A DNA stretch of 64,000 nt, taken from contig WHVA01000431.1 in NCBI GenBank assembly GCA_015179125.1, positions 33,908 through 97,907 of the forward strand, written 5' to 3'. Each line of letters opens with the position of its first letter. Positions within the stretch are counted from its first letter, which is position 1. A model generated the notes under the pieces. The model did not search any database, was not told the origin of the DNA, and worked only from the letters and a program-made list of their open reading frames with translations. The translations under genes and the position numbers were made by a program. Below are positions 1 to 64,000 of this stretch, piece after piece. Source of the stretch: Gautieria morchelliformis. Taxonomy: Eukaryota > Basidiomycota > Agaricomycetes > Gomphales > Gomphaceae.

Positions 1-181
1 GCATGACTGCTAAGTTAGTCCGAAGACGTCTATCGCTTGTTGACGGCATAACCATGGTCATTGTCGCGAACAGCAAGAATTGGTTGCCGAACATGATAAT
101 GGCGATCGGAACGAACACGGAGATGGAGTGACAAATGGTAAGACAGAGCACCTGAATATGAGAAATAGACACGTCATGACA
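1..181 (-). mobile_element. Partial LTR (family E), 5' end
   Basis: Reverse complement of the first ~180 bp of the complete 1277-bp LTR at 55891-57167, with few differences. Its terminal TGTCATGAC lies at 181 on the minus strand, and the rest of the LTR runs off the left edge of the window. The purine-rich minus-strand bases just outside (GGAGGGG) could be a polypurine tract of a minus-strand element, but no retroelement coding sequence follows, so a solo or truncated LTR is equally likely. Confidence 0.75.
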
Positions 182-307
182 GCACACCCCTCCTAGCTTC
201 GGAGTCCGACAACGTAGTGCCTTAGGACGGGGGACGAGTCCGAGGATGTAATAGTGCACCCGATACGATCTCTCGCCACCTGGTCTGTGCACGGCTCAGC
301 CCTGGGC

Positions 308-315
308 TATAAAAG
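308..315 (+). promoter_or_regulatory. TATA box of the Zn2Cys6-like gene
   Basis: TATAAAAG lies 54 bp upstream of the chosen ATG at 362, a usual distance in fungi. Seen directly; the promoter role is inferred. Confidence 0.5.
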
Positions 316-361
316 GCGTTGCGATGTGATACGACGGGTTCGTTTCACCACTCGATTTCCC

Positions 362-1701
362 ATGGCCGATAACAAGTCTCTCTCTCTTGCTGTGCTCATC
401 GAGCGAACGCGGGTTAAGTTGAAGGTTTGCCCCGAATTTCGGAGGGACTTGCGCGAAGATATGGAGGAATGGGTTGTCGTGGCTGAAGAACTCCAGGTAA
501 GAGAGTTCTTTTATTGGGTGTTTTCGCTGAACAGTCTGTTGTAGGCCGAACTGAGGACCACGTTGCATGTCGAGGCGATTGTGGATCCCGATTTCGAATG
601 TCCGTCAGATGTGGATGACCTCATGAGGGAGGTGAAGGAAGCGAAGGAGTGGCTCGGGGGCACGGGTTTCCTGCTTAGCCCCGAGTTCCTCGATGCCGAG
701 ATGAACACGGTGCAAGGCCCGACAGCGTCACGAGGCCCGTCGAAGGAACCTGAGGTAATAGGGGATGCTGCGAAGGAAGTTGAAAGTACGTGATACGTTC
801 TCGTTTGCTGGCGAGTCTAATTCGGAGCCCTGTTGAAGGTTCGGCTCCTGTTGCCGAGCCAATCGCTGCATCGTCCAAATCGCTCCGACTCTCAGCTACA
901 GGCCCGTCTGTGGGTACGAAGCGTCAACCAATGTTCCTGTCATCCGAGGACGAAGGCGACGAGGCTCCGACGCCGAAGAAGCCTCGCAAAGAACGCACTC
1001 GGAGGCCTATGCCAGAGGTCGTCACAGTTGAGCCAACTCCTGCTCATTGTCGCAAGGGTAGGGTGAATGCCCTAGTTGTGGAATCGGACAAGGTCCTGCA
1101 ATCGGTGGTGAAGCATGGCTATCCCGAGGAGGCGTATCTGCTCGGGTGGCTGATTTATAAAGGGGTAAGCGGCACATGTTTCGTTGATGTCCTTCACCTG
1201 CTGACTGTGAATTTCTCCGTAGCTCGGCGTATTGAAGAGGCCTGTGAAGTGTGGGCGATGCCTTTGCTACGGGCATACCTGCAGCGGCGATGCCGGAAAG
1301 ATGTGTGGGCGATGCATTCATGATCGCCAGGGTTGTGTCGCAGCAGAGGGTAAGTTTCCAATTTTCCCATTCCTCCTACACCGTTCGAACTCATGTGGAG
1401 TCCTTATCCCTCTCCTAGAATACGTGGCAAAGGACGAGAAGGATGGTCGAGAGCCAGCGGTAAAAGACCGAGGATCGAAAGGGAAGAGTAAGGGTAAAGG
1501 AAAGGATAAGGGATTGGCGATGGGTTCGTCCTTGATTTCGTCGAAGGGTGTTCTTGGTAGGCCTGTTGAGTCCTCTTCCCGAATATCTTCAGCTGATTCT
1601 CAGATACCCCCGAAGGCACCCGAACGTCTACGCTGGCCGGCGAGGAGAGGGTGGAGGATCTGGTGGAGAGGTCGGAGGAGTTGATGGGAAGTGTGTCTTG
1701 A
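362..1701 (+). CDS. Six-exon protein with Zn2Cys6-like cluster and C-terminal coiled coil
   Basis: I read exons 362-496, 545-785, 839-1164, 1223-1349, 1419-1556 and 1604-1701, giving 354 residues. All five introns are GT-AG, 47-69 bp, and keep the frame. Exon 4 encodes six cysteines spaced C-x2-C-x6-C-x7-C-x2-C-x6-C (about residues 244-272), the spacing of the fungal Zn2Cys6 DNA-binding cluster, but placed centrally rather than at the N-terminus. A basic stretch (KKPRKERTRR) precedes it and a lysine/glycine-rich segment follows. The last exon is heptad-like (ERVEDLVERSEELMG). TGA at 1699 ends the reading, yet the same frame stays open to 1776 with further coiled-coil residues (LNDLSGEVLELEG), so the gene may carry a late nonsense change. 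A TATA box precedes it. Function unknown; DNA binding is inferred only from cysteine spacing. Confidence 0.6.
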
Positions 1702-1940
1702 AAGCTCAACGATTTGAGCGGAGAGGTGTTAGAACTAGAGGGGGTCCAAGCGATGCTTAGGAAGCTAACGAAATAGTCTTGTAATAATTTTTTCTGTGAA
1801 CATAGAAGCGTCGTTTTTCTTGAAGTCCTAAATTGTGTGCTACGTCTTGGGTCCCTTCGGGGACTTCGCCTGGGAGTACGCGAAAGTGGCTATAAGCGAA
1901 TCCAACTGCGAGTGGTGTTCGCGAATTTTGTGCGAAGTAA

Positions 1941-2085
1941 TCGCCAGGTTCTCCAAATGTAGGGGTTGTGAGGGTTTGTATAGTGAGTAATCGCCAGGTT
2001 CTCCGAATGTAGGGGTTGTGAGGGTTTGTATAGTGAGTAATCGCCAGGTTCTCCGAATGTAGGGGTTGTGAGGGTTTGTATAGTG
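1941..2085. repeat. 50-bp tandem repeat, three copies
   Basis: Units start at 1941, 1991 and 2041 with TCGCCAGGTTCTCC and are nearly identical (one A/G difference in the first). They lie just 3' of the Zn2Cys6-like gene. No coding function seen. Confidence 0.9.
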
Positions 2086-2164
2086 CCTAAGCACTCACCC
2101 CCCCCCTTTATGGTACACGTCGCCCCGACGGGTAAAATGGGCTGGGGTGTTTCGGGACTAGTAG

Positions 2165-2650
2165 TAGTTTTGCCGTCCATGGCGAATGTACCTGATGGAA
2201 GGACCGGGGTGGGATAGAGTGGTCCAATCGCCGTGTTCGGGGCTTAACCCAAGGATCGCGGGGACGAGTATAAAGCAGCGATACGGAGGACTCGGTAGAG
2301 TGATACTCGATATGCTTCTACTGAGGTAGCGAATAGTCTGCCGTCCATGTCGAACGTCTGTGTGAAAACAGGAAGATTCAAGAGAGGAAAGGGCGAAGAA
2401 AGAAACGACACCCGGTGGAAGCGCCGAGGTGTAATAGAGTAGTCCAATCACCGCGTTCGGGGCGCAACCCGAGAATAGCGGGGACGAGTATAAAGCAGTG
2501 ATATGGAGGACTCGTTAGAGTGATGCTCGATAGGCTTTTGCTGAGGTAGCGAATAGTTCGCCGTCCATGTCGAACGTCTGTGTGAAAACAGGAAGATTCG
2601 GGATAGGAAGGGGCAAAGAAAGGAAGGGACACCTGGTGGAAGGACCGATA
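2165..2650. repeat. 220-bp tandem repeat, about 2.2 copies
   Basis: Landmarks recur at 220-bp spacing: CCGTCCATGTCGAACG at 2341 and 2561, GTCCAATC at 2222 and 2442, TATAAA at 2269 and 2489. Copies are diverged by roughly 10 percent. A further partial unit starts near 2172. Each unit holds a TATAAA motif followed by an ATG-containing stretch, so the block could be a duplicated promoter, but no gene follows in phase. Confidence 0.85.
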
Positions 2651-3090
2651 TACTACCATTAGGCGCCAAGGGGCATGCGCACAGGCCACCAATTGGATTC
2701 CCTATGTATATGGTAGCCGGTGCCTTTTTCCGCTATTCAAAGCAGCAGGTTGCCGAACATGCCGTAACAAAAACAGGGGTTCGGCTAGTATAACTCTCAG
2801 ACGTGACCATGCAACGACAAGGAACTCATGGCGCGAACAGATACAATGCTCCATAGCGATACCAATCATTGAATATCTGTATACGGTATGCCACATAGAT
2901 CAACCCTGGAGAAACTACCCATCGTTCTACCGGTGTCATCCCCTAAATCTGAGGCCCGCGCGTCACGTAGTTCGGCGGGCTCTTCCCAAAGAAATTCTTA
3001 TACACATTTTCAATGAGCAGGACATATGACATATGACATTGCTTGCTAGTAATGACAGTCCTACGTCCAAGCCACCTGGAGCTTTCTTAT
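2651..3090. other. No gene recognised
   Basis: Short frames only, with no domain, repeat or splice pattern I can support. It may hold the decayed 5' end of the F-box gene that follows. Confidence 0.4.
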
Positions 3091-4260
3091 AAGTACTTGA
3101 CATTTGCAGACTTGTCGCGTTTTCCATGGAACGATCCGAGATGCGTTGATCTTGCAGTATCGCATGGAGCTTGCTGTTGCAGGTGTGTTGAAGATGCACA
3201 CACGGATTCTCGGCATTCAATTCCTGAACGACTTGCTCCAACTCCAAACTATCGAACAAGGCTGGGCCGACCTTCAAGCTTCACTTCCGCCAGAAACACA
3301 CCCTCCACTGTCCTCCGGGTCACCTATGGGAGCTTTATGGTGGTGTCCTGGCTCGCGGCATTGAAACGTCGATGACGACGCGTGGACTGGCGTTCATGCG
3401 GCTGCCCTCGGCGGCACATGGATCTCCTGTGCACACCTGGGAACATGTGAATATGGGGTAACCATACGGGATTTCGCAATGGACCTTGCACAGTGACATC
3501 CTAGTCGTGACCGCCGAAAGTGAGACTCTCGCAGTGTGCGTATCATTGATCTCTTAGCTGTGTTCGTTGCCCTATTTCTCATGTAGGCCTGCTGGACGGT
3601 TGCGCGAGTATCCGATCCATTTGCGTGCCATGAGTAGTGGTGGAAACCATCCTAATGCCTCTGATCCCATTCTATCTTGTATCCCCGTCCCCACTCCCTC
3701 AATGCTCACCATCCAGGTTATAGGTGACTTCCTCGCCTTCCTTTTTCGCTCTTTCCTAGGCGATTCCAGTGGCAAGCCTTTTATTTGGAATTGGAAGACT
3801 GGCAGACATCTCAAGCCTTCCGTTTTTCGCTGACAGTGCTTACTATGTTATAGTCCTTAGAATCCATAGACAATGCCAGTACGAGGTTTTCATTTCTCTC
3901 ACCGAGACATTTTGTAGGGAGGTGCACCCTGGAGCAGCAACCTCAACTTGATGTGTACGACTTTCTCGCCGTTAGTCTCGAAGGATCCCCAAAACCGCTA
4001 ATCGTCAGAAGATATCCTCTGCCACAGGGAGCTCAAGACGCAGAATTGTTACCTCAGGATCCTGACCCGATCCGATCCGACTCCAGAAACCTCCTCACTT
4101 CTCTCTACTGGCAACTCTTTTCGCTCTGCGCCATCTTCCCGTCTATTGGCCTGTCAGCATGGATTTTCGTATCCGGGAGGTGCCCCGTCAAAGTTATGTG
4201 CTCCTCGTACATCACTTCTCACTTCTCGAAGAAGTGGAGCGCACCTCGATGCTGAACGAC
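3091..4260 (+). pseudogene. Relic of an agaricomycete F-box family protein
   Basis: Fragments in changing frames follow, in order, the pattern I know from the large F-box-like family of agaricomycetes. First comes a post-F-box helix (ILQYRMELAVAG, ~3140-3190). Then a segment ending in aromatic W (~3250-3280), GGVLARG and GLAFMRLPSAA (~3340-3420), RDFAMDLAQ (~3465-3490), and SDILVVTAESETLAV after a frame change (~3493-3540). A possible intron ends in TAG near 3585. After it come HLRAMSSGGNHPNASDP (~3615-3665), IQVIGDFLAFLF (~3710-3750), WNWKTG (~3790), VYDFLAVSLEG (~3950) and DFRIREVPRQSYVLLVHH (~4157-4215). Several frameshifts and stops break it. In the intact family such proteins are thought to act in ubiquitin ligase complexes; here no product is expected. 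Confidence 0.55.
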
Positions 4261-5407
4261 ATGTTTACGACATGTTTGTCCCCTGGGAAAACTGAGACCC
4301 ATAAAAGACCAGAATGATGCATACATTGGTTAAGATGTATAGGGGAATGTGCTACAGCGCATGTTTAAATGGGACCCGGTCCAACGCAAAGTCGCAGACT
4401 GATAGGAATGCATATCGCGGGGCCAGTCCCATTGAGACCCCCAACTGCTTGCGGGTCCTCAAACTTCCAACGGCTGATGGGATAGGTTCTGTGAAAGGCA
4501 GGGAAAGCAGTGGAAGACGTAGGTGTCTGAGAAATTAGCGTTTGAAAGCGACATGGTCTGTAACCAACTCACCGTGCCGCTTGTTCATTGACAGGGCGTG
4601 CCGCAATGCGATCAGCGATCGGGAGCTGATAATAATGAGATACCATTCACTGCCGGGGACGACTTGCAAATCAAGTAGAAGCGTCATACACGAGGAGTTT
4701 CTACCGATAGTTTTCATCAGCTGCCCGTGCTGAACGAAGAGAGAAAGGTAATGGAAGAAATTCTTGGTAGATGTCTCTCTCCTACAATGGTTCCAAGCAA
4801 ATTGGAATGCTTGGACAGCCGCCAGGTATACGTGTGTCGGCATTTAGCAGGGATGCACAGAAGGGTCGGCTGGGGAACGACTGCGCTGTTGTACTTCCTT
4901 CGCTAATTGTGCGATATCTACCATCGTACTCAGGTATCTACTGCGCAAATTCTGCGTGGATTCAGGCACGGAAGTCAAGTGTGCCTTTCGGGTCGAGTCG
5001 TCAATGGGAACCGTAGTATAAGTAGACATCCGGAAGAAAGTCGAGTACGCACACTAATTAAGGTCGCACAGGAATTGACCATGCTTCCGCAACGCGGGGA
5101 TTACAGTAAGACGGATAAGAAGTGTCCCTTCAGGACAAATATAAGCAGTTTTATATGGGAATAAAGGTATGCTGTACGGAGCAAGACGGAGTAAGCAACG
5201 GTAAGGTACCATGGATAGCCAAATTGCCAGAGATGCTGCCATAGCCTCTGTATACGAGCGGTCCTCTGCGGCAAACCGACTTCGAGCACGCAAAATATGG
5301 GTGTGGGTGGAAAATCGTTCAGAGGGGAACGCGCATGGGTCACATGTGATCGGCCCATGTGACGGCCAGCCGCGGCCAATGCCGCTCAAGTGCGGTATCT
5401 TCTGACT
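4261..5407. other. No supported gene
   Basis: Only short overlapping frames on both strands. The first ~250 bp may be the decayed C-terminus of the F-box relic (a VPWEN-like stretch near 4275). Nothing else recognised. Confidence 0.4.
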
Positions 5408-7448
5408 TCAATCGTTCATCATACGATCCAGCGAGGCAGTTTGCATCAGGCTCTCAAATTTCAATGAATTGGTCGGTATGGGATGTATGCCTTCTACGAG
5501 CACCTGATTCTCAAATTTCATATGGGCCAACTCGTTGAAAACCCTCATGTCCTCCGCGATGTCTTGCCTTTGCGTGAAAAGGCTTTTGTGGCCACATCAT
5601 CTATCTCCTTGTCGCTGGGCGGCTTCCAGCACGTCTGCTCCAGATGTCGCCGAAGATTAGCCTTCCGGGCGTACGTCGTCAGCACACCATATATTTTGCA
5701 CCCGTAGGGGCACGGCACCTCCAGCTCCTCCGCACGGCGAAGGTCAGCCTCACCAGATAGGTCCATGGACCCATTCTTAATGCGCCTAAGCTCACGCCTG
5801 AGGTGGGACTTGAAGTGCCGTTTGCGGTTGATGGAAACATCTGCGCCGCATGTCTTGCCGCATCCACTGTCCAAACGGCACTGGTGTGAGTGCTGTGCCG
5901 TCTCCGTATGCTCTGCATCGCCGTCAACGCTATTTGATGGCTCGGGGTGCGGGCTTGGAGAGGAAGGTACTGGATCTGGCTGCATACCCAGCGATCCCGC
6001 CGTCTCCAAACTGGCAACATTTGCTGCCGGTGGGGTGGCCGTGGTGGTCCACGCCACCCCTTGGTTGTAATTTATTTGTTTGTTTGAGATGGTGGGCCTG
6101 TAGCATGCGTCAGGGTTATGTCTCTGTCTGTCGCGCACACGCGAAGCCACGCACATGTTCTGTCCACCATCAGTGTAGTTTCTCCCTCCGCTATCATAGG
6201 ACGTTCCCTGATAGGGTAGTGTACCATTGTCACTGTATGGCACATTTACCGATGGGAGGTAAAAACCCCTAGTATCTTGATCACTTGAGAACTAGATCAG
6301 ATATGTACTATTACATCCATAAAAAATATTTGCCTACCCGAGGTCTTCCATCAAGCCTGGATATGAGCTGAAGGTCCAGCCTGTCTGACCACTGGGACCC
6401 GCGTGGCATGAGATTGGCCCAAGCTCTTCCATGCCATGCTTAGAAGCATTATCGGCATGGGCTGCTTGCGGTAGAAAACTTGGTCCTGTGTCTGGACCCC
6501 TTATAACCATGTCAGATATGCGTTATTACACAAAAAGGTTTGCGCCTACCCGAAGTATTCCGTTGAATCCTCATCAAATGTCCCGTCTGTATGTCCACTG
6601 GGGGGAAATTCTTCCCTCACAAATTGCTGGTATTCTGAGCCTGAGCCACTTCCAGAGAGTGGTGCGCCATTCAGAGGTTGGCATGGATCACAGTGATCCA
6701 TCGGGTGATAATCTCCTTCCGGCTGCCGGCTTAAGAACAAGATAATGAATTTTCTATTGTCACGTATAACGGCAACGAGCTTACCCGAAAGCATATTCGT
6801 CCACACGATAGCCGACAGGTGAGCTTGTCGAGCCAGTGTGATGAACCGCGCCGGTGTCGGGTATGTCCTGCCGGACGGAATGGTACTCAGCTGAGCGCTG
6901 AGCACTGCTGGCCGCTGCGCTGTTCTGGAGTATCCTGTCGCCGTAAACCTGGTCGAAGTTGCCTATCGGCGGTGCGCAATGCTGCCGTTCCTGTTGGGCG
7001 CTTGGAAGAAGGTCAGTACTGGTCTAACGTGCCATGGGATGCTCATCCCTACCCATAACCTGAAAATATCAGACCAGACAAGTCGTATGGGACATGTTGC
7101 GTCCCTGGTTGATCGGCCACTGGTCCACCGGCAGCACATGGTGGACACTGCGGAACAAACCCGTGTGCCGTCAGAAGCGGCGCATTTCTGTGTGTGGGCC
7201 AGTGAGCTTTTCTTCACTCTGACAGAACCTGGCGAAACATACTGAGAGGGCTGACCGGCGTTATCAGTCCAATATGGGGTGACCGAGGTGCCTCCAACAA
7301 GCTGTCCTAGGTGATACTCTAACAGCCATGCTTGTGGGTCGGCAGGTGCTTCCTGCTGAGAGTGATCTGCAGGAGCATAATACGTGGGGGCGTATGCGGC
7401 CGAGATCTCGTCACTGCTATAGTGCGTGTAGGTGGTGTGCGACGCCAT
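5408..7448 (-). CDS. C2H2-like zinc-finger protein, multi-exon
   Basis: Minus-strand gene starting MASHTTYTHYSSDE at 7448. Supported exons: 7448-7218, 7147 to about 7075, about 7010-6785, 6729-6550, 6499-6338 and 6268 onward; introns 7148-7217, 6730-6784, 6500-6549 and 6269-6337 are GT-AG. The last three listed introns all have phase 2. The boundaries between 7010 and 7075 are not resolved. The long N-terminal part is low-complexity, rich in S, G, P and Q. The last exon holds two Cys/His-rich segments, CRLDSGCGKTCGADV..H..H near residue 140 of that exon and CPYGCKIYG..H..C, resembling diverged C2H2 fingers as in fungal transcription regulators. The frame stops at 5545, but another frame stays open to TGA at 5408-5410 and looks coding (DIAEDMRVFNELAHMKFE), so a one-base indel near 5570 has probably clipped the natural C-terminus. 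The start lies inside an inverted repeat (7441-8175). Confidence 0.6.
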
Positions 7449-8175
7449 CTGGGATCAGAGTATGTTGCGGTAAGGAAACGAGCGCAAGCCCTCTATATAT
7501 CTACTTCGAGCATTCCACAAATAGTCAGCCTAGTCCACGATTGCGTTGAGTCCGATACGCTGAGAACGGCGTTATAGAGTTTACAACGTGTCAAAAACGT
7601 TGAAGCACGCATCAACGCCACGCAGATAACAGGACAAGCGTCATGGGTTAAGCATTTCAAATACAATGGCTGTGCTCTCAATGATACAAATTTGAATACA
7701 GAATATAGGAACAGGGAAAAGGAAAGGAAGTGACGCACTTGGTCCAGTATCCTGGAGAATCACCCATCTTCACATGGAATAGATTGTGGTATGGCTTGGT
7801 TCATTGTGACCTCATTAGGCTCGGTTTAAGTCACGTCCTGGAGAATTAAATATTTGTGTACCAATATCCAGTGCTCAAGGCCTCCTAGTCGGGGAGCAAG
7901 TTCGGATAGATCCTGTCGAGTCGCAATAATAAGGCGTGCCTGACACCCTACCCACGAGGGGTAAATGCTAGCTTCTATCCAAGAATATCTCACCATGTTT
8001 TGAGCAATCACAGAAGAACGAGAAATTATTCCGGGTGTACATGAGTGCCAAAGTGCCATCGGGGTTTACAAACGTTTCCTGGCAGTGCCTCTATTTATGG
8101 ATGTGGAAGGATGGCACTGCTGAGGACAGCTTCGACCTGTGAAGGTTTGTAAGTAGCATGTGTCTGTTGCATTCC
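7441..8175. repeat. Left arm of imperfect inverted repeat
   Basis: Reverse complement of 9025-9708, about 80-85 percent alike where I compared it, with many small indels. Matched landmarks include the ATGGCGTC start of the zinc-finger gene (7448), the GAGAGCACAGCC stretch (~7670), and ACAGACACATGC near the inner end. The arm covers the gene's promoter and 5' leader. Confidence 0.8.
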
Positions 8176-9024
8176 AACGCACCTATTTCGAAGTATTACC
8201 GCCAGCGAGCCGGAGCGTGAGCCTCTCGGAACCCAATACTTTATCATCACTAATCGCCATTCGCCAGGCTCACTTCCACTGATTATCAGTGAGCTCTGCC
8301 GTGCAATTCAGCCACACCCACATTCCCTCGATCCTCCGGCCACCCCGCCCACGGTCGTGACACCGGGATGCTGTTTGCTACTCGGAAACATTTTTACAAT
8401 TACAGGCCATGGAATGTGTATGTGGAATGATCAGACACAACCAAACTCACCTTCTGCTTGGTAATCATGTCGTTTCGACGATGTTTGCTCCGCATCAGAA
8501 GCTTCAAGTTAATTCGGATTGTGGACGTTCCGCTCACTGTACACTTCAGTTTTACGAACCCCACCGTTTTGAGGCAGAGCAATCGACTTGAACACTCGCT
8601 AACCAATGCAGAGTCAAGGAGTGATAATTTGCAGATCGGGGAATAATTCATAATGGCTAAATCCACGCTCATTACATATACAGAGAATACACGACATCAC
8701 ACTCGCAATCAGAGCCGGGGGTGGGTATAATCACTGGTACCTAGTAGACTATCAGATGAAGGACAAAAAAGTCCCTCAAGTGGTCATCCGAATGCACGGA
8801 GCCTCAAACACGTCCTTCGTAGTCGCCTGCAGGCTGGAACGCAGCCTTCCCCGTCATTTTCAGCGCGAGGCAATTCACCCTATGCGCGAACTGCACCGCG
8901 CGGCCTTCCACGCTCCCGCGCCCATCCTCGTCGGCACCAGGGCTGCGCTCGCGCTCGTCGCACCCCACCCTGCTGTCAAGCATCATCATAGACTCCACGC
9001 CGACACTGCGGCACTCGCTTCCCC
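8176..9024. other. Spacer between inverted-repeat arms
   Basis: 849 bp unique spacer. Frames here are short and lack recognisable domains. The right part (8880-9000) is GC-rich, rich in GCGC and CTCGTCG; nothing else supported. Confidence 0.4.
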
Positions 9025-9708
9025 GAATACAACAGACACGTGTTACTTGCAAGCCTTGACAGGTCGAAGCTGTCCTCGGCAGCGCCATCCTTCCACGAGT
9101 CCGTAAATAGAGGCATGCCAGGAAACGTTTTATAATTTACATAAACCCCGATGCCATGGCACTTTGGCGCGGCCCTCATGTACACTGGGAATATTTTCTC
9201 GGGCTTCTGTGCAATGGTCAACATTTGACTGTTCCCTGAGTGCCTCACGCCTTCAAGTTGGGCGCCGGAAATTGACTTGCATCAAAATACTGAGTTTGCA
9301 TAATGACACCAGGGTCGGCCCGCGCAATCGATGGAATGGAAAGATGGTGTGATTCTACCTAAGAGGAGTGGATCAAGTGAGTCACTTCCCTTCGATTCTA
9401 ACGTATCTTTTTGGATTGTTGAGAGCACAGCCGTTGTATTTGAAATCCAACCGCTTAACCCAGGCTTCTTTTTGTGGATCTGCGAGGTGTTGGTCCGTGT
9501 TCCTCAGACGCATTTGCTGAACAGCTGTGCTTTGGATGCTATCTGGTATCAATGTTTTGACACGTTGTAGACTCTATAATGCCGTTCTCAGGGTATCGGA
9601 CTCAACGCAGTCGTGCATTAGGTTAACTATTCGTGGAATGACCCAAGTAGATATATGAAGGACATGCGTTCATTTCCCTGTCGCAGCACACTCTGATTCT
9701 AGATGGCG
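9025..9708. repeat. Right arm of imperfect inverted repeat
   Basis: Mirror of 7441-8175. At its outer end it carries ATGGCGTCCCATACT (from 9703) on the plus strand, matching the first codons of the minus-strand zinc-finger gene, but the frame soon stops and similarity ends. It is therefore a duplicated promoter and start without the gene body. Confidence 0.8.
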
Positions 9709-11062
9709 TCCCATACTGTCGGACTAGTGTCGGTACTTAGTAGGTCTCATAGCTCCACAGATGGATATATCTAATATCCTTTTAAAGAACTCTAAGTACG
9801 TCAATTTGGCACAACAAGTCTTTTTAAGATCTCCTTTTTCTGTAACCTTTTTTATGGCATTATTATACAGTAAAATCAGGAATTAAATTTCTTACACTAT
9901 TATCTCTCAGCATAAAAAAAGGCATGTTAAAAGCAACCCATGAGAACTACACTCCATGTCATTGGAACAACTTTGATAAATGTTCTTAGAATAGTGTTAT
10001 GGCCATGCAGCTCAACTCCACCACCTCTGCACCACCTCCACATCACTTCGAAACCACCTCCAACTCTATTCTGCAACCTCCACAGCCCTCGACCCTTGAC
10101 TCGCTTTGGTCCTTCTGCACCCCCTTTGGACTCTATTCTGTTATTGGATTCTAGGAGGACATTTCCTAGGGGCATACATCATCATCAATGGATTATCCAC
10201 CTAGGGGCACATAGCATCATCATTGACATCATTGGTGATGTATGCACTCCTAATCCAATGTTCCATAGGGTTTTACCCCTGTTCATCACTGTATAAGTAG
10301 CTAGGACTTTAGCTACAACAACTCATTGGTTTTAGCCCATTCACTCACATTGTTGAGTCCGGTCAAGTGAGTTAACAGTGTCCTCACTATCAGTCTCAAG
10401 TTTCTTTTCTCTATCTTCCCTGCGCTCGAGTTAATGCGCAGACTCCTCCCAGTCCTTCCCATTTTGGCAAGGCAATGAAATAATGAAATAACATATTCAT
10501 CGGCCCTCTGTAGTTGAGCCTTAGCACAGCAGGATGCCAAGTCGGGAACATCAGGAGTCCTGTTTGTTATGATGTCCATTAGACTTACATTCCCCTTGTT
10601 CTTTTGCCTATTGTTCTTGACTCTACCTTGCACCCCCTTGTAGTTCTCTTGTTCCACATTAGTCAGTTACTCTGTTTGTTATAGTTACTTCTGCTTGCAC
10701 CAGAATTGCTTACTCTTGCCTCATTACTTGTTGTTCCAGCTCTTTGCATAAAACTCAGTCATGTATACTCTCTGTTTCTGCAATGAGATAATTGAGTTCA
10801 ATAAGTTATTCCCTCTGCACTGTCTCCTGTTCTTAGCATAGTGAGTTTGCAAGATCTCTGTCTTTCCACCTTCCAACCTTGGGTCTTCTGACTTCTGACA
10901 TCTGACCTCCGACCTTCGACTTAGCTCTATTCTTGAACCCATCTCCCCTCCATCTCTTCCAACTTCTGACTTCCATTCTGAAATACTTAGGATGATAGAT
11001 CATTGTGGGTGCAACACACAAATTGGAGCCACTGTCCTTTTAGATCCGAACTCTGGGATTCT
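9709..11062. other. Unassigned; possible old LTR fragment
   Basis: No gene supported. Contains an imperfect inverted repeat (GCATACATCATCATC at ~10171, mirrored at 10231-10246), a TATAAG motif near 10290, and pyrimidine-rich stretches, a composition like a retroelement LTR, but I could not find paired ends or a target duplication. 10855-10970 has short direct repeats of CTTCTGAC/CTTCCAAC type. Confidence 0.35.
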
Positions 11063-11294
11063 TGTAAGAGATATGCTCTTAGACCCTTGTATCACAAGGG
11101 CAAGCAGAACTCAACCAATATGGGGTATTCCATGTGCTACATAGTGACAGGGTAAGGTAAGTTAAGATGAGGAACTGTAGTGTGGTTCCTATGCAAGAAC
11201 TATACAGTGGATCCTTAAAGATCCATTGGCATTAGCTAATTACTCGAGTAGCATGCTTGCCTTAGGGGCAATGCCGGTAAATAGGGTATTTACA
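11063..11294 (-). mobile_element. 3' LTR of Gypsy-1 copy Y
   Basis: Starts TGTAAG and ends TTTACA on the plus strand, and aligns along its length with the Gypsy-1 LTRs at 45764-45976 and 60503-60719 (shared ACTATACAGTGG block and CAGAACT..ACCAA block). It is followed by CCCTCCCCCTCT (11295-11306), the complement of a polypurine tract AGAGGGGGAGGG, which fixes the element on the minus strand. Confidence 0.8.
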
Positions 11295-11593
11295 CCCTCC
11301 CCCTCTATGAACAACTCAGGGATCACTCATAAAGATCCCTGGTGATATAATTGGTCGCTGCATCTGACATGTTGATATTGTCATATGGGGCCGTAGGACT
11401 GTGGGGGTCCATCGGTAGATATGAGTCATGGGTGGGGGGCATTGAGTGAGAATTTGATGCCCATTTCCTGCTAGAAGGCTGCCTTGGCGACTGGGTTGTT
11501 CACTGGCGAAGGGCACCATGTAACAGCTAGCTCTTGGTGTAGCTGTGTTCGGGCAGTCCTTGATGCCATGTCCGATGTCATGGTGGCTCTTTC

Positions 11594-12083
11594 TGTTAGC
11601 AACTAGGGGCTATGGCAGGGAAGGTTCGGTAGAGTTCTTAGAAAGCTAGAATCAAATACACTCTCCCAGTGAATTTATTGTCATTGATATATTAATACAG
11701 TACCTAGAATCAAATACACTACATGATTTTCAGTCAACATGCTATGTAAATATGAAGAATACTACTCGCCTCTCTCAGTGAATTTATTGTCACTGAGAGA
11801 GGAGTACAATCCTGTCTCAGAAGGCATATACGTGCACCCGGCCCTTTAGCGCCCAAGAGCTCGCGCGTCAAAAGTCATTTCAAACTCCGCTGGGTGCAGC
11901 CGCCTGTGAAAATAGAAATAACAGAATGAAATGGAGAGGTAGAGAGTGACTGGAAAATTTCAAAAATAAGCAGAGAAATGGATGCATGGTACAAGAACAA
12001 TGTGAGAAACAATTGGAAACACCACACACTAAATTGAACATATTATGCTTGATTTTGGTGCAGGAGCATAAATGCACCCAACA
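11594..12083. mobile_element. Solo LTR, ~490-bp family, copy A
   Basis: Begins TGTTAGCAACTAGG and ends CACCCAACA, flanked by the perfect 5-bp duplication CTTTC (11589-11593 and 12084-12088). Inside is a hairpin of CCTCTCTCAGTGA and its complement around ATTTATTG (~11770-11804). Lies in ORF3 of copy Y. No coding capacity. Confidence 0.92.
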
Positions 12084-12357
12084 CTTTCATGGTCACACAG
12101 AGCTGCCTGCCGCAGCCTCTCCTGCCCTAACTGGGCAGGAGCATTGAACACAGTCCCAGTGAGGTCACATTGGGTGAATCACTTGACCCATGCTGTGGTC
12201 TTACAGGTCATACTGCCATGCCTGCCTACCCAGCGAGCGACTTCCTTGAGAGGAATGTCTTGGGTGGTCTGACCTTGGATCAGGAATACTCCGGTGATGG
12301 ACACCCTCATGGTGTCACCTGTGGTGAACAGGATTTCACTGTCTGATATGAAAGTCC

Positions 12358-12845
12358 TGTTAGCAACTAGGGGTTATGGCAGGGAAGGTTCGGTAGAGCT
12401 CTTAGAAAGCTAGAATTAAATTCACTCTCTCAGTGAATTTATTGTCACTGTTATATTAATACAATACCTAGAATTAAATTCACTACATGATTTTCAGTCA
12501 ACATGTTATGAAAATACAAGAATCCTACTCGCCTCTCTCAGTGAATTTATTGTCACTGAGAGAGGAGTACTATCCTGTCTCAGAAGGCATATACATGCAC
12601 CCGGCCCTTTAGCGCCCAAGAGCTCGCGCGTCAAAAGTCATTTCAAACTCCGCTGGGTGCAGCCGCCTGTGAAAATAGAGATAACAAAATGAAATGGAGA
12701 GGTAGGGAGTGACTGGAAAATTTGGAAAATAATCAGAGAAGTGAGTGCATGGTACAAGAACAATGTGAGAAGAGATTGAAACACCACACAATAAATTGAA
12801 CATATTATGCTTGATTTTGGTGCAGGAGCATAAATGCACCCAACA
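12358..12845. mobile_element. Solo LTR, ~490-bp family, copy B
   Basis: Same ends as copy A and flanked by the perfect duplication AGTCC (12353-12357 and 12846-12850). Inserted 274 bp from copy A in the same ORF3 relic. Confidence 0.92.
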
Positions 12846-12883
12846 AGTCCACCACTGGTCGGTGGTATGGAACAGGTCATGTA

Positions 12884-13613
12884 TGTAGTTTTATACTAGG
12901 AATGATATCAAGAACGATTGATTTAATCTCTTGGTTGTGAGATAAATCGAGTGAGATTTTGGAGTAGACAGGTATATCTGCGCGCACAATAAATATGCGT
13001 CTTATGATTTTAGTGCCGACTAGAAATTCTACTACGGAGTGTGGGGTGAAATGAGGTGCTATTTCAGTGCTGTATTATTGTACATGGGGTCACGTATTTA
13101 TTTGTTACTAGTGGTGCTTGGCGGTCAAGGGATTGGTGATGTGATACTAAAGGGATGGTGGAATGGGGCGAGCGGCGCACATGTAACGATAGGGGAGACG
13201 ACGTGTGTTGAATAGATTGGGCTTGGAGATGGAGTGTAAAATAGGATGCGGGAATGGGAGTTTAGTGAAGGATAGGGGGCATAGTCTGGGTATGGGCAGG
13301 GTCGGCTCGACGTGTCGTGTCCCTTGATTGGGTCACGTGACTGATGGAAAGCTCGTGATTCGGGATGGATTCGGTGTTCTTGGATGACGTTTCGGGTGTT
13401 GATAATCGTGGTAACGCGTGATATGTATCCCTGTGGCATCGGGGAAGTCGGGGGGTGTGATCGGGTCAATTTGAGTGGGTATATGATGATCCGGCGGTCT
13501 CGGGTACTAGTGCCGTAGTGCATATATTCCGAGAGAGGGGTTATCGGAGTATTGGTCATGATATGGGGTTGTGTTTTAATATGTCAATATTGTTTTCTTT
13601 AATACTTTCAACA
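12884..13613 (-). repeat. Copia 3' LTR
   Basis: TGTAGTTTTATAC to TTTCAACA on the plus strand. Preceded, on the coding strand, by the polypurine tract GAGGGGGAG (13614-13622). Confidence 0.95.
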
Positions 13614-13620
13614 CTCCCCC

Positions 13621-16600
13621 TCAAGCTCGACGCATTCCGAGGATCCCGAGGATGTGGAGATGCTTGCGAGCTGGTAGCGGCTTGGTGAGGACGTCGGCTG
13701 GATTCTCAAGTGATTTGATATATCGAAGATTGATATTTCCAGCTGTGATTTGTTCTTTGGTATAGTGGTAATGGATATCGATATGTTTCGTCCTGCTGTT
13801 GTTGACGCTGTCGTTCGAGAACGCGATGGCGGATTGGTTGTTGGTGAAGATAGGGATGGGGGTGAATTCGTGTCTGAAGTCCCTCCCTAACCTGATGAGC
13901 CATATCCCCTCTGCTGAGGCAAATGATCCTGCCACTACCTCTGAGTCCATCGTTGATCGGCTGACACTGATTTGTTTCTTTGATGCCCAACATATAGGTG
14001 CCCCGTTATATGTGAACAACCATCCGGTAGTCGATCTCCTGTCATCTTTATCCGCTGCGAAATCTGCGTCCGTGTATCCTGCCAAGTTATGTGCGAATCC
14101 CATGGCCCCGTCCCCTTCTCTGAGGTATGTTATTCCGTACTCTTTGGTGTTCAATAGGTATTGTAGGATTCTTTTGGCTGCTTCCCAGTGAGTAATGTTA
14201 GGCTTGGATGAGAACTGTGCGCATCTGTTGACCGCATAGGCTATGTCTGGTCGAGTTGCCACTGCACAGTAGTTTAAGCTTCCGATTATCGATGCGTAAG
14301 TGTAGTCGATAATTTCTGATGTGGAGGTGGAGACTCGTAGTTCAGTGTTTGGGTCCATTGGGGAATTTACTGTATGTCCGGATGTTATTTCGAATCGTTT
14401 GGCGATGGTGTTAATGAATGCTGGTTGGGAGATGTGTATGGTGCCGTGTTCTCGATTCCTGACGATCTGGATACCGAGTAATCGTGTCGGGTCTCCCAAA
14501 TCCTGTATTTCAAAGCTCCCCCTGATGTCTCTGATCATCCTCTCCATTGCAGTCAACGAGTTCGATGTGAGGAGTCCATCATCCACATACCATCCTGCAA
14601 TCTCAATGTTGTCTCCTTCCCCAAATCTGAGGAATATTGTCCTATCCGCCTCTCCCGCTTTGAATCCCATTTTCTCCATCTGTTCTTTCAGTGTCCCGTG
14701 CCATACTCTCCCGCTTTGTTTGAGTCCATATATTCCTTTATTCAGTTTGCAGACCAAATTCTCTTCTCCCTGTTTGATAAATCCCTCCAGTTGTCGCATG
14801 TATACGGTGTCGTCGAGCTTTCCGTTCAGGTAAGCTCCCTTCACGTCGATGTGTCGTAGTTCTAGATTGTATTTGGTTGCGAGGGTGAGGATAAGTCGAA
14901 TTGAGGTGAGTCGAATGGTGGGGGAATATGTTTCTTGGAAGTCGACTCCTGGGACTTGTGAGTATCCCTGTGCAACGAATCTCGCCTTGAACTTATCCAC
15001 TTCTCCTAGATTATCCCTCTTCACTCTGAATGTCCATCTGCTCCCTACAACGTTCGTTTCTTCTGGTCTCTCGGTTAGTTCCCATGTCTTGTATCCTGTT
15101 AGCAGATCGTATTCGTCCTGACATGCCTTCCTCCATTTCTCTGCGTCCCTCGATTTCATTGCCTCTCTGTAACTCGCCGGTTCATCCTCTGCTAATACTA
15201 CGAATGCTGTTTCCGTTTCTTCAAGTGTCGTTCTTCCTCGTGCCATCGCTGCTACCTCTATGAGTAATGCTGTGTGTCATTTTCCCTTCCCGTAATCAGT
15301 GTTTGTTGGATTCATCCATGGTCCCTTCAAGAAATCCTTCGGTGCTGTTTCCTCGCTTCCTTCTCTCCCTGTGTCCCCTTCTGACTGTTCTGTTAGTTCT
15401 TCCCTTTCGTCGTTTTCTGTTTCTGTTCGTTCCTCCTCCTCTCTTTGTTTCATCACGATCCCCTCGACTTCTTCCACTTCAATCTCCTCCTCTTCTTCCA
15501 GACTTAGATCAATGAGTGGTGGGATGTTGTTGTTGTCGTCGTCTTCAGCTGGATCATTTCTGGATTGCGACGGTGGGGAAAATGATGGTAGTTTTCCGTC
15601 AAGTACCCATAGATAGGGGTCGTCGTCCTCCTCTTCCACATGTAGAGTTGTATGTTCGACGTGTTTTAGTTCATCGAATACTACATCTCTTGACTTCAGC
15701 AGTGTCTGAGTTCGTGGTATCCACACCTTGTAAGATTTTGAGTTGTCAAAGTATCCCACAAAAATCCCTTCGATCGCTTTGTAGTCTCCCTTCTTCCTTG
15801 TGGCTTTTGGGACTAGTGCCCAACACCTGGATCCGTATGTTCGCAGCCAATCGAGTCTGGGTCTGGTTTTCCAAAAGGCCTCATAAGGTGATTTGTTGAT
15901 TTTCATGTGTAGCATGCGGTTCTTGACGAAGTTGACGGTGTGTATGCTGGATACCCAGAATCGTTTTCTGAGTTCTGCATCGTTCTGTAAGGTGAGGGCT
16001 CCTTCTTGTAGAGTTCTGTTGTATCTCTCGGCGATACCATTGTGTTCTGGTGTGTGAGGGGTTGTGGTTTCGTGAACAATTCCAAGCTCACTGCATGTAC
16101 TTTCGAATTCCTTCCCGGTGTATTCTCCCCCGTTGTCCGTCCTTATCCTCCTCACTTCCGCTTTCCTTTGTGTTCTTAACCATGCGATATATTCTTTGAA
16201 TGATTTCGTGACGGTTGTGCATTCCTTGTTCTTCAGAAAGTCGATGTGTGTGTATCGAGTGGCGTGATCGATCCATGTGATGAAGTATTTGTATCCTCCG
16301 ACTGATGTTTTGAATGGTCCACATAGGGCTGATGATACGATGTCTCCGATCTTCTCAGGTGTGTCCTCGATGTTTTTGAATGGTGAACGCGTCTGTTTTC
16401 CGAAAGGGCAGTTGGTGCATATGTTTAACTCCTCCTCACTACTGATCTTCGGTAAACCGACACCTGTCTGCTGTTTCCACATCTTCTGAATTGTTGATGT
16501 GGCGGTGTGTGCTAGTCTGTGATGCCATAGTGTCAATTGATTCGGTTTATCAAAGTAGAGAGCCTTCTCTGGTTCGGGTTTCGTTGACGGTTGAGCCATG

Positions 16601-18123
16601 TAGGCGTATAAGTTGTCGATCCTCGTTCCTTGGGCTAAGATTTCGTCTCGCATCAGTAGGGACGTGTCATCTTTGCTGAACATGACGTCTACGTTCACGT
16701 TGGTCATTTTGGCTATGGAGAGTAAGTTGGCGTTGAGTCTTGGGATGAATATGACGTCGATCAGTGTGAGGGCTAGGGGTGGTAGTTGTAGGTGAGCGTC
16801 GCTTTGTAGAGTTATTCTGATGGTTCCCCTCTGATCGACTCTGAAGGAGTCTCCGCTGGCCGTTTCGATGGAAATCGGTGGTGTGGGATGCGTTTCGTCG
16901 AATAAATCGATGTTGCCGCATAGGTGACTAGTGGCCCCGGAATCGACTAGCCAGATGTGTACATTGTCCTTTATGGCTGATAATGCCATGGAATCTGTTG
17001 ATAGGACTATATCACTGGCCTCGGGGTCTGCTTTCGTCTCCTCGTGTGCCATCATGATGATGTCTTTCTTTGGCACGTTGGCGAATTGTGCTGAAACATT
17101 GTTGGCGTTTGGTTGGTGTTGAGGTGTTGTCGGTCTGTTATTTTCAAATATTTTGGGTCCGTTGTATCCCCCTCCCTGTGAGTTTCCTCCTCCCATCATG
17201 TTCCCTCCTTGTGTGTTGTTGTATTTTCTCCATGGTTCGTGCATCGCTAGTCCTCCTCCTGGTGCATGACATCTTGATGCTGAGTGATTTGGTTTGCCGC
17301 AGTTGTTGCAGGAGAAGTTGTGTCCTCCTAATTGTTGGATCGGGGGTCGATTCTGTTGTGTGTTGTAGCTGTTGAATGTTGGTCGAGCCGGTGAGTTGTT
17401 GAAACGTCTAGGTTGTCGAGTCTGTGCCACGAATGCCGTGGCCGCTTGTGTCGATACCTCGACGGCACCTAGGTCAGCTTCGTGCGCTTCCAATTTCTCT
17501 TCGATTTCGTCTGGGTCTCTAGTGATCATACGTATGGTTTGTGCGATGGGTCTCCATGATTCAGGTACGTTTCTGAGTAGAGTGGCACAGTGTGTGGAGT
17601 CGGCAATGGGGTCTCCCATTTTTGCCAGTTGATTCCTATATTCTTTCATAGTAGTAATATATTCCGAGACTGATTGTCCCTCTGTCATGTGATAGTTCTC
17701 GTACCTTGTCCTAATGATACTGATTTTGCTCGGATCGGTTGATTCGAATTTCCTAATCAGTATGTTCCATGCCTCGGCGCATAATTCCGTTTCGTCGATG
17801 GCCGTCTGTAATTCTGGTGATATACATAGAAGGATTTGGCTATACGCAACGTTGTTCCTGTCATCCCATTTGTCTTGTAGTTGTGTGAGTGGGGTGTTGC
17901 CGATCATGTCGATTCCGGTGACAACTGTGATGCATGGGTCAGTGTTGGTAGGGTAAATGTCCGTACCGATGATGGTTTTGTATATCCCTCTGTCCCTCGC
18001 CGTTGCCAGTAGTTCCCTCTTCCATGAAATCCAGTTGTTCTTGTTGAGTTTTGGTTTTATGTCTCGGAATTTATGTACGTCGTGCTTTGGTGGTGATTGG
18101 GTGGTCGTAGGTGCCTGTGCCAT
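13621..18123 (-). CDS. Copia gag-pol polyprotein with one in-frame TGA
   Basis: One continuous frame of about 1500 codons from ATG at 18123 to the stop at 13621, broken only by TGA at 15277-15279 (948 residues before it, about 551 codons after). In order: gag (UBN2-type, ~1-240); CCHC knuckle CNNCGKPNHSASRCH (~275); aspartic protease WLVDSGATSHLCG (~393); GAG-pre-integrase H-H-C-C with LWHHRLAH and CTNCPFGKQ; integrase core with D, D and E visible in TWIDHATRY, RTDNGGEY and HNGIAERYNR; acidic linker; TGA; RT with YVDDG; RNase H with GYTDADFAADKDDRR and TMDSEVVAG. The TGA falls in the integrase-RT linker, so a nonsense change, or leaky readthrough, is possible. Apart from that stop, all expected motifs are present. 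Confidence 0.93.
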
Positions 18124-18150
18124 CGTGAGTAGAGTCTGAGACTCTTAATC

Positions 18151-18882
18151 TGTAGTTTTATACTAGGAATGATATCAAGAACGATTGATTTAATCTCTTG
18201 GTTGTGAGATAAATCGAGTGAGATTTTGGAGTAGACAGGTATATCTGCGCGCACAATAAATATGCGTGTCTTATGATTTTAGTGCCGACTAGAAATTCTA
18301 CTATGGAGTGTGGGGTGAAATGAGGTGCTATTTCAGTGCTGTATTATTGTACATGGGGTCACGTATTTATTTGTTACTAGTGGCGCTTGGCGGTCAAGGG
18401 ATTGGTGATGTGATACTAAAGGGATGGTGGAATGGGGCGAGCGGCGCACATGTAACGATAGGGGAGACGACGTGTGTTGAATAGATTGGGCTTGGAGATG
18501 GAGTGTAAAATAGGATGCGGGAACGGGAGTTTAGTGAAGGATAGGGGGCATAGTCTGGGTATGGGCAGGGTCGGCTCGACGTGTCGCGTCCCTTGATTGG
18601 GTCACGTGACTGATGGAAAGCTCGTGATTCGGGATGGATTCGGTGTGCTTGGATGACGTTTCGGGTGTTGATAATCGTGGTAACGCGTGATACGTATCCC
18701 TGTGGCATCGGGGAAGTCGGGGGGTGTGATCGGGTCAATTTGAGTGGGTATATGATGATCCGGTGGTCTCGGGTACTAGTGCCGTAGTGCATATATTCCG
18801 AGAGAGGGGTTATCGGAGTATTGGTCGTGATATGGGGTTGTGTTTTAGTATGTCAATATTGTTTTCTTTAATACTTTCAACA
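18151..18882 (-). repeat. Copia 5' LTR
   Basis: Same ends as the 3' LTR. It holds the promoter side for the polyprotein, whose ATG lies 27 bp inside the LTR boundary. The minus-strand bases following the LTR (ATTAAGAGTCTCAGACTC) are the expected place of a primer-binding site; I did not match them to a tRNA. Confidence 0.95.
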
Positions 18883-19951
18883 ATGTATGCATGTCCTGAG
18901 GGGTGAGGGGGGCTTTGTGTTTCTGGGAGCAATCACCCTCAGCCACATCCATACATCCACGTCATGGATGTTAAGGCTGCCATCACGCTCCTTGCGGATG
19001 GCAGGTGGAATTCTTTCAGGGTTGTAGAGCCAACCCTGGAGAACATCCTGGATGTTGTTGGTGGTGCCCTTGCCAATGATGAAGCAGCCTGTTCTGTGGC
19101 TCCTCCCCTGGGCTTTGTCCTGGAATATCTGAGCATGGTGACCATGCCGCATGAATGGGACCCCGATGGCATTTCTTTTGCCTGCCTCAGCAGGTCCTGA
19201 AACCTCTGCTCTTTTGTGTTGCAGATGTCGAACCACTCAGTGCATTGCTGTGTTCTTTTGCCCATGGGCTGTGGCAGGTGGCCCATCACAGAGAATGGCA
19301 GGTCTCTGAGAGGGCTAAGCTCCCCTTCCCCTGTGAGAGGGTTGGGAACTGTCATTGCCAGCGGGGGCAAGGACATTGATGGTGCTGGCGGAAGGATCAT
19401 TCATCCTGCCCTCTCCTGCTTGCCTGCAATGTATTCTGCCTGGGCGGTGTCAAGTTCCTGTGCCAATGCTGGGTTGTCAACCATATGGCTTCATGACTGG
19501 CAACGTACTTTCTGGTGACATGTTTTCATATGTCACTGATGGGGTCTTAAGTCATGAGTGCATCATGACCTCGGGCATGTCCTTTCTTGGAGATGTGCTG
19601 GGTGTGATCTGTATTGTAGGTTCTCAGATCTTAGTCATCTGAGTAAAAGCCATCAGGCACATCATCAATCAATGCCGGTGGCTCACTTGGGCCCGTGAAC
19701 GATGGGCTGGGTGGGCTGGCCATCTGGGCTATGAGGCCCAGCACTGGCTGGGAGGTGGTGGTGGGCCACCAGCCCCAGTGCTGTGCATTATGGCAAAGGG
19801 GCCCTTGTGCAGGATGATGGCCTCACTATGGGTTGTGGGGCTGCTGTTAACACTTGCTTTGCAGTCGCAAATTTGTTTTGTAGGGCCTGGAGTTGTCTCC
19901 CCAGGTCCCACGTGTTGGCATGCTAGTGAGGATCCTGATGTCATCCTTCAG

Positions 19952-20788
19952 TGTAAATATGCATATTCACCTGTATTGCTGCCTGGGAATACATAATACT
20001 CAGTTGCTTAGATAGTTCCAGTGGGTCATCGCAGACCCACTGTATAGTTCTTGTGTGGGAACCCTCTGGGATTCCCCAGCTTAACCTTACTTGTAAATCA
20101 TCACTGTTGTAAACCATGGTGCATGAACTGCTGAATACGTATATGATGGGGGGTAAAGGGAACTACGGAGAAATAACTTCAAGCACCAGTTAAGGGCTGA
20201 AGCGAGTTTGGGGCCAAAACGATAAGAACTGTGGCTTCAAAACAGCCAGCTACAATAGCACATTTGGAGTTTCTTACTGCCTGAGATTCTATACATGTTT
20301 CCTAGCTACTTAAGTACTTTGGAACAAAGCTATACCAAGGTAGGTATGAAAGACGCTTGTGGAGTGAACAGATGCTGCCGGTGCATCACATATGCACCGG
20401 TGCTGGAGTATATAGCTATCTTTCCATTAGGCATGTGTGCCTTAAACTGTGGAGCTTTCTATACTATTGTGGAGCGACTACATATTTTCAGGAACGATGG
20501 AGTGCAGGAGGCGCTCCATCTCGGATCTGTGCCTTGAGCAGCCCCGGAACCCAGCTCAGGGTTAAAGGGGCCGGCTAGATGCGCGTGCATGTGATAATGC
20601 ATGCGCATGTAATAGATCCCGGGTGGGTAACTCGCCTATGCGTGAGCGAATATGAGTGGAATGCACTAGGATGGGGCTTGACATTCCCATCCATAATATA
20701 ACAATCACTACATCTTATTAGAATCACCACAGATTGGTCGAGTTCTACTGCCTTGTGATAACATAAGTGACAAGCCACACATCTTACA
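19952..20788 (+). mobile_element. 5' LTR of Gypsy-1 copy Z, enlarged by an insert
   Basis: Starts TGTAAATATGC and ends TCTTACA; both halves align with the 213-bp LTR at 45764 (ACCCACTGTATAGTT at ~20036, and GGTCGAGTTCT near 20735). The middle, about 20090-20670, has no counterpart in the other Gypsy-1 LTRs. The LTR begins exactly where ORF3 of copy Y is cut, so Z inserted into Y; the flanking bases TTCAG would be half of its target duplication. Confidence 0.7.
20090..20670. other. Unidentified ~580-bp insert in LTR of copy Z
   Basis: Sequence absent from the other two Gypsy-1 LTRs. It has short frames only and includes GCATGCGCATG-type palindromic stretches near 20585-20615. Clear terminal inverted repeats or a target duplication were not found, so a MITE, a partial element or a longer LTR variant are all possible. 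Confidence 0.4.
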
Positions 20789-20899
20789 CTTTTTTGAACT
20801 TCCAGCAACTGTGTGCCCAGCAAACAGCTGAAGAGTGGTTCTGGCAGTATCTTGGACAAGATCACTGTGCTGATGATTAGAAAATTGTGAGAAAATGAA

Positions 20900-23800
20900 T
20901 GTGGTACAGCATACTACATTTGACTGTGCGCCTGCGATGTACCCGCCCAGTAGAACAACGTGATCAAGTAGTTCGTGCAACAAAACCCTGGCACAGCCTA
21001 GTGATACCACAGCTGATGCTACCTTAGGCTCAGAGCCCAAGGAAGTAGAAGACAGAGAAGTCATAGACCTCACCGCACCTGTCCTAGCACCAAAGGACGT
21101 AGACACCTTCAACCATGTGTCAACGAGCATGGACGAAGCAGACGAACAGGATGGGGACAAGTCAGTCTCTCTGTCCTGCTCTCCCCTGCCTCTTGACAAG
21201 GGCAAAGGTTGAGCCAAATTGCCTTTAAGAAACGACGAAGTCTCGGCATCTGACCAGACGTCATGACAAGTAAAGAACTGCAACGCAGCCCCCTGGCCGA
21301 AAGATCGGATACCCGCTGTTCCTCCAAAGGAACAACGTTGAGCACCTGATGACAGTCAGGAGTCGGAATACTCAAGCTCAAGTCAAAAGAGCTCAAGGAC
21401 AAACACTGCTGATGAAACAATGGTAGCAGTGCAGCTGAATACCCAGCTGCATGAAGCAACCCAGTGAATAGGACACACCAATGCGAGGAACAAGCAAATA
21501 GGTCGTAAGCTGGAAAACATGGCAGATGGAATTGCCAGCATAGTCACGACGACATGCGGACTAGCAAAATTTGTCACGGGTCTATGGGCCTCGCTGACTG
21601 AGTCCTGCGTGCACGTGCTCCAGAGCAATACAGAGATTGCCAGCGTGAGAGCAACACTACAAGCTCTCAAGGACAAGAACGAACACTGTCGCCATTGAGG
21701 CTTGTGCCGAGCAACAGACATTGGACGCGAAAGCGCAGCTGAGGAGCAGCGCGAGGCGCACAACCGGTGATTAATGCCGCCACCAACCATCCCCTCCATG
21801 CAGGGTGTATGGTTTGGAAATGAACTGAGGAACCAAGGGGCCTACATGGCCCCAGCGAAGGATGGCAAAACCATCCAACAGGCAATCCGCGAGTAGGTGG
21901 CCTCGGAGATTGACTCTGAAGACACTGCTGTGATCCTGGAGCTTGAGGTAGAACACTGGCAATGGAAAGAGGTGCAAGCTTCCCATCGCCATATGTGTTC
22001 CCTGGAGCTGCGCAAGCAGCACGCCGAAGAGGCGGTGAATCAAGCGCAGACCACCCAGCTGCTGAACGAACAGCAGGAACATGTTGTTCAGGAAGCCAGA
22101 CAGGCACGTGCCATTGTTTCGAGAAGACTACGGGTCCAGAATGCAGGATTGACGGGGGATACCCAACATTAATCCCTGTGCAACAGTGAGCAGATAGACA
22201 CTGCCACGCCATGCGCAGCTGTGCAGCTGCACGAAAGGTCCGTTGCCTTGACCGAGGGTCAAGGCATCCTGGACAAGATCAAGGGCCCGCAGGAGCCATA
22301 CGATGGCGTCACATGGATGATCCATGTAGCGCTCATGGATGCCGCAGACACGGACGCAGAAAAGTCCATGCTTGCAACGGCCGGTGTAAAGCTGGCGCAC
22401 CCTGAGCTGTGCACCGGAGGTTCAGACCTCAAAGAATTTGAGGGATTCATACCCAGCATCTTGAGATGGCTCAAGATGAACTTCCTATTAGGGCCAACCA
22501 CCATGCAGATGCAGGTAGATTACCTGGGCGCTTGCATAACAGGCGAAGCCCAAGAATGGTTCGTCTGAAATGTCAAGCGTTTTGATCGTCAGGTCCGTGA
22601 ATGGACCTTGGAAATGGCAATGCAAGGGTTGCAGAAGAGATTCATGCACACCATAACATATCACCTTGCGTTGAATAAGTTCGACATGGTCATGCAAGGC
22701 ATGAAAACCGTTCAGGAGATGCTAAAAGAGCTGATGAAATACTTGGTGTGGATGAAATACTCAGCATGGATGATACAGCCGCCCAACAAATACACACTCT
22801 GGAGATGGTTTGTATCAGCATTGGGAGAGATGTTGTGCAATGAAGTCCTAAAAAAGGGCTACAACGCCAAGTCTAGCTCAATTGAGCAGCTCTTTGAAGC
22901 TGCCCATATGATTGAAGAAGCATCCCGGTACAATCAAGGGATGCACTGGGAAGAAACTGTCTCCGCAACGACCATCACATCACTGCTTGCAACAAGCAAG
23001 TCAATTACACAGTCGGGCTTTAACAAGCCTGCTGCCTTCCAGGCAAACAACACCTTCCGATGGCCTATAGCAACAAGGCTGCCGCAATCAGGACGTCTGC
23101 CTGAGATGAAACCGTCTCAGGCATTGGGGAGCTTGGTGAAGCTAAGCTACCCGCAAAAGGCGTCTGGCCATCCCCCAGACCAGCCACAGAACGTGCACAG
23201 CAGCGCAAGCTGCTTTGAATGTGGCCAGGCAGGGCACATCAAGGTGAACTGCCCGCGCCTGAAACCAAAGGTACGGACAGCAGCCGTATGGCAAGATGAT
23301 GATGGGGATCCGGAGGATCCCATTGACACTTCTCTTCAAGAAATTGAAGAGGGGGAGGGTGATCCTCAGGAAACTGAGGATCAAGACAGGAACGGCAAGC
23401 CAACAGAGGCTTGGGAGCCGGAACCATCCCAATACTATGATTGGGATGAGGATATGGCAGACAATCAAACTGCCTACCAATCCAGCGCAATTAGGATCAC
23501 ACCAGTATATGAGACAACCAAGGTCATGGCTGGTTTAACGACGGCCCCAGACAAGGCAGCCTAGCCGATGTATCACCATCGGAGCAAACATGGCACATGG
23601 CCTGCACAGCAACATAGTGAAACCCGTACCCTGTTGGGGTCCTGGGAAATCAATGGCACAAAGGCCCACTGCCTCCTGGACAGCGGGAGCAAAGGGGTAT
23701 TGCTATCCCTCAATTCACCCATGTCACAGGCATCAAAACATTTGCCCTGGAACATGCCAATTGCACTGCAATTGACATGCATCGGTAGTTGATCAATGAT

Positions 23801-24522
23801 CAACTATGGGATGAACAAGACCATTAAATTTGGTCGTGAAACAATTGAAGAATAAATACTTCAATGTGGCAAATGTCAAATATTATGACACTATCCTAGG
23901 AACCCCGTTCCTAAGGAAACTAGGAGTAACCCTGGACATTTCCAGTCCAGGGATGATCCATGTTGGGAATGAAACCATTCCCATGGAAAAAGTAAGCTTT
24001 GATGATGAAAAGTTGTCGAAGGGAGGTGTGGATCCAAAGGTGAGTAGAATCACCTCGGGGCCCACGCCCACCCTGGCCAATTGAAGCCAGGATGATGAGT
24101 CTCGTGACTCATCCCCAACCTCTCCCTACCCACGCAGGGAGAGACACTGTCATCTGATCATGAAAGCACTAGAAAAAAGAAAAAAGCTTCTGAGCGCCGG
24201 GGGTCCTAATAGATGCACATGGTGCTTGATGACTGCCCAAGCTACGACCATCGTCCTCATTGACGATGACATTCCTTGTGCAAGCAAGGAATGGATGGAC
24301 AAAATCACTGACCTTGCCGGCAGTATCCCATTAGAACTCTCTCCCTTATGGGATGTGAACCACGAGATCAATCTTATTGATACCTACAAACACATGAGGT
24401 ATCAACCATCCAAGTGTCCCCAACACTTCTGTGAGGAATTGTCCATAAAACTAGAATAGTACACCGCTGCAAAGTGGTGGATACTGGCAGTGGCCCATCA
24501 AGCTGTGCCAATGCTGTGTGTG
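20900..24522 (+). pseudogene. Gypsy-1 copy Z: gag-protease and start of pol, truncated
   Basis: Parallels copy X (46120-49674) in order. It has an acidic N-terminal part in several frames (~20990-21250), a glutamine-rich coiled segment (21897-22172), the gag core YDGVTWMIHVAL..EAQEWFV (22300-22566), and the second gag half (22608-23560) with a complete CCHC knuckle CFECGQAGHIKVNC (~23211). The protease segment LLDSGSKGVLLS lies near 23670 and LGTPFLRKLG near 23900. The TGA at 24082 is the conserved gag-protease/pol stop, and the same frame continues to 24459. Similarity ends at about 24522 in AVPMLCV, before the RT core. Many C-to-T or G-to-A differences and several stops make it non-functional. 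Confidence 0.8.
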
Positions 24523-24812
24523 ACAGAGTACGTGAGTTTCGAATAGAATAAAGCTGTGGCCTTTGACTCGAGGCCAAGTTCGGTGTGTGATGTGAGAGAG
24601 GGAAGTGACTCAGGGTTTGACTTAAATAACTCGAAGTCAAAAAAGATATCAAAAGGTTCGTTTTTATTTCATCCCATACATGTGCAGCTATTTATGCTAA
24701 CTCAGATAGGGGTCTTGACATAGAGGAATGGATGACAGGAATGTCAGAAATACTCATACGGTAGGTGTGTACATACTGCTGGCACTGTATACCCGTGTTA
24801 CATGTGTGTAAA
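24523..24812. other. Unassigned
   Basis: AT-richer DNA with AATAAAGC near 24547 and a poly-T stretch near 24660; composition is LTR-like but no matching end was found. It forms the left flank of the candidate Helitron. Confidence 0.3.
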
Positions 24813-24982
24813 TCTAAGAGTGAGACGGGGGCAGTGGGTTGTGGGCGCTGCTGACCAATGCTTGGTCGGCAGTTTGTCAGCGGTGCAGCCGCGAGCTACA
24901 AACGCTGCACAGCAGCGTTCCAGGTCACGTGACCGGTTCGCGACCATACGCGAGGGTGGTCTGTGCACGACCCTTTGCTTGG

Positions 24983-24988
24983 TATAAA
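24983..24988 (+). promoter_or_regulatory. TATA box in Helitron-like 5' module
   Basis: GGTATAAAGAG follows a GC-rich stretch with CACGTGAC; the same arrangement recurs at 33848. Seen directly; promoter role inferred. Confidence 0.45.
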
Positions 24989-25113
24989 GAGAGCGATGCT
25001 GCAGAACCGCACTCCCCACTGGTGTCCTCCTGTGTTCTGGCTGTGGTGGGCTTACTACTGCTTTGGCTGGGGTCTTGGTGTCTTTCTGTGTACTCTGGGT
25101 GTCTTTCTATGTG

Positions 25114-25488
25114 TGTGAGGGCAACACTAATGACGAAGCCACAACCAAAGATACTCAAGGAGATAAGAGCCGATACTAGGACAATGGCCAACTGTGTAGT
25201 GGGTATCCTCAGTTTATAACTCTACCAACGATAGATACATGGGGACTTGCCTGTGTAGTGGGTATCCTCAGAGATCAAGCTGAGGAAACACCACCACACG
25301 GGCTACAGTCTTATAGCGCTGGCAAGGCTTACATAATAGGGGAGACGGAAACTTGTAGAAGGTTACGGAAGGTGACGGAATGTGACATGTGATGGAAGGT
25401 GACGGAAGGTTATGGAAACTGACGGAAGGTAACGGAAACTCATGGAAGGAAATAGAAACTTGTGGAAGGAAATGCATGAACCCTGACA
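25114..25488 (-). repeat. Gypsy-2 3' LTR
   Basis: TGTGAGGGCAAC to CCCTGACA. Contains a run of imperfect GGAAGGTGACGGAAGGT-type direct repeats (25350-25470). Confidence 0.93.
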
Positions 25489-25541
25489 TCATCCCCCTCT
25501 CAATGCTTGTCGTCCCGACAAGCACAGCTGCCACCTAGCCC

Positions 25542-26096
25542 TCAACATCCACCGAGACATCGTTTCCAAGTATGCCACAGGCGGGACCACCATCTCTCCT
25601 GGCCCTTCCCTTCCTGGTAACGCAGGTCAATGATGAGCTCAGGGGGATTGGGGTCCATGGGCAAGTGCGGCCCTCGGAACCTTGCTTGACGTATTCGCTC
25701 TCCTGCCATGTTACGGAAACGCCGCCCCACCCAGCCTTCGAAAGTGTAGGGGGTTCCACAAGGGGGGGTTCCATCGCTGAGGGAGACAGGGTCGCCGACG
25801 TAGTACGTGTTCTCTCGTCTGTGTCGGGGTCTGAGGAATGCGAGTGCAGGGCGAGTGGGCGCCTGACTCTCCGCTGGTGTGAGGTCCTCAGAGCTGACGG
25901 ACCACTTTGAAGACCATGCGACGTCGAGATCACGGCAGTCAAGCATCCTTTGTAGCTTGGCTTCACTGGCTGCTCTGGATGACGAGAAGCCGGAGAAGTG
26001 CAGGAGGGTGGGATCGACACGTGACATGTTTGGCAGGTCAGAGAGGTTTTGGGTGAAGCTGGGGAGGGCAACAAGCTCAATGGCGGGTGAGGACAT
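25542..26096 (-). CDS. Gypsy-2 downstream ORF, unknown function
   Basis: 184-codon open frame lying between the chromodomain end of pol (about 26203) and the polypurine tract. It starts MSSPAIELVALPSF and ends in a basic, tryptophan-rich tail (RWWSRLWHTWKRC). No signal peptide, membrane segment or zinc motif is visible, so it does not look like an envelope gene. It is uninterrupted although pol has several lesions. A second long frame overlaps it on the same strand, so coding status needs support from other copies. Its place matches that of ORF3 in Gypsy-1, but I see no sequence likeness between the two. Confidence 0.5.
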   Translation of the reverse strand: MSSPAIELVALPSFTQNLSDLPNMSRVDPTLLHFSGFSSSRAASEAKLQRMLDCRDLDVAWSSKWSVSSEDLTPAESQAPTRPALAFLRPRHRRENTYYVGDPVSLSDGTPPCGTPYTFEGWVGRRFRNMAGERIRQARFRGPHLPMDPNPPELIIDLRYQEGKGQERWWSRLWHTWKRCLGGC

Positions 26097-26202
26097 GGTT
26101 GATGGATGTGGTGGGGTCGATGCAGTGGAAGTGAGCAGTCACAGGTGGAGAGGGGATATATAGCTTATCGGAATGAATTGGTTAGGCGGAGGCCGATATC
26201 GC

Positions 26203-29200
26203 TTATCTTTGGGGTTCTGGACCCTTGACATCATAAGTAGAAGCCCTGCCTGCTGTCCAGTCGAAGAGAGTTTGCCTGGAAGGTTCTGTGAAGTTCTGAA
26301 ATCTCTGGAAGGGGAGGGACATATATGTGGCTGCTGAGATACGCTGAGGTGCCTCTGGGTTCTGCCGGTGAAATTCTTTAACGAGTCGCTTTGCCCCAGA
26401 GACATCTTTCGCTGGTAGCCAGAGATCGTCGGCAGCTCCATAGCCCTTCCAGCGCACAAGATACTCCAACCTTCCACGGAACATCCTGCTGTCTAGAATC
26501 CTTTCAACTTCATATTCTTCGGCTCCATCCCGTATGACGGGGGGGGTGGTGGAGAGGCATGACGTTCAAGGATTGGGTCATCTTCATATGGCCGAAGCAG
26601 GACGACAGAGAACACTGGATGTGTGCGACCAAAGGATGCAGGAAGATTTAGACCATAGGCATTTCGTGAGACCACCTTATTAACAGTGTAGGGGCCTAGC
26701 CACTTGTGGTCTAGCTTCTTCATTAGGCGAGTGGTTGTGATGTTTTGTGCATTGAGCCAGACCTTGTCACCAAGCTTATAAACTGGGGCTGCTTTATGGT
26801 GCACGTCATAGAAGCGTGCCATGTCCTCTGCTGCCTTGGACAGGGCCGAACGAGCTTCTCTTGTGGCCGCTTGCATCCGTGTTGTGAACTCATCCAGGGC
26901 CTCGAGTCGAGTTTCCCGGACTGGTTCCAGTCCCAGCCTTGGATGTTGGCCACTGTCCAACATGAAGGGTGTAGTCTGGGTTGAGGCATGGATTCGGTTG
27001 TTATAGGCAAACTCGGCCAAGGATATCCATTCAAACCAATCATCCTGACGCTGGTTGACGAATAGTCGAAGGTATTGCTCAATCTCCTGATTAACCCTTT
27101 CAGTCTGACCATCAGTTTGGGGGTGATAAGCAGTAGAGGCAGCGACTTTGACACCAAGAAGTTTGTTCAGTTCACGCATGAACTGGGAGATGACCTGTGT
27201 GCCTCGATCACTGATGATTTCTTCAGGGAGCCCATAAGTTTCCAAACATGATCACGGAAGAGTCGGGCAACTCCCACTGAAGTTACATCTGAAGTGGTGG
27301 GAATGACATGTGCACGCTTTGAGAGGCGATCGACAACAACAAGGAGAGCATCATAGCCACGACTGGTAGGCAGTTCTACGATCAAGTCAACAGACATAAC
27401 CTGCCATCTACGGTCTGGGATATGGTTTGGTAGAAGCTTGCCAATGGGAGAAGCAGGGAAGGTTTTTGTCCGGTTGCACAGGTCACAGGCCTTCACGTAT
27501 TTTGCAATGTAACATCCCATCCCAGGCCACCAGTAACTCCGAGCAACTAGTTCAGTGGTTCTCCAACGACCAGGGTGACCGGTGAGAGGCATGTCATGGT
27601 GCGCTTTCACTATGTCATGTCGTAGTTTTGCATCAAGCGGCACGTACACTTTGTTGTGATAGAGGACAAGCCCATCCTGTTCAGACCACTCTTCTCCTCG
27701 TAAATTGCCAGAGGAGCCCAGTTCTTTGAGAGCCTTGACAACCTTTTCATCCCGGTCTACACAGCTCCTTACTCGATTGAGGAAAGCATCACCTTCACCT
27801 GGGACTAACTGCGCACCAGCCTCTGGGGATTCGCCTTGATGTGGAACAAGTCAGGGGTAAGTAAGACTTGATTTTGGTTGTCTTCCTCCCCCCGCTTATG
27901 ATCCACGCGTTGTGAGAGTGCATCAGGCTTGGCTGAATGACGACCAGGACGATGGATCAGCTCAAAATCAAAGCGAGAGAGGTAGAGTGACCAGCGTGCT
28001 TGACGACGGTTCAGGTTTTGTGCAGTGCGGAAGTAGGTGAGATTATGATGGTCATTGAGAATCTCAATCTTGTGCTTCGTTCCCTCTAAGATGTGGCGCC
28101 ATTCCTCTAATCCCCGAATCACAGAAAGAAGCTCCTTGTCATGGATGGCATAGTTGCGTTCAGCATCATTGAGGCTTTTGGAGACAACCCCACAGGCCGC
28201 CATTTGCCATCATCACATAGCTGGGACAGTACTGCTCCTGTGGCATAGGCTGAGGCATCTGTTTCAAGACGGAAATGTTTGTCTTGATCAGGGAGGACAA
28301 GGATCGGTGTTGAGGTGATGAGGAGTTTGAGCTTGTTGAAGGACATTTGCTCTGGGCCATTTGGATCCCAAGACCATTGGGCATCCTGTTTTGTCAACTG
28401 GTTGAGGGGCTTTGCAATGTGTGAGAAGTCTTCCACAAATCTACGGTAGAAGTTGATGAAACCAAGGAATGATTTGACTTCAGTGACGTTACGTGGTATT
28501 GGCCAGTCCTGCACCCCTGCAACCTTGACTGGGTCCATGGCAACCTGTCCTTGAGAGAGGATGAGGCCGAGATACTCCACCTCTAGTTGCTCAAATAGGC
28601 ATTTTTCAGGTTTGAGGTACAGGTTGTTGGCCCGGAGGATTTCAAGGACATGTCATACAATCCTACGATGTTCTTCAAGCGACTCTGTGAAGATGAGAAT
28701 GTCGTCCATGAACACCACCACAACCCCTTCATCGATGAGACTCTTGAAGATGTCATTCATCATCGTCTGGAAGGTTGCTGGGCTGTTCGTGAGTCCAAAG
28801 AACATGACTAGAGGTTCATACAGGCCCCTATTTGTCCGAAAGGCTGCCTTCCACTCATCTCCCTCTTTTATGCATACATTATTATATCCCCAGCGAATGT
28901 CAAGCTTTGTGAAGTATTTAGCCCTTCCAGCAGCAATCTTATTCATGATGTCTGGAACAAGGGGGAAAGGATAGGCATTCTTGATTGTTATATCATTGAG
29001 CTTCCGGTAGTCTTGCACAAATCTAAGACTGCCATCCTTTTTCTTCACAAAGAAGACTGGAGATGCCATAGGTGACTTGGAGGGACAGATACGATGGCTC
29101 TTCAGGTTCTCCTCAAGGAAGTTATCCAGTTCCCTTTGCTCAACCGGTGACATTGGGTAAATCTTTGTGCTGAAGGGTTGTGCACCTGGAGTGAGCTCAA

Positions 29201-29935
29201 TTGCATGGTCCCAGGGCTTTCGAGGAGGCAGTTGGTCAAATGACTCCTTAGAAAACACATCCTTGAACTCCTGGTATGGTTTAGGGACAAGGTCCTCGAA
29301 GGATATGACTGGTGCAGACTTGCTGGCCCATTCAGCAAGCTGTTGGGAGACAGTCCGGCCTGTGCCAATCATTTCAGGACTCTCATTCACAAAGATGACA
29401 AAGGTCCTGTCTCCTTCCTCAAGTAGGGAGCGGGTGTGCTGTATGGGAACCTCCTCTTGATCTACACTCTCTTCTGGAACAGTTTCGACTGTGGGCCCTC
29501 TGACAACAGGTCTGCCCCCACATGACTTGGGACAGCGTGTCATCTTCACATCTCCTGTACGCCAGTCAACTTCTGGGTTGTGTTCAACAAGCCATGTGTG
29601 ACCAAGAATGATGGCAAGTCGTCCAAGGCTCGTGATGGAGAATGTGGCACGTTCTGTATGATCCCCAAAGGTGCAAATGAGGTCAACTTCTTCCTTGATT
29701 GAGCCAGCCTCATTTGGGGTACCATCAATATTGTAGACGGGGATGGCACGGGGTAGGGGACGGGTCCGAAGTCTGTGTTCCCTTACAAACTCCACATCGA
29801 TGAACATCCCTGTAGCACCACTGTCAAGGAGGGAGTCAATTGCAAGTGGATGCCCTGTGTCAACGGAGTGGACCTTGAGAGGTACTTTGGTGCATCAGCG
29901 GAGGTCAGCAGTACGGACATATAGAGGGACCGGAA
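26203..29935 (-). pseudogene. Gypsy-2 pol: protease, RT, RNase H, integrase, chromodomain
   Basis: Reads from about 29935 down to 26203 in several frames. Protease LLDSGATGMFIDVEF spans about 29830-29790. RT core lies at 29807-28653 with RFVQDYRKLND, LDIRWGYNN and the catalytic FMDDILIF. The RNase H part (28580-27805) has LETDASAYATGAVL and HDKELLSVI. Integrase 27649-26493 has an H-H-C-C finger (CDLCNRT), DLIVELP for the first Asp, SDRGTQV for the second and the Glu in TDGQTERVNQ. The chromodomain has LEYLVRWKGYGAADDLW near 26460. Frame changes between RT and RNase H, within RNase H (~28200), and inside integrase (~27220) break it into at least five frames. Families with this C-terminal chromodomain are chromoviruses, in which it may guide integration to chromatin. 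Confidence 0.9.
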
Positions 29936-30109
29936 GGTTTGCATTAGCAACTGGAGCGATGGGTTTGGTTTTTGGCATGGCTGGTTTGGTTTCAGTTCGA
30001 TCAGGGATAGGAGAAGGATGCATCATATCGCCTGTGATCCCTATTGTACATGTTTCGAGAACTGAAAACCGATTCGTCGAGCGGGGCATGTCTTTCACCG
30101 CTGACTGGC

Positions 30110-31215
30110 CTAAAAACCCTTTCCTTCCCCTTGGACAGGGGCTTCCACCTTCTGTTTGCGTTCCTCCATTGCCGCTGCCACAGATTTAGAGACAATTGCT
30201 GCAATGTCTGCCTCCGTGAGGTTTGCTCGGATTCGTGGCTTGTGAGGTTCAGGACAGTCTGGTGAAATGTGACCAGGTCTCTTACAGTTGTAGCAGGTCC
30301 GTGTTTCGGCGCGGCAGCGGGATGAGTCAATGTCCATAGGTGTCGCATTACTGGGTGGTGCTGTGACAACAGGAGCCGTAGCAGGAGTGTGGAGTGGACC
30401 GCAGGAGGAGGGCGATTAGGGACATGAGGTGTCTGTGCCTTCCTGACCTCTAACAGATGGCGATGATTGCGGTCAATCTGACAGGCTGCTTCCTTCCAGG
30501 CTTCGAGGTTGGATGGAAGAAAGGGCTGGGCGTGGATCTTATCAAGGATACCTGCTGGAAGGCCACGAGCATAGGCATCCTCGAGTGCCTCATCATTAAA
30601 GCCTGTCCTGCCTGCCAGGATCTCAAAGTGAGCCGTGTATTCATCTGCCGACATTCCTGACGCCATCCTAAGGTCATGCAGTTTAGTGCGAGCCGTTCTG
30701 GCACGATCTGGGTCACCAAAGGCCTCCTCCACACGTTTAATGAACCCCTCCAGAGTGGATATAGAGGAGGTGCCATCAATGACAGCCTGTGTCTCATTGT
30801 GTGCCCATATCTCAGCAGAGCCTCCTGTCATGAAGGAAAGAGCATATAGGATCTTTGTGCCCTCATCTGGGAAGGATGCCGGCTGGACAGCGATGGACAA
30901 TCTGATAGACCTGATAAACCCTTCAGTCTCTGCATGGTCTCCATTGAACTTCTCCGGTTCCGCTGCTTTGATAGAGCGAGTAGATGGAGGGACACTGTGA
31001 GGTACTGAGGGCGCAAGGGCTTGAGCAGCAGCAACAGCAGCGTTGGCGGCAGCATTGGCTAAGTGGTTGTGAACGTTAACAATCTGACTGTGCAGTTCCT
31101 GATTCTGCAGTTGAAGTTGCTGCAGCTGCTGTGCTTGGCTGGAAAGGAGGCCTCGAAGAAATGGCCCATGGTCACCCAGGGAGTCCCAGTATGCGTCTGG
31201 GAGTTGGTCTGCCAT
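30110..31215 (-). pseudogene. Gypsy-2 gag with CCHC knuckle
   Basis: ATG at 31215 (MADQLPDAYWDSLG) is chosen over an earlier one inside the LTR. A glutamine-rich coiled coil (QAQQLQQLQLQNQELHS) is followed by the retrotransposon gag core (PEKFNGDHAETEGFI, YALSFMTGG, FEILAGRTGFNDEAL). A frameshift near 30395 moves the reading to the frame that holds the knuckle CYNCKRPGHISPDC (~30285) and ends at TGA 30110. It forms the particle core in functional relatives. Confidence 0.85.
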
Positions 31216-31275
31216 AGGCTGAGATGAAGGCTGGTTAAGAAAAGTGTGTGGGGTCGTCCTATGAGCTTGATCTTC

Positions 31276-31649
31276 TGTGAGGGCAACACTAATGACGAAG
31301 CCACAACCAAAGATACTCAAGGAGATAAGAGCCGATACTAGGACAATGACCAACTGTGTAGTGGGTATCCTCAGTTTATAACTCTACCAACGATAGATAC
31401 ATGGGGACTTGCCTGTGTAGTGGGTATCCTCAGAGATCAAGCTGAGGAAACGCCACCACACGGGCTACAGTCTTATAGCGCTGGCAAGGCTTACATAATA
31501 GGGAGACGGAAACTTGTAGAAGGTTACGGAAGGTGATGGAATGTGACATGTGACGGAATGTGACGGAAGGTTATGGAAACTGACGGAAGGTAACGGAAAC
31601 TCATGGAAGGAAATAGAAACTTGTGGAAGGAAATGCGTGAACCCTGACA
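31276..31649 (-). repeat. Gypsy-2 5' LTR
   Basis: Copy of 25114-25488 with about six substitutions and one 1-bp indel. Confidence 0.93.
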
Positions 31650-31755
31650 GTGTGTCTCTGGGTGTCTTTCTGTGTGTCTTTCTGTGTGTCTCTGTGTGTC
31701 TCTGGGTGTCTCTGGGTGTCTTTCTGTGTGTCTCTGGGTGTCTCTGGGCTTCTTT
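31650..31755. repeat. TCTGTGTG/TCTGGGTG simple repeat
   Basis: Array of GTGTCTCTGGGTGTCTTTCT-like units; the same type of sequence lies left of Gypsy-2 at 25070-25113, so it is the split insertion target of Gypsy-2. Confidence 0.8.
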
Positions 31756-31787
31756 GGCTGTGAATTGACACCAGCTTCTGCTTCAAT

Positions 31788-32100
31788 GTCCTGTATATTT
31801 TTTGATATTTTTTGGCAAATTGCTATCAATACACCTAACTTGCTAACCTTAATAATAGCCAACTTAAATATCCTGTACATTTTTTTGATATTTTTTCGCA
31901 AATAGCAATCAATAAATCTAACTTCCTAACCTTAATAACAGCCAACTTAAATATCCTGTACATTTTTTTGATATTTTTTCGCAAATAGATATCAATAACT
32001 TATTCTGACTTTGCCAAAGTTAATAACAACTTCTGTTTTAATGTAGTGTCTTTTTCAAAAAATAAATATAGATATCAATAAATTATCCTGACTTTGCTAA
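31788..32100. repeat. AT-rich tandem repeat, ~83-bp unit
   Basis: Units starting CCTGTACATTTTTTTGATA recur at about 31790, 31872 and 31955, each with AATCAATAA and AACCTTAATAA blocks; a fourth is degenerate. A related stretch occurs at 34140-34300. Confidence 0.75.
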
Positions 32101-32188
32101 AATTAATGACAACAGCTGCTTAAATGTGGTTTCTTTTCCTATTTTATATATGTCATAAAATAGATACTGATACATGTCCCTGATATGT

Positions 32189-33112
32189 GTGAGGACACGC
32201 TACCTGTGAGGACACATTACATGTGGGGACACATTATGTGTGGGGACATGCTACCTGTGAGGACACGTTACGTGTGGGGACACCTTTCATGTGAGGATGT
32301 TAGCAACTAGGGGCTATGGCAGGGAAGGTTCGGTAGAGTTCTTAGAAAGCTAGAATCAAATACACTCTCTCAGTGAATTTATTGTCACTGATATATTAAT
32401 ACAGTACCTAGAATCAAATACACTACATGATTTTCAGTCAACATGCTATGTAAATATGAAGAATACTACTCGCCTCTCTCAGTGAATTTATTGTCACTGA
32501 GAGAGGAGTACAATCCTGTCTCAGAAGGCATATACGTGCACCCAGCCCTTTAGCGCCCAAGGGTCGCGCGTCGAAAAGTCATTTCAAACTCCGCTGGGTG
32601 CAGCCGCCTGTGAAAATAGAAATAACAGAATGAAATGGAGAGATAGGGAGTGACTGGAAAATTTCAAAAATAAGCAGAGAAATGGATGCATGGTACAAGA
32701 ACAATGTGAGAAACAATTGGAAACACCACACAATAAATTGAACATATTATGCTTGATTTTGGTGCAGGAGCATAAATGCACCCAACAGAGGACACGTTAT
32801 GTGTGGGACATGTTACGTGTGGGGACATGCTACCTGTGAGGACACGTTACATGTGAGGACACATTACGTTTGGGGACACGCTACCTGTGTGGACACGTTA
32901 CATGTGAGGACATGCTACCTGTGAGGACACGTTATGTGCGGGGACACGCTACCTGTGAGGACACATTATGTTTGGGGACACACTACCTGTGAGGACATGC
33001 TACCTACCAGTAAGGACACATTACATGTGGGGACATGCTACCTGTGGGGACACATTACGTGTGGGGACACGCTACCTGTGAGGGCATGCTATGTGTGAGG
33101 ACATGCTATCCG
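32189..33112. repeat. 17-bp minisatellite (GTGRGGACAYRYTAYNT)
   Basis: About 25 units such as GTGAGGACACGCTACCT and GTGGGGACACATTATGT, interrupted by the ~490-bp solo LTR copy C at 32298-32787. Roughly 6 units lie before and 19 after. Variation is mostly C/T and A/G. Confidence 0.9.
32298..32787. mobile_element. Solo LTR, ~490-bp family, copy C
   Basis: Same ends as copies A and B. Perfect target duplication GAGGA (32293-32297 and 32788-32792) inside the minisatellite. Confidence 0.92.
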
Positions 33113-33149
33113 ACTGCACTTTGGGTCTTCCCCCATTTCTGATTTTGGT

Positions 33150-33442
33150 ATTGTTTCTGGTTCTGTGAGAGTGTCACCGGAGGATCAGCTGGCATATCGA
33201 TATACCCACATTGTCAAAATTCTGGATCCCCAAGATCACTATTGGATCTATTTCACAATGCACAAGCTTTGAAACCTGTTGATTATGACAATAGGCGCAA
33301 TCTTATAATCTCTGATGATTCAGTCAAGACTATTACCACTTTCATGTCTAGAGTTGCTGGGAGGCCCATCCCAGAGGTCGAGAGAGAGCTCTGCATGTTT
33401 GGCTGTTCCATGGGTGCATACATGATTCATGATACTATATGA
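33150..33442 (+). other. Gene-like fragment, possibly captured by the Helitron
   Basis: A frame of 66 codons (33242-33442) reads DLFHNAQALKPVDY..CMFGCSMGAYMI. A preceding stretch in another frame reads EDQLAYRYTHIVKILDP. Composition is protein-like, but I do not recognise the family and no start or splice sites are convincing. Confidence 0.35.
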
Positions 33443-33549
33443 ACAGGGATATATTTCGCATGATCCTATTTACCCCAATGCACTTGACCTTACTGATTCG
33501 CTTGACCTTACTGATGCATTTGACCTTACCAAGGCACTTGACCTGCACC

Positions 33550-33577
33550 CCCGCGCGAAGCGCGGGTACCCACCTAG
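33550..33577 (+). other. Helitron 3' terminus: hairpin plus CTAG
   Basis: Perfect 7-bp stem CCCGCGC, loop GAA, stem GCGCGGG (33550-33566), seven bases, then CTAG (33574-33577) followed by T. Confidence 0.75.
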
Positions 33578-33583
33578 TTACAC

Positions 33584-34330
33584 TATATGAAAGCGTCTCG
33601 GTGGGAGGTTGTGGGCGCGCTGACCAATGCTGACAAATGCTTGGTCATTAGTTTGTCAGCAGAGCGTGCGAGCGGCGCAGCCACGAGCCCCTGGCCCTAT
33701 CACCGGTTTATGCCGGTCTGCCGGCTCCAGGGCTCTCTCTTTAGGTCAGCGGCGAGCGGTGCAGCCGCGAGCATGAACGCTGCGCAGTGGTCACGTGACC
33801 TGTTCGCGACCGCGTACGAGCATGGTCCGTGCACGATGCGCGCCCGGTATAAAGGCCGCACGGTAAGGAAGGAACGCTAGGAACCTGCCCCACCGGCGAT
33901 TCCTCTTTCTGCTGTCTGCTCTGTATGCTGTCTCCTCTGTGTGCTGTCTCCTCCTTTAGCTGGCTGGCTGTCTATTGCTTTGGCTGGCTGGCTATCTATT
34001 GGCTGGGCTGGCTTTCTATTGCTAGGTAACATCTTTTTTTAATGCATTGCCATGTATTTTATTTTATTTGTGTTCGTAATTTTATTAGTTCCGTTTTTTC
34101 TCACCATATAGTATTGTCACATTTGCATTATATTTTTGTGATTTTTTTCGAAAATAGATTTAAATAACATCCAAAGACTGCTGAAAAAAATGTATTTTAA
34201 TATCAATATTTTTCAGTTTTTTTTCGCAAATAGACATCAATAAGTTTCCTCTAAAATCAAAGACAATAGATTCTGCTTTTAAATGTGGTTTGTTTTATTG
34301 TTTTATTTACTGTAAAGCTGCTTACCATGC
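33584..34330 (+). repeat. Second copy of the Helitron-like 5' module
   Basis: Similar to 24813-25113 plus 31650-32150. Shared blocks are GTTGTGGGCGC, GACCAATGCT, TTTGTCAGC, GTCACGTGACC, TCGCGACC, GGTATAAAG (TATA at 33848), GCTTTGGCTGGC, and the AT-rich TTTTTTCGCAAATAGA. It starts within 10 bp of the Helitron 3' end, and the KDZ gene follows it. A same-family 5' end joined to other cargo is the simplest reading. Confidence 0.6.
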
Positions 34331-34455
34331 ACTCCTCTCTGGCTCCAGCCTCACCATCCATCCTGCGGATATAGACCAGTCACCGCACACACGAAGACAC
34401 GGACCTTGACTCGACTTAGATTAAGTTGTACGCGAACACAAATACGCAGCTCACC

Positions 34456-36785
34456 ATGGGCCATGATCTCCTAGGAATTTTCTTGGAGTATCCGGCACTC
34501 ACACAGCTCCCGTTCGACACTCTCGTGACATTCATCGATCTCATACGCCACCTTAAGGAACGAATACTCTGGAGCCAGCACTCTGAGCTCACACATCCAC
34601 CTGATACCCTCCCCGGCAGCATCCATTGTTTCATACGAGATTCTCTTGATCTCTCCGACGATAACACCAAGATTTTGTGGGAGGTTTTCAAGGGGATCGG
34701 ATGGATTGAACAGGCTGACAATCGCCTATGGTTGAGGATGAGGCAAGCGGCACTGCTTCCGCTATTCTTGAGATACGGTCCAACTTAGGGTGTCGGTGAG
34801 TTTCTCAACATTTCCCTGTACTAAATAATCATTGAAGCTTTCGGCTCACAGCATTTTATGAATTCTACCCTCCTCATCGGACCTGCATTAATACGGCCTG
34901 CACTAGCCGAACAAGGGCCAGTGTAGACACGAAGCTCCAAGAACTTCGTGAGCCAATCAAGTTTGCAGCTACAGTCCTCACTAAAGACTATGGAGCGCTG
35001 CCGGGCTATAACTCCTCCCTTCTCTGCAGAAGTGAGTGATGCTTTTATAGGAAAGAACTCCAGTCTCATGCTACCTGAATAGATTGTCAGACACGCTATT
35101 ATTATAATTATCGAGTTGGCACGTCTGTTCGAACGTACTACCCAGGGGTACCTGATTACATACAGGCCTCGCAACGTTTCTTTATCGAGACGAACCTCTG
35201 TGAAATATTTGCAACGATGATGAACTGCGCCTGGTATGTGAACTTTATTGCAAGTTTAACACTAGTGCTCAATGTGCATGCAATTAGGACCTCTGCAACC
35301 AATTGTGCTCGCATATACAATTTATCTTTTGCGCCTGAATATATCAAAACACTGCTTCCTCCTGACTGGCGCCCAAAGCTCTATCTATACCATGACGACA
35401 TATGGGACTCATTCTTCATCCACGGCCTTCTTATAGATCACACAGCCAATTCTACCATACTTCAAGTTGAAAATCAAGCAAAGACACAAGCAGACAGGTT
35501 ACGCCCGGCTTTAGAAGCGCGAACACTTCGTATGATGGGAACCGGGCAGGCAGAATGGAATCATGCGTGTGAAGTATGCACACACGTGTCTCAGGATGAC
35601 AATGGGGAGATGCGTATGTCATCCACTATTGTATGTCTTTTCTGCCAAATCAACATCGATGTATAGGTAAAGTTCGTTCCGTGGTTACGGACGGCGTTAC
35701 CCTCGGACACCCATGCTGTGCTGGCGCACTCAACTGCAAGAACCCTCTTCCGAACAACCAGGCAATATATTGTGATTATCACAACCATAAGAGGTATGAA
35801 TGTGCAGTTGTCTCGTGCAAAGAACAAGTCGAGCCTGGCTACAAAACGTGCGACCACGTCGATCATCGTGCATGTGAGGAGTACTATTCCAAGGCGGGTA
35901 AGGGGATGTTTCAACTGAAGGCAAGGCTGGAATGCCATAAGCTCAGTCAGACCAGCTCCGCCATGCCTAACGAAACTACAGAGCATTCTGGCACAGACCA
36001 TAACACAATCTGATCAGAAGACAGTGTCGAGGAGACATTTTTACAGAATGAAGGAGATGGTCTACATGATGAAGAGATTGAGATCATCGTGGAGAACAGT
36101 CAAAGGATCTTACAGCCTGCCGATATGCCCGCCGAGGTGGATGACTGCCCAAGTAAACCAGATACAGGTAACCAAAAAATTCGAGCACGTTTTGGACGCA
36201 AACGCACACATAACGAAGAGTTGTGTGTTGCATCTTGTGGTGTAATACTCGGGCGTGCAACATTTTATGGGTCAGAAGGTCCCAACGGTGTTCGAGTGAG
36301 TTATTTATATAATTTGTAATGTCTGTACACTGTTTGATATACTTGTAGGAGTTCTGGCGGGGACTCTTCCCCACGAAAGCCTCACTCCCCGAGGTCCTTT
36401 GGATGGACACAAACTGCATCATTTCAGCGATGCTCGCGGCTGAGGGAGACACTTACTTTGACAGATGTGCTTTGCCCGTAGACGTTTTCCACTATGACTG
36501 CAAACATAGTAAGAAACATATATGGTGCAAAGAAAACTGCAACCCTCTCATATGGCCCGAACTGACAACACCCGAAGGACGTTGGCAGTTTAACTCGTCT
36601 GTTGCAGAACAGACGAACGCATGGTTTGGAGGTTATCAGGCCATGGTTCGAGAGATGAGGGTAGACCGGTATAATTTTTTCTGGATGAGATGATTCGGCG
36701 ACGCAATAAGTTGATGGTGGCTGAGCTGCGACGAAAGCATCGAGTCCCATACAATGTTCCCCAGGACGTTCTTCTTAAAGGGTAG
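34456..36785 (+). pseudogene. KDZ-type transposase with CxC5 and CxC6 cysteine clusters
   Basis: Spliced gene with an N-terminal helical part from MGHDLLGIFLEYPAL (34456). A first cysteine cluster follows (YPPHRTCINTACTSR at ~34865, later YYPGVPDYIQ, and ATNCARIYNL at ~35310). The second cluster is GVTLGHPCCAGALNCKNPL with CDYHNHKRYECAVVSC (~35690-35830). The transposase C-terminal part has FYGSEGPNGVR, YFDRCALPVDVFHYDCKH, FNSSVAEQTNAWFGGYQA and RYNFF. GT-AG introns near 35030-35091, 35235-35289, 35616-35667 and at 36296-36348 fit the frame. These clusters and this core are those of agaricomycete Kyakuja-Dileera-Zisupton elements. Lesions: TAG at 34786, TGA at 36011, and a T-run one base short at 36675-36680 that shifts the last ~35 codons. 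Terminal repeats were not found. Confidence 0.8.
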
Positions 36786-37207
36786 ATTCTTTTCGTGTTA
36801 TTTCCCCAATATACCATTAATTGCCCACACTATCATCTGCTAATGCATTGTGCAAAAATTGATAAGACTTGGCTATTCTATTCAGTAGCCAGATTACATT
36901 GTTTGGTCTGTATGAGGACTACAATCGTGCAAGGTATCGAAAAATTTGGTTGGTACATATGGAAGCAACCGAGAGCATACTGAGCAATGACAGCAAGAAG
37001 TATTACAGCAAGTGATGATGATGTTAGACTGGGATAGCAATGGTGAGAAACAACGAGGGTACGTTATTTCAGTGACGTGACGGTAGCAAAGCAATGAGCA
37101 AGAAACAACACATGCGAGTGAATGAGGCTACAAGAGACAACAACAAAAACATCTATGATAGAAATGAAATAGCATAAGTGATAACAGAAAGGAAGAGAGA
37201 CGTAACT
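36786..37207. other. No gene recognised
   Basis: AT-rich 3' flank of the KDZ gene and 3' flank of the minus-strand RTC4-like gene. Nothing supported. Confidence 0.4.
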
Positions 37208-39503
37208 TTAATCATTGTCGTTGATAACGTAGATGATGCCGCTGCCCATACGTTCCATTGTATAGTCAGCTACCACAGGGACCTCCTCTTCCTCTTCTTT
37301 CACAGTGACCAGGGACTTCTTCTTTTCGCCAGACATCACGCCCTTGCCTTTGTCAAGTTTTCTCTCGGCATCGCGTTGCTGATCGACCATGTTTGCGTAT
37401 TCCACATCAACATCCTCTCTGGCTGTACCCGTATGTAATGGGAAGCGTGAGCCACCCCACTTTGAGCTCAATACGACCGTTTCCATCGCCACAATTCGTG
37501 TGCACCCTTCACGAGCAGCAATAAGCCACCATGTAGCCTCAGGAACAAGCACAAAACGAAGAAATGTGTCGTGTGCAAGCAGCTTGATTGTGTCAGGGAG
37601 GGGAATCTCGGCCGGGAATATTTCTTGTAAACACTGTAGTATTACTGCAAACCCTTTCTCACCAAAACTAGAACAAAATTGTTAGCTTTTTTGGCAGTTT
37701 AAGGAAAGAAATACCCAGGCGTACTATCCTGCACTTCTAAGCCACCCTCGCCGTTTGTGCGCATAAACCGAGATCGGCGGATTGCTTGTAAATTCTCCTG
37801 CTTCGCCAAGGCTGATGAGCTCCGTGACATTGAGGAACTGTTCATTAGCCGGTGCATGCGCGATGACAATTTCCAAGTGAGCCTTCGCCTTGAATACTTC
37901 AGCCCTAATCCAGTCCATATTCAGTGTCGTTGGCCAGTTCAAGCACTCGCCACGCTGGGTGTCTCCATCCGACTCCATTTCATGTAGAGCGCAAATCAAC
38001 TCAGTGTGTTCTTTAAAGCGATCGTTGCCAGGGGCAAAACCATGCTCATACCAAGCGTAAATGTCAAGCAGGCGCTGAAGTCGAAAGGAAACCGGGTCTG
38101 GTAGTTCATGGTGACATATTGGACAAAAACCTGCAAAGAATACGTTAGCTCAGATGAGGGTTGACCAGTAGAGGAAGTACCTTCGGTATTTGCATTGATC
38201 TTTGACGTAACATGATCAAGCTCGTCGTCTGACTCTACATCTTGAGTGGTGTCCAAGATCCTTGACAATAACACATAATAAGTAAGGGAATAATACAGAC
38301 AAAAGTAATATACCTTCTGTTCTGAGTCACACTTCTGAGTAAGTCCAATCGCTTCTTGCCTCTGAGGGGCTTCCCCTCTGCTACACTCTCGAAATGAGCC
38401 CATCGTGCCTCATCCACCTGTCCTTTCATAAGGTACATGTCATACAGTTCTTCATTATTTTGCTTAATTTTTTCGAGAAGCTGGCGTTTGTTTAATAGAG
38501 TTTGGCGTACACATGGAACACCAAAGATTTCGATGAAGGCCATTTGCTGATGCTTGCCTTGTTTGACCTTGATATCATACAGGACTAATCCGTCTATAAC
38601 GTCGATGAAAAAGAACTCGTGCGGCCATCGCAATGGTCCAAGTTCCATTGCAGGGTCAGTTGATGAAGCACGAGTAGAAATGGGTGTCGGTTTGGATGTG
38701 GAAGTGTTAGGCTTGATGAGCTTGAATGCTGTGTTCACATTCAAGGTAGCAGGAGGTGGTGAGACACTGTTGGAACGAGAGGATACAGAAATTATACTCG
38801 TGCTCCAAGGACTCGGTGTCATTTCGAGCGCGTTCAATTGAGTTGGCATAGATGTTGATGCAGGCTGGCACATGGCCGAGGACTTAGAAGGTGGTTGATG
38901 TGCTGAAGAGAAAGCGGCCCCGTGAATGGTGGCTTGGAAGGATTTTCTGGCAGCCTTCGAGGGAGGTGATATGGCCTGTTCACCTTGATGTTTGAGGCTC
39001 TTCTCCTGGGACATTTGGTAGCGCGGCTGTCGTTTAAGTTCCTGATCCAAATCGAGACAAGCCTCCAGGGGAAGCTCATAAAGTCGGTACAGCAAGCGCT
39101 GACCTGGCTGCACCTTCCATCGAGTCCCCATCTGGTGCGCTCGCCACTCGCCTTGGACATAAGCATAACATAAAGAATTGGGATGAAGCCCGAGAATTTC
39201 CATAAGATCAAAATGAGTTGATTTTACCAATTTCAGTGACATATACAGCGAGTTAAGCTGTATTGTCAATACCAAAGGAGCGATGTGCGGCTATGAGACT
39301 GTATCAACAAGCGCATCACTGGGAATCAAATTGTGACACACCTGGGCATACCAAACAAGGTTGTAGGACTGTTGGAGCATTATATGGCTGTCCTGTAACT
39401 GTTGTGCATGATTCAAAGTGTTTTGCTCAATCTGAAGTGAGCGCATGCGTGCGTCGGCCCAACCAGAAGGCAGCGGGTTTGACAAGTTTCGAGTAGGCGG
39501 CAT
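37208..39503 (-). CDS. RTC4-like domain protein, one frameshift
   Basis: Exons 39503-39342, 39290-38314, 38260-38181, 38130-37715 and 37667-37208; introns of 51, 53, 50 and 47 bp, all GT-AG and frame-keeping. The N-terminal half is serine/proline-rich. It is followed by WPHEFFFIDVIDG and RWAHFESVAEGKP, which I know from agaricomycete proteins of unknown role. The second half matches the RTC4-like domain: FCPICHHELPDPVSFRL, LNWPTTLNMDWIRAEV, DSTPG-FGEKGFAVILQC and FLRFVLVPEATWWLIA. The tail is acidic. In budding yeast RTC4 (restriction of telomere capping 4) was found by a telomere-capping phenotype; the fungal domain's activity is unknown. One base appears missing near 37791-37800. Before it the frame is right, and after it the natural frame (FMRTNGEGGLEVQ) resumes until the exon end. 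The gene may be a recent pseudogene, or the assembly may have an error. Confidence 0.72.
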
Positions 39504-39554
39504 GTCAGGAGCGGCGAGGATAGCAGAGCGATGGGAGGAGAAGAAACAATAGGC

Positions 39555-40620
39555 CGTTCGCTGCCCACGGCATCCACCGCCGCCCGATCTCCTCAAACAT
39601 CTCCTCAACCGCCAGGTGCAGTGCACGCTCCTCGATGTCAAGCTCTACATCCGCAGCCGTCAGCGCACTGCTCGACATTGTCGTTGTGAGCGTGGTCGCA
39701 CCCAAGCGTGCCGAGTTTGAGCTCGTGCCCACACCCACACCTGCCGCGCCACACCCACCCCGCTCTCCCCCACCGCTATAGCCCTCTGCGTGCACTCCTG
39801 CTCCTGCTCCTCGACGAGCTGCAGCACGAACTTCTTGACCTTCAGGCTCAGCGTGAGGCAGTAGTTCATGTTGCTTGCCTTCTTGAAGCGGCCTGCATGC
39901 ATGAAGCTGCAGTGGGTGGGTGGGGGTGGGGCGCCTGCCTTGGCCTTGGGTGGCTGGGTGGGGAATGGTGCTTGGGGCGCGCGACCCAGCTGATGCCATG
40001 TTGAGCATAGAAGGCTTGGCATGCAAGACACTTTGTGGGGGAAGAAGCTGGGATGATAGCCCAAGCTAGGGAGAGAATACAGAGGAGGTGTTCAGAGGCA
40101 CGTAGTTGAGAAAAAAACAAAACGAATAGCAACACACCTGCATCCCGTCATCATTAATAAAAATCGTCGATGTCCCACCCTGTCGCACATACGTCTGCAT
40201 CGCTTGCTTCAAAGACTCCACGGAGGGTGGGCTAATGTACCGCGCCATGTCAGCTCAGCTCAATCACGCTCGGTTATAACAACCGTCTCCAGAACATTCC
40301 CACTCACATAGTCTGCTCCAGACTCTCCTTGTACACTGGCATCTGGATTGTAATATGCAGGAGGCAGATGTCGACAGCATGGTTTGGTGCAGGCTTGTGT
40401 GTGGAGTAGTACTTAGAGTTTTCGTGGTATTGAGAGACGGGGCTGATGCTGGTGGGGATAGGTTAGAGGTGTGACGAGAAGGGGAACCGTACTCCACTCA
40501 CAAGAAGCGGTCTGCATTTGTCAGATGGACAGATACATTAATTACCTCGATATGGTGCATAGCGCATATATCCGTTTTCAGACGATGTTGCTATTGAATC
40601 ATTAGTACCTGGGCTCGAGA
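39555..40620 (-). pseudogene. Relic of a fungal family-2-like glycosyltransferase
   Basis: Minus-strand pieces in order: NGYMRYAPYRG (~40570), ENSKYYSTHKPAPNHAVD then HITIQMPVYKESLEQTM ending at an intron donor (40317), RYISPPSVESLKQAM and TIFINDDGMQ (~40240-40140), RQAFYAQHGISWVARPKH-like text (~40030), GRFKKASNMNYCLTLSLKV (~39890), and DIEERALHLAVEEMFEEIG..WMPWAANG (~39640-39560). This matches membrane-bound fungal glycosyltransferases of the GT2-like type, just before their metal-binding DxD region, which is absent. Frames change at least three times and a purine-rich intron-like stretch (39900-40000) intervenes. It is a fragment only. Confidence 0.6.
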
Positions 40621-41337
40621 AATCGGACTGTACGAATGCTCCTACCATGAGCAGATTGGGCAATACATCCTCAACGGAAACCAGTTCGAGGCTCTCGAGA
40701 GTAGGGAGCCTGTGCAGAAGTGAGTAATAAAATCACAAGAAGTAAATCACGCATAAGATGGGTAATGTAGTGACACGCTGAGCGCATCATCTTCGACGCA
40801 TTCTCTAGAAGAGAATTAATTTGTCGGCGCAAGCTGTATGGGTGATGGTGGGAGTGAAGCCAATTTGCGCGACGTGTCGGAGTCACACATACACAAGGAC
40901 CTACTTACATCGATCATATGATAATAAAACGTGACAACGATGGATTGCAATGCGACGATAACATGGGTGATACAGGAGGAACTATCTGAACAGTCCCCCA
41001 GCAAAACATAGCTAATTCCTCCCATTAATTAGTGTCCTAGAGTAGCAAAAAGCAGAGCAATTGCAAGCGGTGAGACGAGCGAATGGTGCAAGAAGGCGAG
41101 AGACAGAGAACTCTGGACAATACAGGGAGATGTGAAGTTGAAGTGAATAAATCATTGAGTTCTATGATTGCAGTTTAGAGCTGAGGGGAGAGGTTCTGTG
41201 GATGTAGGATTGGTTAAAAGCTCTCATTGACTCCCTGGCATATATATGCACCTAAGCATCGCACGGCTGCATCAATTTCTTCTGCTTGGACAGCTTGTGC
41301 TTGGCATTAGACTGAGCAGCCAATTTGGTGGCCTAGG
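40621..41337. other. Unassigned, possible 5' part of the glycosyltransferase relic
   Basis: Minus-strand frame with hydrophobic stretches (SYVLLGDCSDSSSCITHV..VALQSIVVTFYYH, 41025-40900) that could be a membrane segment of the glycosyltransferase. The rest shows nothing I can support. Confidence 0.3.
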
Positions 41338-42905
41338 AGGCAAATTTGAGGGACTTTCCAGCGTTAGGTGCAGGCTTCACGACCTTGGCAAATGTGGGCT
41401 TCATGACCTGGCTCGACGCCAGCACCTGGGCAAAGTCAAGAACAAAGGGTCAAGATGGGAGTATAGCTTACCTGTTGGGACACTTTGTGACGAGTGCTGG
41501 ATTGAGAGGGAGGAGGCGTAGGTTGATGAGGAGTTATCACACTTGGTGCAGCAGCCGGCCCCTTCTGAAGTGGTTTTTCTTTAACGGGAGGAATGAAAAT
41601 ATGGTGGATCTTGCTGCCGCCTTGCGTTTGGGTCTCGAAACGCGGGTCCGCTTTCTTCGCTTTTTTCTTGACGAAACAGCCACTGAACTCACCATCGCTA
41701 GGAGCGGGATCCGTATACTCGATATCCTGAGATTTGTTGTTGGGACTGAAGGCACCTTGATCGTCATCTGTAGCTGGTTGATACGTGTCAGCATCCCCGT
41801 TAGTATATTCTTCTCTGGACTGTTGCTGCTCTCCATCTTGGTTATCGGCTGTGATCTCCTCGTGATTACTGTCATTGTCCTGATCTTCGCCCACTTCTTT
41901 GCTGTGATTGTCCTGATCTTCACTCACTTCTTTGCTGTGATTGTTGTGTTCTTCGCTCGCTTCTTTCTTGTTGCTTGCTTCCACCTGTTCCCTTCAGTTC
42001 TCTGATATATATGTCAGTACACTGAAGGGGGGGAAACAGACACATATACCCCTTCCTTCAAGGCCAGGTGTTGGGCCCTCGTTTGTTCCGCTTTCTTAGG
42101 ACATTGCACAGTTCTGTTTTTCTTGTAGTCCATCCTGTTGCACATGATCCCAGTAACCATATCTTGTATAGGCCATGAATTCTCGAAATCCTTGAGCTTG
42201 GGGTACTTTTTTTCAACCTGGTGCAAAATGTCAACAAACAGGCCATTTAAACGATGCCAAACTCATTAACGGCAATGTAAATGGCCGCCATGTCTTTAGG
42301 GTCTTGTTTACGTTTCTTCCCCTCGAGTCAATAGTGTGCAATCTGGCCGCGCACTGTAGCCTGCGTGCCATGTGGATTTTTAAGACATCGCAGACATTTC
42401 TGGATACAATCACTTACCCTGATGTCCAAATAGCGCTGATTATCATCCGCGAGACCCATGTGATCCTGGAGGTTGTATCCTTTGCTGCCGAATAACCCAT
42501 CGCCCTTTTTGCCAGCAGTTCCGAATGGTCTGGAGATCAGTGTACGCTTACGCTTGTGCTTGTGCTTGTGCTTGTGCTTGTGCTTGCGATGGCTGCAATG
42601 TTCTTCTTTGTTGGACTCTGAGCTAGTATAATCTGCAAAGAATAGGTAAGCATAGAAGGGAGAAAAAGCGGCACACATATAAAGAGTTACTTACCCTCAT
42701 TGTCATCATTGTTATCACTGGACCCATTTGCATCCTCATCGTCTGATTCCACATGAGCTGACTTCCTCTCCTTCTTATTTTGGGCGACGAGCATTTTGAT
42801 CAGTGAGTCTTGTTTGTCCAAACTCTCGAGTTCGGCGGTCGACATCCCCATTCCAGCCTGAGCCTGAGCCTTTTTCTTCTTGCTGCTTGAAGCGCTTGAC
42901 AGCAT
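41338..42905 (-). CDS. Basic/acidic nuclear-type protein of unknown function
   Basis: Exon 1 runs from ATG 42905 (MLSSASSSKKKKAQ) to 42695, exon 2 is 42632-42418, exon 3 starts at 42360, exon 4 is 42217-42050, a long acidic exon lies at about 41995-41446, and a last short exon (VLASSQVMKPTFAK) ends at about 41338. Introns are 36-62 bp. Exon 2 has an alternating His-Lys run (HKHKHKHKHKHK) encoded by a CTTGTG hexamer repeat, then GSKGYNLQDHMGLADDNQRY, a block I associate with agaricomycete hypothetical proteins. Exon 4 reads YPKLKDFENSWPIQDMV. TGA at 42328 lies in the reading of exon 3 and the junction at 41985-42050 does not keep frame cleanly, so the gene may be decayed or my splicing wrong. 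Confidence 0.5.
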
Positions 42906-43078
42906 CTCTGAGTGAGTATGAGAGACGGGGAAGAAGGTGCGAGAAAGGATGAGATAAGAAAACATGAGGTCATGTACGTGCCTAGGTGCCTATATGCGAT
43001 TTTCAAGGTCACGTGACGACTTGCATTCTGGCTGTGTCATGCGTGTTGTTGCGGTCGCTCTGCCTGTGTATCCCCAAC

Positions 43079-43213
43079 ATGCCTCAGGTTCTATGCCCTT
43101 GCTGCAAGAAGATGATATCAGAGATTCAAGCTCGCAGGCACAGACGGAAGAAGCCATCGATGGCTTGCAAGATCGCTACGGCATATAATGTGATCGCCCA
43201 AGGTTCGTACTAA
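43079..43213 (+). CDS. Short first exon with CPCC..RRH motif
   Basis: 44 codons starting MPQVLCPCCKKMISEIQ and continuing ARRHRRKKP. A Cys-x2-Cys followed by RRH is typical of the N-terminus of transposon-linked agaricomycete proteins. A GT follows at about 43203. No downstream exon on the plus strand is convincing. Confidence 0.35.
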   Translation: MPQVLCPCCKKMISEIQARRHRRKKPSMACKIATAYNVIAQGSY

Positions 43214-43507
43214 TTTATTGTAAGTACGGTTGTAAATTTCTTCGTTGATGCCGTGAGAGTTGTCACCATTGCTGCTGGGGTCTGAGGAACTGTTGTCAAA
43301 GTCACTCGGATACTGAATCAAGTCGTCCTGATGGGACTCGAGTTCATCATGGGGTTGACCTATAGGTTCTGAAGGAAACTGGAAGGGATCTGATGGTGTA
43401 TCAACAGTATCGTGGGTGGACTTAGATGGGCCTTCTGCAGATGGTCCAGTGGTCACAGGATTAGCCCCAGCTTGCCAACCATCGACTCCTTCAATAAACA
43501 AAGGTTT
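43118..43507 (-). other. Acidic low-complexity frame abutting Gypsy-1 copy T
   Basis: Open minus-strand frame (GVDGWQAGANP..DPFQFPSEPIG..YPSDFDNSSSDPSSNGDN), acidic and serine-rich like the linker of a transposase gene. It overlaps the plus-strand Cys exon antiparallel. Its upstream end is the breakpoint of copy T. Confidence 0.3.
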
Positions 43508-45002
43508 CCACCGTGCGATCTCGGTGAGCGGGACCAGCTCAGCCTCTCACGGGATATGGGCCTGTGATGGACAACCGCAGGCTGGTGCTCTGCGGTGTCA
43601 GGCACTCCCTGGCATCGACGAAGCTTGACCATTGATTGGTCAGCCTGAACAAGTCGAGGAGTCTCAACTTGAGAGGTGATGTGACCCCTTTAACTCGGGG
43701 CGCGAGGGCCTTCAACCACATCCAGGCATCCATGTCGTCTAGGTTGAGGGTTCCATCCACGTTGTCGCGGATGGCAGAAGGGATTCCTTTGGGGCTGTGT
43801 ATCCAACCCTTTAGTATGGCGGCGATGTCGTGTGGGGTGCCGCTCGCTATCACGAGACAATCCCGTTTGGGATTGCGAGCACATTGCTTGCGCTCGATGC
43901 GCTTGAACACGCCAATCATCTCGTGTGTGCACAGGAACTGCGGCATGTCCTTTGCGCGCGCTAGGAGCTCAAAGAAGCATGCGTTGTTGAGAGGGCAGAC
44001 GTTGTACCATTGAGTATGCCATTGCTGTGCCTTTCCTACTGGTCGTGGTAGGAAGCCTGTCTCGGAGATTGGCAGGTCTCCGAGTTGTATGATCACTCCC
44101 TCCCCCGGGTAGGGAGGGTGAACTGTCCCCACCGGCAGCAGCAGGTCCACGTGAGGCCTGATGTAATGGGCCTCGACCAACACTACCTGCTGTTGTAGGG
44201 CAGGGTCATTGATTGTGTGTGATGGTGACGCCGCCAGGTATGCGCTGATCATGCTTTCCTTCACAATGGCTAGACCATTGATGGTGTTAGGGGTACCGTG
44301 CAATTTCTTGCGCTTCTTTTTTGGCTGCTCAGCCATTCGCTGAGCTCTGTCCGGCTTGTACGTCTTCCAGACAGAGGAGTTGGACTCCCATCCTTCCGGG
44401 ACGCTGTATGCAGCGTTGGACAGTGCGCTCCGCCCCTCTGTTGATGTCGGGGTGGGAGCCAATAATCAGGAAGCCAGTCCCGAGGCTGTGCGCGGGGGCA
44501 GGGGTGCCGTCGCACGAGGTGATGAGGGGTTGGCCACTGGGTCTGTGGCTGGGTCATGGCACGGCCTTTTTGAGGCTGCGTGGGTGAGCTGGAGTGCCTT
44601 CAGCTGCTCCTCGATCTCTTTTACTCTAGCACGCTCGACTTTGAGTGCGTCGTCGCGGTCTTTGACTGCGTGTTCAACCTCTTTTTTGGGGTCATGGACG
44701 TCCTGCAGGGGCTCCACTCGCACGTCACGCGCGATGCCCCTTGGGATCCATCCCCAGGCCGCGTCGACGGCGTCGCCGATGTCTTCATCCTTCAGCTTCA
44801 CCTTGCAGGTGCCTGTTGCGGCCCGTAAGTGAGCGGCGTAAGCCGCACAGGTATCGCAGTCGTCTGGGTGGACGATTGCCAGAGCGTCTTCCCATCCTAC
44901 GATCATCCAGTGCTCTTGATCCACTGGGGCTCATAGGATGTTGGCGGCCCCTTGTCTCGGGGCCATTGAGTGTGTTGTGGACATTGACGGCTCAACGTCC
45001 AT
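43508..45002 (-). pseudogene. ORF3 of Gypsy-1 copy T, 3' truncated
   Basis: ATG at 45002 (MDVEPSMSTT), 141 bp after the pol stop. The frame is open to 43539 except for TGA at about 44931 and TGA at 44463; copy X has an Arg-type codon and no stop at these places, so both look like point decay. Parts are VGWEDALAIVHPDDCDTC, a coiled coil (DDALKVERARVKEIEEQLKAL), a nuclear-localisation-like PKKKRKK, then the conserved core: VHPPYPGEGVII, GFLPRPVGKAQQWHTQWYNV, CARNPKRDCLVIASGTPHDI, GWIHSPKGIPSAIRDN and DMDAWMWLKALAPR. It breaks off at EIARW (about 43508), where copy X continues. Unknown function; no signal peptide or membrane helix. Confidence 0.75.
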
Positions 45003-45143
45003 CCCATCTTTGGGTGGCATCATCTTTCTGGGGAGATGATGGTGGTTTGCTTCCAAGAAGTGATGCGCCTCAGAAAGATCCGAGGGGAAAATTTAACCGT
45101 GCCGAGGCCAGTGCATCATGTGGTGTTCAGGTGACAGACACAT

Positions 45144-45763
45144 CTAGCGGTGCTTAGGGAGGTCACGTGGCTTTCCCACCCCCCGGAGCTCTAGATAGCT
45201 ATCTAGAGCTTCAAGATCCTTGCATGACGACATGGGCTCCCATGTCATGTCGCCTAGGGTCCAGCGGACCTGGAACTCCAGGTCCGTCGAGTTTATCCAT
45301 CGATGCGTGATAATCTCGTCAACGAGCCACTCCTCATCATCATTTGCTCCAAAGTCATAAAATGACTTGGCCTCACGACGAGGGAACAATTCGTCGTTGT
45401 TAGCCTCGTATCGTTGTACAAGGCTTGAATGGAAGACCAGTGATATGTGACGACTTTTCAGCTCGTCGGGGAGCTCAAGGGTCACCGTCGAGGCTTCGTT
45501 ATGCGCCTCGATGACGCGGTATGGTCTGATGTACCACGGGACGAGTTTTCTGGCTCTTCCTTTCGGCAGAGTCAGGTTTTGGGTCGAGAGGTAGATGCAA
45601 TCATTGGCGGCGTACCTGTCGCTCGCCATACATTTCTTGTTCACATGAAACGTTTGCGTCACTCGATGCTCGATGATTGCATCGTGTGCCGCCATCAGGT
45701 TCCATCTGGCCTGATGTGCGAATCAGGCACCCCTTTAAATGGGGAGATCTATCCGCGGCATAT
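45144..45763 (-). pseudogene. Gypsy-1 copy T: end of integrase and chromodomain
   Basis: Starts at the insertion point of X (45763), continuing the integrase C-terminal part (AAHDAIIEHRVTQTF, RYAANDCIYLSTQNL, LPKGRARKLVPWYI). It ends with a chromodomain-like segment EEWLVDEIITHRWINST..FQVRWTLGDMTWEPMSS and a stop at 45144. One frame change lies near 45700. The upstream half of the same gene is at 57772-60502 on the other strand. Confidence 0.8.
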
Positions 45764-45976
45764 TGTAAATAACCTGTGTATCTACATGTACAATAGTTAT
45801 TACATAATCCCAGTGGGCCCCTTAGGGACCCACTGTATAGTTTATGCGTGGGAACCGGCCAGCGGTTCCCATCGCATCTTACCCTTACACTGTCACTACG
45901 TAGCATCAGAATACCACACCTTGGTCAAGTTCTGTCGTGCTCTTGTGACCTGAGGCCTAAGATAGATATCTTTACA
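45764..45976 (+). mobile_element. 5' LTR of Gypsy-1 copy X
   Basis: 213 bp, TGTAAATAACC to ATCTTTACA. About 95 percent identical to the LTR at 60503-60719 (inverted). Left flank CATAT is the complement of ATATG found beside the other LTR. Confidence 0.88.
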
Positions 45977-46119
45977 CCTTTTTGAACTATCCTGCGGTTG
46001 ATAGCCATGCGACCAACCGATAGTGGATTCGAAGCAATCTTGAAAAAGATCGCTGCGTCGACGACTAAACATCATTGAGACCCTCCAGTAGACCTTCTAC
46101 TGTCGGCTGCGAGCATGAT

Positions 46120-49100
46120 GATTCCACACAGTCGAAGACGGACACGAGCGACGAGCTCGAGGTCCACACCCCAGGCGCAGCCCAGTGACACGACGGCTGA
46201 CGCTACCCTGGACCAAGAGACCAGGACGATAGAAGACGGAGAGATCGTAGATCTCACCGCCCTCGTCCCCTCAGCAGAGGAAGAGGAAAATCCCGACCAC
46301 GTCTCGTCGAGCATGGCTGAAGAAGAGACGACGCCGGGCAACGAGTCGGCACCACCCCCCCATCTCTCTCTGCCCAAAGACAAAGGAAAGGGCAGAGACG
46401 TCTCGCCGTCGTCAGACGGTAGAGCAACAACGTCGAGGCGGGCACAAAGCCACGACTCAAACCGATGCTCACGAAGTAGAGCGACGACGATCGTCCCTGA
46501 AGGAGGACGACGGCATAAGAGATGAGCCCCAGATGATGGTCAGGACTCGGAATACTCAAGCTCTAGTCGCCAGAGCTCGAGGGCTCACGCCATCGACCAC
46601 GAGACGGCAGAGGCCTTGAACAAACAGGTGCAGGCTGCTCTGCACCGAAGTATGCTGACGCGCCTCAAGCACGATCAGCTGGCCTCGCAGCTTGACAACG
46701 CCTCCACCGCCCTAATGGCAATCGGCAAGGAGCTCCACCAGGCGGAGGAGATCAGGCTGCAAGACGCAGCTGTCAGCAACTAGGGGCTATGGCAGGGAAG
46801 GTTTGGTAGAGTTCTTAGAAAGCTAGAATCAAATACACTCTCTCAGTGAATTTATTGTCACTGATATATTAATACAATACCTAGAATCAAATACACTACA
46901 TGATTTTCAGTCAACATGCTATGTAAATATGAAAGATACTCCTCGCCTCTCTCAGTGAATTTATTGTCACTGAGAGAGGAGTACTATCCTGTCTCAGAAG
47001 GCATATACATGCACCCGTCCCTTTAGCGCCCATGGGCTCGCGCGTCGAAAAGTCATTTCAAACTCCGCTGGGTGCAGCCGCCTGTGAAAATAGAAATAAC
47101 AGAATGAAATGGAGAGATAGGGAGTGACTGGAAAATTTCAAAAATAAGCAGAGAAATGGATGCATGGTACAAGAACAATGTGAGAAACAATTGGAAACAC
47201 CACACAATAAATTGAACATATTATGCTTGATTTTGGTGCAGGAGCATAAATGCACCCAACAGCAGCCACGCTGGAGGACGTCCAGAAAGCACTCCGCCCA
47301 CGCGGGGAACACGACGCAATGCGTCCGAGCTCGCGACAGTCCGCAGCTAACGAACGCAGTCACGACGCGAGCCGAAAGGAGCAAGACAAGCAGCGAATGC
47401 TGCCGCCAGCCATCCTGGTCGAACAGGACGTAAGGTTCGGAAACGAACCTCAGGAACAACCGGCTGCCCCAACGGACAGCCGTAAAACGATCCAACAGAT
47501 CGTTAGAGATCAGGTCGCCTCAGAGCCTGACTCAGAAACGACGACCGAGAGCTTGGAGCTCGAAGTCGCACACTGGCAGCGTAAAGAAGCCGCAGCTGCG
47601 CGCCGCCACACACGGGCACTCGAACTACTAGCAAAGAACGCTGAAGAAACGGTGGCCCACAGCCACACCGCCCAGCTACCCGATGAGCAGCTCACGCAAG
47701 CCGTACAAGACGCACGGCAAGCGCACGCAGCCTACAACAGCAGGCTACAGATCCGCAACGCGGGACTGACTGGGGACACCAGGCACAAAGCGCCCCCGGA
47801 ACCGAGAGCACAAAATGCTCCCGATCCCGAGCCCGACCCGGGCCTGGGGCCCGTCAGGGCATATAACAGCCTGCCCCGCGTGGCGTCACAACCGCGCGAG
47901 CGATCCATGGCCCCAACGGAAGGCCAGGGAATCCCTGACCAGGCCGACATCGTACCAATGGAGCCGTACGACGGGATGACATGGATGATCCACGTGGCGC
48001 TGGCAGACGCCGTGGACACAGACCCGGAGAAGTCTGTGCTAGCGAAGGCCGGCGTGAAATTGGCCCACTCCGAGCCATATGCAGGGGGTTCAGACCTCGA
48101 AGAGTTTGAAGTCTTCGTGGCAGCCATCCTACGATGGCTAAAAATGAACTGCCTCCTAGGGCCAACCAGCATTGACACGCAGGTCGGCTATGTGGGCACT
48201 CGCTTCACCGGCGAAGCCCAGGAGTGGTTCTTTCGAAACGTTGAACGATTCGATCGCCAGGTCCGCAGCTGGACGCTGGAGTCAGTGATGCAAGGCCTTC
48301 AAAAGAGGTTCCTGCACACTGACATACCATCACGCATCGAATAAATTCGACGCAGTCATGCAAGGCATGAAAGCCGTTCAGGAGATGCTGAACGAGCTCA
48401 CGAAATACGCGGCACGTATGATACAGCCGCCAGACGAGTACACGTTCCGGAGACGGTTCGTATCGGCACTACGCGAAATGCTGCGCAACGAAGTCCTCAA
48501 AAGGGGCTATAATGCCGAGAGCAGCTCAATAGAGCAACTCTTCGAGACGTCCCGAATGATCGAGGAAGCATCCCGATACAACATGGGGATGCGCCGCGCG
48601 GAAAGCGCAGCAGCAACGGCAAGCGCTGCCCGGCTCACAGGGAGCAAGCCATTGCCACAAATGGGCCTGACCAGACCCAACCTATTCACAAGAAGCGGAA
48701 CAGGACAGCAGCTACCGCCCTCACGCCCAGCACAAACTGGACGCCCGCCTGAAGCTAAACAGCCTCAAGCGTCAGGATTGTCCCCGTGACCTGCTCCACC
48801 GACGAAAATGTCGGGCCGGCCCAACGACAGGCCCGGCGGCAACCAAAGCAGCACCACATGCTTTGAGTGCAGCCAACCTGGCCACAAGAAGGCAGAATTC
48901 CCCCGGCTTAGGTCCGGTATAAGGACAGCGGCCGTGAGGCACGACGGTGAGGCCGAGGATCCGGAGACGGATCCCGATCAAAACTCTCTTCAACAAATTG
49001 ATGAAGAGGGGGAGGGAGATCCCCAGCCCTACGACACTCCGGATAACGGAGACACGCCCGCTGAAGAGTGGGACCCTGAGCCGTCCCAATACTATGAATG

Positions 49101-49674
49101 GGACGAAGAGGTGGAGGATACCACCTACAGGTCCAGTGCGATCAGATTCGTGTCGGAAGACGAAACCACCACGAAAGTCATGGCGGCTCGCACATCGGTC
49201 ACGCCAGACAAGGTGGCCGAGCCGGTGTATCACCACCGAAGCAAACACAGAACGCGGCCAATGCATCCGCGTAGTGAGAACCGTACCCTATCGGGGTACT
49301 GGGAAATAAATGGCATAAAAGCCCACTGCCTGCTAGATAGCGGCAGCGAAGGAGTAATGCTGTCCCCCGAATTCATGCGAGCTACAGGGATGAAGACATT
49401 CTCCCTGGAGCAACCAATCGCGCTGCAGCTAGCCTGCATAGGCAGCCGTTCCACGATCAACTATGGAACGAACACGACCATCAAGTTTGGTCGCGGGACA
49501 TACGACAAATACTTCGACGTAGCAAACATCGAATATTACGACACAATCTTAGGGACACCGTTCCTAAGGAGATTCGGCATAACCCTGGACTTCTCGAGCC
49601 CAGGGACGATCCGCAAGGGAAACAAAATGATCCCCACGGACAAGGTCTCATTCAACGATGACGAATGGAAGAAG
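46120..49674 (+). pseudogene. Gypsy-1 copy X: gag and protease
   Basis: Acidic/basic N-terminal region from about 46120 (SRRRTRATSSRS), interrupted at 46771-47261 by a solo LTR. It then reads from 47262 to 48325: coiled segment LELEVAHWQRKEAAAARRH, gag core YDGMTWMIHVALADAV, EAQEWFFRNVERFDRQV. A frameshift near 48330 moves to 48358-48789, and a stop there is followed by the frame of 48808-49674. The latter has a CCHC-like knuckle in which the last Cys is Phe (CFECSQPGHKKAEF), an acidic linker, and protease CLLDSGSEGVMLSPEF. The frame breaks at 49674 in FNDDEWKK, where an inverted piece of the same element begins. Confidence 0.85.
46771..47261. mobile_element. Solo LTR, ~490-bp family, copy D
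   Basis: Begins TGTCAGCAACTAGG (one change from the other copies) and ends CACCCAACA. Perfect duplication GCAGC at 46766-46770 and 47262-47266, within gag of copy X. Confidence 0.92.
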
Positions 49675-50130
49675 TGCTGTATCGTTCTATCTTTGCCAAC
49701 AGTTCCTCTCAGAAGTGTTCGGGGCATTTCGGTAGTCGATACCGCATGTGCTTGTTGGCATCAATGAGGCTGATCTCATGGTTGATCTCCCGCAGTGGCG
49801 GGAGTTCTAATGGAATTCCACTGACTAGGTCAGTGATTCTTTCCATCCATTCCTCGTGGAGGCGAGGAAGGTCATCATCCGTGAGGATGATGGTAATGGT
49901 TGGCTTAGAAGCCGTTAGGCACTGTTGGCGTCTATTAGGTCCCGCGGCGCGCGGGCCCGCTTTCCTCTTTCCCATCGCTTTCACCGTTAGGTGAGAGCGT
50001 CTCTCCCTACAACTGTAGGGTGAGTTCGAGGACGAGTCGTCCCGCAACTCGTCCTCCTGGCTTCAATGAGCCAGGTTCGGCGTCGGTGCTTGGGTGATCC
50101 TGCTCACCCGTGGCCCTTCGTTGCCCTTTC
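49675..50130 (-). pseudogene. Inverted segment of Gypsy-1 copy X (protease end to RT start)
   Basis: On the minus strand this reads GNEGPRVSRITQAPTPNLAH, TGA (50063-50065), then SQEDELRDDSSSNSPY, KAMGKRKAGP, ILTDDDLPRLHEEWMERI and LPKCPEHF, ending at KIER-like text near 49680. It is the direct continuation of the protease region that stops at 49674 but in opposite orientation. Its other end joins the TUP1-like gene within AATGGAA. Confidence 0.8.
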
Positions 50131-51250
50131 CATTAGGTGTGAACATCATGCTGGACACATGGTCAGTGTGACGCATGAGGCACTCAATGAGTTGCCCTGT
50201 TTGGACATGCCAAAGGTGAATGATAGTGTCATAGCCCATGGCAACAAGGGCCCCATTAGGAGAGATAGATACAGTGAATACACCAGCAAAGAGCTGAATG
50301 ATGCAAGCCAAAACCAACACAAAACACACCATACACAGGTGTCAACAATCACATAGCACAACAACATGTATCAGCATGCCACATGCAGCAATACATGACA
50401 ATAAGACCCACATTCACTGGTACTGTGATGGACAGTGGCCTGTGCTGCCCTGTCTCCATGTTCCAGATGCACATGGTGTTGTCCTGGGAGCTGGCAATGA
50501 CAAGGTGGCCATCACATCAGAAGTCAAGGGAGGAAACACATTGTTTAGGACCCTCGAAGATGGAGAGGATGCGCTTGGTCGCAATGTCCCATATCTGAGG
50601 GTTATGTGGGGGGAAGGGAGCACAGGGTGCAAGCAATAAATGTGCAGGTGAAAGAACAGACATAGTCAGTAGATGAGCACATATTGCAGGAATTAGAGGG
50701 AATCAAGGAGTAGGTGAAAGGATAAATGAAGGATGTCAGCACAGGGAATGAGGAAACATACACCCTAATTTGGTTATCATTACCACCAATTGTGAGGTAG
50801 CATCTGTCAGGGCTAAAGCACACACATTTGATGGCAAAGAAGCAGGGAACGGTATCATCGATGAGCACACTGTTGAGGGTGTGGTCAATGTGGAGGGAGA
50901 TGAAGGAAAGGGAGAGGTTCAGGGGGGAGAAAGAGAAATATGAGGTGATCACTCACCATGGCCTTTCCCCAGTGACTGTATCATATATCTCTGCACGTTG
51001 GGACACAGTGACGAGGTAGCGCCCATCAGCCGAGAAGTGGACAGACCATACGATGCTGGAAGGTGTGGGTTAGTATGGAAGTGAGATTAATCAGGTCCAA
51101 GGGTGTTACAGCCAAAACAAGACCTACGGCCCCAAAATAACTCAGCCACAGTGACTCACCTCCACTGATGATCATGCTTTAGTGTATGCACCAAATCCAG
51201 GGCAACTCGGTGTTGCAGGACATGCTTGCTGAAAGTTGCTGCACATCCAG
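50131..51250 (-). pseudogene. TUP1-like WD40 gene, truncated
   Basis: Minus-strand exons, in order: FSKHVLQHRVALDLVHTL (~51235), VWSVHFSADGRYLVTVSQ with RAEIYDTVTGERP (51055-50965), IKCVCFSPDRCYLTIGGND (~50830-50770), ISLDF-like and SSQDNTMCIWNMETGQH in broken frame (~50560-50420), VFTVSISPNGALVAMGYD, IIHLWHVQTGQLIECLMRH and HVSSMMFTPNGKG (50290-50128). The order and spacing follow the propeller of TUP1-type co-repressors in agaricomycetes, though HL..HES, GSLD and DKT motifs are weakened. The last blades are missing because the gene joins Gypsy-1 sequence at 50130. The N-terminal tetramerisation part was not seen. Introns are plausible but I did not fix them all. Confidence 0.65.
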
Positions 51251-51299
51251 ATCCCTGTTGTCAGAGAGGGGAATGAGGACATGGGGGGTGGGGGAGGCG

Positions 51300-54210
51300 G
51301 GGTGGAAAGATGTATAGTAGGGGGCTGGCAACACACCAATTTCAACTCTGGCAATGCTGTATGCTGGTGTACATTGGGGACCACTGAAGCTGTCTCCAGC
51401 AGCAATGAGGCAATTTCATCATGACCATTCGCCACTGCTGCCTGCAGTGCACCACCATACACTCCTCCTTGGGTGTTGACATCAGCACCCTTCTCTAGGA
51501 GCAACTGGACAATCATATCATGACCCTGTGATGCTGCTGCATTCAGTGCACTCCCATAGTGTCCTCCCTGAACATTCACGTCTGCGCCCTTTTCTAGGAG
51601 CCAACTGGATAATCATATCATGACCCTGTGATGCTGCTGCAATCAGCACACTCCCATACTCTCCTCCCTGAGCATTCACGTCTGCACCCTTCTCTAGGAG
51701 CAACCGGACAATTGGTTCATGACCATGTATCGTCACTGCCTCCAGTGCACTCCTATGGCCTCCTCCGTGAGCATTCACGTCTGCCCCCTTCTCTAGGAGC
51801 AATTGGACAATTGTATTATGACCATGTGATGCCGCGGCCTGCAGTGCACTCCCATAGTGTGCTCCCTGAGCATTCACATCTGCCCCCTTCTCCAGGAGCA
51901 ACTGGATAATCATATCATGACCCAAGGACACTGCTGCATTCAGCACACTCCCATACTCTCCTCCTTGAGCATTCACATCAGCACCATTCTCTAGGAGCAA
52001 TCAGGCAGTCCTATCATCACACTCAATCACCGCTGCCTGCAGCGCACTCCCATGGTGTCCTCCCTGAGCATTCACATCTGCACCCTTCTCTAGGAGCAAC
52101 TGGACAGTCTTACGATGACCATGTGACACTGCAGCCTGCAGTGCACCCCGATGGCCCCCTCCATGAACATTCACAACTGCACGCTTCTCTATGAGCAATG
52201 AGACAATTGTATCATCACCCCTTGATGCTGCTGCCTCCAGGGCACTCCCATAGTGTGATCCCTGCACATTAATGTCTGCACCCTTCTCCATTAGCAACCA
52301 GACAATTGTATCATGACCCCCTAACACAGCTGCAATCAGCACACTCCCATAGTGTGCTCCCTGCGCATTCACATCTGCACCCTTCTCCAGCAGCAACTGG
52401 ACAATTGGTTCATGACCATTTATCGCTACTGCCTCCAGCGCACTGCTTCCTCCAGCGCACTGCTTCCTCCATGAGCATTCATCTCCCCGCCGCTCTCTAG
52501 GAGCAACTGGACAATTGTATCATGACCATGTGATGCTGCAGCCTCCAGTGCACTTTGGTAGCGTGTGCCCTGAGCATTCATGTCTGCACCACTCTCTAGG
52601 AGCAACAGGACAGTTGTATCATGACCCTCTAATGCTGCAGCCTGCAGCACACTCCCATACCCTCCTCCTTGGGCATTGATGTTGGCGCCATTCTCTAGGA
52701 GCAACTGGATAATCATATCATGACCACACGATGCTGCTGCAGTCAGCGCACTCCCATAGCATCCTCCCTGATCATTCACTTCTGCACCCTTCTCTAGGAG
52801 CAACCGGATAATCATATCATGTCCCCCGACCACCGTGGCAATCAGTGCACTCTCAAACTCTCCTCCGTAAGAATTCATGTCTGCACCCTTCTCTAGGAGC
52901 AACCGGACAATTGGTTCATGACCCTTTACTGCTGCCACCTCCAGTGCACTTTCAGAGTGTGCTACCTGAGCATTCACATCCGCACCCTTCTCTAGGAGCA
53001 ACTGGATAATCATATCATGACCCTATAATGCGGCCACATTCAGTGCACTCCTATAGCATCTCCCTGAGGATCCACGTCAGCACCCTTCTCTAGGAGCAAC
53101 CAGATAATCATATCATGACCCCGTGACGCTGCCACCTGCAGTGCACTCCCATAGCATCCTCCCTGAGCATTCACATCTGCACCCTTCTCTAAGAGCAACT
53201 GGACAATTGTATCATGACCCCCATCCACTGCTGCAATCAGCGCACTCCTACTGTTTCCTTCATGAACATTCATGTCTGCACCCTTCTCTATGAGCAACTG
53301 AACAATTGAATCATGACCCTTATCCGCTGCCGCCTCCAGTGCACTCCTACCTCTGTGTGTATTCACATCTGCACCATTCTCTAGGAGTAACCTGACAATG
53401 GTATCATGACCCTTTAATGCCGCCACCTGCAGTGGTGTGCCATTGTGTCCTCCAGGTGTATTCACAGCCAATCCCTTCTGCATCAGACATTGGCATGCTC
53501 GTTCCAACCCAGTCTCAGCTGCAATGCAAAGAGGATTTGTCCTAGATATTGCCCATAGATCTCTCCCATGGTAAAGCCTTATCCAGTTGATGTAAACAGA
53601 ACTAGTGGGCTCCAAGAGCATCATGATCAGCTCATGTAGATCATCAGAGTGACCAGCTGGATCCCACCCAGCATGGTCCATCCATTTATATGTGGCATAA
53701 CGAGATAGTGGATATGTCCTGGCTGCATTTGATTTTACACCATTATCCTGGTCAAATTGCAACAGGTATGCCAGACATGTCTTCCCAATGAATACATGTG
53801 CAATCTTTTCATCAAAATAATAAGATGAAAGCATGGGCATGCTTGTGCGAAGATGTTCTGAGATCAGATATTCTCGCACGGAAAAGTATGCCAGCCTGAT
53901 TTCTCCTGCTTCTGTGAAGAGAACCCTGTCGTCATGGTGATCAATATTGCTCTTATTGCTGCTGTCCTCAGGGAATGTAATGGTAACAAGACTCGAACAT
54001 ATTGTAAGGATGTCTTGTGGATCCCAAAGCCACCAGCTCAGCTCAAACAGAGGTTCATCTATTGCATCAGGATCTGTAGCAATCATGTCCACAGCTTTAT
54101 CCAAAGATAATGTGTCAAAAGAGAAAGCCAGCCATTTCAGCAGGCTCAAAGAACCCTGCTTGTCATCCTCATCAATAGCAGCAAGAATTCGATCGTATGT
54201 CTCATTAAGT
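51300..54210 (-). pseudogene. NACHT-type gene 3' half with long ankyrin array
   Basis: Begins at the LINE tail with LNETYDRILAAIDEDDKQGS and SLLKWLAFSFDTLSLDKAVD, the helical stretch that follows NACHT domains in fungal NLR-like proteins. After ~200 further residues (YFSVREYLISEHL is typical) come about 21 ankyrin units of 33 residues (99 bp). Their consensus is close to GADVNAQGG.YGSALQAAA and GHD.IVQLLLEK. Frames change near 53030, 52410 and 51590, so the array is not translatable as one chain. The P-loop NTPase and any effector domain are missing because the gene is cut at 54210 by the LINE tail. Fungal NLR-like proteins of this build act in self/non-self or heterotypic recognition. Confidence 0.8.
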
Positions 54211-57200
54211 GTCTTTTTTATTTTTTTTTATTTTTTTTATATCCGATTTATCGTCTTTTGGGGCGGGGCCCTATGTAAGACACTTCTACAAATACCCGGT
54301 CGACATTTTCTTCTATCTAGCCCTTATGTCTCTATCTCTGCTTCTGCTCCATGGGCGACGCCCTGGGCTTGTCCGTGCCTCCGGCGGCGAGGTTTGGTTG
54401 CGCTTCTCGCGCGGTTCGCTCCTACTCTTTTCCTTCCTTCTCTTTATTTTCTCCCGTTTTCCCCCATCTCCAGGTTCCCGTATGTTCCCTCGAACCTCCC
54501 AGTGGCGCTGATGTACTTGAATAGAGCCTTCATTGCTTTTGGCTTGGCTAGTAGAGTGCTGACAGCGCTGGCGGCTCTTCTTAGTGTCCGCTTTAGTTCC
54601 TTGCGCTGCTCTTTGTATGTGGGGCATCTGTATAAGAAGTGGTGGACCGTCTCGTCCGCTCTTTTGCACGCTGCACAAATAGGTGAGTCGACCTTTCCTA
54701 TTTTGTATAGATGCTTGTTGAGTGCTATGTGGCCCGTTCTGATTTGTATTAGGATTGCTGCTTGTCTGCGGCCCATGCCTTCGGTCAACTTGGCGTATGC
54801 TGGGGATGGCATTGTCTTGTCTATTCTGTGCGCGTATTCGGATCTCGGCGATCTTGCGAACACTTATTTTGCTCTTGTTCTGAGTTCCTTCTTGTGCCTC
54901 TAGAGCTCGGCCGCCTTGCTTCTCGGCAGTGTGCCCTGGCATTCCATTGGGATGTACCTCTCTTCGCTGCTCTCCCCCCTCGCTGCCTTCTTAGCCTCTT
55001 CGTCTGCCCTTTCGTTTCCCTTGACCCCCTTGTGTCCCGGTGTCTATATCATTACCACTGTTGCGTTCGGTTGTGCTCTTGCAACATTCTCGAGCTGTCC
55101 ATGTATGACGTCAACCAGGTATTGCGCCGGGCTCTGCTTTTCTCTTCTGGTCGTCAGTATGGCCGCCTGGCTGTCCAACCCTATCACGTATCTTCCACTG
55201 CGTTCTGCGTTCAGCAACTTCACTCCCATCGCCACTCCCACTAGCTTGGCTTCGAATACAGTGTGCTCTGTTTCCGCTCCCAGATGGAGCCTCACTGTCA
55301 ACTCCTCTCTTCCGTCTCTGTAGAGGACTGCTGCTGCTCCTAAGCCGCCGTCTATGCATGACCCGTTGCAGTAGACTTGTATACACGCTGTTTCGCGTCT
55401 TATCTCCGCTATTGCCGTCTCCTCGTCTGGTGGGATTACTATTTGGAAAGCGGGGGCCCACTTGGGTCCTCTGACCACCATGTGTATCTTCTCCATCCTG
55501 TGTGGCTGGAGCCTATACGCATGCAATATCTTGTGCAGTGGCATTCAGTGTCTCTTGACATACCTGGAGGCGGCGCGATGTGCTCTGGGGGATAAGGGGT
55601 GACCTTCGGGGAGGCAGGCTATGCGGTCGGCGGCTCTGTGCACTACTTTGTCCACTAGCAGGTGGAATGGCAGTAGATTCGCGTGTGCATCTAATAAATC
55701 ACTCGCCATTGTGTTCATGGCACCTGTTATTGCTAGCGCGGCCTGTCTTTGAACTCTAGCAAGCTTATTGATGTGCCCTTTAGTCCCTTTGTTTCGCGTT
55801 GTGCCTGGCACCAGGTATACGTCAGCTGCGTACAATAGCTTCGGGACGGCTACCGCTATGTAGTATTGTCTCATGTACTTAGCTGGTACCTGTCATGACG
55901 CGTTTATTTCTCATATTCAGGTGCTCTGTCCTACCATTTGTCACTCCATCTCCGTGTTCGTTCCGATCGCCATTGTCATGTTCGGCAACCAATTCTCGCT
56001 GTTCGCACCAGTGACCATGGTTATACCGTCAACAAGCAATCAACGTCTTCGGACTAACTTAGCAGTCATTGTTGGGCCTATCATCTCCTCTGCTCGACCC
56101 TCTTCCGATGGTGTTCTGACAATCGGATTGTCATGACCCATGTATTTCCTGCACCTTGTTACCCCCATTCCCTCGTTCGCTACTCCTCCCCTGTGTTCGC
56201 TCGGCTTCGCCCTCCACCTACTCATCGTCTCCTTCCCTATTCTATCGATGTTCGCCCTCCCTCGCATTTCGCTGAACCGCTATTCACTGCTCGCACATTT
56301 CGCCAACAAGGCACGCCATCAAATACGATCGATACCATTTACCCGGCGTGATAATTCATCACTAACCCCATCATCTTCTTAAATCCAACCCCTTTGGGTT
56401 TTCGTATAGCCAAAGTATGTTCGCAGGGTGTTCCTTCCATAGGCCGTGTGGGATTGACCCAGTGGACGAAGAGTCCATGCAGGGTGACATGTATGCGGGT
56501 CCCAAGACATGGTTTCGTACATAAGTACCTTCGCCACCTTTACTCTCCGGTGTTTCATGTTCGCACTCCTCCCTCACTCTATTGTATGTTTATTCCATCT
56601 CCTTAGTATCATGACTGCGCACCCCTATCCAACCCTGACTCGTGACGGCCTCTTTCCTATTCGCTGATACCGTATGAGCATTCGATATAAGTAGTTTACA
56701 TTTGCATGTATATTCCCCAGTTCAATTATCATACATCGTTTGTCTTGTGCAGCTTTGACATCGCCGTGGTCATCATCCTAAGCCTTCTCTTGGAGATTCC
56801 CATCTTCGACTAGCAAAGGACTTAGGCATCACTGGTGAGTTCTCATACTTCATCTTCGTTACCTTAGCCTTTGAACCATTCTCTGTGCTGTTGGCGAAGG
56901 GCTCCGAAGGAGCACCTTCGCCAGTGAAGGGATTGTCGAGACTTAGACACCCCTTCCATGAGATCTTGCACGTTACATCGTCAAGAGTCACGGGCTGTTT
57001 CGCTACGACTGTAGATAGGGTGAGCCCCGTTTAGGCAAACCCTCTTACCTTGTGAACATCTATTGGTTCACCTATTCGCCGATCGGCATACTTATTTGCA
57101 CAAGTTATTCAGGCATTCGCTGTGTTCACTAATACACGATATTAACGCCTAAAACCCAATCTTGACAGTACCCCTCTTGACGGCTTGGCTAGTCTGCAGT

Positions 57201-57705
57201 ATTGTTCCACGAACTTGCTCCCCTTTTGCAGCGCGAAGTTGACCTGCTCCTTGAACCTGAGCTCCTGGTCGATTATGACCCAGAGGAACCTGTGGGAGGA
57301 CGTAGGCTTGACGACATGCTGCCCTATCTTTATGGTCGGTCGTGCCGTCGGTCTGGTCTTTTTGGTTCCTGTGGGGTCGGCTTCTCGCCTCCTTGTTAAA
57401 CCCATGAGTCCGAACTTGTTGACTGCGAAGGTGCAGTCGTGTTTTTGCGCCCATTCTTGCGCTCCTCCATGCCTGGTCATGATGCGTGTCAGTTTATCAG
57501 ACGCTTCATCCAGGCTCACCCCTTCTGTGAACAGTGTCGTGTCGTCTACAAAGCCGATGCTGTCTTCGCCTTTTTTTCCACTGGTGATCTCCAGGAGTCC
57601 GGCGTTGTAAAACTGGTATGATATCACCGATAGGGGGCACCCTTGGTCCATGCCGCGCCCGACTTCCATCATCTGCGTGCCATAGTCGTCCAATCGTAGT
57701 GTGTT
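54211..57705 (-). mobile_element. 5'-truncated LINE (Tad1-like), split by a solo LTR
   Basis: Minus-strand pieces 57705-57168 and 55890-54211. The first holds the end of RT (MDQGCPLSVISYQFYNAGL, FVDDTTLF). The second starts VPAKYMRQYYIAVAVPKLLY, then RNase H: VYCNGSCIDGGLGAAAVLY, HTVFEAKLVGVAMG, YVIGLDSQAAIL and GHKGVKGNERADEEAK. Next is a CCHC-like segment CAACKRADETVHHFLYRC. A tail of A on the minus strand (T-rich 54211-54240) marks the 3' end. The first RNase H Asp of the usual TDGS is Asn (CNGS). Frames are broken in several places. ORF1, endonuclease and most of RT are absent. Confidence 0.85.
55891..57167 (+). mobile_element. Solo LTR (family E), 1277 bp
   Basis: TGTCATGACGCG to ATCTTGACA, flanked by the perfect duplication GTACC (55886-55890 and 57168-57172) inside the LINE RT/RNase H linker. 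No coding sequence. The first 180 bp recur inverted at 1-181. Confidence 0.9.
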
Positions 57706-57771
57706 TTAGGAATAATAGATCAGATATATCAGAATTGATATATTTGATGACTCAGGGAGTGGAGACTCTTC

Positions 57772-60502
57772 GTGCACCCCGATGCAATCTTAGGGATGCG
57801 ATTCCTAAGGATATTTGGCATCACCCTGGACTTCTCAAGCCCAGGGACAATCTGTAAGGGGAACGAAATAATCCCCACGGGCAAGGTATCGTTCGACGAT
57901 AACAAGTTGATGAATGAAGGCAAGGGGCCAAGGGTGAGCAGAATCACCCCGGCGCCGAAGCCAAACCTGGCTCATTGAAGCCAGGAGGACGAGTCGCATA
58001 ATGACTCATCCTCGAGCTCGCCCTACAACTGTAGGGAGAGGCGCTCTCACCTGATGGTGAAAGCGATGGTTAAAAGAAAGGCGGTCCCACGTGCCACAGG
58101 ACCTAATAGATACACACAGCGCCTAATGGCTTCTAAGCCAACTACCACCGTCATCCTCATGGATGACGACATCCATCGCCTCCACGAGGAATAGATGGAA
58201 AGGATCACTGACCTAGTCAGTGGTTCCATTAGAACTCCTGCCGCTGCGGGAGATCAACCATGAGATCAATCTCATCGATCCCAACAAACACATGTGGTAT
58301 TGACTACTGAAGTGCCCTGAACATTTCCGAGAGGAACTGTCGGCAAAGATAGAACACTACACCACTGCAAAGTGATGGATCCCGGCAGTTGCACAGCAGG
58401 CTGTACCCATGCTGTGTGTGCCGAAGAAGAATGGTGCATTATGAACCGTTTTCGATCTGCGCCAGCAGAACAAGAACACTGTGAAGGACATTACACCCTT
58501 CCCAGACGAGGATATCATCCGCAGTGACATGGCTCGCTGTCGGTATCGCATGAAACTCGATATGTCTGAAGCATACGAGATTCATCCAGATCACATAGCA
58601 AAGACTGCCTTTGCCACGATCCTTGGCACCTTCAGGAGCCAAGTGATACAGATGGGAGACTGTAATGCTCCATCAATGTTCCAGCGGCTGATGACAGCCA
58701 TATTCTGCGACTGCATAGGTCGCTTCGTCCATGTCTACATGGACGACATATTCATTTTCTCGCTCTCGATACAAGAGCACGAGGAGCACCTCTATATTAT
58801 CTTTGACAGACTGAGGAAGAATCACCTTTTTCTGAGCAAGAAAAAGGTCGATCTCTATTCCATCCGAATGGAGTGCCTCGGCCACATTATTGATGGTCAA
58901 GGTGTACACGTAGACAAGGATAAGATGCAACATATCTGCGAGTGGCGTAGGCCGTGGATGTTCAACAATGTCCAGCGATTCCTCAGGCTAGTACAATACC
59001 TGGCACATTACATGCCATATGTTAGCACATACACGACCCCGTTATCGGGCTGCGGTAACAACCGTCCATTTGAATGGACTCCGCTGCTGACAAATGCTGG
59101 CAAAGCATTCAGGTGTTGGCCTGTAAGGCCCGATCCTGTGTCCAATCAACGCACGGTGCCCCAAGAGCCAATCTGGGTGATCACCGATGGGTCACAAGCC
59201 GGCATCGGTGCGGTCTACGGCCAAGGCCCCAACTGGAAAACCTGTCGGCCAGCCGGCTTCTTGTCAAAGAAGTTCAGTGTTGCTCAGCAACACTACCGGA
59301 CTCATGAGCACAAGAAGATCCCGGTGCTCAAGGCTCTCATGAAATGGGAGGATAAACTGCTGGGACGAAGGTTCACCCTCATCACAGACCACAAAGGGCT
59401 CGAATACTTCGAGACCCAGAAGAGCCTGTCTGACCGCCAGGTCAGATGGTGGGAGTTTCTATCCCATTTCAACTTCAACACTGTACATGTTTACAGTGTA
59501 GAGAACAAGGTAGCAGACTGCCTGTCACGCTACTACGAGAGCGACACGAGGGACAACAGTCACCTGGACCACGTCTTCATAAATGCAGATGCGTGTTTAG
59601 ACCCAGAAGGTGAGCTACTGCCCACAGACCAGTATACTGAGCTGTGAACGGCAGTGACAAGACGGTCTAACCACCTCACGGAGAAGACTGAGGTGCGGAT
59701 ATTGGAATCTGCCACATTAAACGAGGGCTCACAAAAGCCCATGAATGGTGCCGCATCACGCGACGAATCAGCTCAAGAGAGACGTCATCGCTGTCCCCCG
59801 CTCTGTTCTTCAGGGGGGGAAGGAGGCTGATCAAAATCATCATCAATCAAGCACACCAGATAGTTGGTCACTAGGGCCATCTGAAGACATTGAACTACAT
59901 TCGAAAGTCATATTGGTGGCTGGGCATGAGCCCGGACATCGAGTCATTCTGCGCATCATGCGTGAAGTGCCAGATGACGAAAACTGGGCCACAACGGCCC
60001 AAAGGCTTACTACACAGCCTACCCATTCTGGATAGGCCGTGGCAGCTGATTGGCATCGACTTCATGGGGCCCCTGCCCAAATCTAATGACTGTGACTACC
60101 TGATGGTAGTCATCGACCGACTAATGTTGCATGTCCACCTCGTCCCAGCCATGATGAGCGTGTCAGCCAAGGGAGTAGCCTGGCTGTTTCTAAAAGAAAT
60201 CGTTCGGCTCCATGGAGTCCCAGACTCCATCATCTTGGATAGAGACTCAAAGTTCACATCAATCTTCTGGCGTGAACTACAGCGACTCATGGGGACTAAG
60301 CTCCTCGTGTCGACTGCCTTCCATCCCAACGGATGGAGCAACCGAGCGCGCAAACCACTCGATCGGACAGATATTGCGTGCGGTAGTCAGGGACGATCAG
60401 AAGGATTGGGCATTGAAATGCCCAATGGTTGAGGTCGCCCTCAACAGCAACGTCAGCGCAACCACAGGGTTTGCGCCCTTTGAGCTGAACCACGGCTATA
60501 TG
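57772..60502 (+). pseudogene. Gypsy-1 copy T: protease end, RT, RNase H, integrase
   Basis: Starts in the protease C-terminal part (AILGMRFLRIFGITLDF), then TGA at 57976-57978 with the frame open beyond it (SQEDESHNDSSSSSP). The RT N-terminal part follows (AVAQQAVPMLCVPKKNG-like, with TGA near 58442). The frame 58481-59647 (388 codons) contains RMKLDMSEAYE, the catalytic VYMDDIFIF, thumb LGHIIDGQGV, RNase H VITDGSQAGIGAVYG, ITDHKGLEYF and VADCLSRYY. Integrase runs from ~59860: CASCVKCQMTKTGPQRPKG, GIDFMGPLPKSND (first Asp), ILDRDSKFTSIFW (second Asp), and a one-base loss near 60328 before ATERANHSIG (Glu). It ends at FELNHGYM, where X is inserted. The 5' end is cut at 57772. Confidence 0.88.
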
Positions 60503-60719
60503 TGTAAATATATCTATCTTAGGCCTCAGGTCACAGACAACAGAACTTGACCAAGGTGTGGTATTCTGATGCTAGTAGTGACAGTGTAAGGGTAAGATGC
60601 ATGGGAACCGCTGGCCGGTTCCCATGCATAAACTATACAGTGGGTCCCTAAGGGGCCCACTGGGATTATGTAATAACTATTGTACATGTAGATACACAGG
60701 TTATTTACACCCTCCCCCT
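60503..60719 (-). mobile_element. 3' LTR of Gypsy-1 copy X
   Basis: 217 bp, TGTAAATATATC to TTATTTACA on the plus strand. It lies directly after ATATG of the interrupted integrase gene and before CCCTCCCCCTCT (60720-60731), the complement of the polypurine tract. Confidence 0.88.
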
Positions 60720-60745
60720 CTATAGATAACTATAGGGGTTGACTA

Positions 60746-62703
60746 TTACTCATAGAGGTCGTCCATGAGGGAGTCCTCTAGAGTGGCCGATACGACGTCG
60801 TCATCGTCGTACGGGGCCGGAGGAGCACGTGACTCCTCCAGGGGCACCTCCGCATCGTCGGTGGTGATCGGGTGATGCTGGTCGGCCTCACCACTCGTGG
60901 CGGTCTCTGCTGGGACGCTGGGACCCGTGTCCTCGCGGAGCATGCCCTCAACGGCTGGGTCTCTGTTTGAGGAGGGGGCCGGAAGCGCACCAGCTCTTGG
61001 TCGAGCTGGGCGTGAGTGAGGGGTTGCAGCACTGCGGCCCTCACGTGGCTGGTCTCGATGACCTTTTGTTGGCCCTCACGGGCGGCGGCACTGAATGCTG
61101 CGCCGGTGATGCTGCGCTGAATGTAATGTTCAATGCGCGCTGCTCGCTCGCGAGTGACTCCCACGTAGCGGGCCAGCCATCTCGCGATCTCCACGAGTGG
61201 GATGTCGGGGCTGGCTCGGCCCTCCACGGGAACGGGCCCATGATTGAGAGCCGCAGGGTGGTGCTCTGAGGCGTCAGCACTTCCCTGGTGTCGACGAGGC
61301 TCGACCATTGGTCTGTCGAGCTGAAGAGGTCGAGTAGCCTCCCCTTAGCGGTGATGCAACCCCTTTGACCCGGGGTGCAAGGGCCTTCAACCACATCCAG
61401 ACGTCCATGTCGTCTAGGTTGAAGGTGCCATCCCGTTGTCACGGATGGCGGAGGGGATTCCTTCAGGGTTGTGTATCCAACCCTTCAGGATGGCGCGATA
61501 TCATGTGGGGTACCGCCTGCTATCACGAGACAATCCCTTTTGGGATTGCGAGCACGTTGTTTGCGCTCGATGCGTTTGAATACGCCGATCATCTCGCACG
61601 TACGCGCGATCTGTGGCGTTTCTTTTGCCTGCGCTATGAGTTTGACGAAGCGGGGTTCGTCGAGCGGGCAGACGTCGTACCATTGGGTACGACGTTGTTG
61701 GGCCTTTCCTACCGGTCGTGGTAGGAGGCCCGTCTCGGAGATCGGTGGATCTCCGAGTGGGATGAGCCTTCCCTCCCCTGGGTATGGAGGATGAACAGAC
61801 TCAACTGTCCCCGCCGGCGGAGGTAGGGCCATGCCAGGCCCAATGTACTGGGCCTCAACCTGTGCTATCCACCGCTGAAGGGTGGGGTCGTGGATGGTGT
61901 GCGACGATGACGCCGCTAGGTAAGCGCTGATTGCGCTTTCCTTCGCAATGGCTAGGCCATTGACGGTGTGGAGGGAGCCGCGCAATTTCTTGGGCTTCTT
62001 CTTTGGCTGCTCTGCCAGCCGCTGTGCCCGTTCGGGTCGTATGTCTTCCAGACGGACGAGTCAGACTCCCATCCATCTAGGACGCCGTACGCAGAGTCGG
62101 AAGGTGCGCTCTGCCCTCCGTTGTTGTCGTGGTGGGTGTTGGCGCCAACAATCGGGATGCGAGCCCCGATGTTGCGCGCGCCGGCAACGGCGCCGTCGGT
62201 GAGGTGAAGATGGCCCGGCCACTGGGTCTGTGGCTGGGTCATGTCCGGCCTTTTCGAGGCAGCGTGGACCAGGGTAACCTGGAGCTGGGCTGCACTCAGC
62301 TGCTGCTCCAGCTCCTTGATCCTGGGCGCTCGGTTACGAGCGCGTTGTCGCGGTCCTCGACCGTGCGTTCTAGCTCCTGGACCTCTTTTTGAGGTCGTGG
62401 ACTTCCCGGAGAGGCTCCTCCCGTGTGTCACGCACGATGCCCCGTGGGAGCCACCCCCAGGCAGCATCGACGGCGTCGCCGATGTCCTCATCCCGCAATT
62501 TGACCTTGCGGTGCCGGTCGCGGCCCTAAGGTGCACGGCGTAGTCCGCGCACGTCGCGCAATCGTCCGGGTGGACGATGGCGAGGGCGTCCTCCCATCCC
62601 ACGATAGTCCAGTGCTCCTGGTCTATCGGAGCACGGAGAATGTCCGCGCCCCTTGTCTCGGGGCCGTTGTTCGCGTTGTGGACGTTGACGGGTCAACGTC
62701 CAT
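60746..62703 (-). pseudogene. ORF3 of Gypsy-1 copy X, full span with frameshifts
   Basis: Start ATG at 62703, 144 bp after the pol stop; natural stop TAA at 60746, 27 bp before the LTR, after SLMDDLYE. It spans about 650 codons. N-terminal WEDALAIVHPDDCATC, coiled coil IKELEQQLSAAQ, WESDSSVWKTYDP, then the core seen in copy T: VHPPYPGEGRLIPLGD, GLLPRPVGKAQQRRTQWYDV, RARNPKRDCLVIAGGTPHDI and DVWMWLKALAP-like text. The C-terminal part, lost from T, is EIARWLARYVGVTRERAARI, EHYIQRSITGAAFS and LTHAQLDQELVRFRPPP, then an acidic end. At least four frameshifts. The helical C-terminal part with EIARWLARYVGV may be a folded domain. No known family recognised. Confidence 0.75.
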
Positions 62704-62847
62704 CCCATCTTTGGGGGGCATCATCTTCATGGGTAGATGATGGTGGTGGTTGCTTCCAAGAAGTGATGCGCCCTCGGAAAGATCCAAGGTGAAAATTTAA
62801 CTGCGCCGTGGCCGGCGCGTCACGTGGTCTTCACGTGACAGACGCGT

Positions 62848-63998
62848 CTAGCGGCTTCTGGGGAGGTCGCGTGGCTTGCCCACCCCCCGAAGCTCTAGGT
62901 AGCTATCCAGGGCTTCAAGGTCCTTGCAGGACGACATGGGTTCCCATGTCACATCACCTAAGGTCCAACGGACCTGGAATTCCAGGTCCGTCGAGTTTAT
63001 CCATCAATGCGCGATAATCTCGTCGACGAGCCACTCCTCATCGTCATTTGCTCCAAAGTCATAAAATGACTTGGCCTCACGACGAGGGAATAACTCGTTG
63101 TTGTTAGCCTCGTATCACCGTACGAGGCTGGAATGGAAGACCGGTGAAATGCGACGGCTTTTCAGTTCGTCGGGAAGATCAAGGGTCACCGTCGAGACGT
63201 CATTGTGAGCCGACTAATTTCTGGCTCTTCCTTTCGGGAGAGTTAGGTTTTGTGTTGAAAGGTAGACGCGGTCGTTGGCCGCATACCTGTCGCTCGCCAT
63301 ACGTTTCTTATTTGCGTGAAACATTTGCGTCACTCGATGCTCTATGATTGCATCGTGTGCCGCTATCAGGTTCCATTTTGCCTGATGTGCGAACCGGGCC
63401 ACCCCCTTGAACGGGGTGTCTGCGGCTATGGGAAGGTCTATCCGTGGCATATAGCCGTGGATCAGCTCGAAAGGTGCGAACCCTGTGGTCGCACTGCTGT
63501 TGCTGTTGAGGGCGACCTCAACCATTGGGCATTTCACTGCCCAATCCTTCTGACGTCTCTGATGACCGCAGGCAATATCTGGCCGATCGAGCGGTTTGCC
63601 CGCTTGGTTGCTCCATCCGTTTGTGGATGGAAGGCAGTTGACATGAGGAGCTTAGTCCCCATGAGTCGCTGGAGTTCACGCCAGAAGATCGACGTGAATT
63701 TTGAGTCTCTGTCCAAGATGATGGAGTCGGGAACTCCATGCAGTCGGATGACCTCCTTCAGAACAGCCAGGCTACTCCCTTGGCTGACACGCTCGTCGTG
63801 GTTGGCACGAGGTGTACGAGCGACGTTAGTCGGTCAATGACTACGATAAGGTAGTCGCAGTCGTTAGATTTGGGCAGGGGCCCCATGAAGTCGATGCCAA
63901 TCGACTGCCACGGCCTATCCGGAATGGGTAGGCTGTGTAGTAGGCCTTTGGGCCGTTGTGGCCCGGTTTTTGTCATCTGACACCTCACGCACGATGTG
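62848..63998 (-). pseudogene. Gypsy-1 copy X: integrase and chromodomain
   Basis: From the right edge: CQMTKTGPQRPKGLLHSLP, GIDFMGPLPKSNDCDYL, DRDSKFTSIFWRELQRLMG, ATKRANRSIGQIL (the catalytic Glu position reads Lys), EVALNSNSSATTGFAPFELI, then HGYMPRIDLP uninterrupted at the place where X itself entered copy T. A chromodomain EEWLVDEIIAHRWINST..VRWTLGDVTWEPMSS ends at TAG 62848. Frame changes near 63720, 63540 and 63215. The rest of pol lies beyond the window. Confidence 0.85.
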
Positions 63999-64000
63999 CA

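What the first reader, a model, noticed from the sequence alone, without database searches (positions are those of the whole stretch)
60746..62703. Conserved third ORF (about 650 codons) between chromodomain and 3' LTR of Gypsy-1
The same ORF occurs in three separately inserted copies (X, T, Y), always on the pol strand, starting 141-144 bp after the pol stop. In X and Y it ends in DLYE-stop just before the polypurine tract. It has a coiled coil, an NLS-like PKKKRKK (T), a conserved core with WMWLK and CARNPKRDCLVI blocks, a helical EIARWLARYVGV domain and an acidic tail. It has no signal peptide or membrane helix, so it is not an envelope. Position suggests a separate accessory protein, for example for nuclear import, targeting or silencing defence. 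I know of no described domain that matches.
Basis: partly seen in the sequence, partly recalled or inferred. Interest (0 to 1): 0.75.

Follow-up and report, generated by a model that had tools for sequence, protein, structure and literature searches.

The report
Mushroom retrotransposon's conserved third gene
A very abundant jumping gene of the false truffle Gautieria carries, after its usual genes, a third protein gene that natural selection has preserved, that matches no known protein family we could find, and that may have its own start signal.

Summary
The third ORF is real, but no copy in the window is open: Y has 13 single-base deletions, T has stops and is truncated, X is split by a nested Copia. 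ORF3 is as frequent as pol: 50-base probes count 436 pol ends, 474 leaders, 441 ORF3 cores. Selection is purifying: dN/dS 0.23-0.26 between subfamilies; pooled pN/pS 0.37 within the family (integrase region 0.41). No family cut-off was met in Pfam or NCBIfam, and database hits are Gautieria only. The protein has a predicted coiled coil, a basic NLS-like block, an orphan core, a weak HTH-like segment, an acidic tail and no membrane helix. New here: the 77 non-coding bases before the ATG are about five times less diverse than the adjoining 49 bases and 92% identical between subfamilies, which suggests an internal promoter/5' leader. Best reading: a nuclear regulator of the element's own expression, working like CERV of Cer1 or foamy-virus Tas. 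Function is inferred, not shown.

The parts
60746..62724 (-). ORF3 of copy Y (broken: 13 one-base deletions relative to L008)
62725..62801 (-). conserved non-coding leader / candidate internal promoter of ORF3 in Y
   Evidence: coordinates derived from the ATG at 62724 and the gap-free alignment of L001
62802..62850 (-). less conserved spacer from the pol stop to the leader, with CACGTG boxes
62851..64000 (-). 3' part of pol of Y (integrase, SH3-like and chromodomain-like end), cut by the contig end
60710..60721 (-). polypurine tract of Y
   Evidence: 12 bases before the LTR
60503..60709 (-). 3' LTR of Y
57781..60508 (+). 5' part of the pol of an older copy into which Y is inserted
43530..45023 (-). 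ORF3 of copy T, residues 1-510, with 3 stops
45024..45097 (-). ORF3 leader of T
   Evidence: 74 bases aligned to the 77 of L008
45147..45761 (-). 3' end of pol of T
45764..45976 (+). 5' LTR of a + strand copy inserted in the pol of T
18895..19490 (-). divergent ORF3 of X, 5' piece (core)
11326..12373 (-). divergent ORF3 of X, 3' pieces to DLYE-stop
11063..11294 (-). 232-bp 3' LTR of X
13621..18123 (-). Copia element nested in the X ORF3

Best explanation
ORF3 is a regular, selected third gene of a very successful chromovirus-like Ty3/gypsy family. It most likely encodes a nuclear, self-associating, nucleic-acid-binding regulator of the element's own expression. Proposed working: (1) a separate ORF3 transcript starts at a conserved internal promoter/leader between the pol stop and the ORF3 ATG and ends at the 3' LTR; (2) the protein multimerises through its coiled coil and enters the nucleus through the PKKKRKK-type block; (3) the conserved core and the HTH-like segment bind element DNA or RNA; (4) the acidic tail (SATLEDSLMDDLYE and variants) recruits host machinery, raising transcription or export of the genomic RNA. 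Shown: the gene, its frequency, purifying selection, the conserved non-coding leader, the absence of membrane helices. Predicted: the coiled coil. Inferred: promoter activity, nuclear entry, nucleic-acid binding, activation.
For: ORF3 probes as frequent as pol probes (436 / 474 / 441). dN/dS 0.23-0.26 for T against four copies over 306 codons, core 396-500 pooled pN/pS 0.20. Leader: diversity 0.017 in 31 copies against 0.092 in the next 49 bases; 6 of 74 differences between T and L008, P 2.6e-10 against the synonymous rate; indels of 1, 2 and 5 bases, so not coding. Start kept in 33 of 33 aligned copies and a LYE- or LHE-stop in 26 of 26 loci whose polypurine tract/LTR start was recognised, of 30. 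Coiled coil with pLDDT up to about 90. PKKKRKK in 5 of 9 long frames, variants in 4; acidic tail in 9 of 9; net charge -17 over the last 103 residues in 3 copies. Weak HTH-type matches.
Against: No RNA or protein data. The HTH-type matches (E 0.044-0.14) are below their cut-offs. The LTR and the pol-ORF3 spacer share no more 7-mers than shuffled LTRs do (1 against 2.8 expected), so no common binding site is seen. Several coding 50-mers are kept as often as the leader at up to 3 mismatches (leader 31 of 33 copies; some coding windows 31-33 of 33), and 8.5% of coding windows are as alike between T and L008. The adjoining spacer is rich in CpG, which may exaggerate the contrast. The leader's two inverted repeats could act in RNA instead. 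Both AF2 models are poor overall (mean pLDDT 38 and 46).
Confidence: 0.45

Rival explanations
1. ORF3 is an integration or nuclear-import factor that travels with the particle or pre-integration complex and brings it to the nucleus or to preferred chromatin, beside the chromodomain.
For: Basic NLS-like block; position next to the integrase/chromodomain end; T and Y are both parts of self-insertions at the same pol site.
Against: LTR flanks at other copies are diverse, with no fixed target. A separate leader is not needed for a particle protein, which could be fused to pol.
Confidence: 0.2
2. ORF3 is an anti-silencing or host-defence antagonist that binds the element's chromatin or a host silencing protein.
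For: Hundreds of copies show that the family has long escaped silencing; lineage-specific protein.
Against: Antagonists often evolve fast, whereas the core is the most constrained part (0.20). No direct evidence.
Confidence: 0.15
3. ORF3 is a structural or assembly protein of the particle (a scaffold-like second Gag).
For: Coiled coil and low-complexity linkers; a weak scaffold-protein match in the coil region.
Against: No significant similarity to the element's own Gag (best E 4.5); no capsid or zinc-knuckle family match.
Confidence: 0.1
4. The conserved 77 bases are an RNA element (internal ribosome entry, RNA export or packaging signal), not a promoter.
For: Predicted two-hairpin fold at -18.0 kcal/mol; location in the genomic RNA.
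Against: Changes in the first stem include ones that break pairs (in L007, L016, L026), and the changes seen look like CpG decay rather than compensation (judged by eye). No shuffled control was run for the fold.
Confidence: 0.3
5. ORF3 is a passenger without function.
For: 26 of 30 fetched copies carry a stop or frame-shifting indel relative to L008; the X, T and Y copies are all broken.
Against: dN/dS 0.23-0.26 between subfamilies; pooled pN/pS like that of the integrase region (0.37 against 0.41); start, leader and stop kept.
Confidence: 0.02

Closest known systems
CERV of Cer1, a Caenorhabditis elegans LTR retrotransposon (PMC10309623; abstract and passages seen)
   Same: Extra non-envelope protein of an LTR retrotransposon, about 500-660 aa, leucine zipper or coiled coil, KRKK-type NLS, no relatives outside its host lineage.
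   Different: CERV comes from a spliced five-exon mRNA sharing exons with gag; ORF3 has its own ATG and leader and no such sharing was seen. No sequence comparison with CERV itself was run; the database searches gave no nematode hit.
Tas and the internal promoter of prototype foamy virus (PMC4411673; passages seen)
   Same: A regulator gene after pol with a second, internal promoter is the arrangement proposed here.
   Different: Foamy viruses have an env gene that holds the internal promoter; promoter activity and transactivation are not shown for ORF3.
TRP28 and other additional ORFs of plant Retand elements (PMC11963269; abstract and discussion seen)
   Same: Additional ORF between pol and the 3' LTR, probable DNA binding, unknown origin.
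   Different: Retand ORFs are antisense and the elements are non-chromoviruses; ORF3 is sense.
ORF3s of bdelloid rotifer LTR retrotransposons (PMC5408684; abstract and section 3.3 seen)
   Same: Diverse third ORFs after gag and pol, family-specific.
   Different: Those are esterases, exonucleases or envelopes; no such domain was matched here.
Additional ORF of unknown function in the survey of fungal and spikemoss Gypsy elements (PMC2864245; one section and passages seen)
   Same: An 'add. ORF' is listed in the legend of its figure 3.
   Different: Which element carries it, where, and its sequence were not seen, so identity with this ORF3 is untested. Gautieria is not among the 25 fungi surveyed.

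Membership tests
Ty3/gypsy element | gag, protease, RT, RNase H and integrase in gypsy order, between LTRs | tested here: met
   RVT_1 and RT_RNaseH over cut-off; Integrase_H2C2 and SH3_Tf2-1 over cut-off in 3 of 3 pieces, rve in 2 of 3; Asp_protease_2 over its cut-off in one window piece; LTRs
Chromovirus | chromodomain at the integrase C-terminus | tested here: inconclusive
   Pfam Chromo E 0.0063, 16.9 bits against a cut-off of 25.1, in 1 of 3 pieces
Envelope (retrovirus-like env) | signal peptide and transmembrane helix | tested here: not met
   maximum 19-residue hydropathy 1.06, N-terminus not hydrophobic, 3 copies
Any curated Pfam or NCBIfam family | score over the curated cut-off | tested here: not met
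   best Pfam E 0.00098 at 20.2 bits against 27, in the coiled coil; PHROGs, which has no cut-offs, best E 0.032
CERV-like regulator | sequence homology to CERV | not tested
   no direct comparison; database hits are Gautieria only
CERV-like regulator | nuclear protein required for genomic RNA export | not testable with these tools
   -
Foamy-virus-type two-promoter element | internal promoter for the accessory gene | tested here: inconclusive
   conserved non-coding leader; no expression data
Retand TRP28 ORF | antisense orientation to pol | tested here: not met
   ORF3 on the pol strand in 14 of 14 listed pairs

The most novel reading that the evidence does not exclude
A fungal LTR retrotransposon with a two-promoter, complex-retrovirus-like programme: the LTR drives gag-pol, and a conserved internal promoter drives a lineage-specific nuclear regulator with a new fold, evolved apart from foamy virus Tas and nematode CERV.
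Probability: 0.35. Interest if true: 0.75.

Novelty: new variant of a known kind. Interest (0 to 1): 0.52.

Why it matters
Extra genes after pol are described in plant, rotifer and nematode elements; in the eight paper searches made here I found no characterised case in a fungus. Here the gene is as frequent as pol in a family of roughly 450 copies, is constrained about as strongly as the integrase, and is preceded by a discrete conserved leader. That makes a retrotransposon-encoded regulator with its own promoter directly testable by a 5'-end map and a reporter assay, and offers an orphan protein domain for structural work.

Tried and rejected
Protein database: three searches. The first two scored only the 7996 and 7990 candidates sharing most words; the third, on residues 394-500, had 342 candidates and no cut was reported. 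Hits: 4, 3 and 2 proteins, all Gautieria morchelliformis. Relatives sharing few 5-residue words, or of very different length, would be missed. AlphaFold2 on P0002 and on the open T piece gave poor models (mean pLDDT 46 and 38). In the P0002 model the best stretch is the coiled coil; in the T piece, which lacks it, only two helices around its residues 61-100 exceed 60. No fold search was run on such models. A PDB profile search gave 2 chance matches (E 1.6 and 1.7) in parts of P0003 outside ORF3. Splicing as source of ORF3 mRNA: I saw no conserved acceptor in the leader (by eye), which is not proof. Site-specific integration: rejected by diverse flanks. ORF3 as a duplicated Gag: best E 4.5. The suspicion that 26 of 40 pol copies lack ORF3 came from the capped list; 3 of the 26 were fetched and 3 of 3 have it; the other 23 were not looked at singly. 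Shared LTR/spacer motif: none beyond chance. X was compared with L008 by codons over 165 positions only, with dS near saturation. A whole-genome protein search for diverged or host relatives of ORF3 did not complete.

Papers: PMC7550596 was seen as a search listing only. PMC3411680 (Laccaria elements): passages only; the words ORF and open reading frame do not occur in its main text. The library lacks most subscription journals, so absence of prior description is weakly tested.

Full report
Where it is. The window ends at the end of contig C484 of a 122-Mb genome (window C484:33908-97907; contig length 97907). Protein names and a matching contig length (302353) point to Gautieria morchelliformis, a false truffle. 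The carrier is a Ty3/gypsy element: RVT_1, RT_RNaseH, Integrase_H2C2 and Tf2-1-type SH3 match over their cut-offs, rve in 2 of 3 pieces, and a chromodomain-like end stays below its cut-off. Gag has a CCHC motif, seen in the translation. LTRs are about 214 bp, TGTAAATAACCC...TTTACA, after the polypurine tract AGAGGGGGAGGG. One pair of LTRs (L034/L039) has a 5-base target duplication, GCATG, spans about 9.2 kb (my arithmetic) and differs at 4 of 213 positions. Two other pairs (5 and 9 of 214) have no matching flanks and may not be two ends of one insertion.

Checking the observation. In Y the homologous protein runs from 62724 to 60746 on the minus strand but is spread over three frames. Against L008 it has 13 one-base deletions and no in-register stop. 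Y and L002 differ by 5 substitutions and 15 gap openings over 3736 columns; L007 and L008 by 193 and 2 over 3617; other pairs by 83 and 2 (L006/L020) and 76 and 7 (L015/L008). Part of the damage to Y is therefore probably assembly error, though only 2 of 13 deletions lie in runs of three or more. T matches residues 1-510 in one frame with 3 stops. X is 35-42% identical in three pieces, is split by a Copia element, is abutted by a + strand LTR and has no pol match upstream on its strand. The three X-type loci fetched share DNA beyond the LTR, which means duplication of one dead copy rather than separate insertion.

ORF3 in the genome. Of 30 loci fetched with the Y query (Y itself included), 9 have an open frame of at least 640 codons. 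Four are free of stops and frame-shifting indels over 663 codons relative to L008, itself one of the four. Whole-genome counts with 50-base probes at up to 3 mismatches are 436 (pol end), 474 (leader), 441 (ORF3 core) and 274 (an ORF3 middle stretch); reversed controls give 0.

Selection. Nei-Gojobori dN/dS among the 9 long frames is 0.22-0.74 in 36 pairs, pooled pN/pS 0.37. T against four copies: 0.23-0.26 over 306 codons. X core (L042) against L008: dN 0.44, dS 1.83 over 165 codons. Integrase region of 21 of the 30 loci: pooled pN/pS 0.41. Within ORF3 the core 396-500 is most constrained (0.20) and 241-335 least (0.71).

Protein. No curated Pfam or NCBIfam cut-off is met; the best Pfam match is a coiled-coil hit (20.2 bits, cut-off 27), and PHROGs and PDB sequence matches are weak and mostly in the coiled coil. 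The best-predicted structure is a helix at residues 90-134 of P0002. The basic block is PKKKRKK in 5 of 9 frames with variants in 4; a CxxC and the acidic tail are in 9 of 9. Net charge is +4 to +6 at residues 241-258 and -17 over the last 103 residues, and no stretch is hydrophobic enough for a membrane helix, in 3 copies. IPLAEIARWLARYAGVTRERAARIEHYVQRS gives sub-threshold HTH-type matches (TFIIB_C_1 E 0.044, HTH_Tnp_ISL3 E 0.054); its likeness to sigma-factor region 4 is recalled, not tested.

The leader. The 77 bases before ATGATG have diversity 0.017 in 31 copies against 0.092 in the 49 bases after the pol stop, and pooled synonymous differences of 0.118 in the 9 long frames. T and L008 differ at 6 of 74 leader positions against 0.41 expected from synonymous sites (P 2.6e-10); 8.5% of 1986 coding windows are as alike. 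Indels of 1, 2 and 5 bases occur in it, so it is not coding. All places listed for the leader probe are exact (the list is cut, apparently at 100), against 28 exact for the pol probe and 41 and 54 for the ORF3 probes. Against a unique status, some coding 50-mers are kept as widely at up to 3 mismatches, and the adjoining spacer is CpG-rich. The leader holds TTAAATTT, CTCGGATCTTTCCGAG and CTTCTTGGAAG. That TTAAATTT is TATA-like and that TCGG-N6-CCGA and CACGTG resemble known fungal factor sites is recalled, not tested. I read the block as internal promoter with 5' UTR; an RNA element is the main alternative.

Interpretation. An extra, non-envelope, lineage-specific nuclear protein with zipper and NLS has one well studied analogue in an LTR retrotransposon, CERV of Cer1, needed for export of genomic RNA (PMC10309623, abstract and passages). 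The two-promoter arrangement recalls foamy virus (PMC4411673, passages). Retand TRP28 ORFs are antisense (PMC11963269, abstract and discussion); bdelloid ORF3s are enzymes or envelopes (PMC5408684, abstract and one section); an additional ORF of unknown function appears in a figure legend of PMC2864245, whose sequence I did not see. ORF3 is filed as a new variant of a known kind: it may work like these regulators, but membership in none of their families is shown.

Noticed in passing
window 45761-45764 and 60502-60508: T and Y are both parts of self-insertions, in opposite orientation, at the same pol site (ATATG) of an older copy; possibly one nested structure present twice, or an insertion hot spot.
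   Followed up: partly
window 11063-11294 and LTRs of the Y family: The LTRs of the X and Y families can both form a hairpin at the same place with different stem letters (CAGTGGGCCCCTTAGGGACCCACTG against ATGGATCTTTAAGGATCCACT), which looks like compensatory change (by eye).
   Followed up: no
window 52058-53357: Degenerate direct repeats of about 99-bp period, 70-73% identity to the reference copy.
   Followed up: no
window 55044-57693, minus strand: Reading frames that look like RNase H and reverse transcriptase of a non-LTR element (by eye).
   Followed up: no
window 11593-12018 and 12357-12781: Tandem pair of about 425 bases, 93-94% identical, inside the X region.
   Followed up: no
L039 and L041, directly after the 5' LTR: The bases after the 5' LTR (CCTTTTTGAACTATCC) do not begin with the TGG usual for a tRNA primer site (recalled), so the priming mechanism is open.
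   Followed up: no
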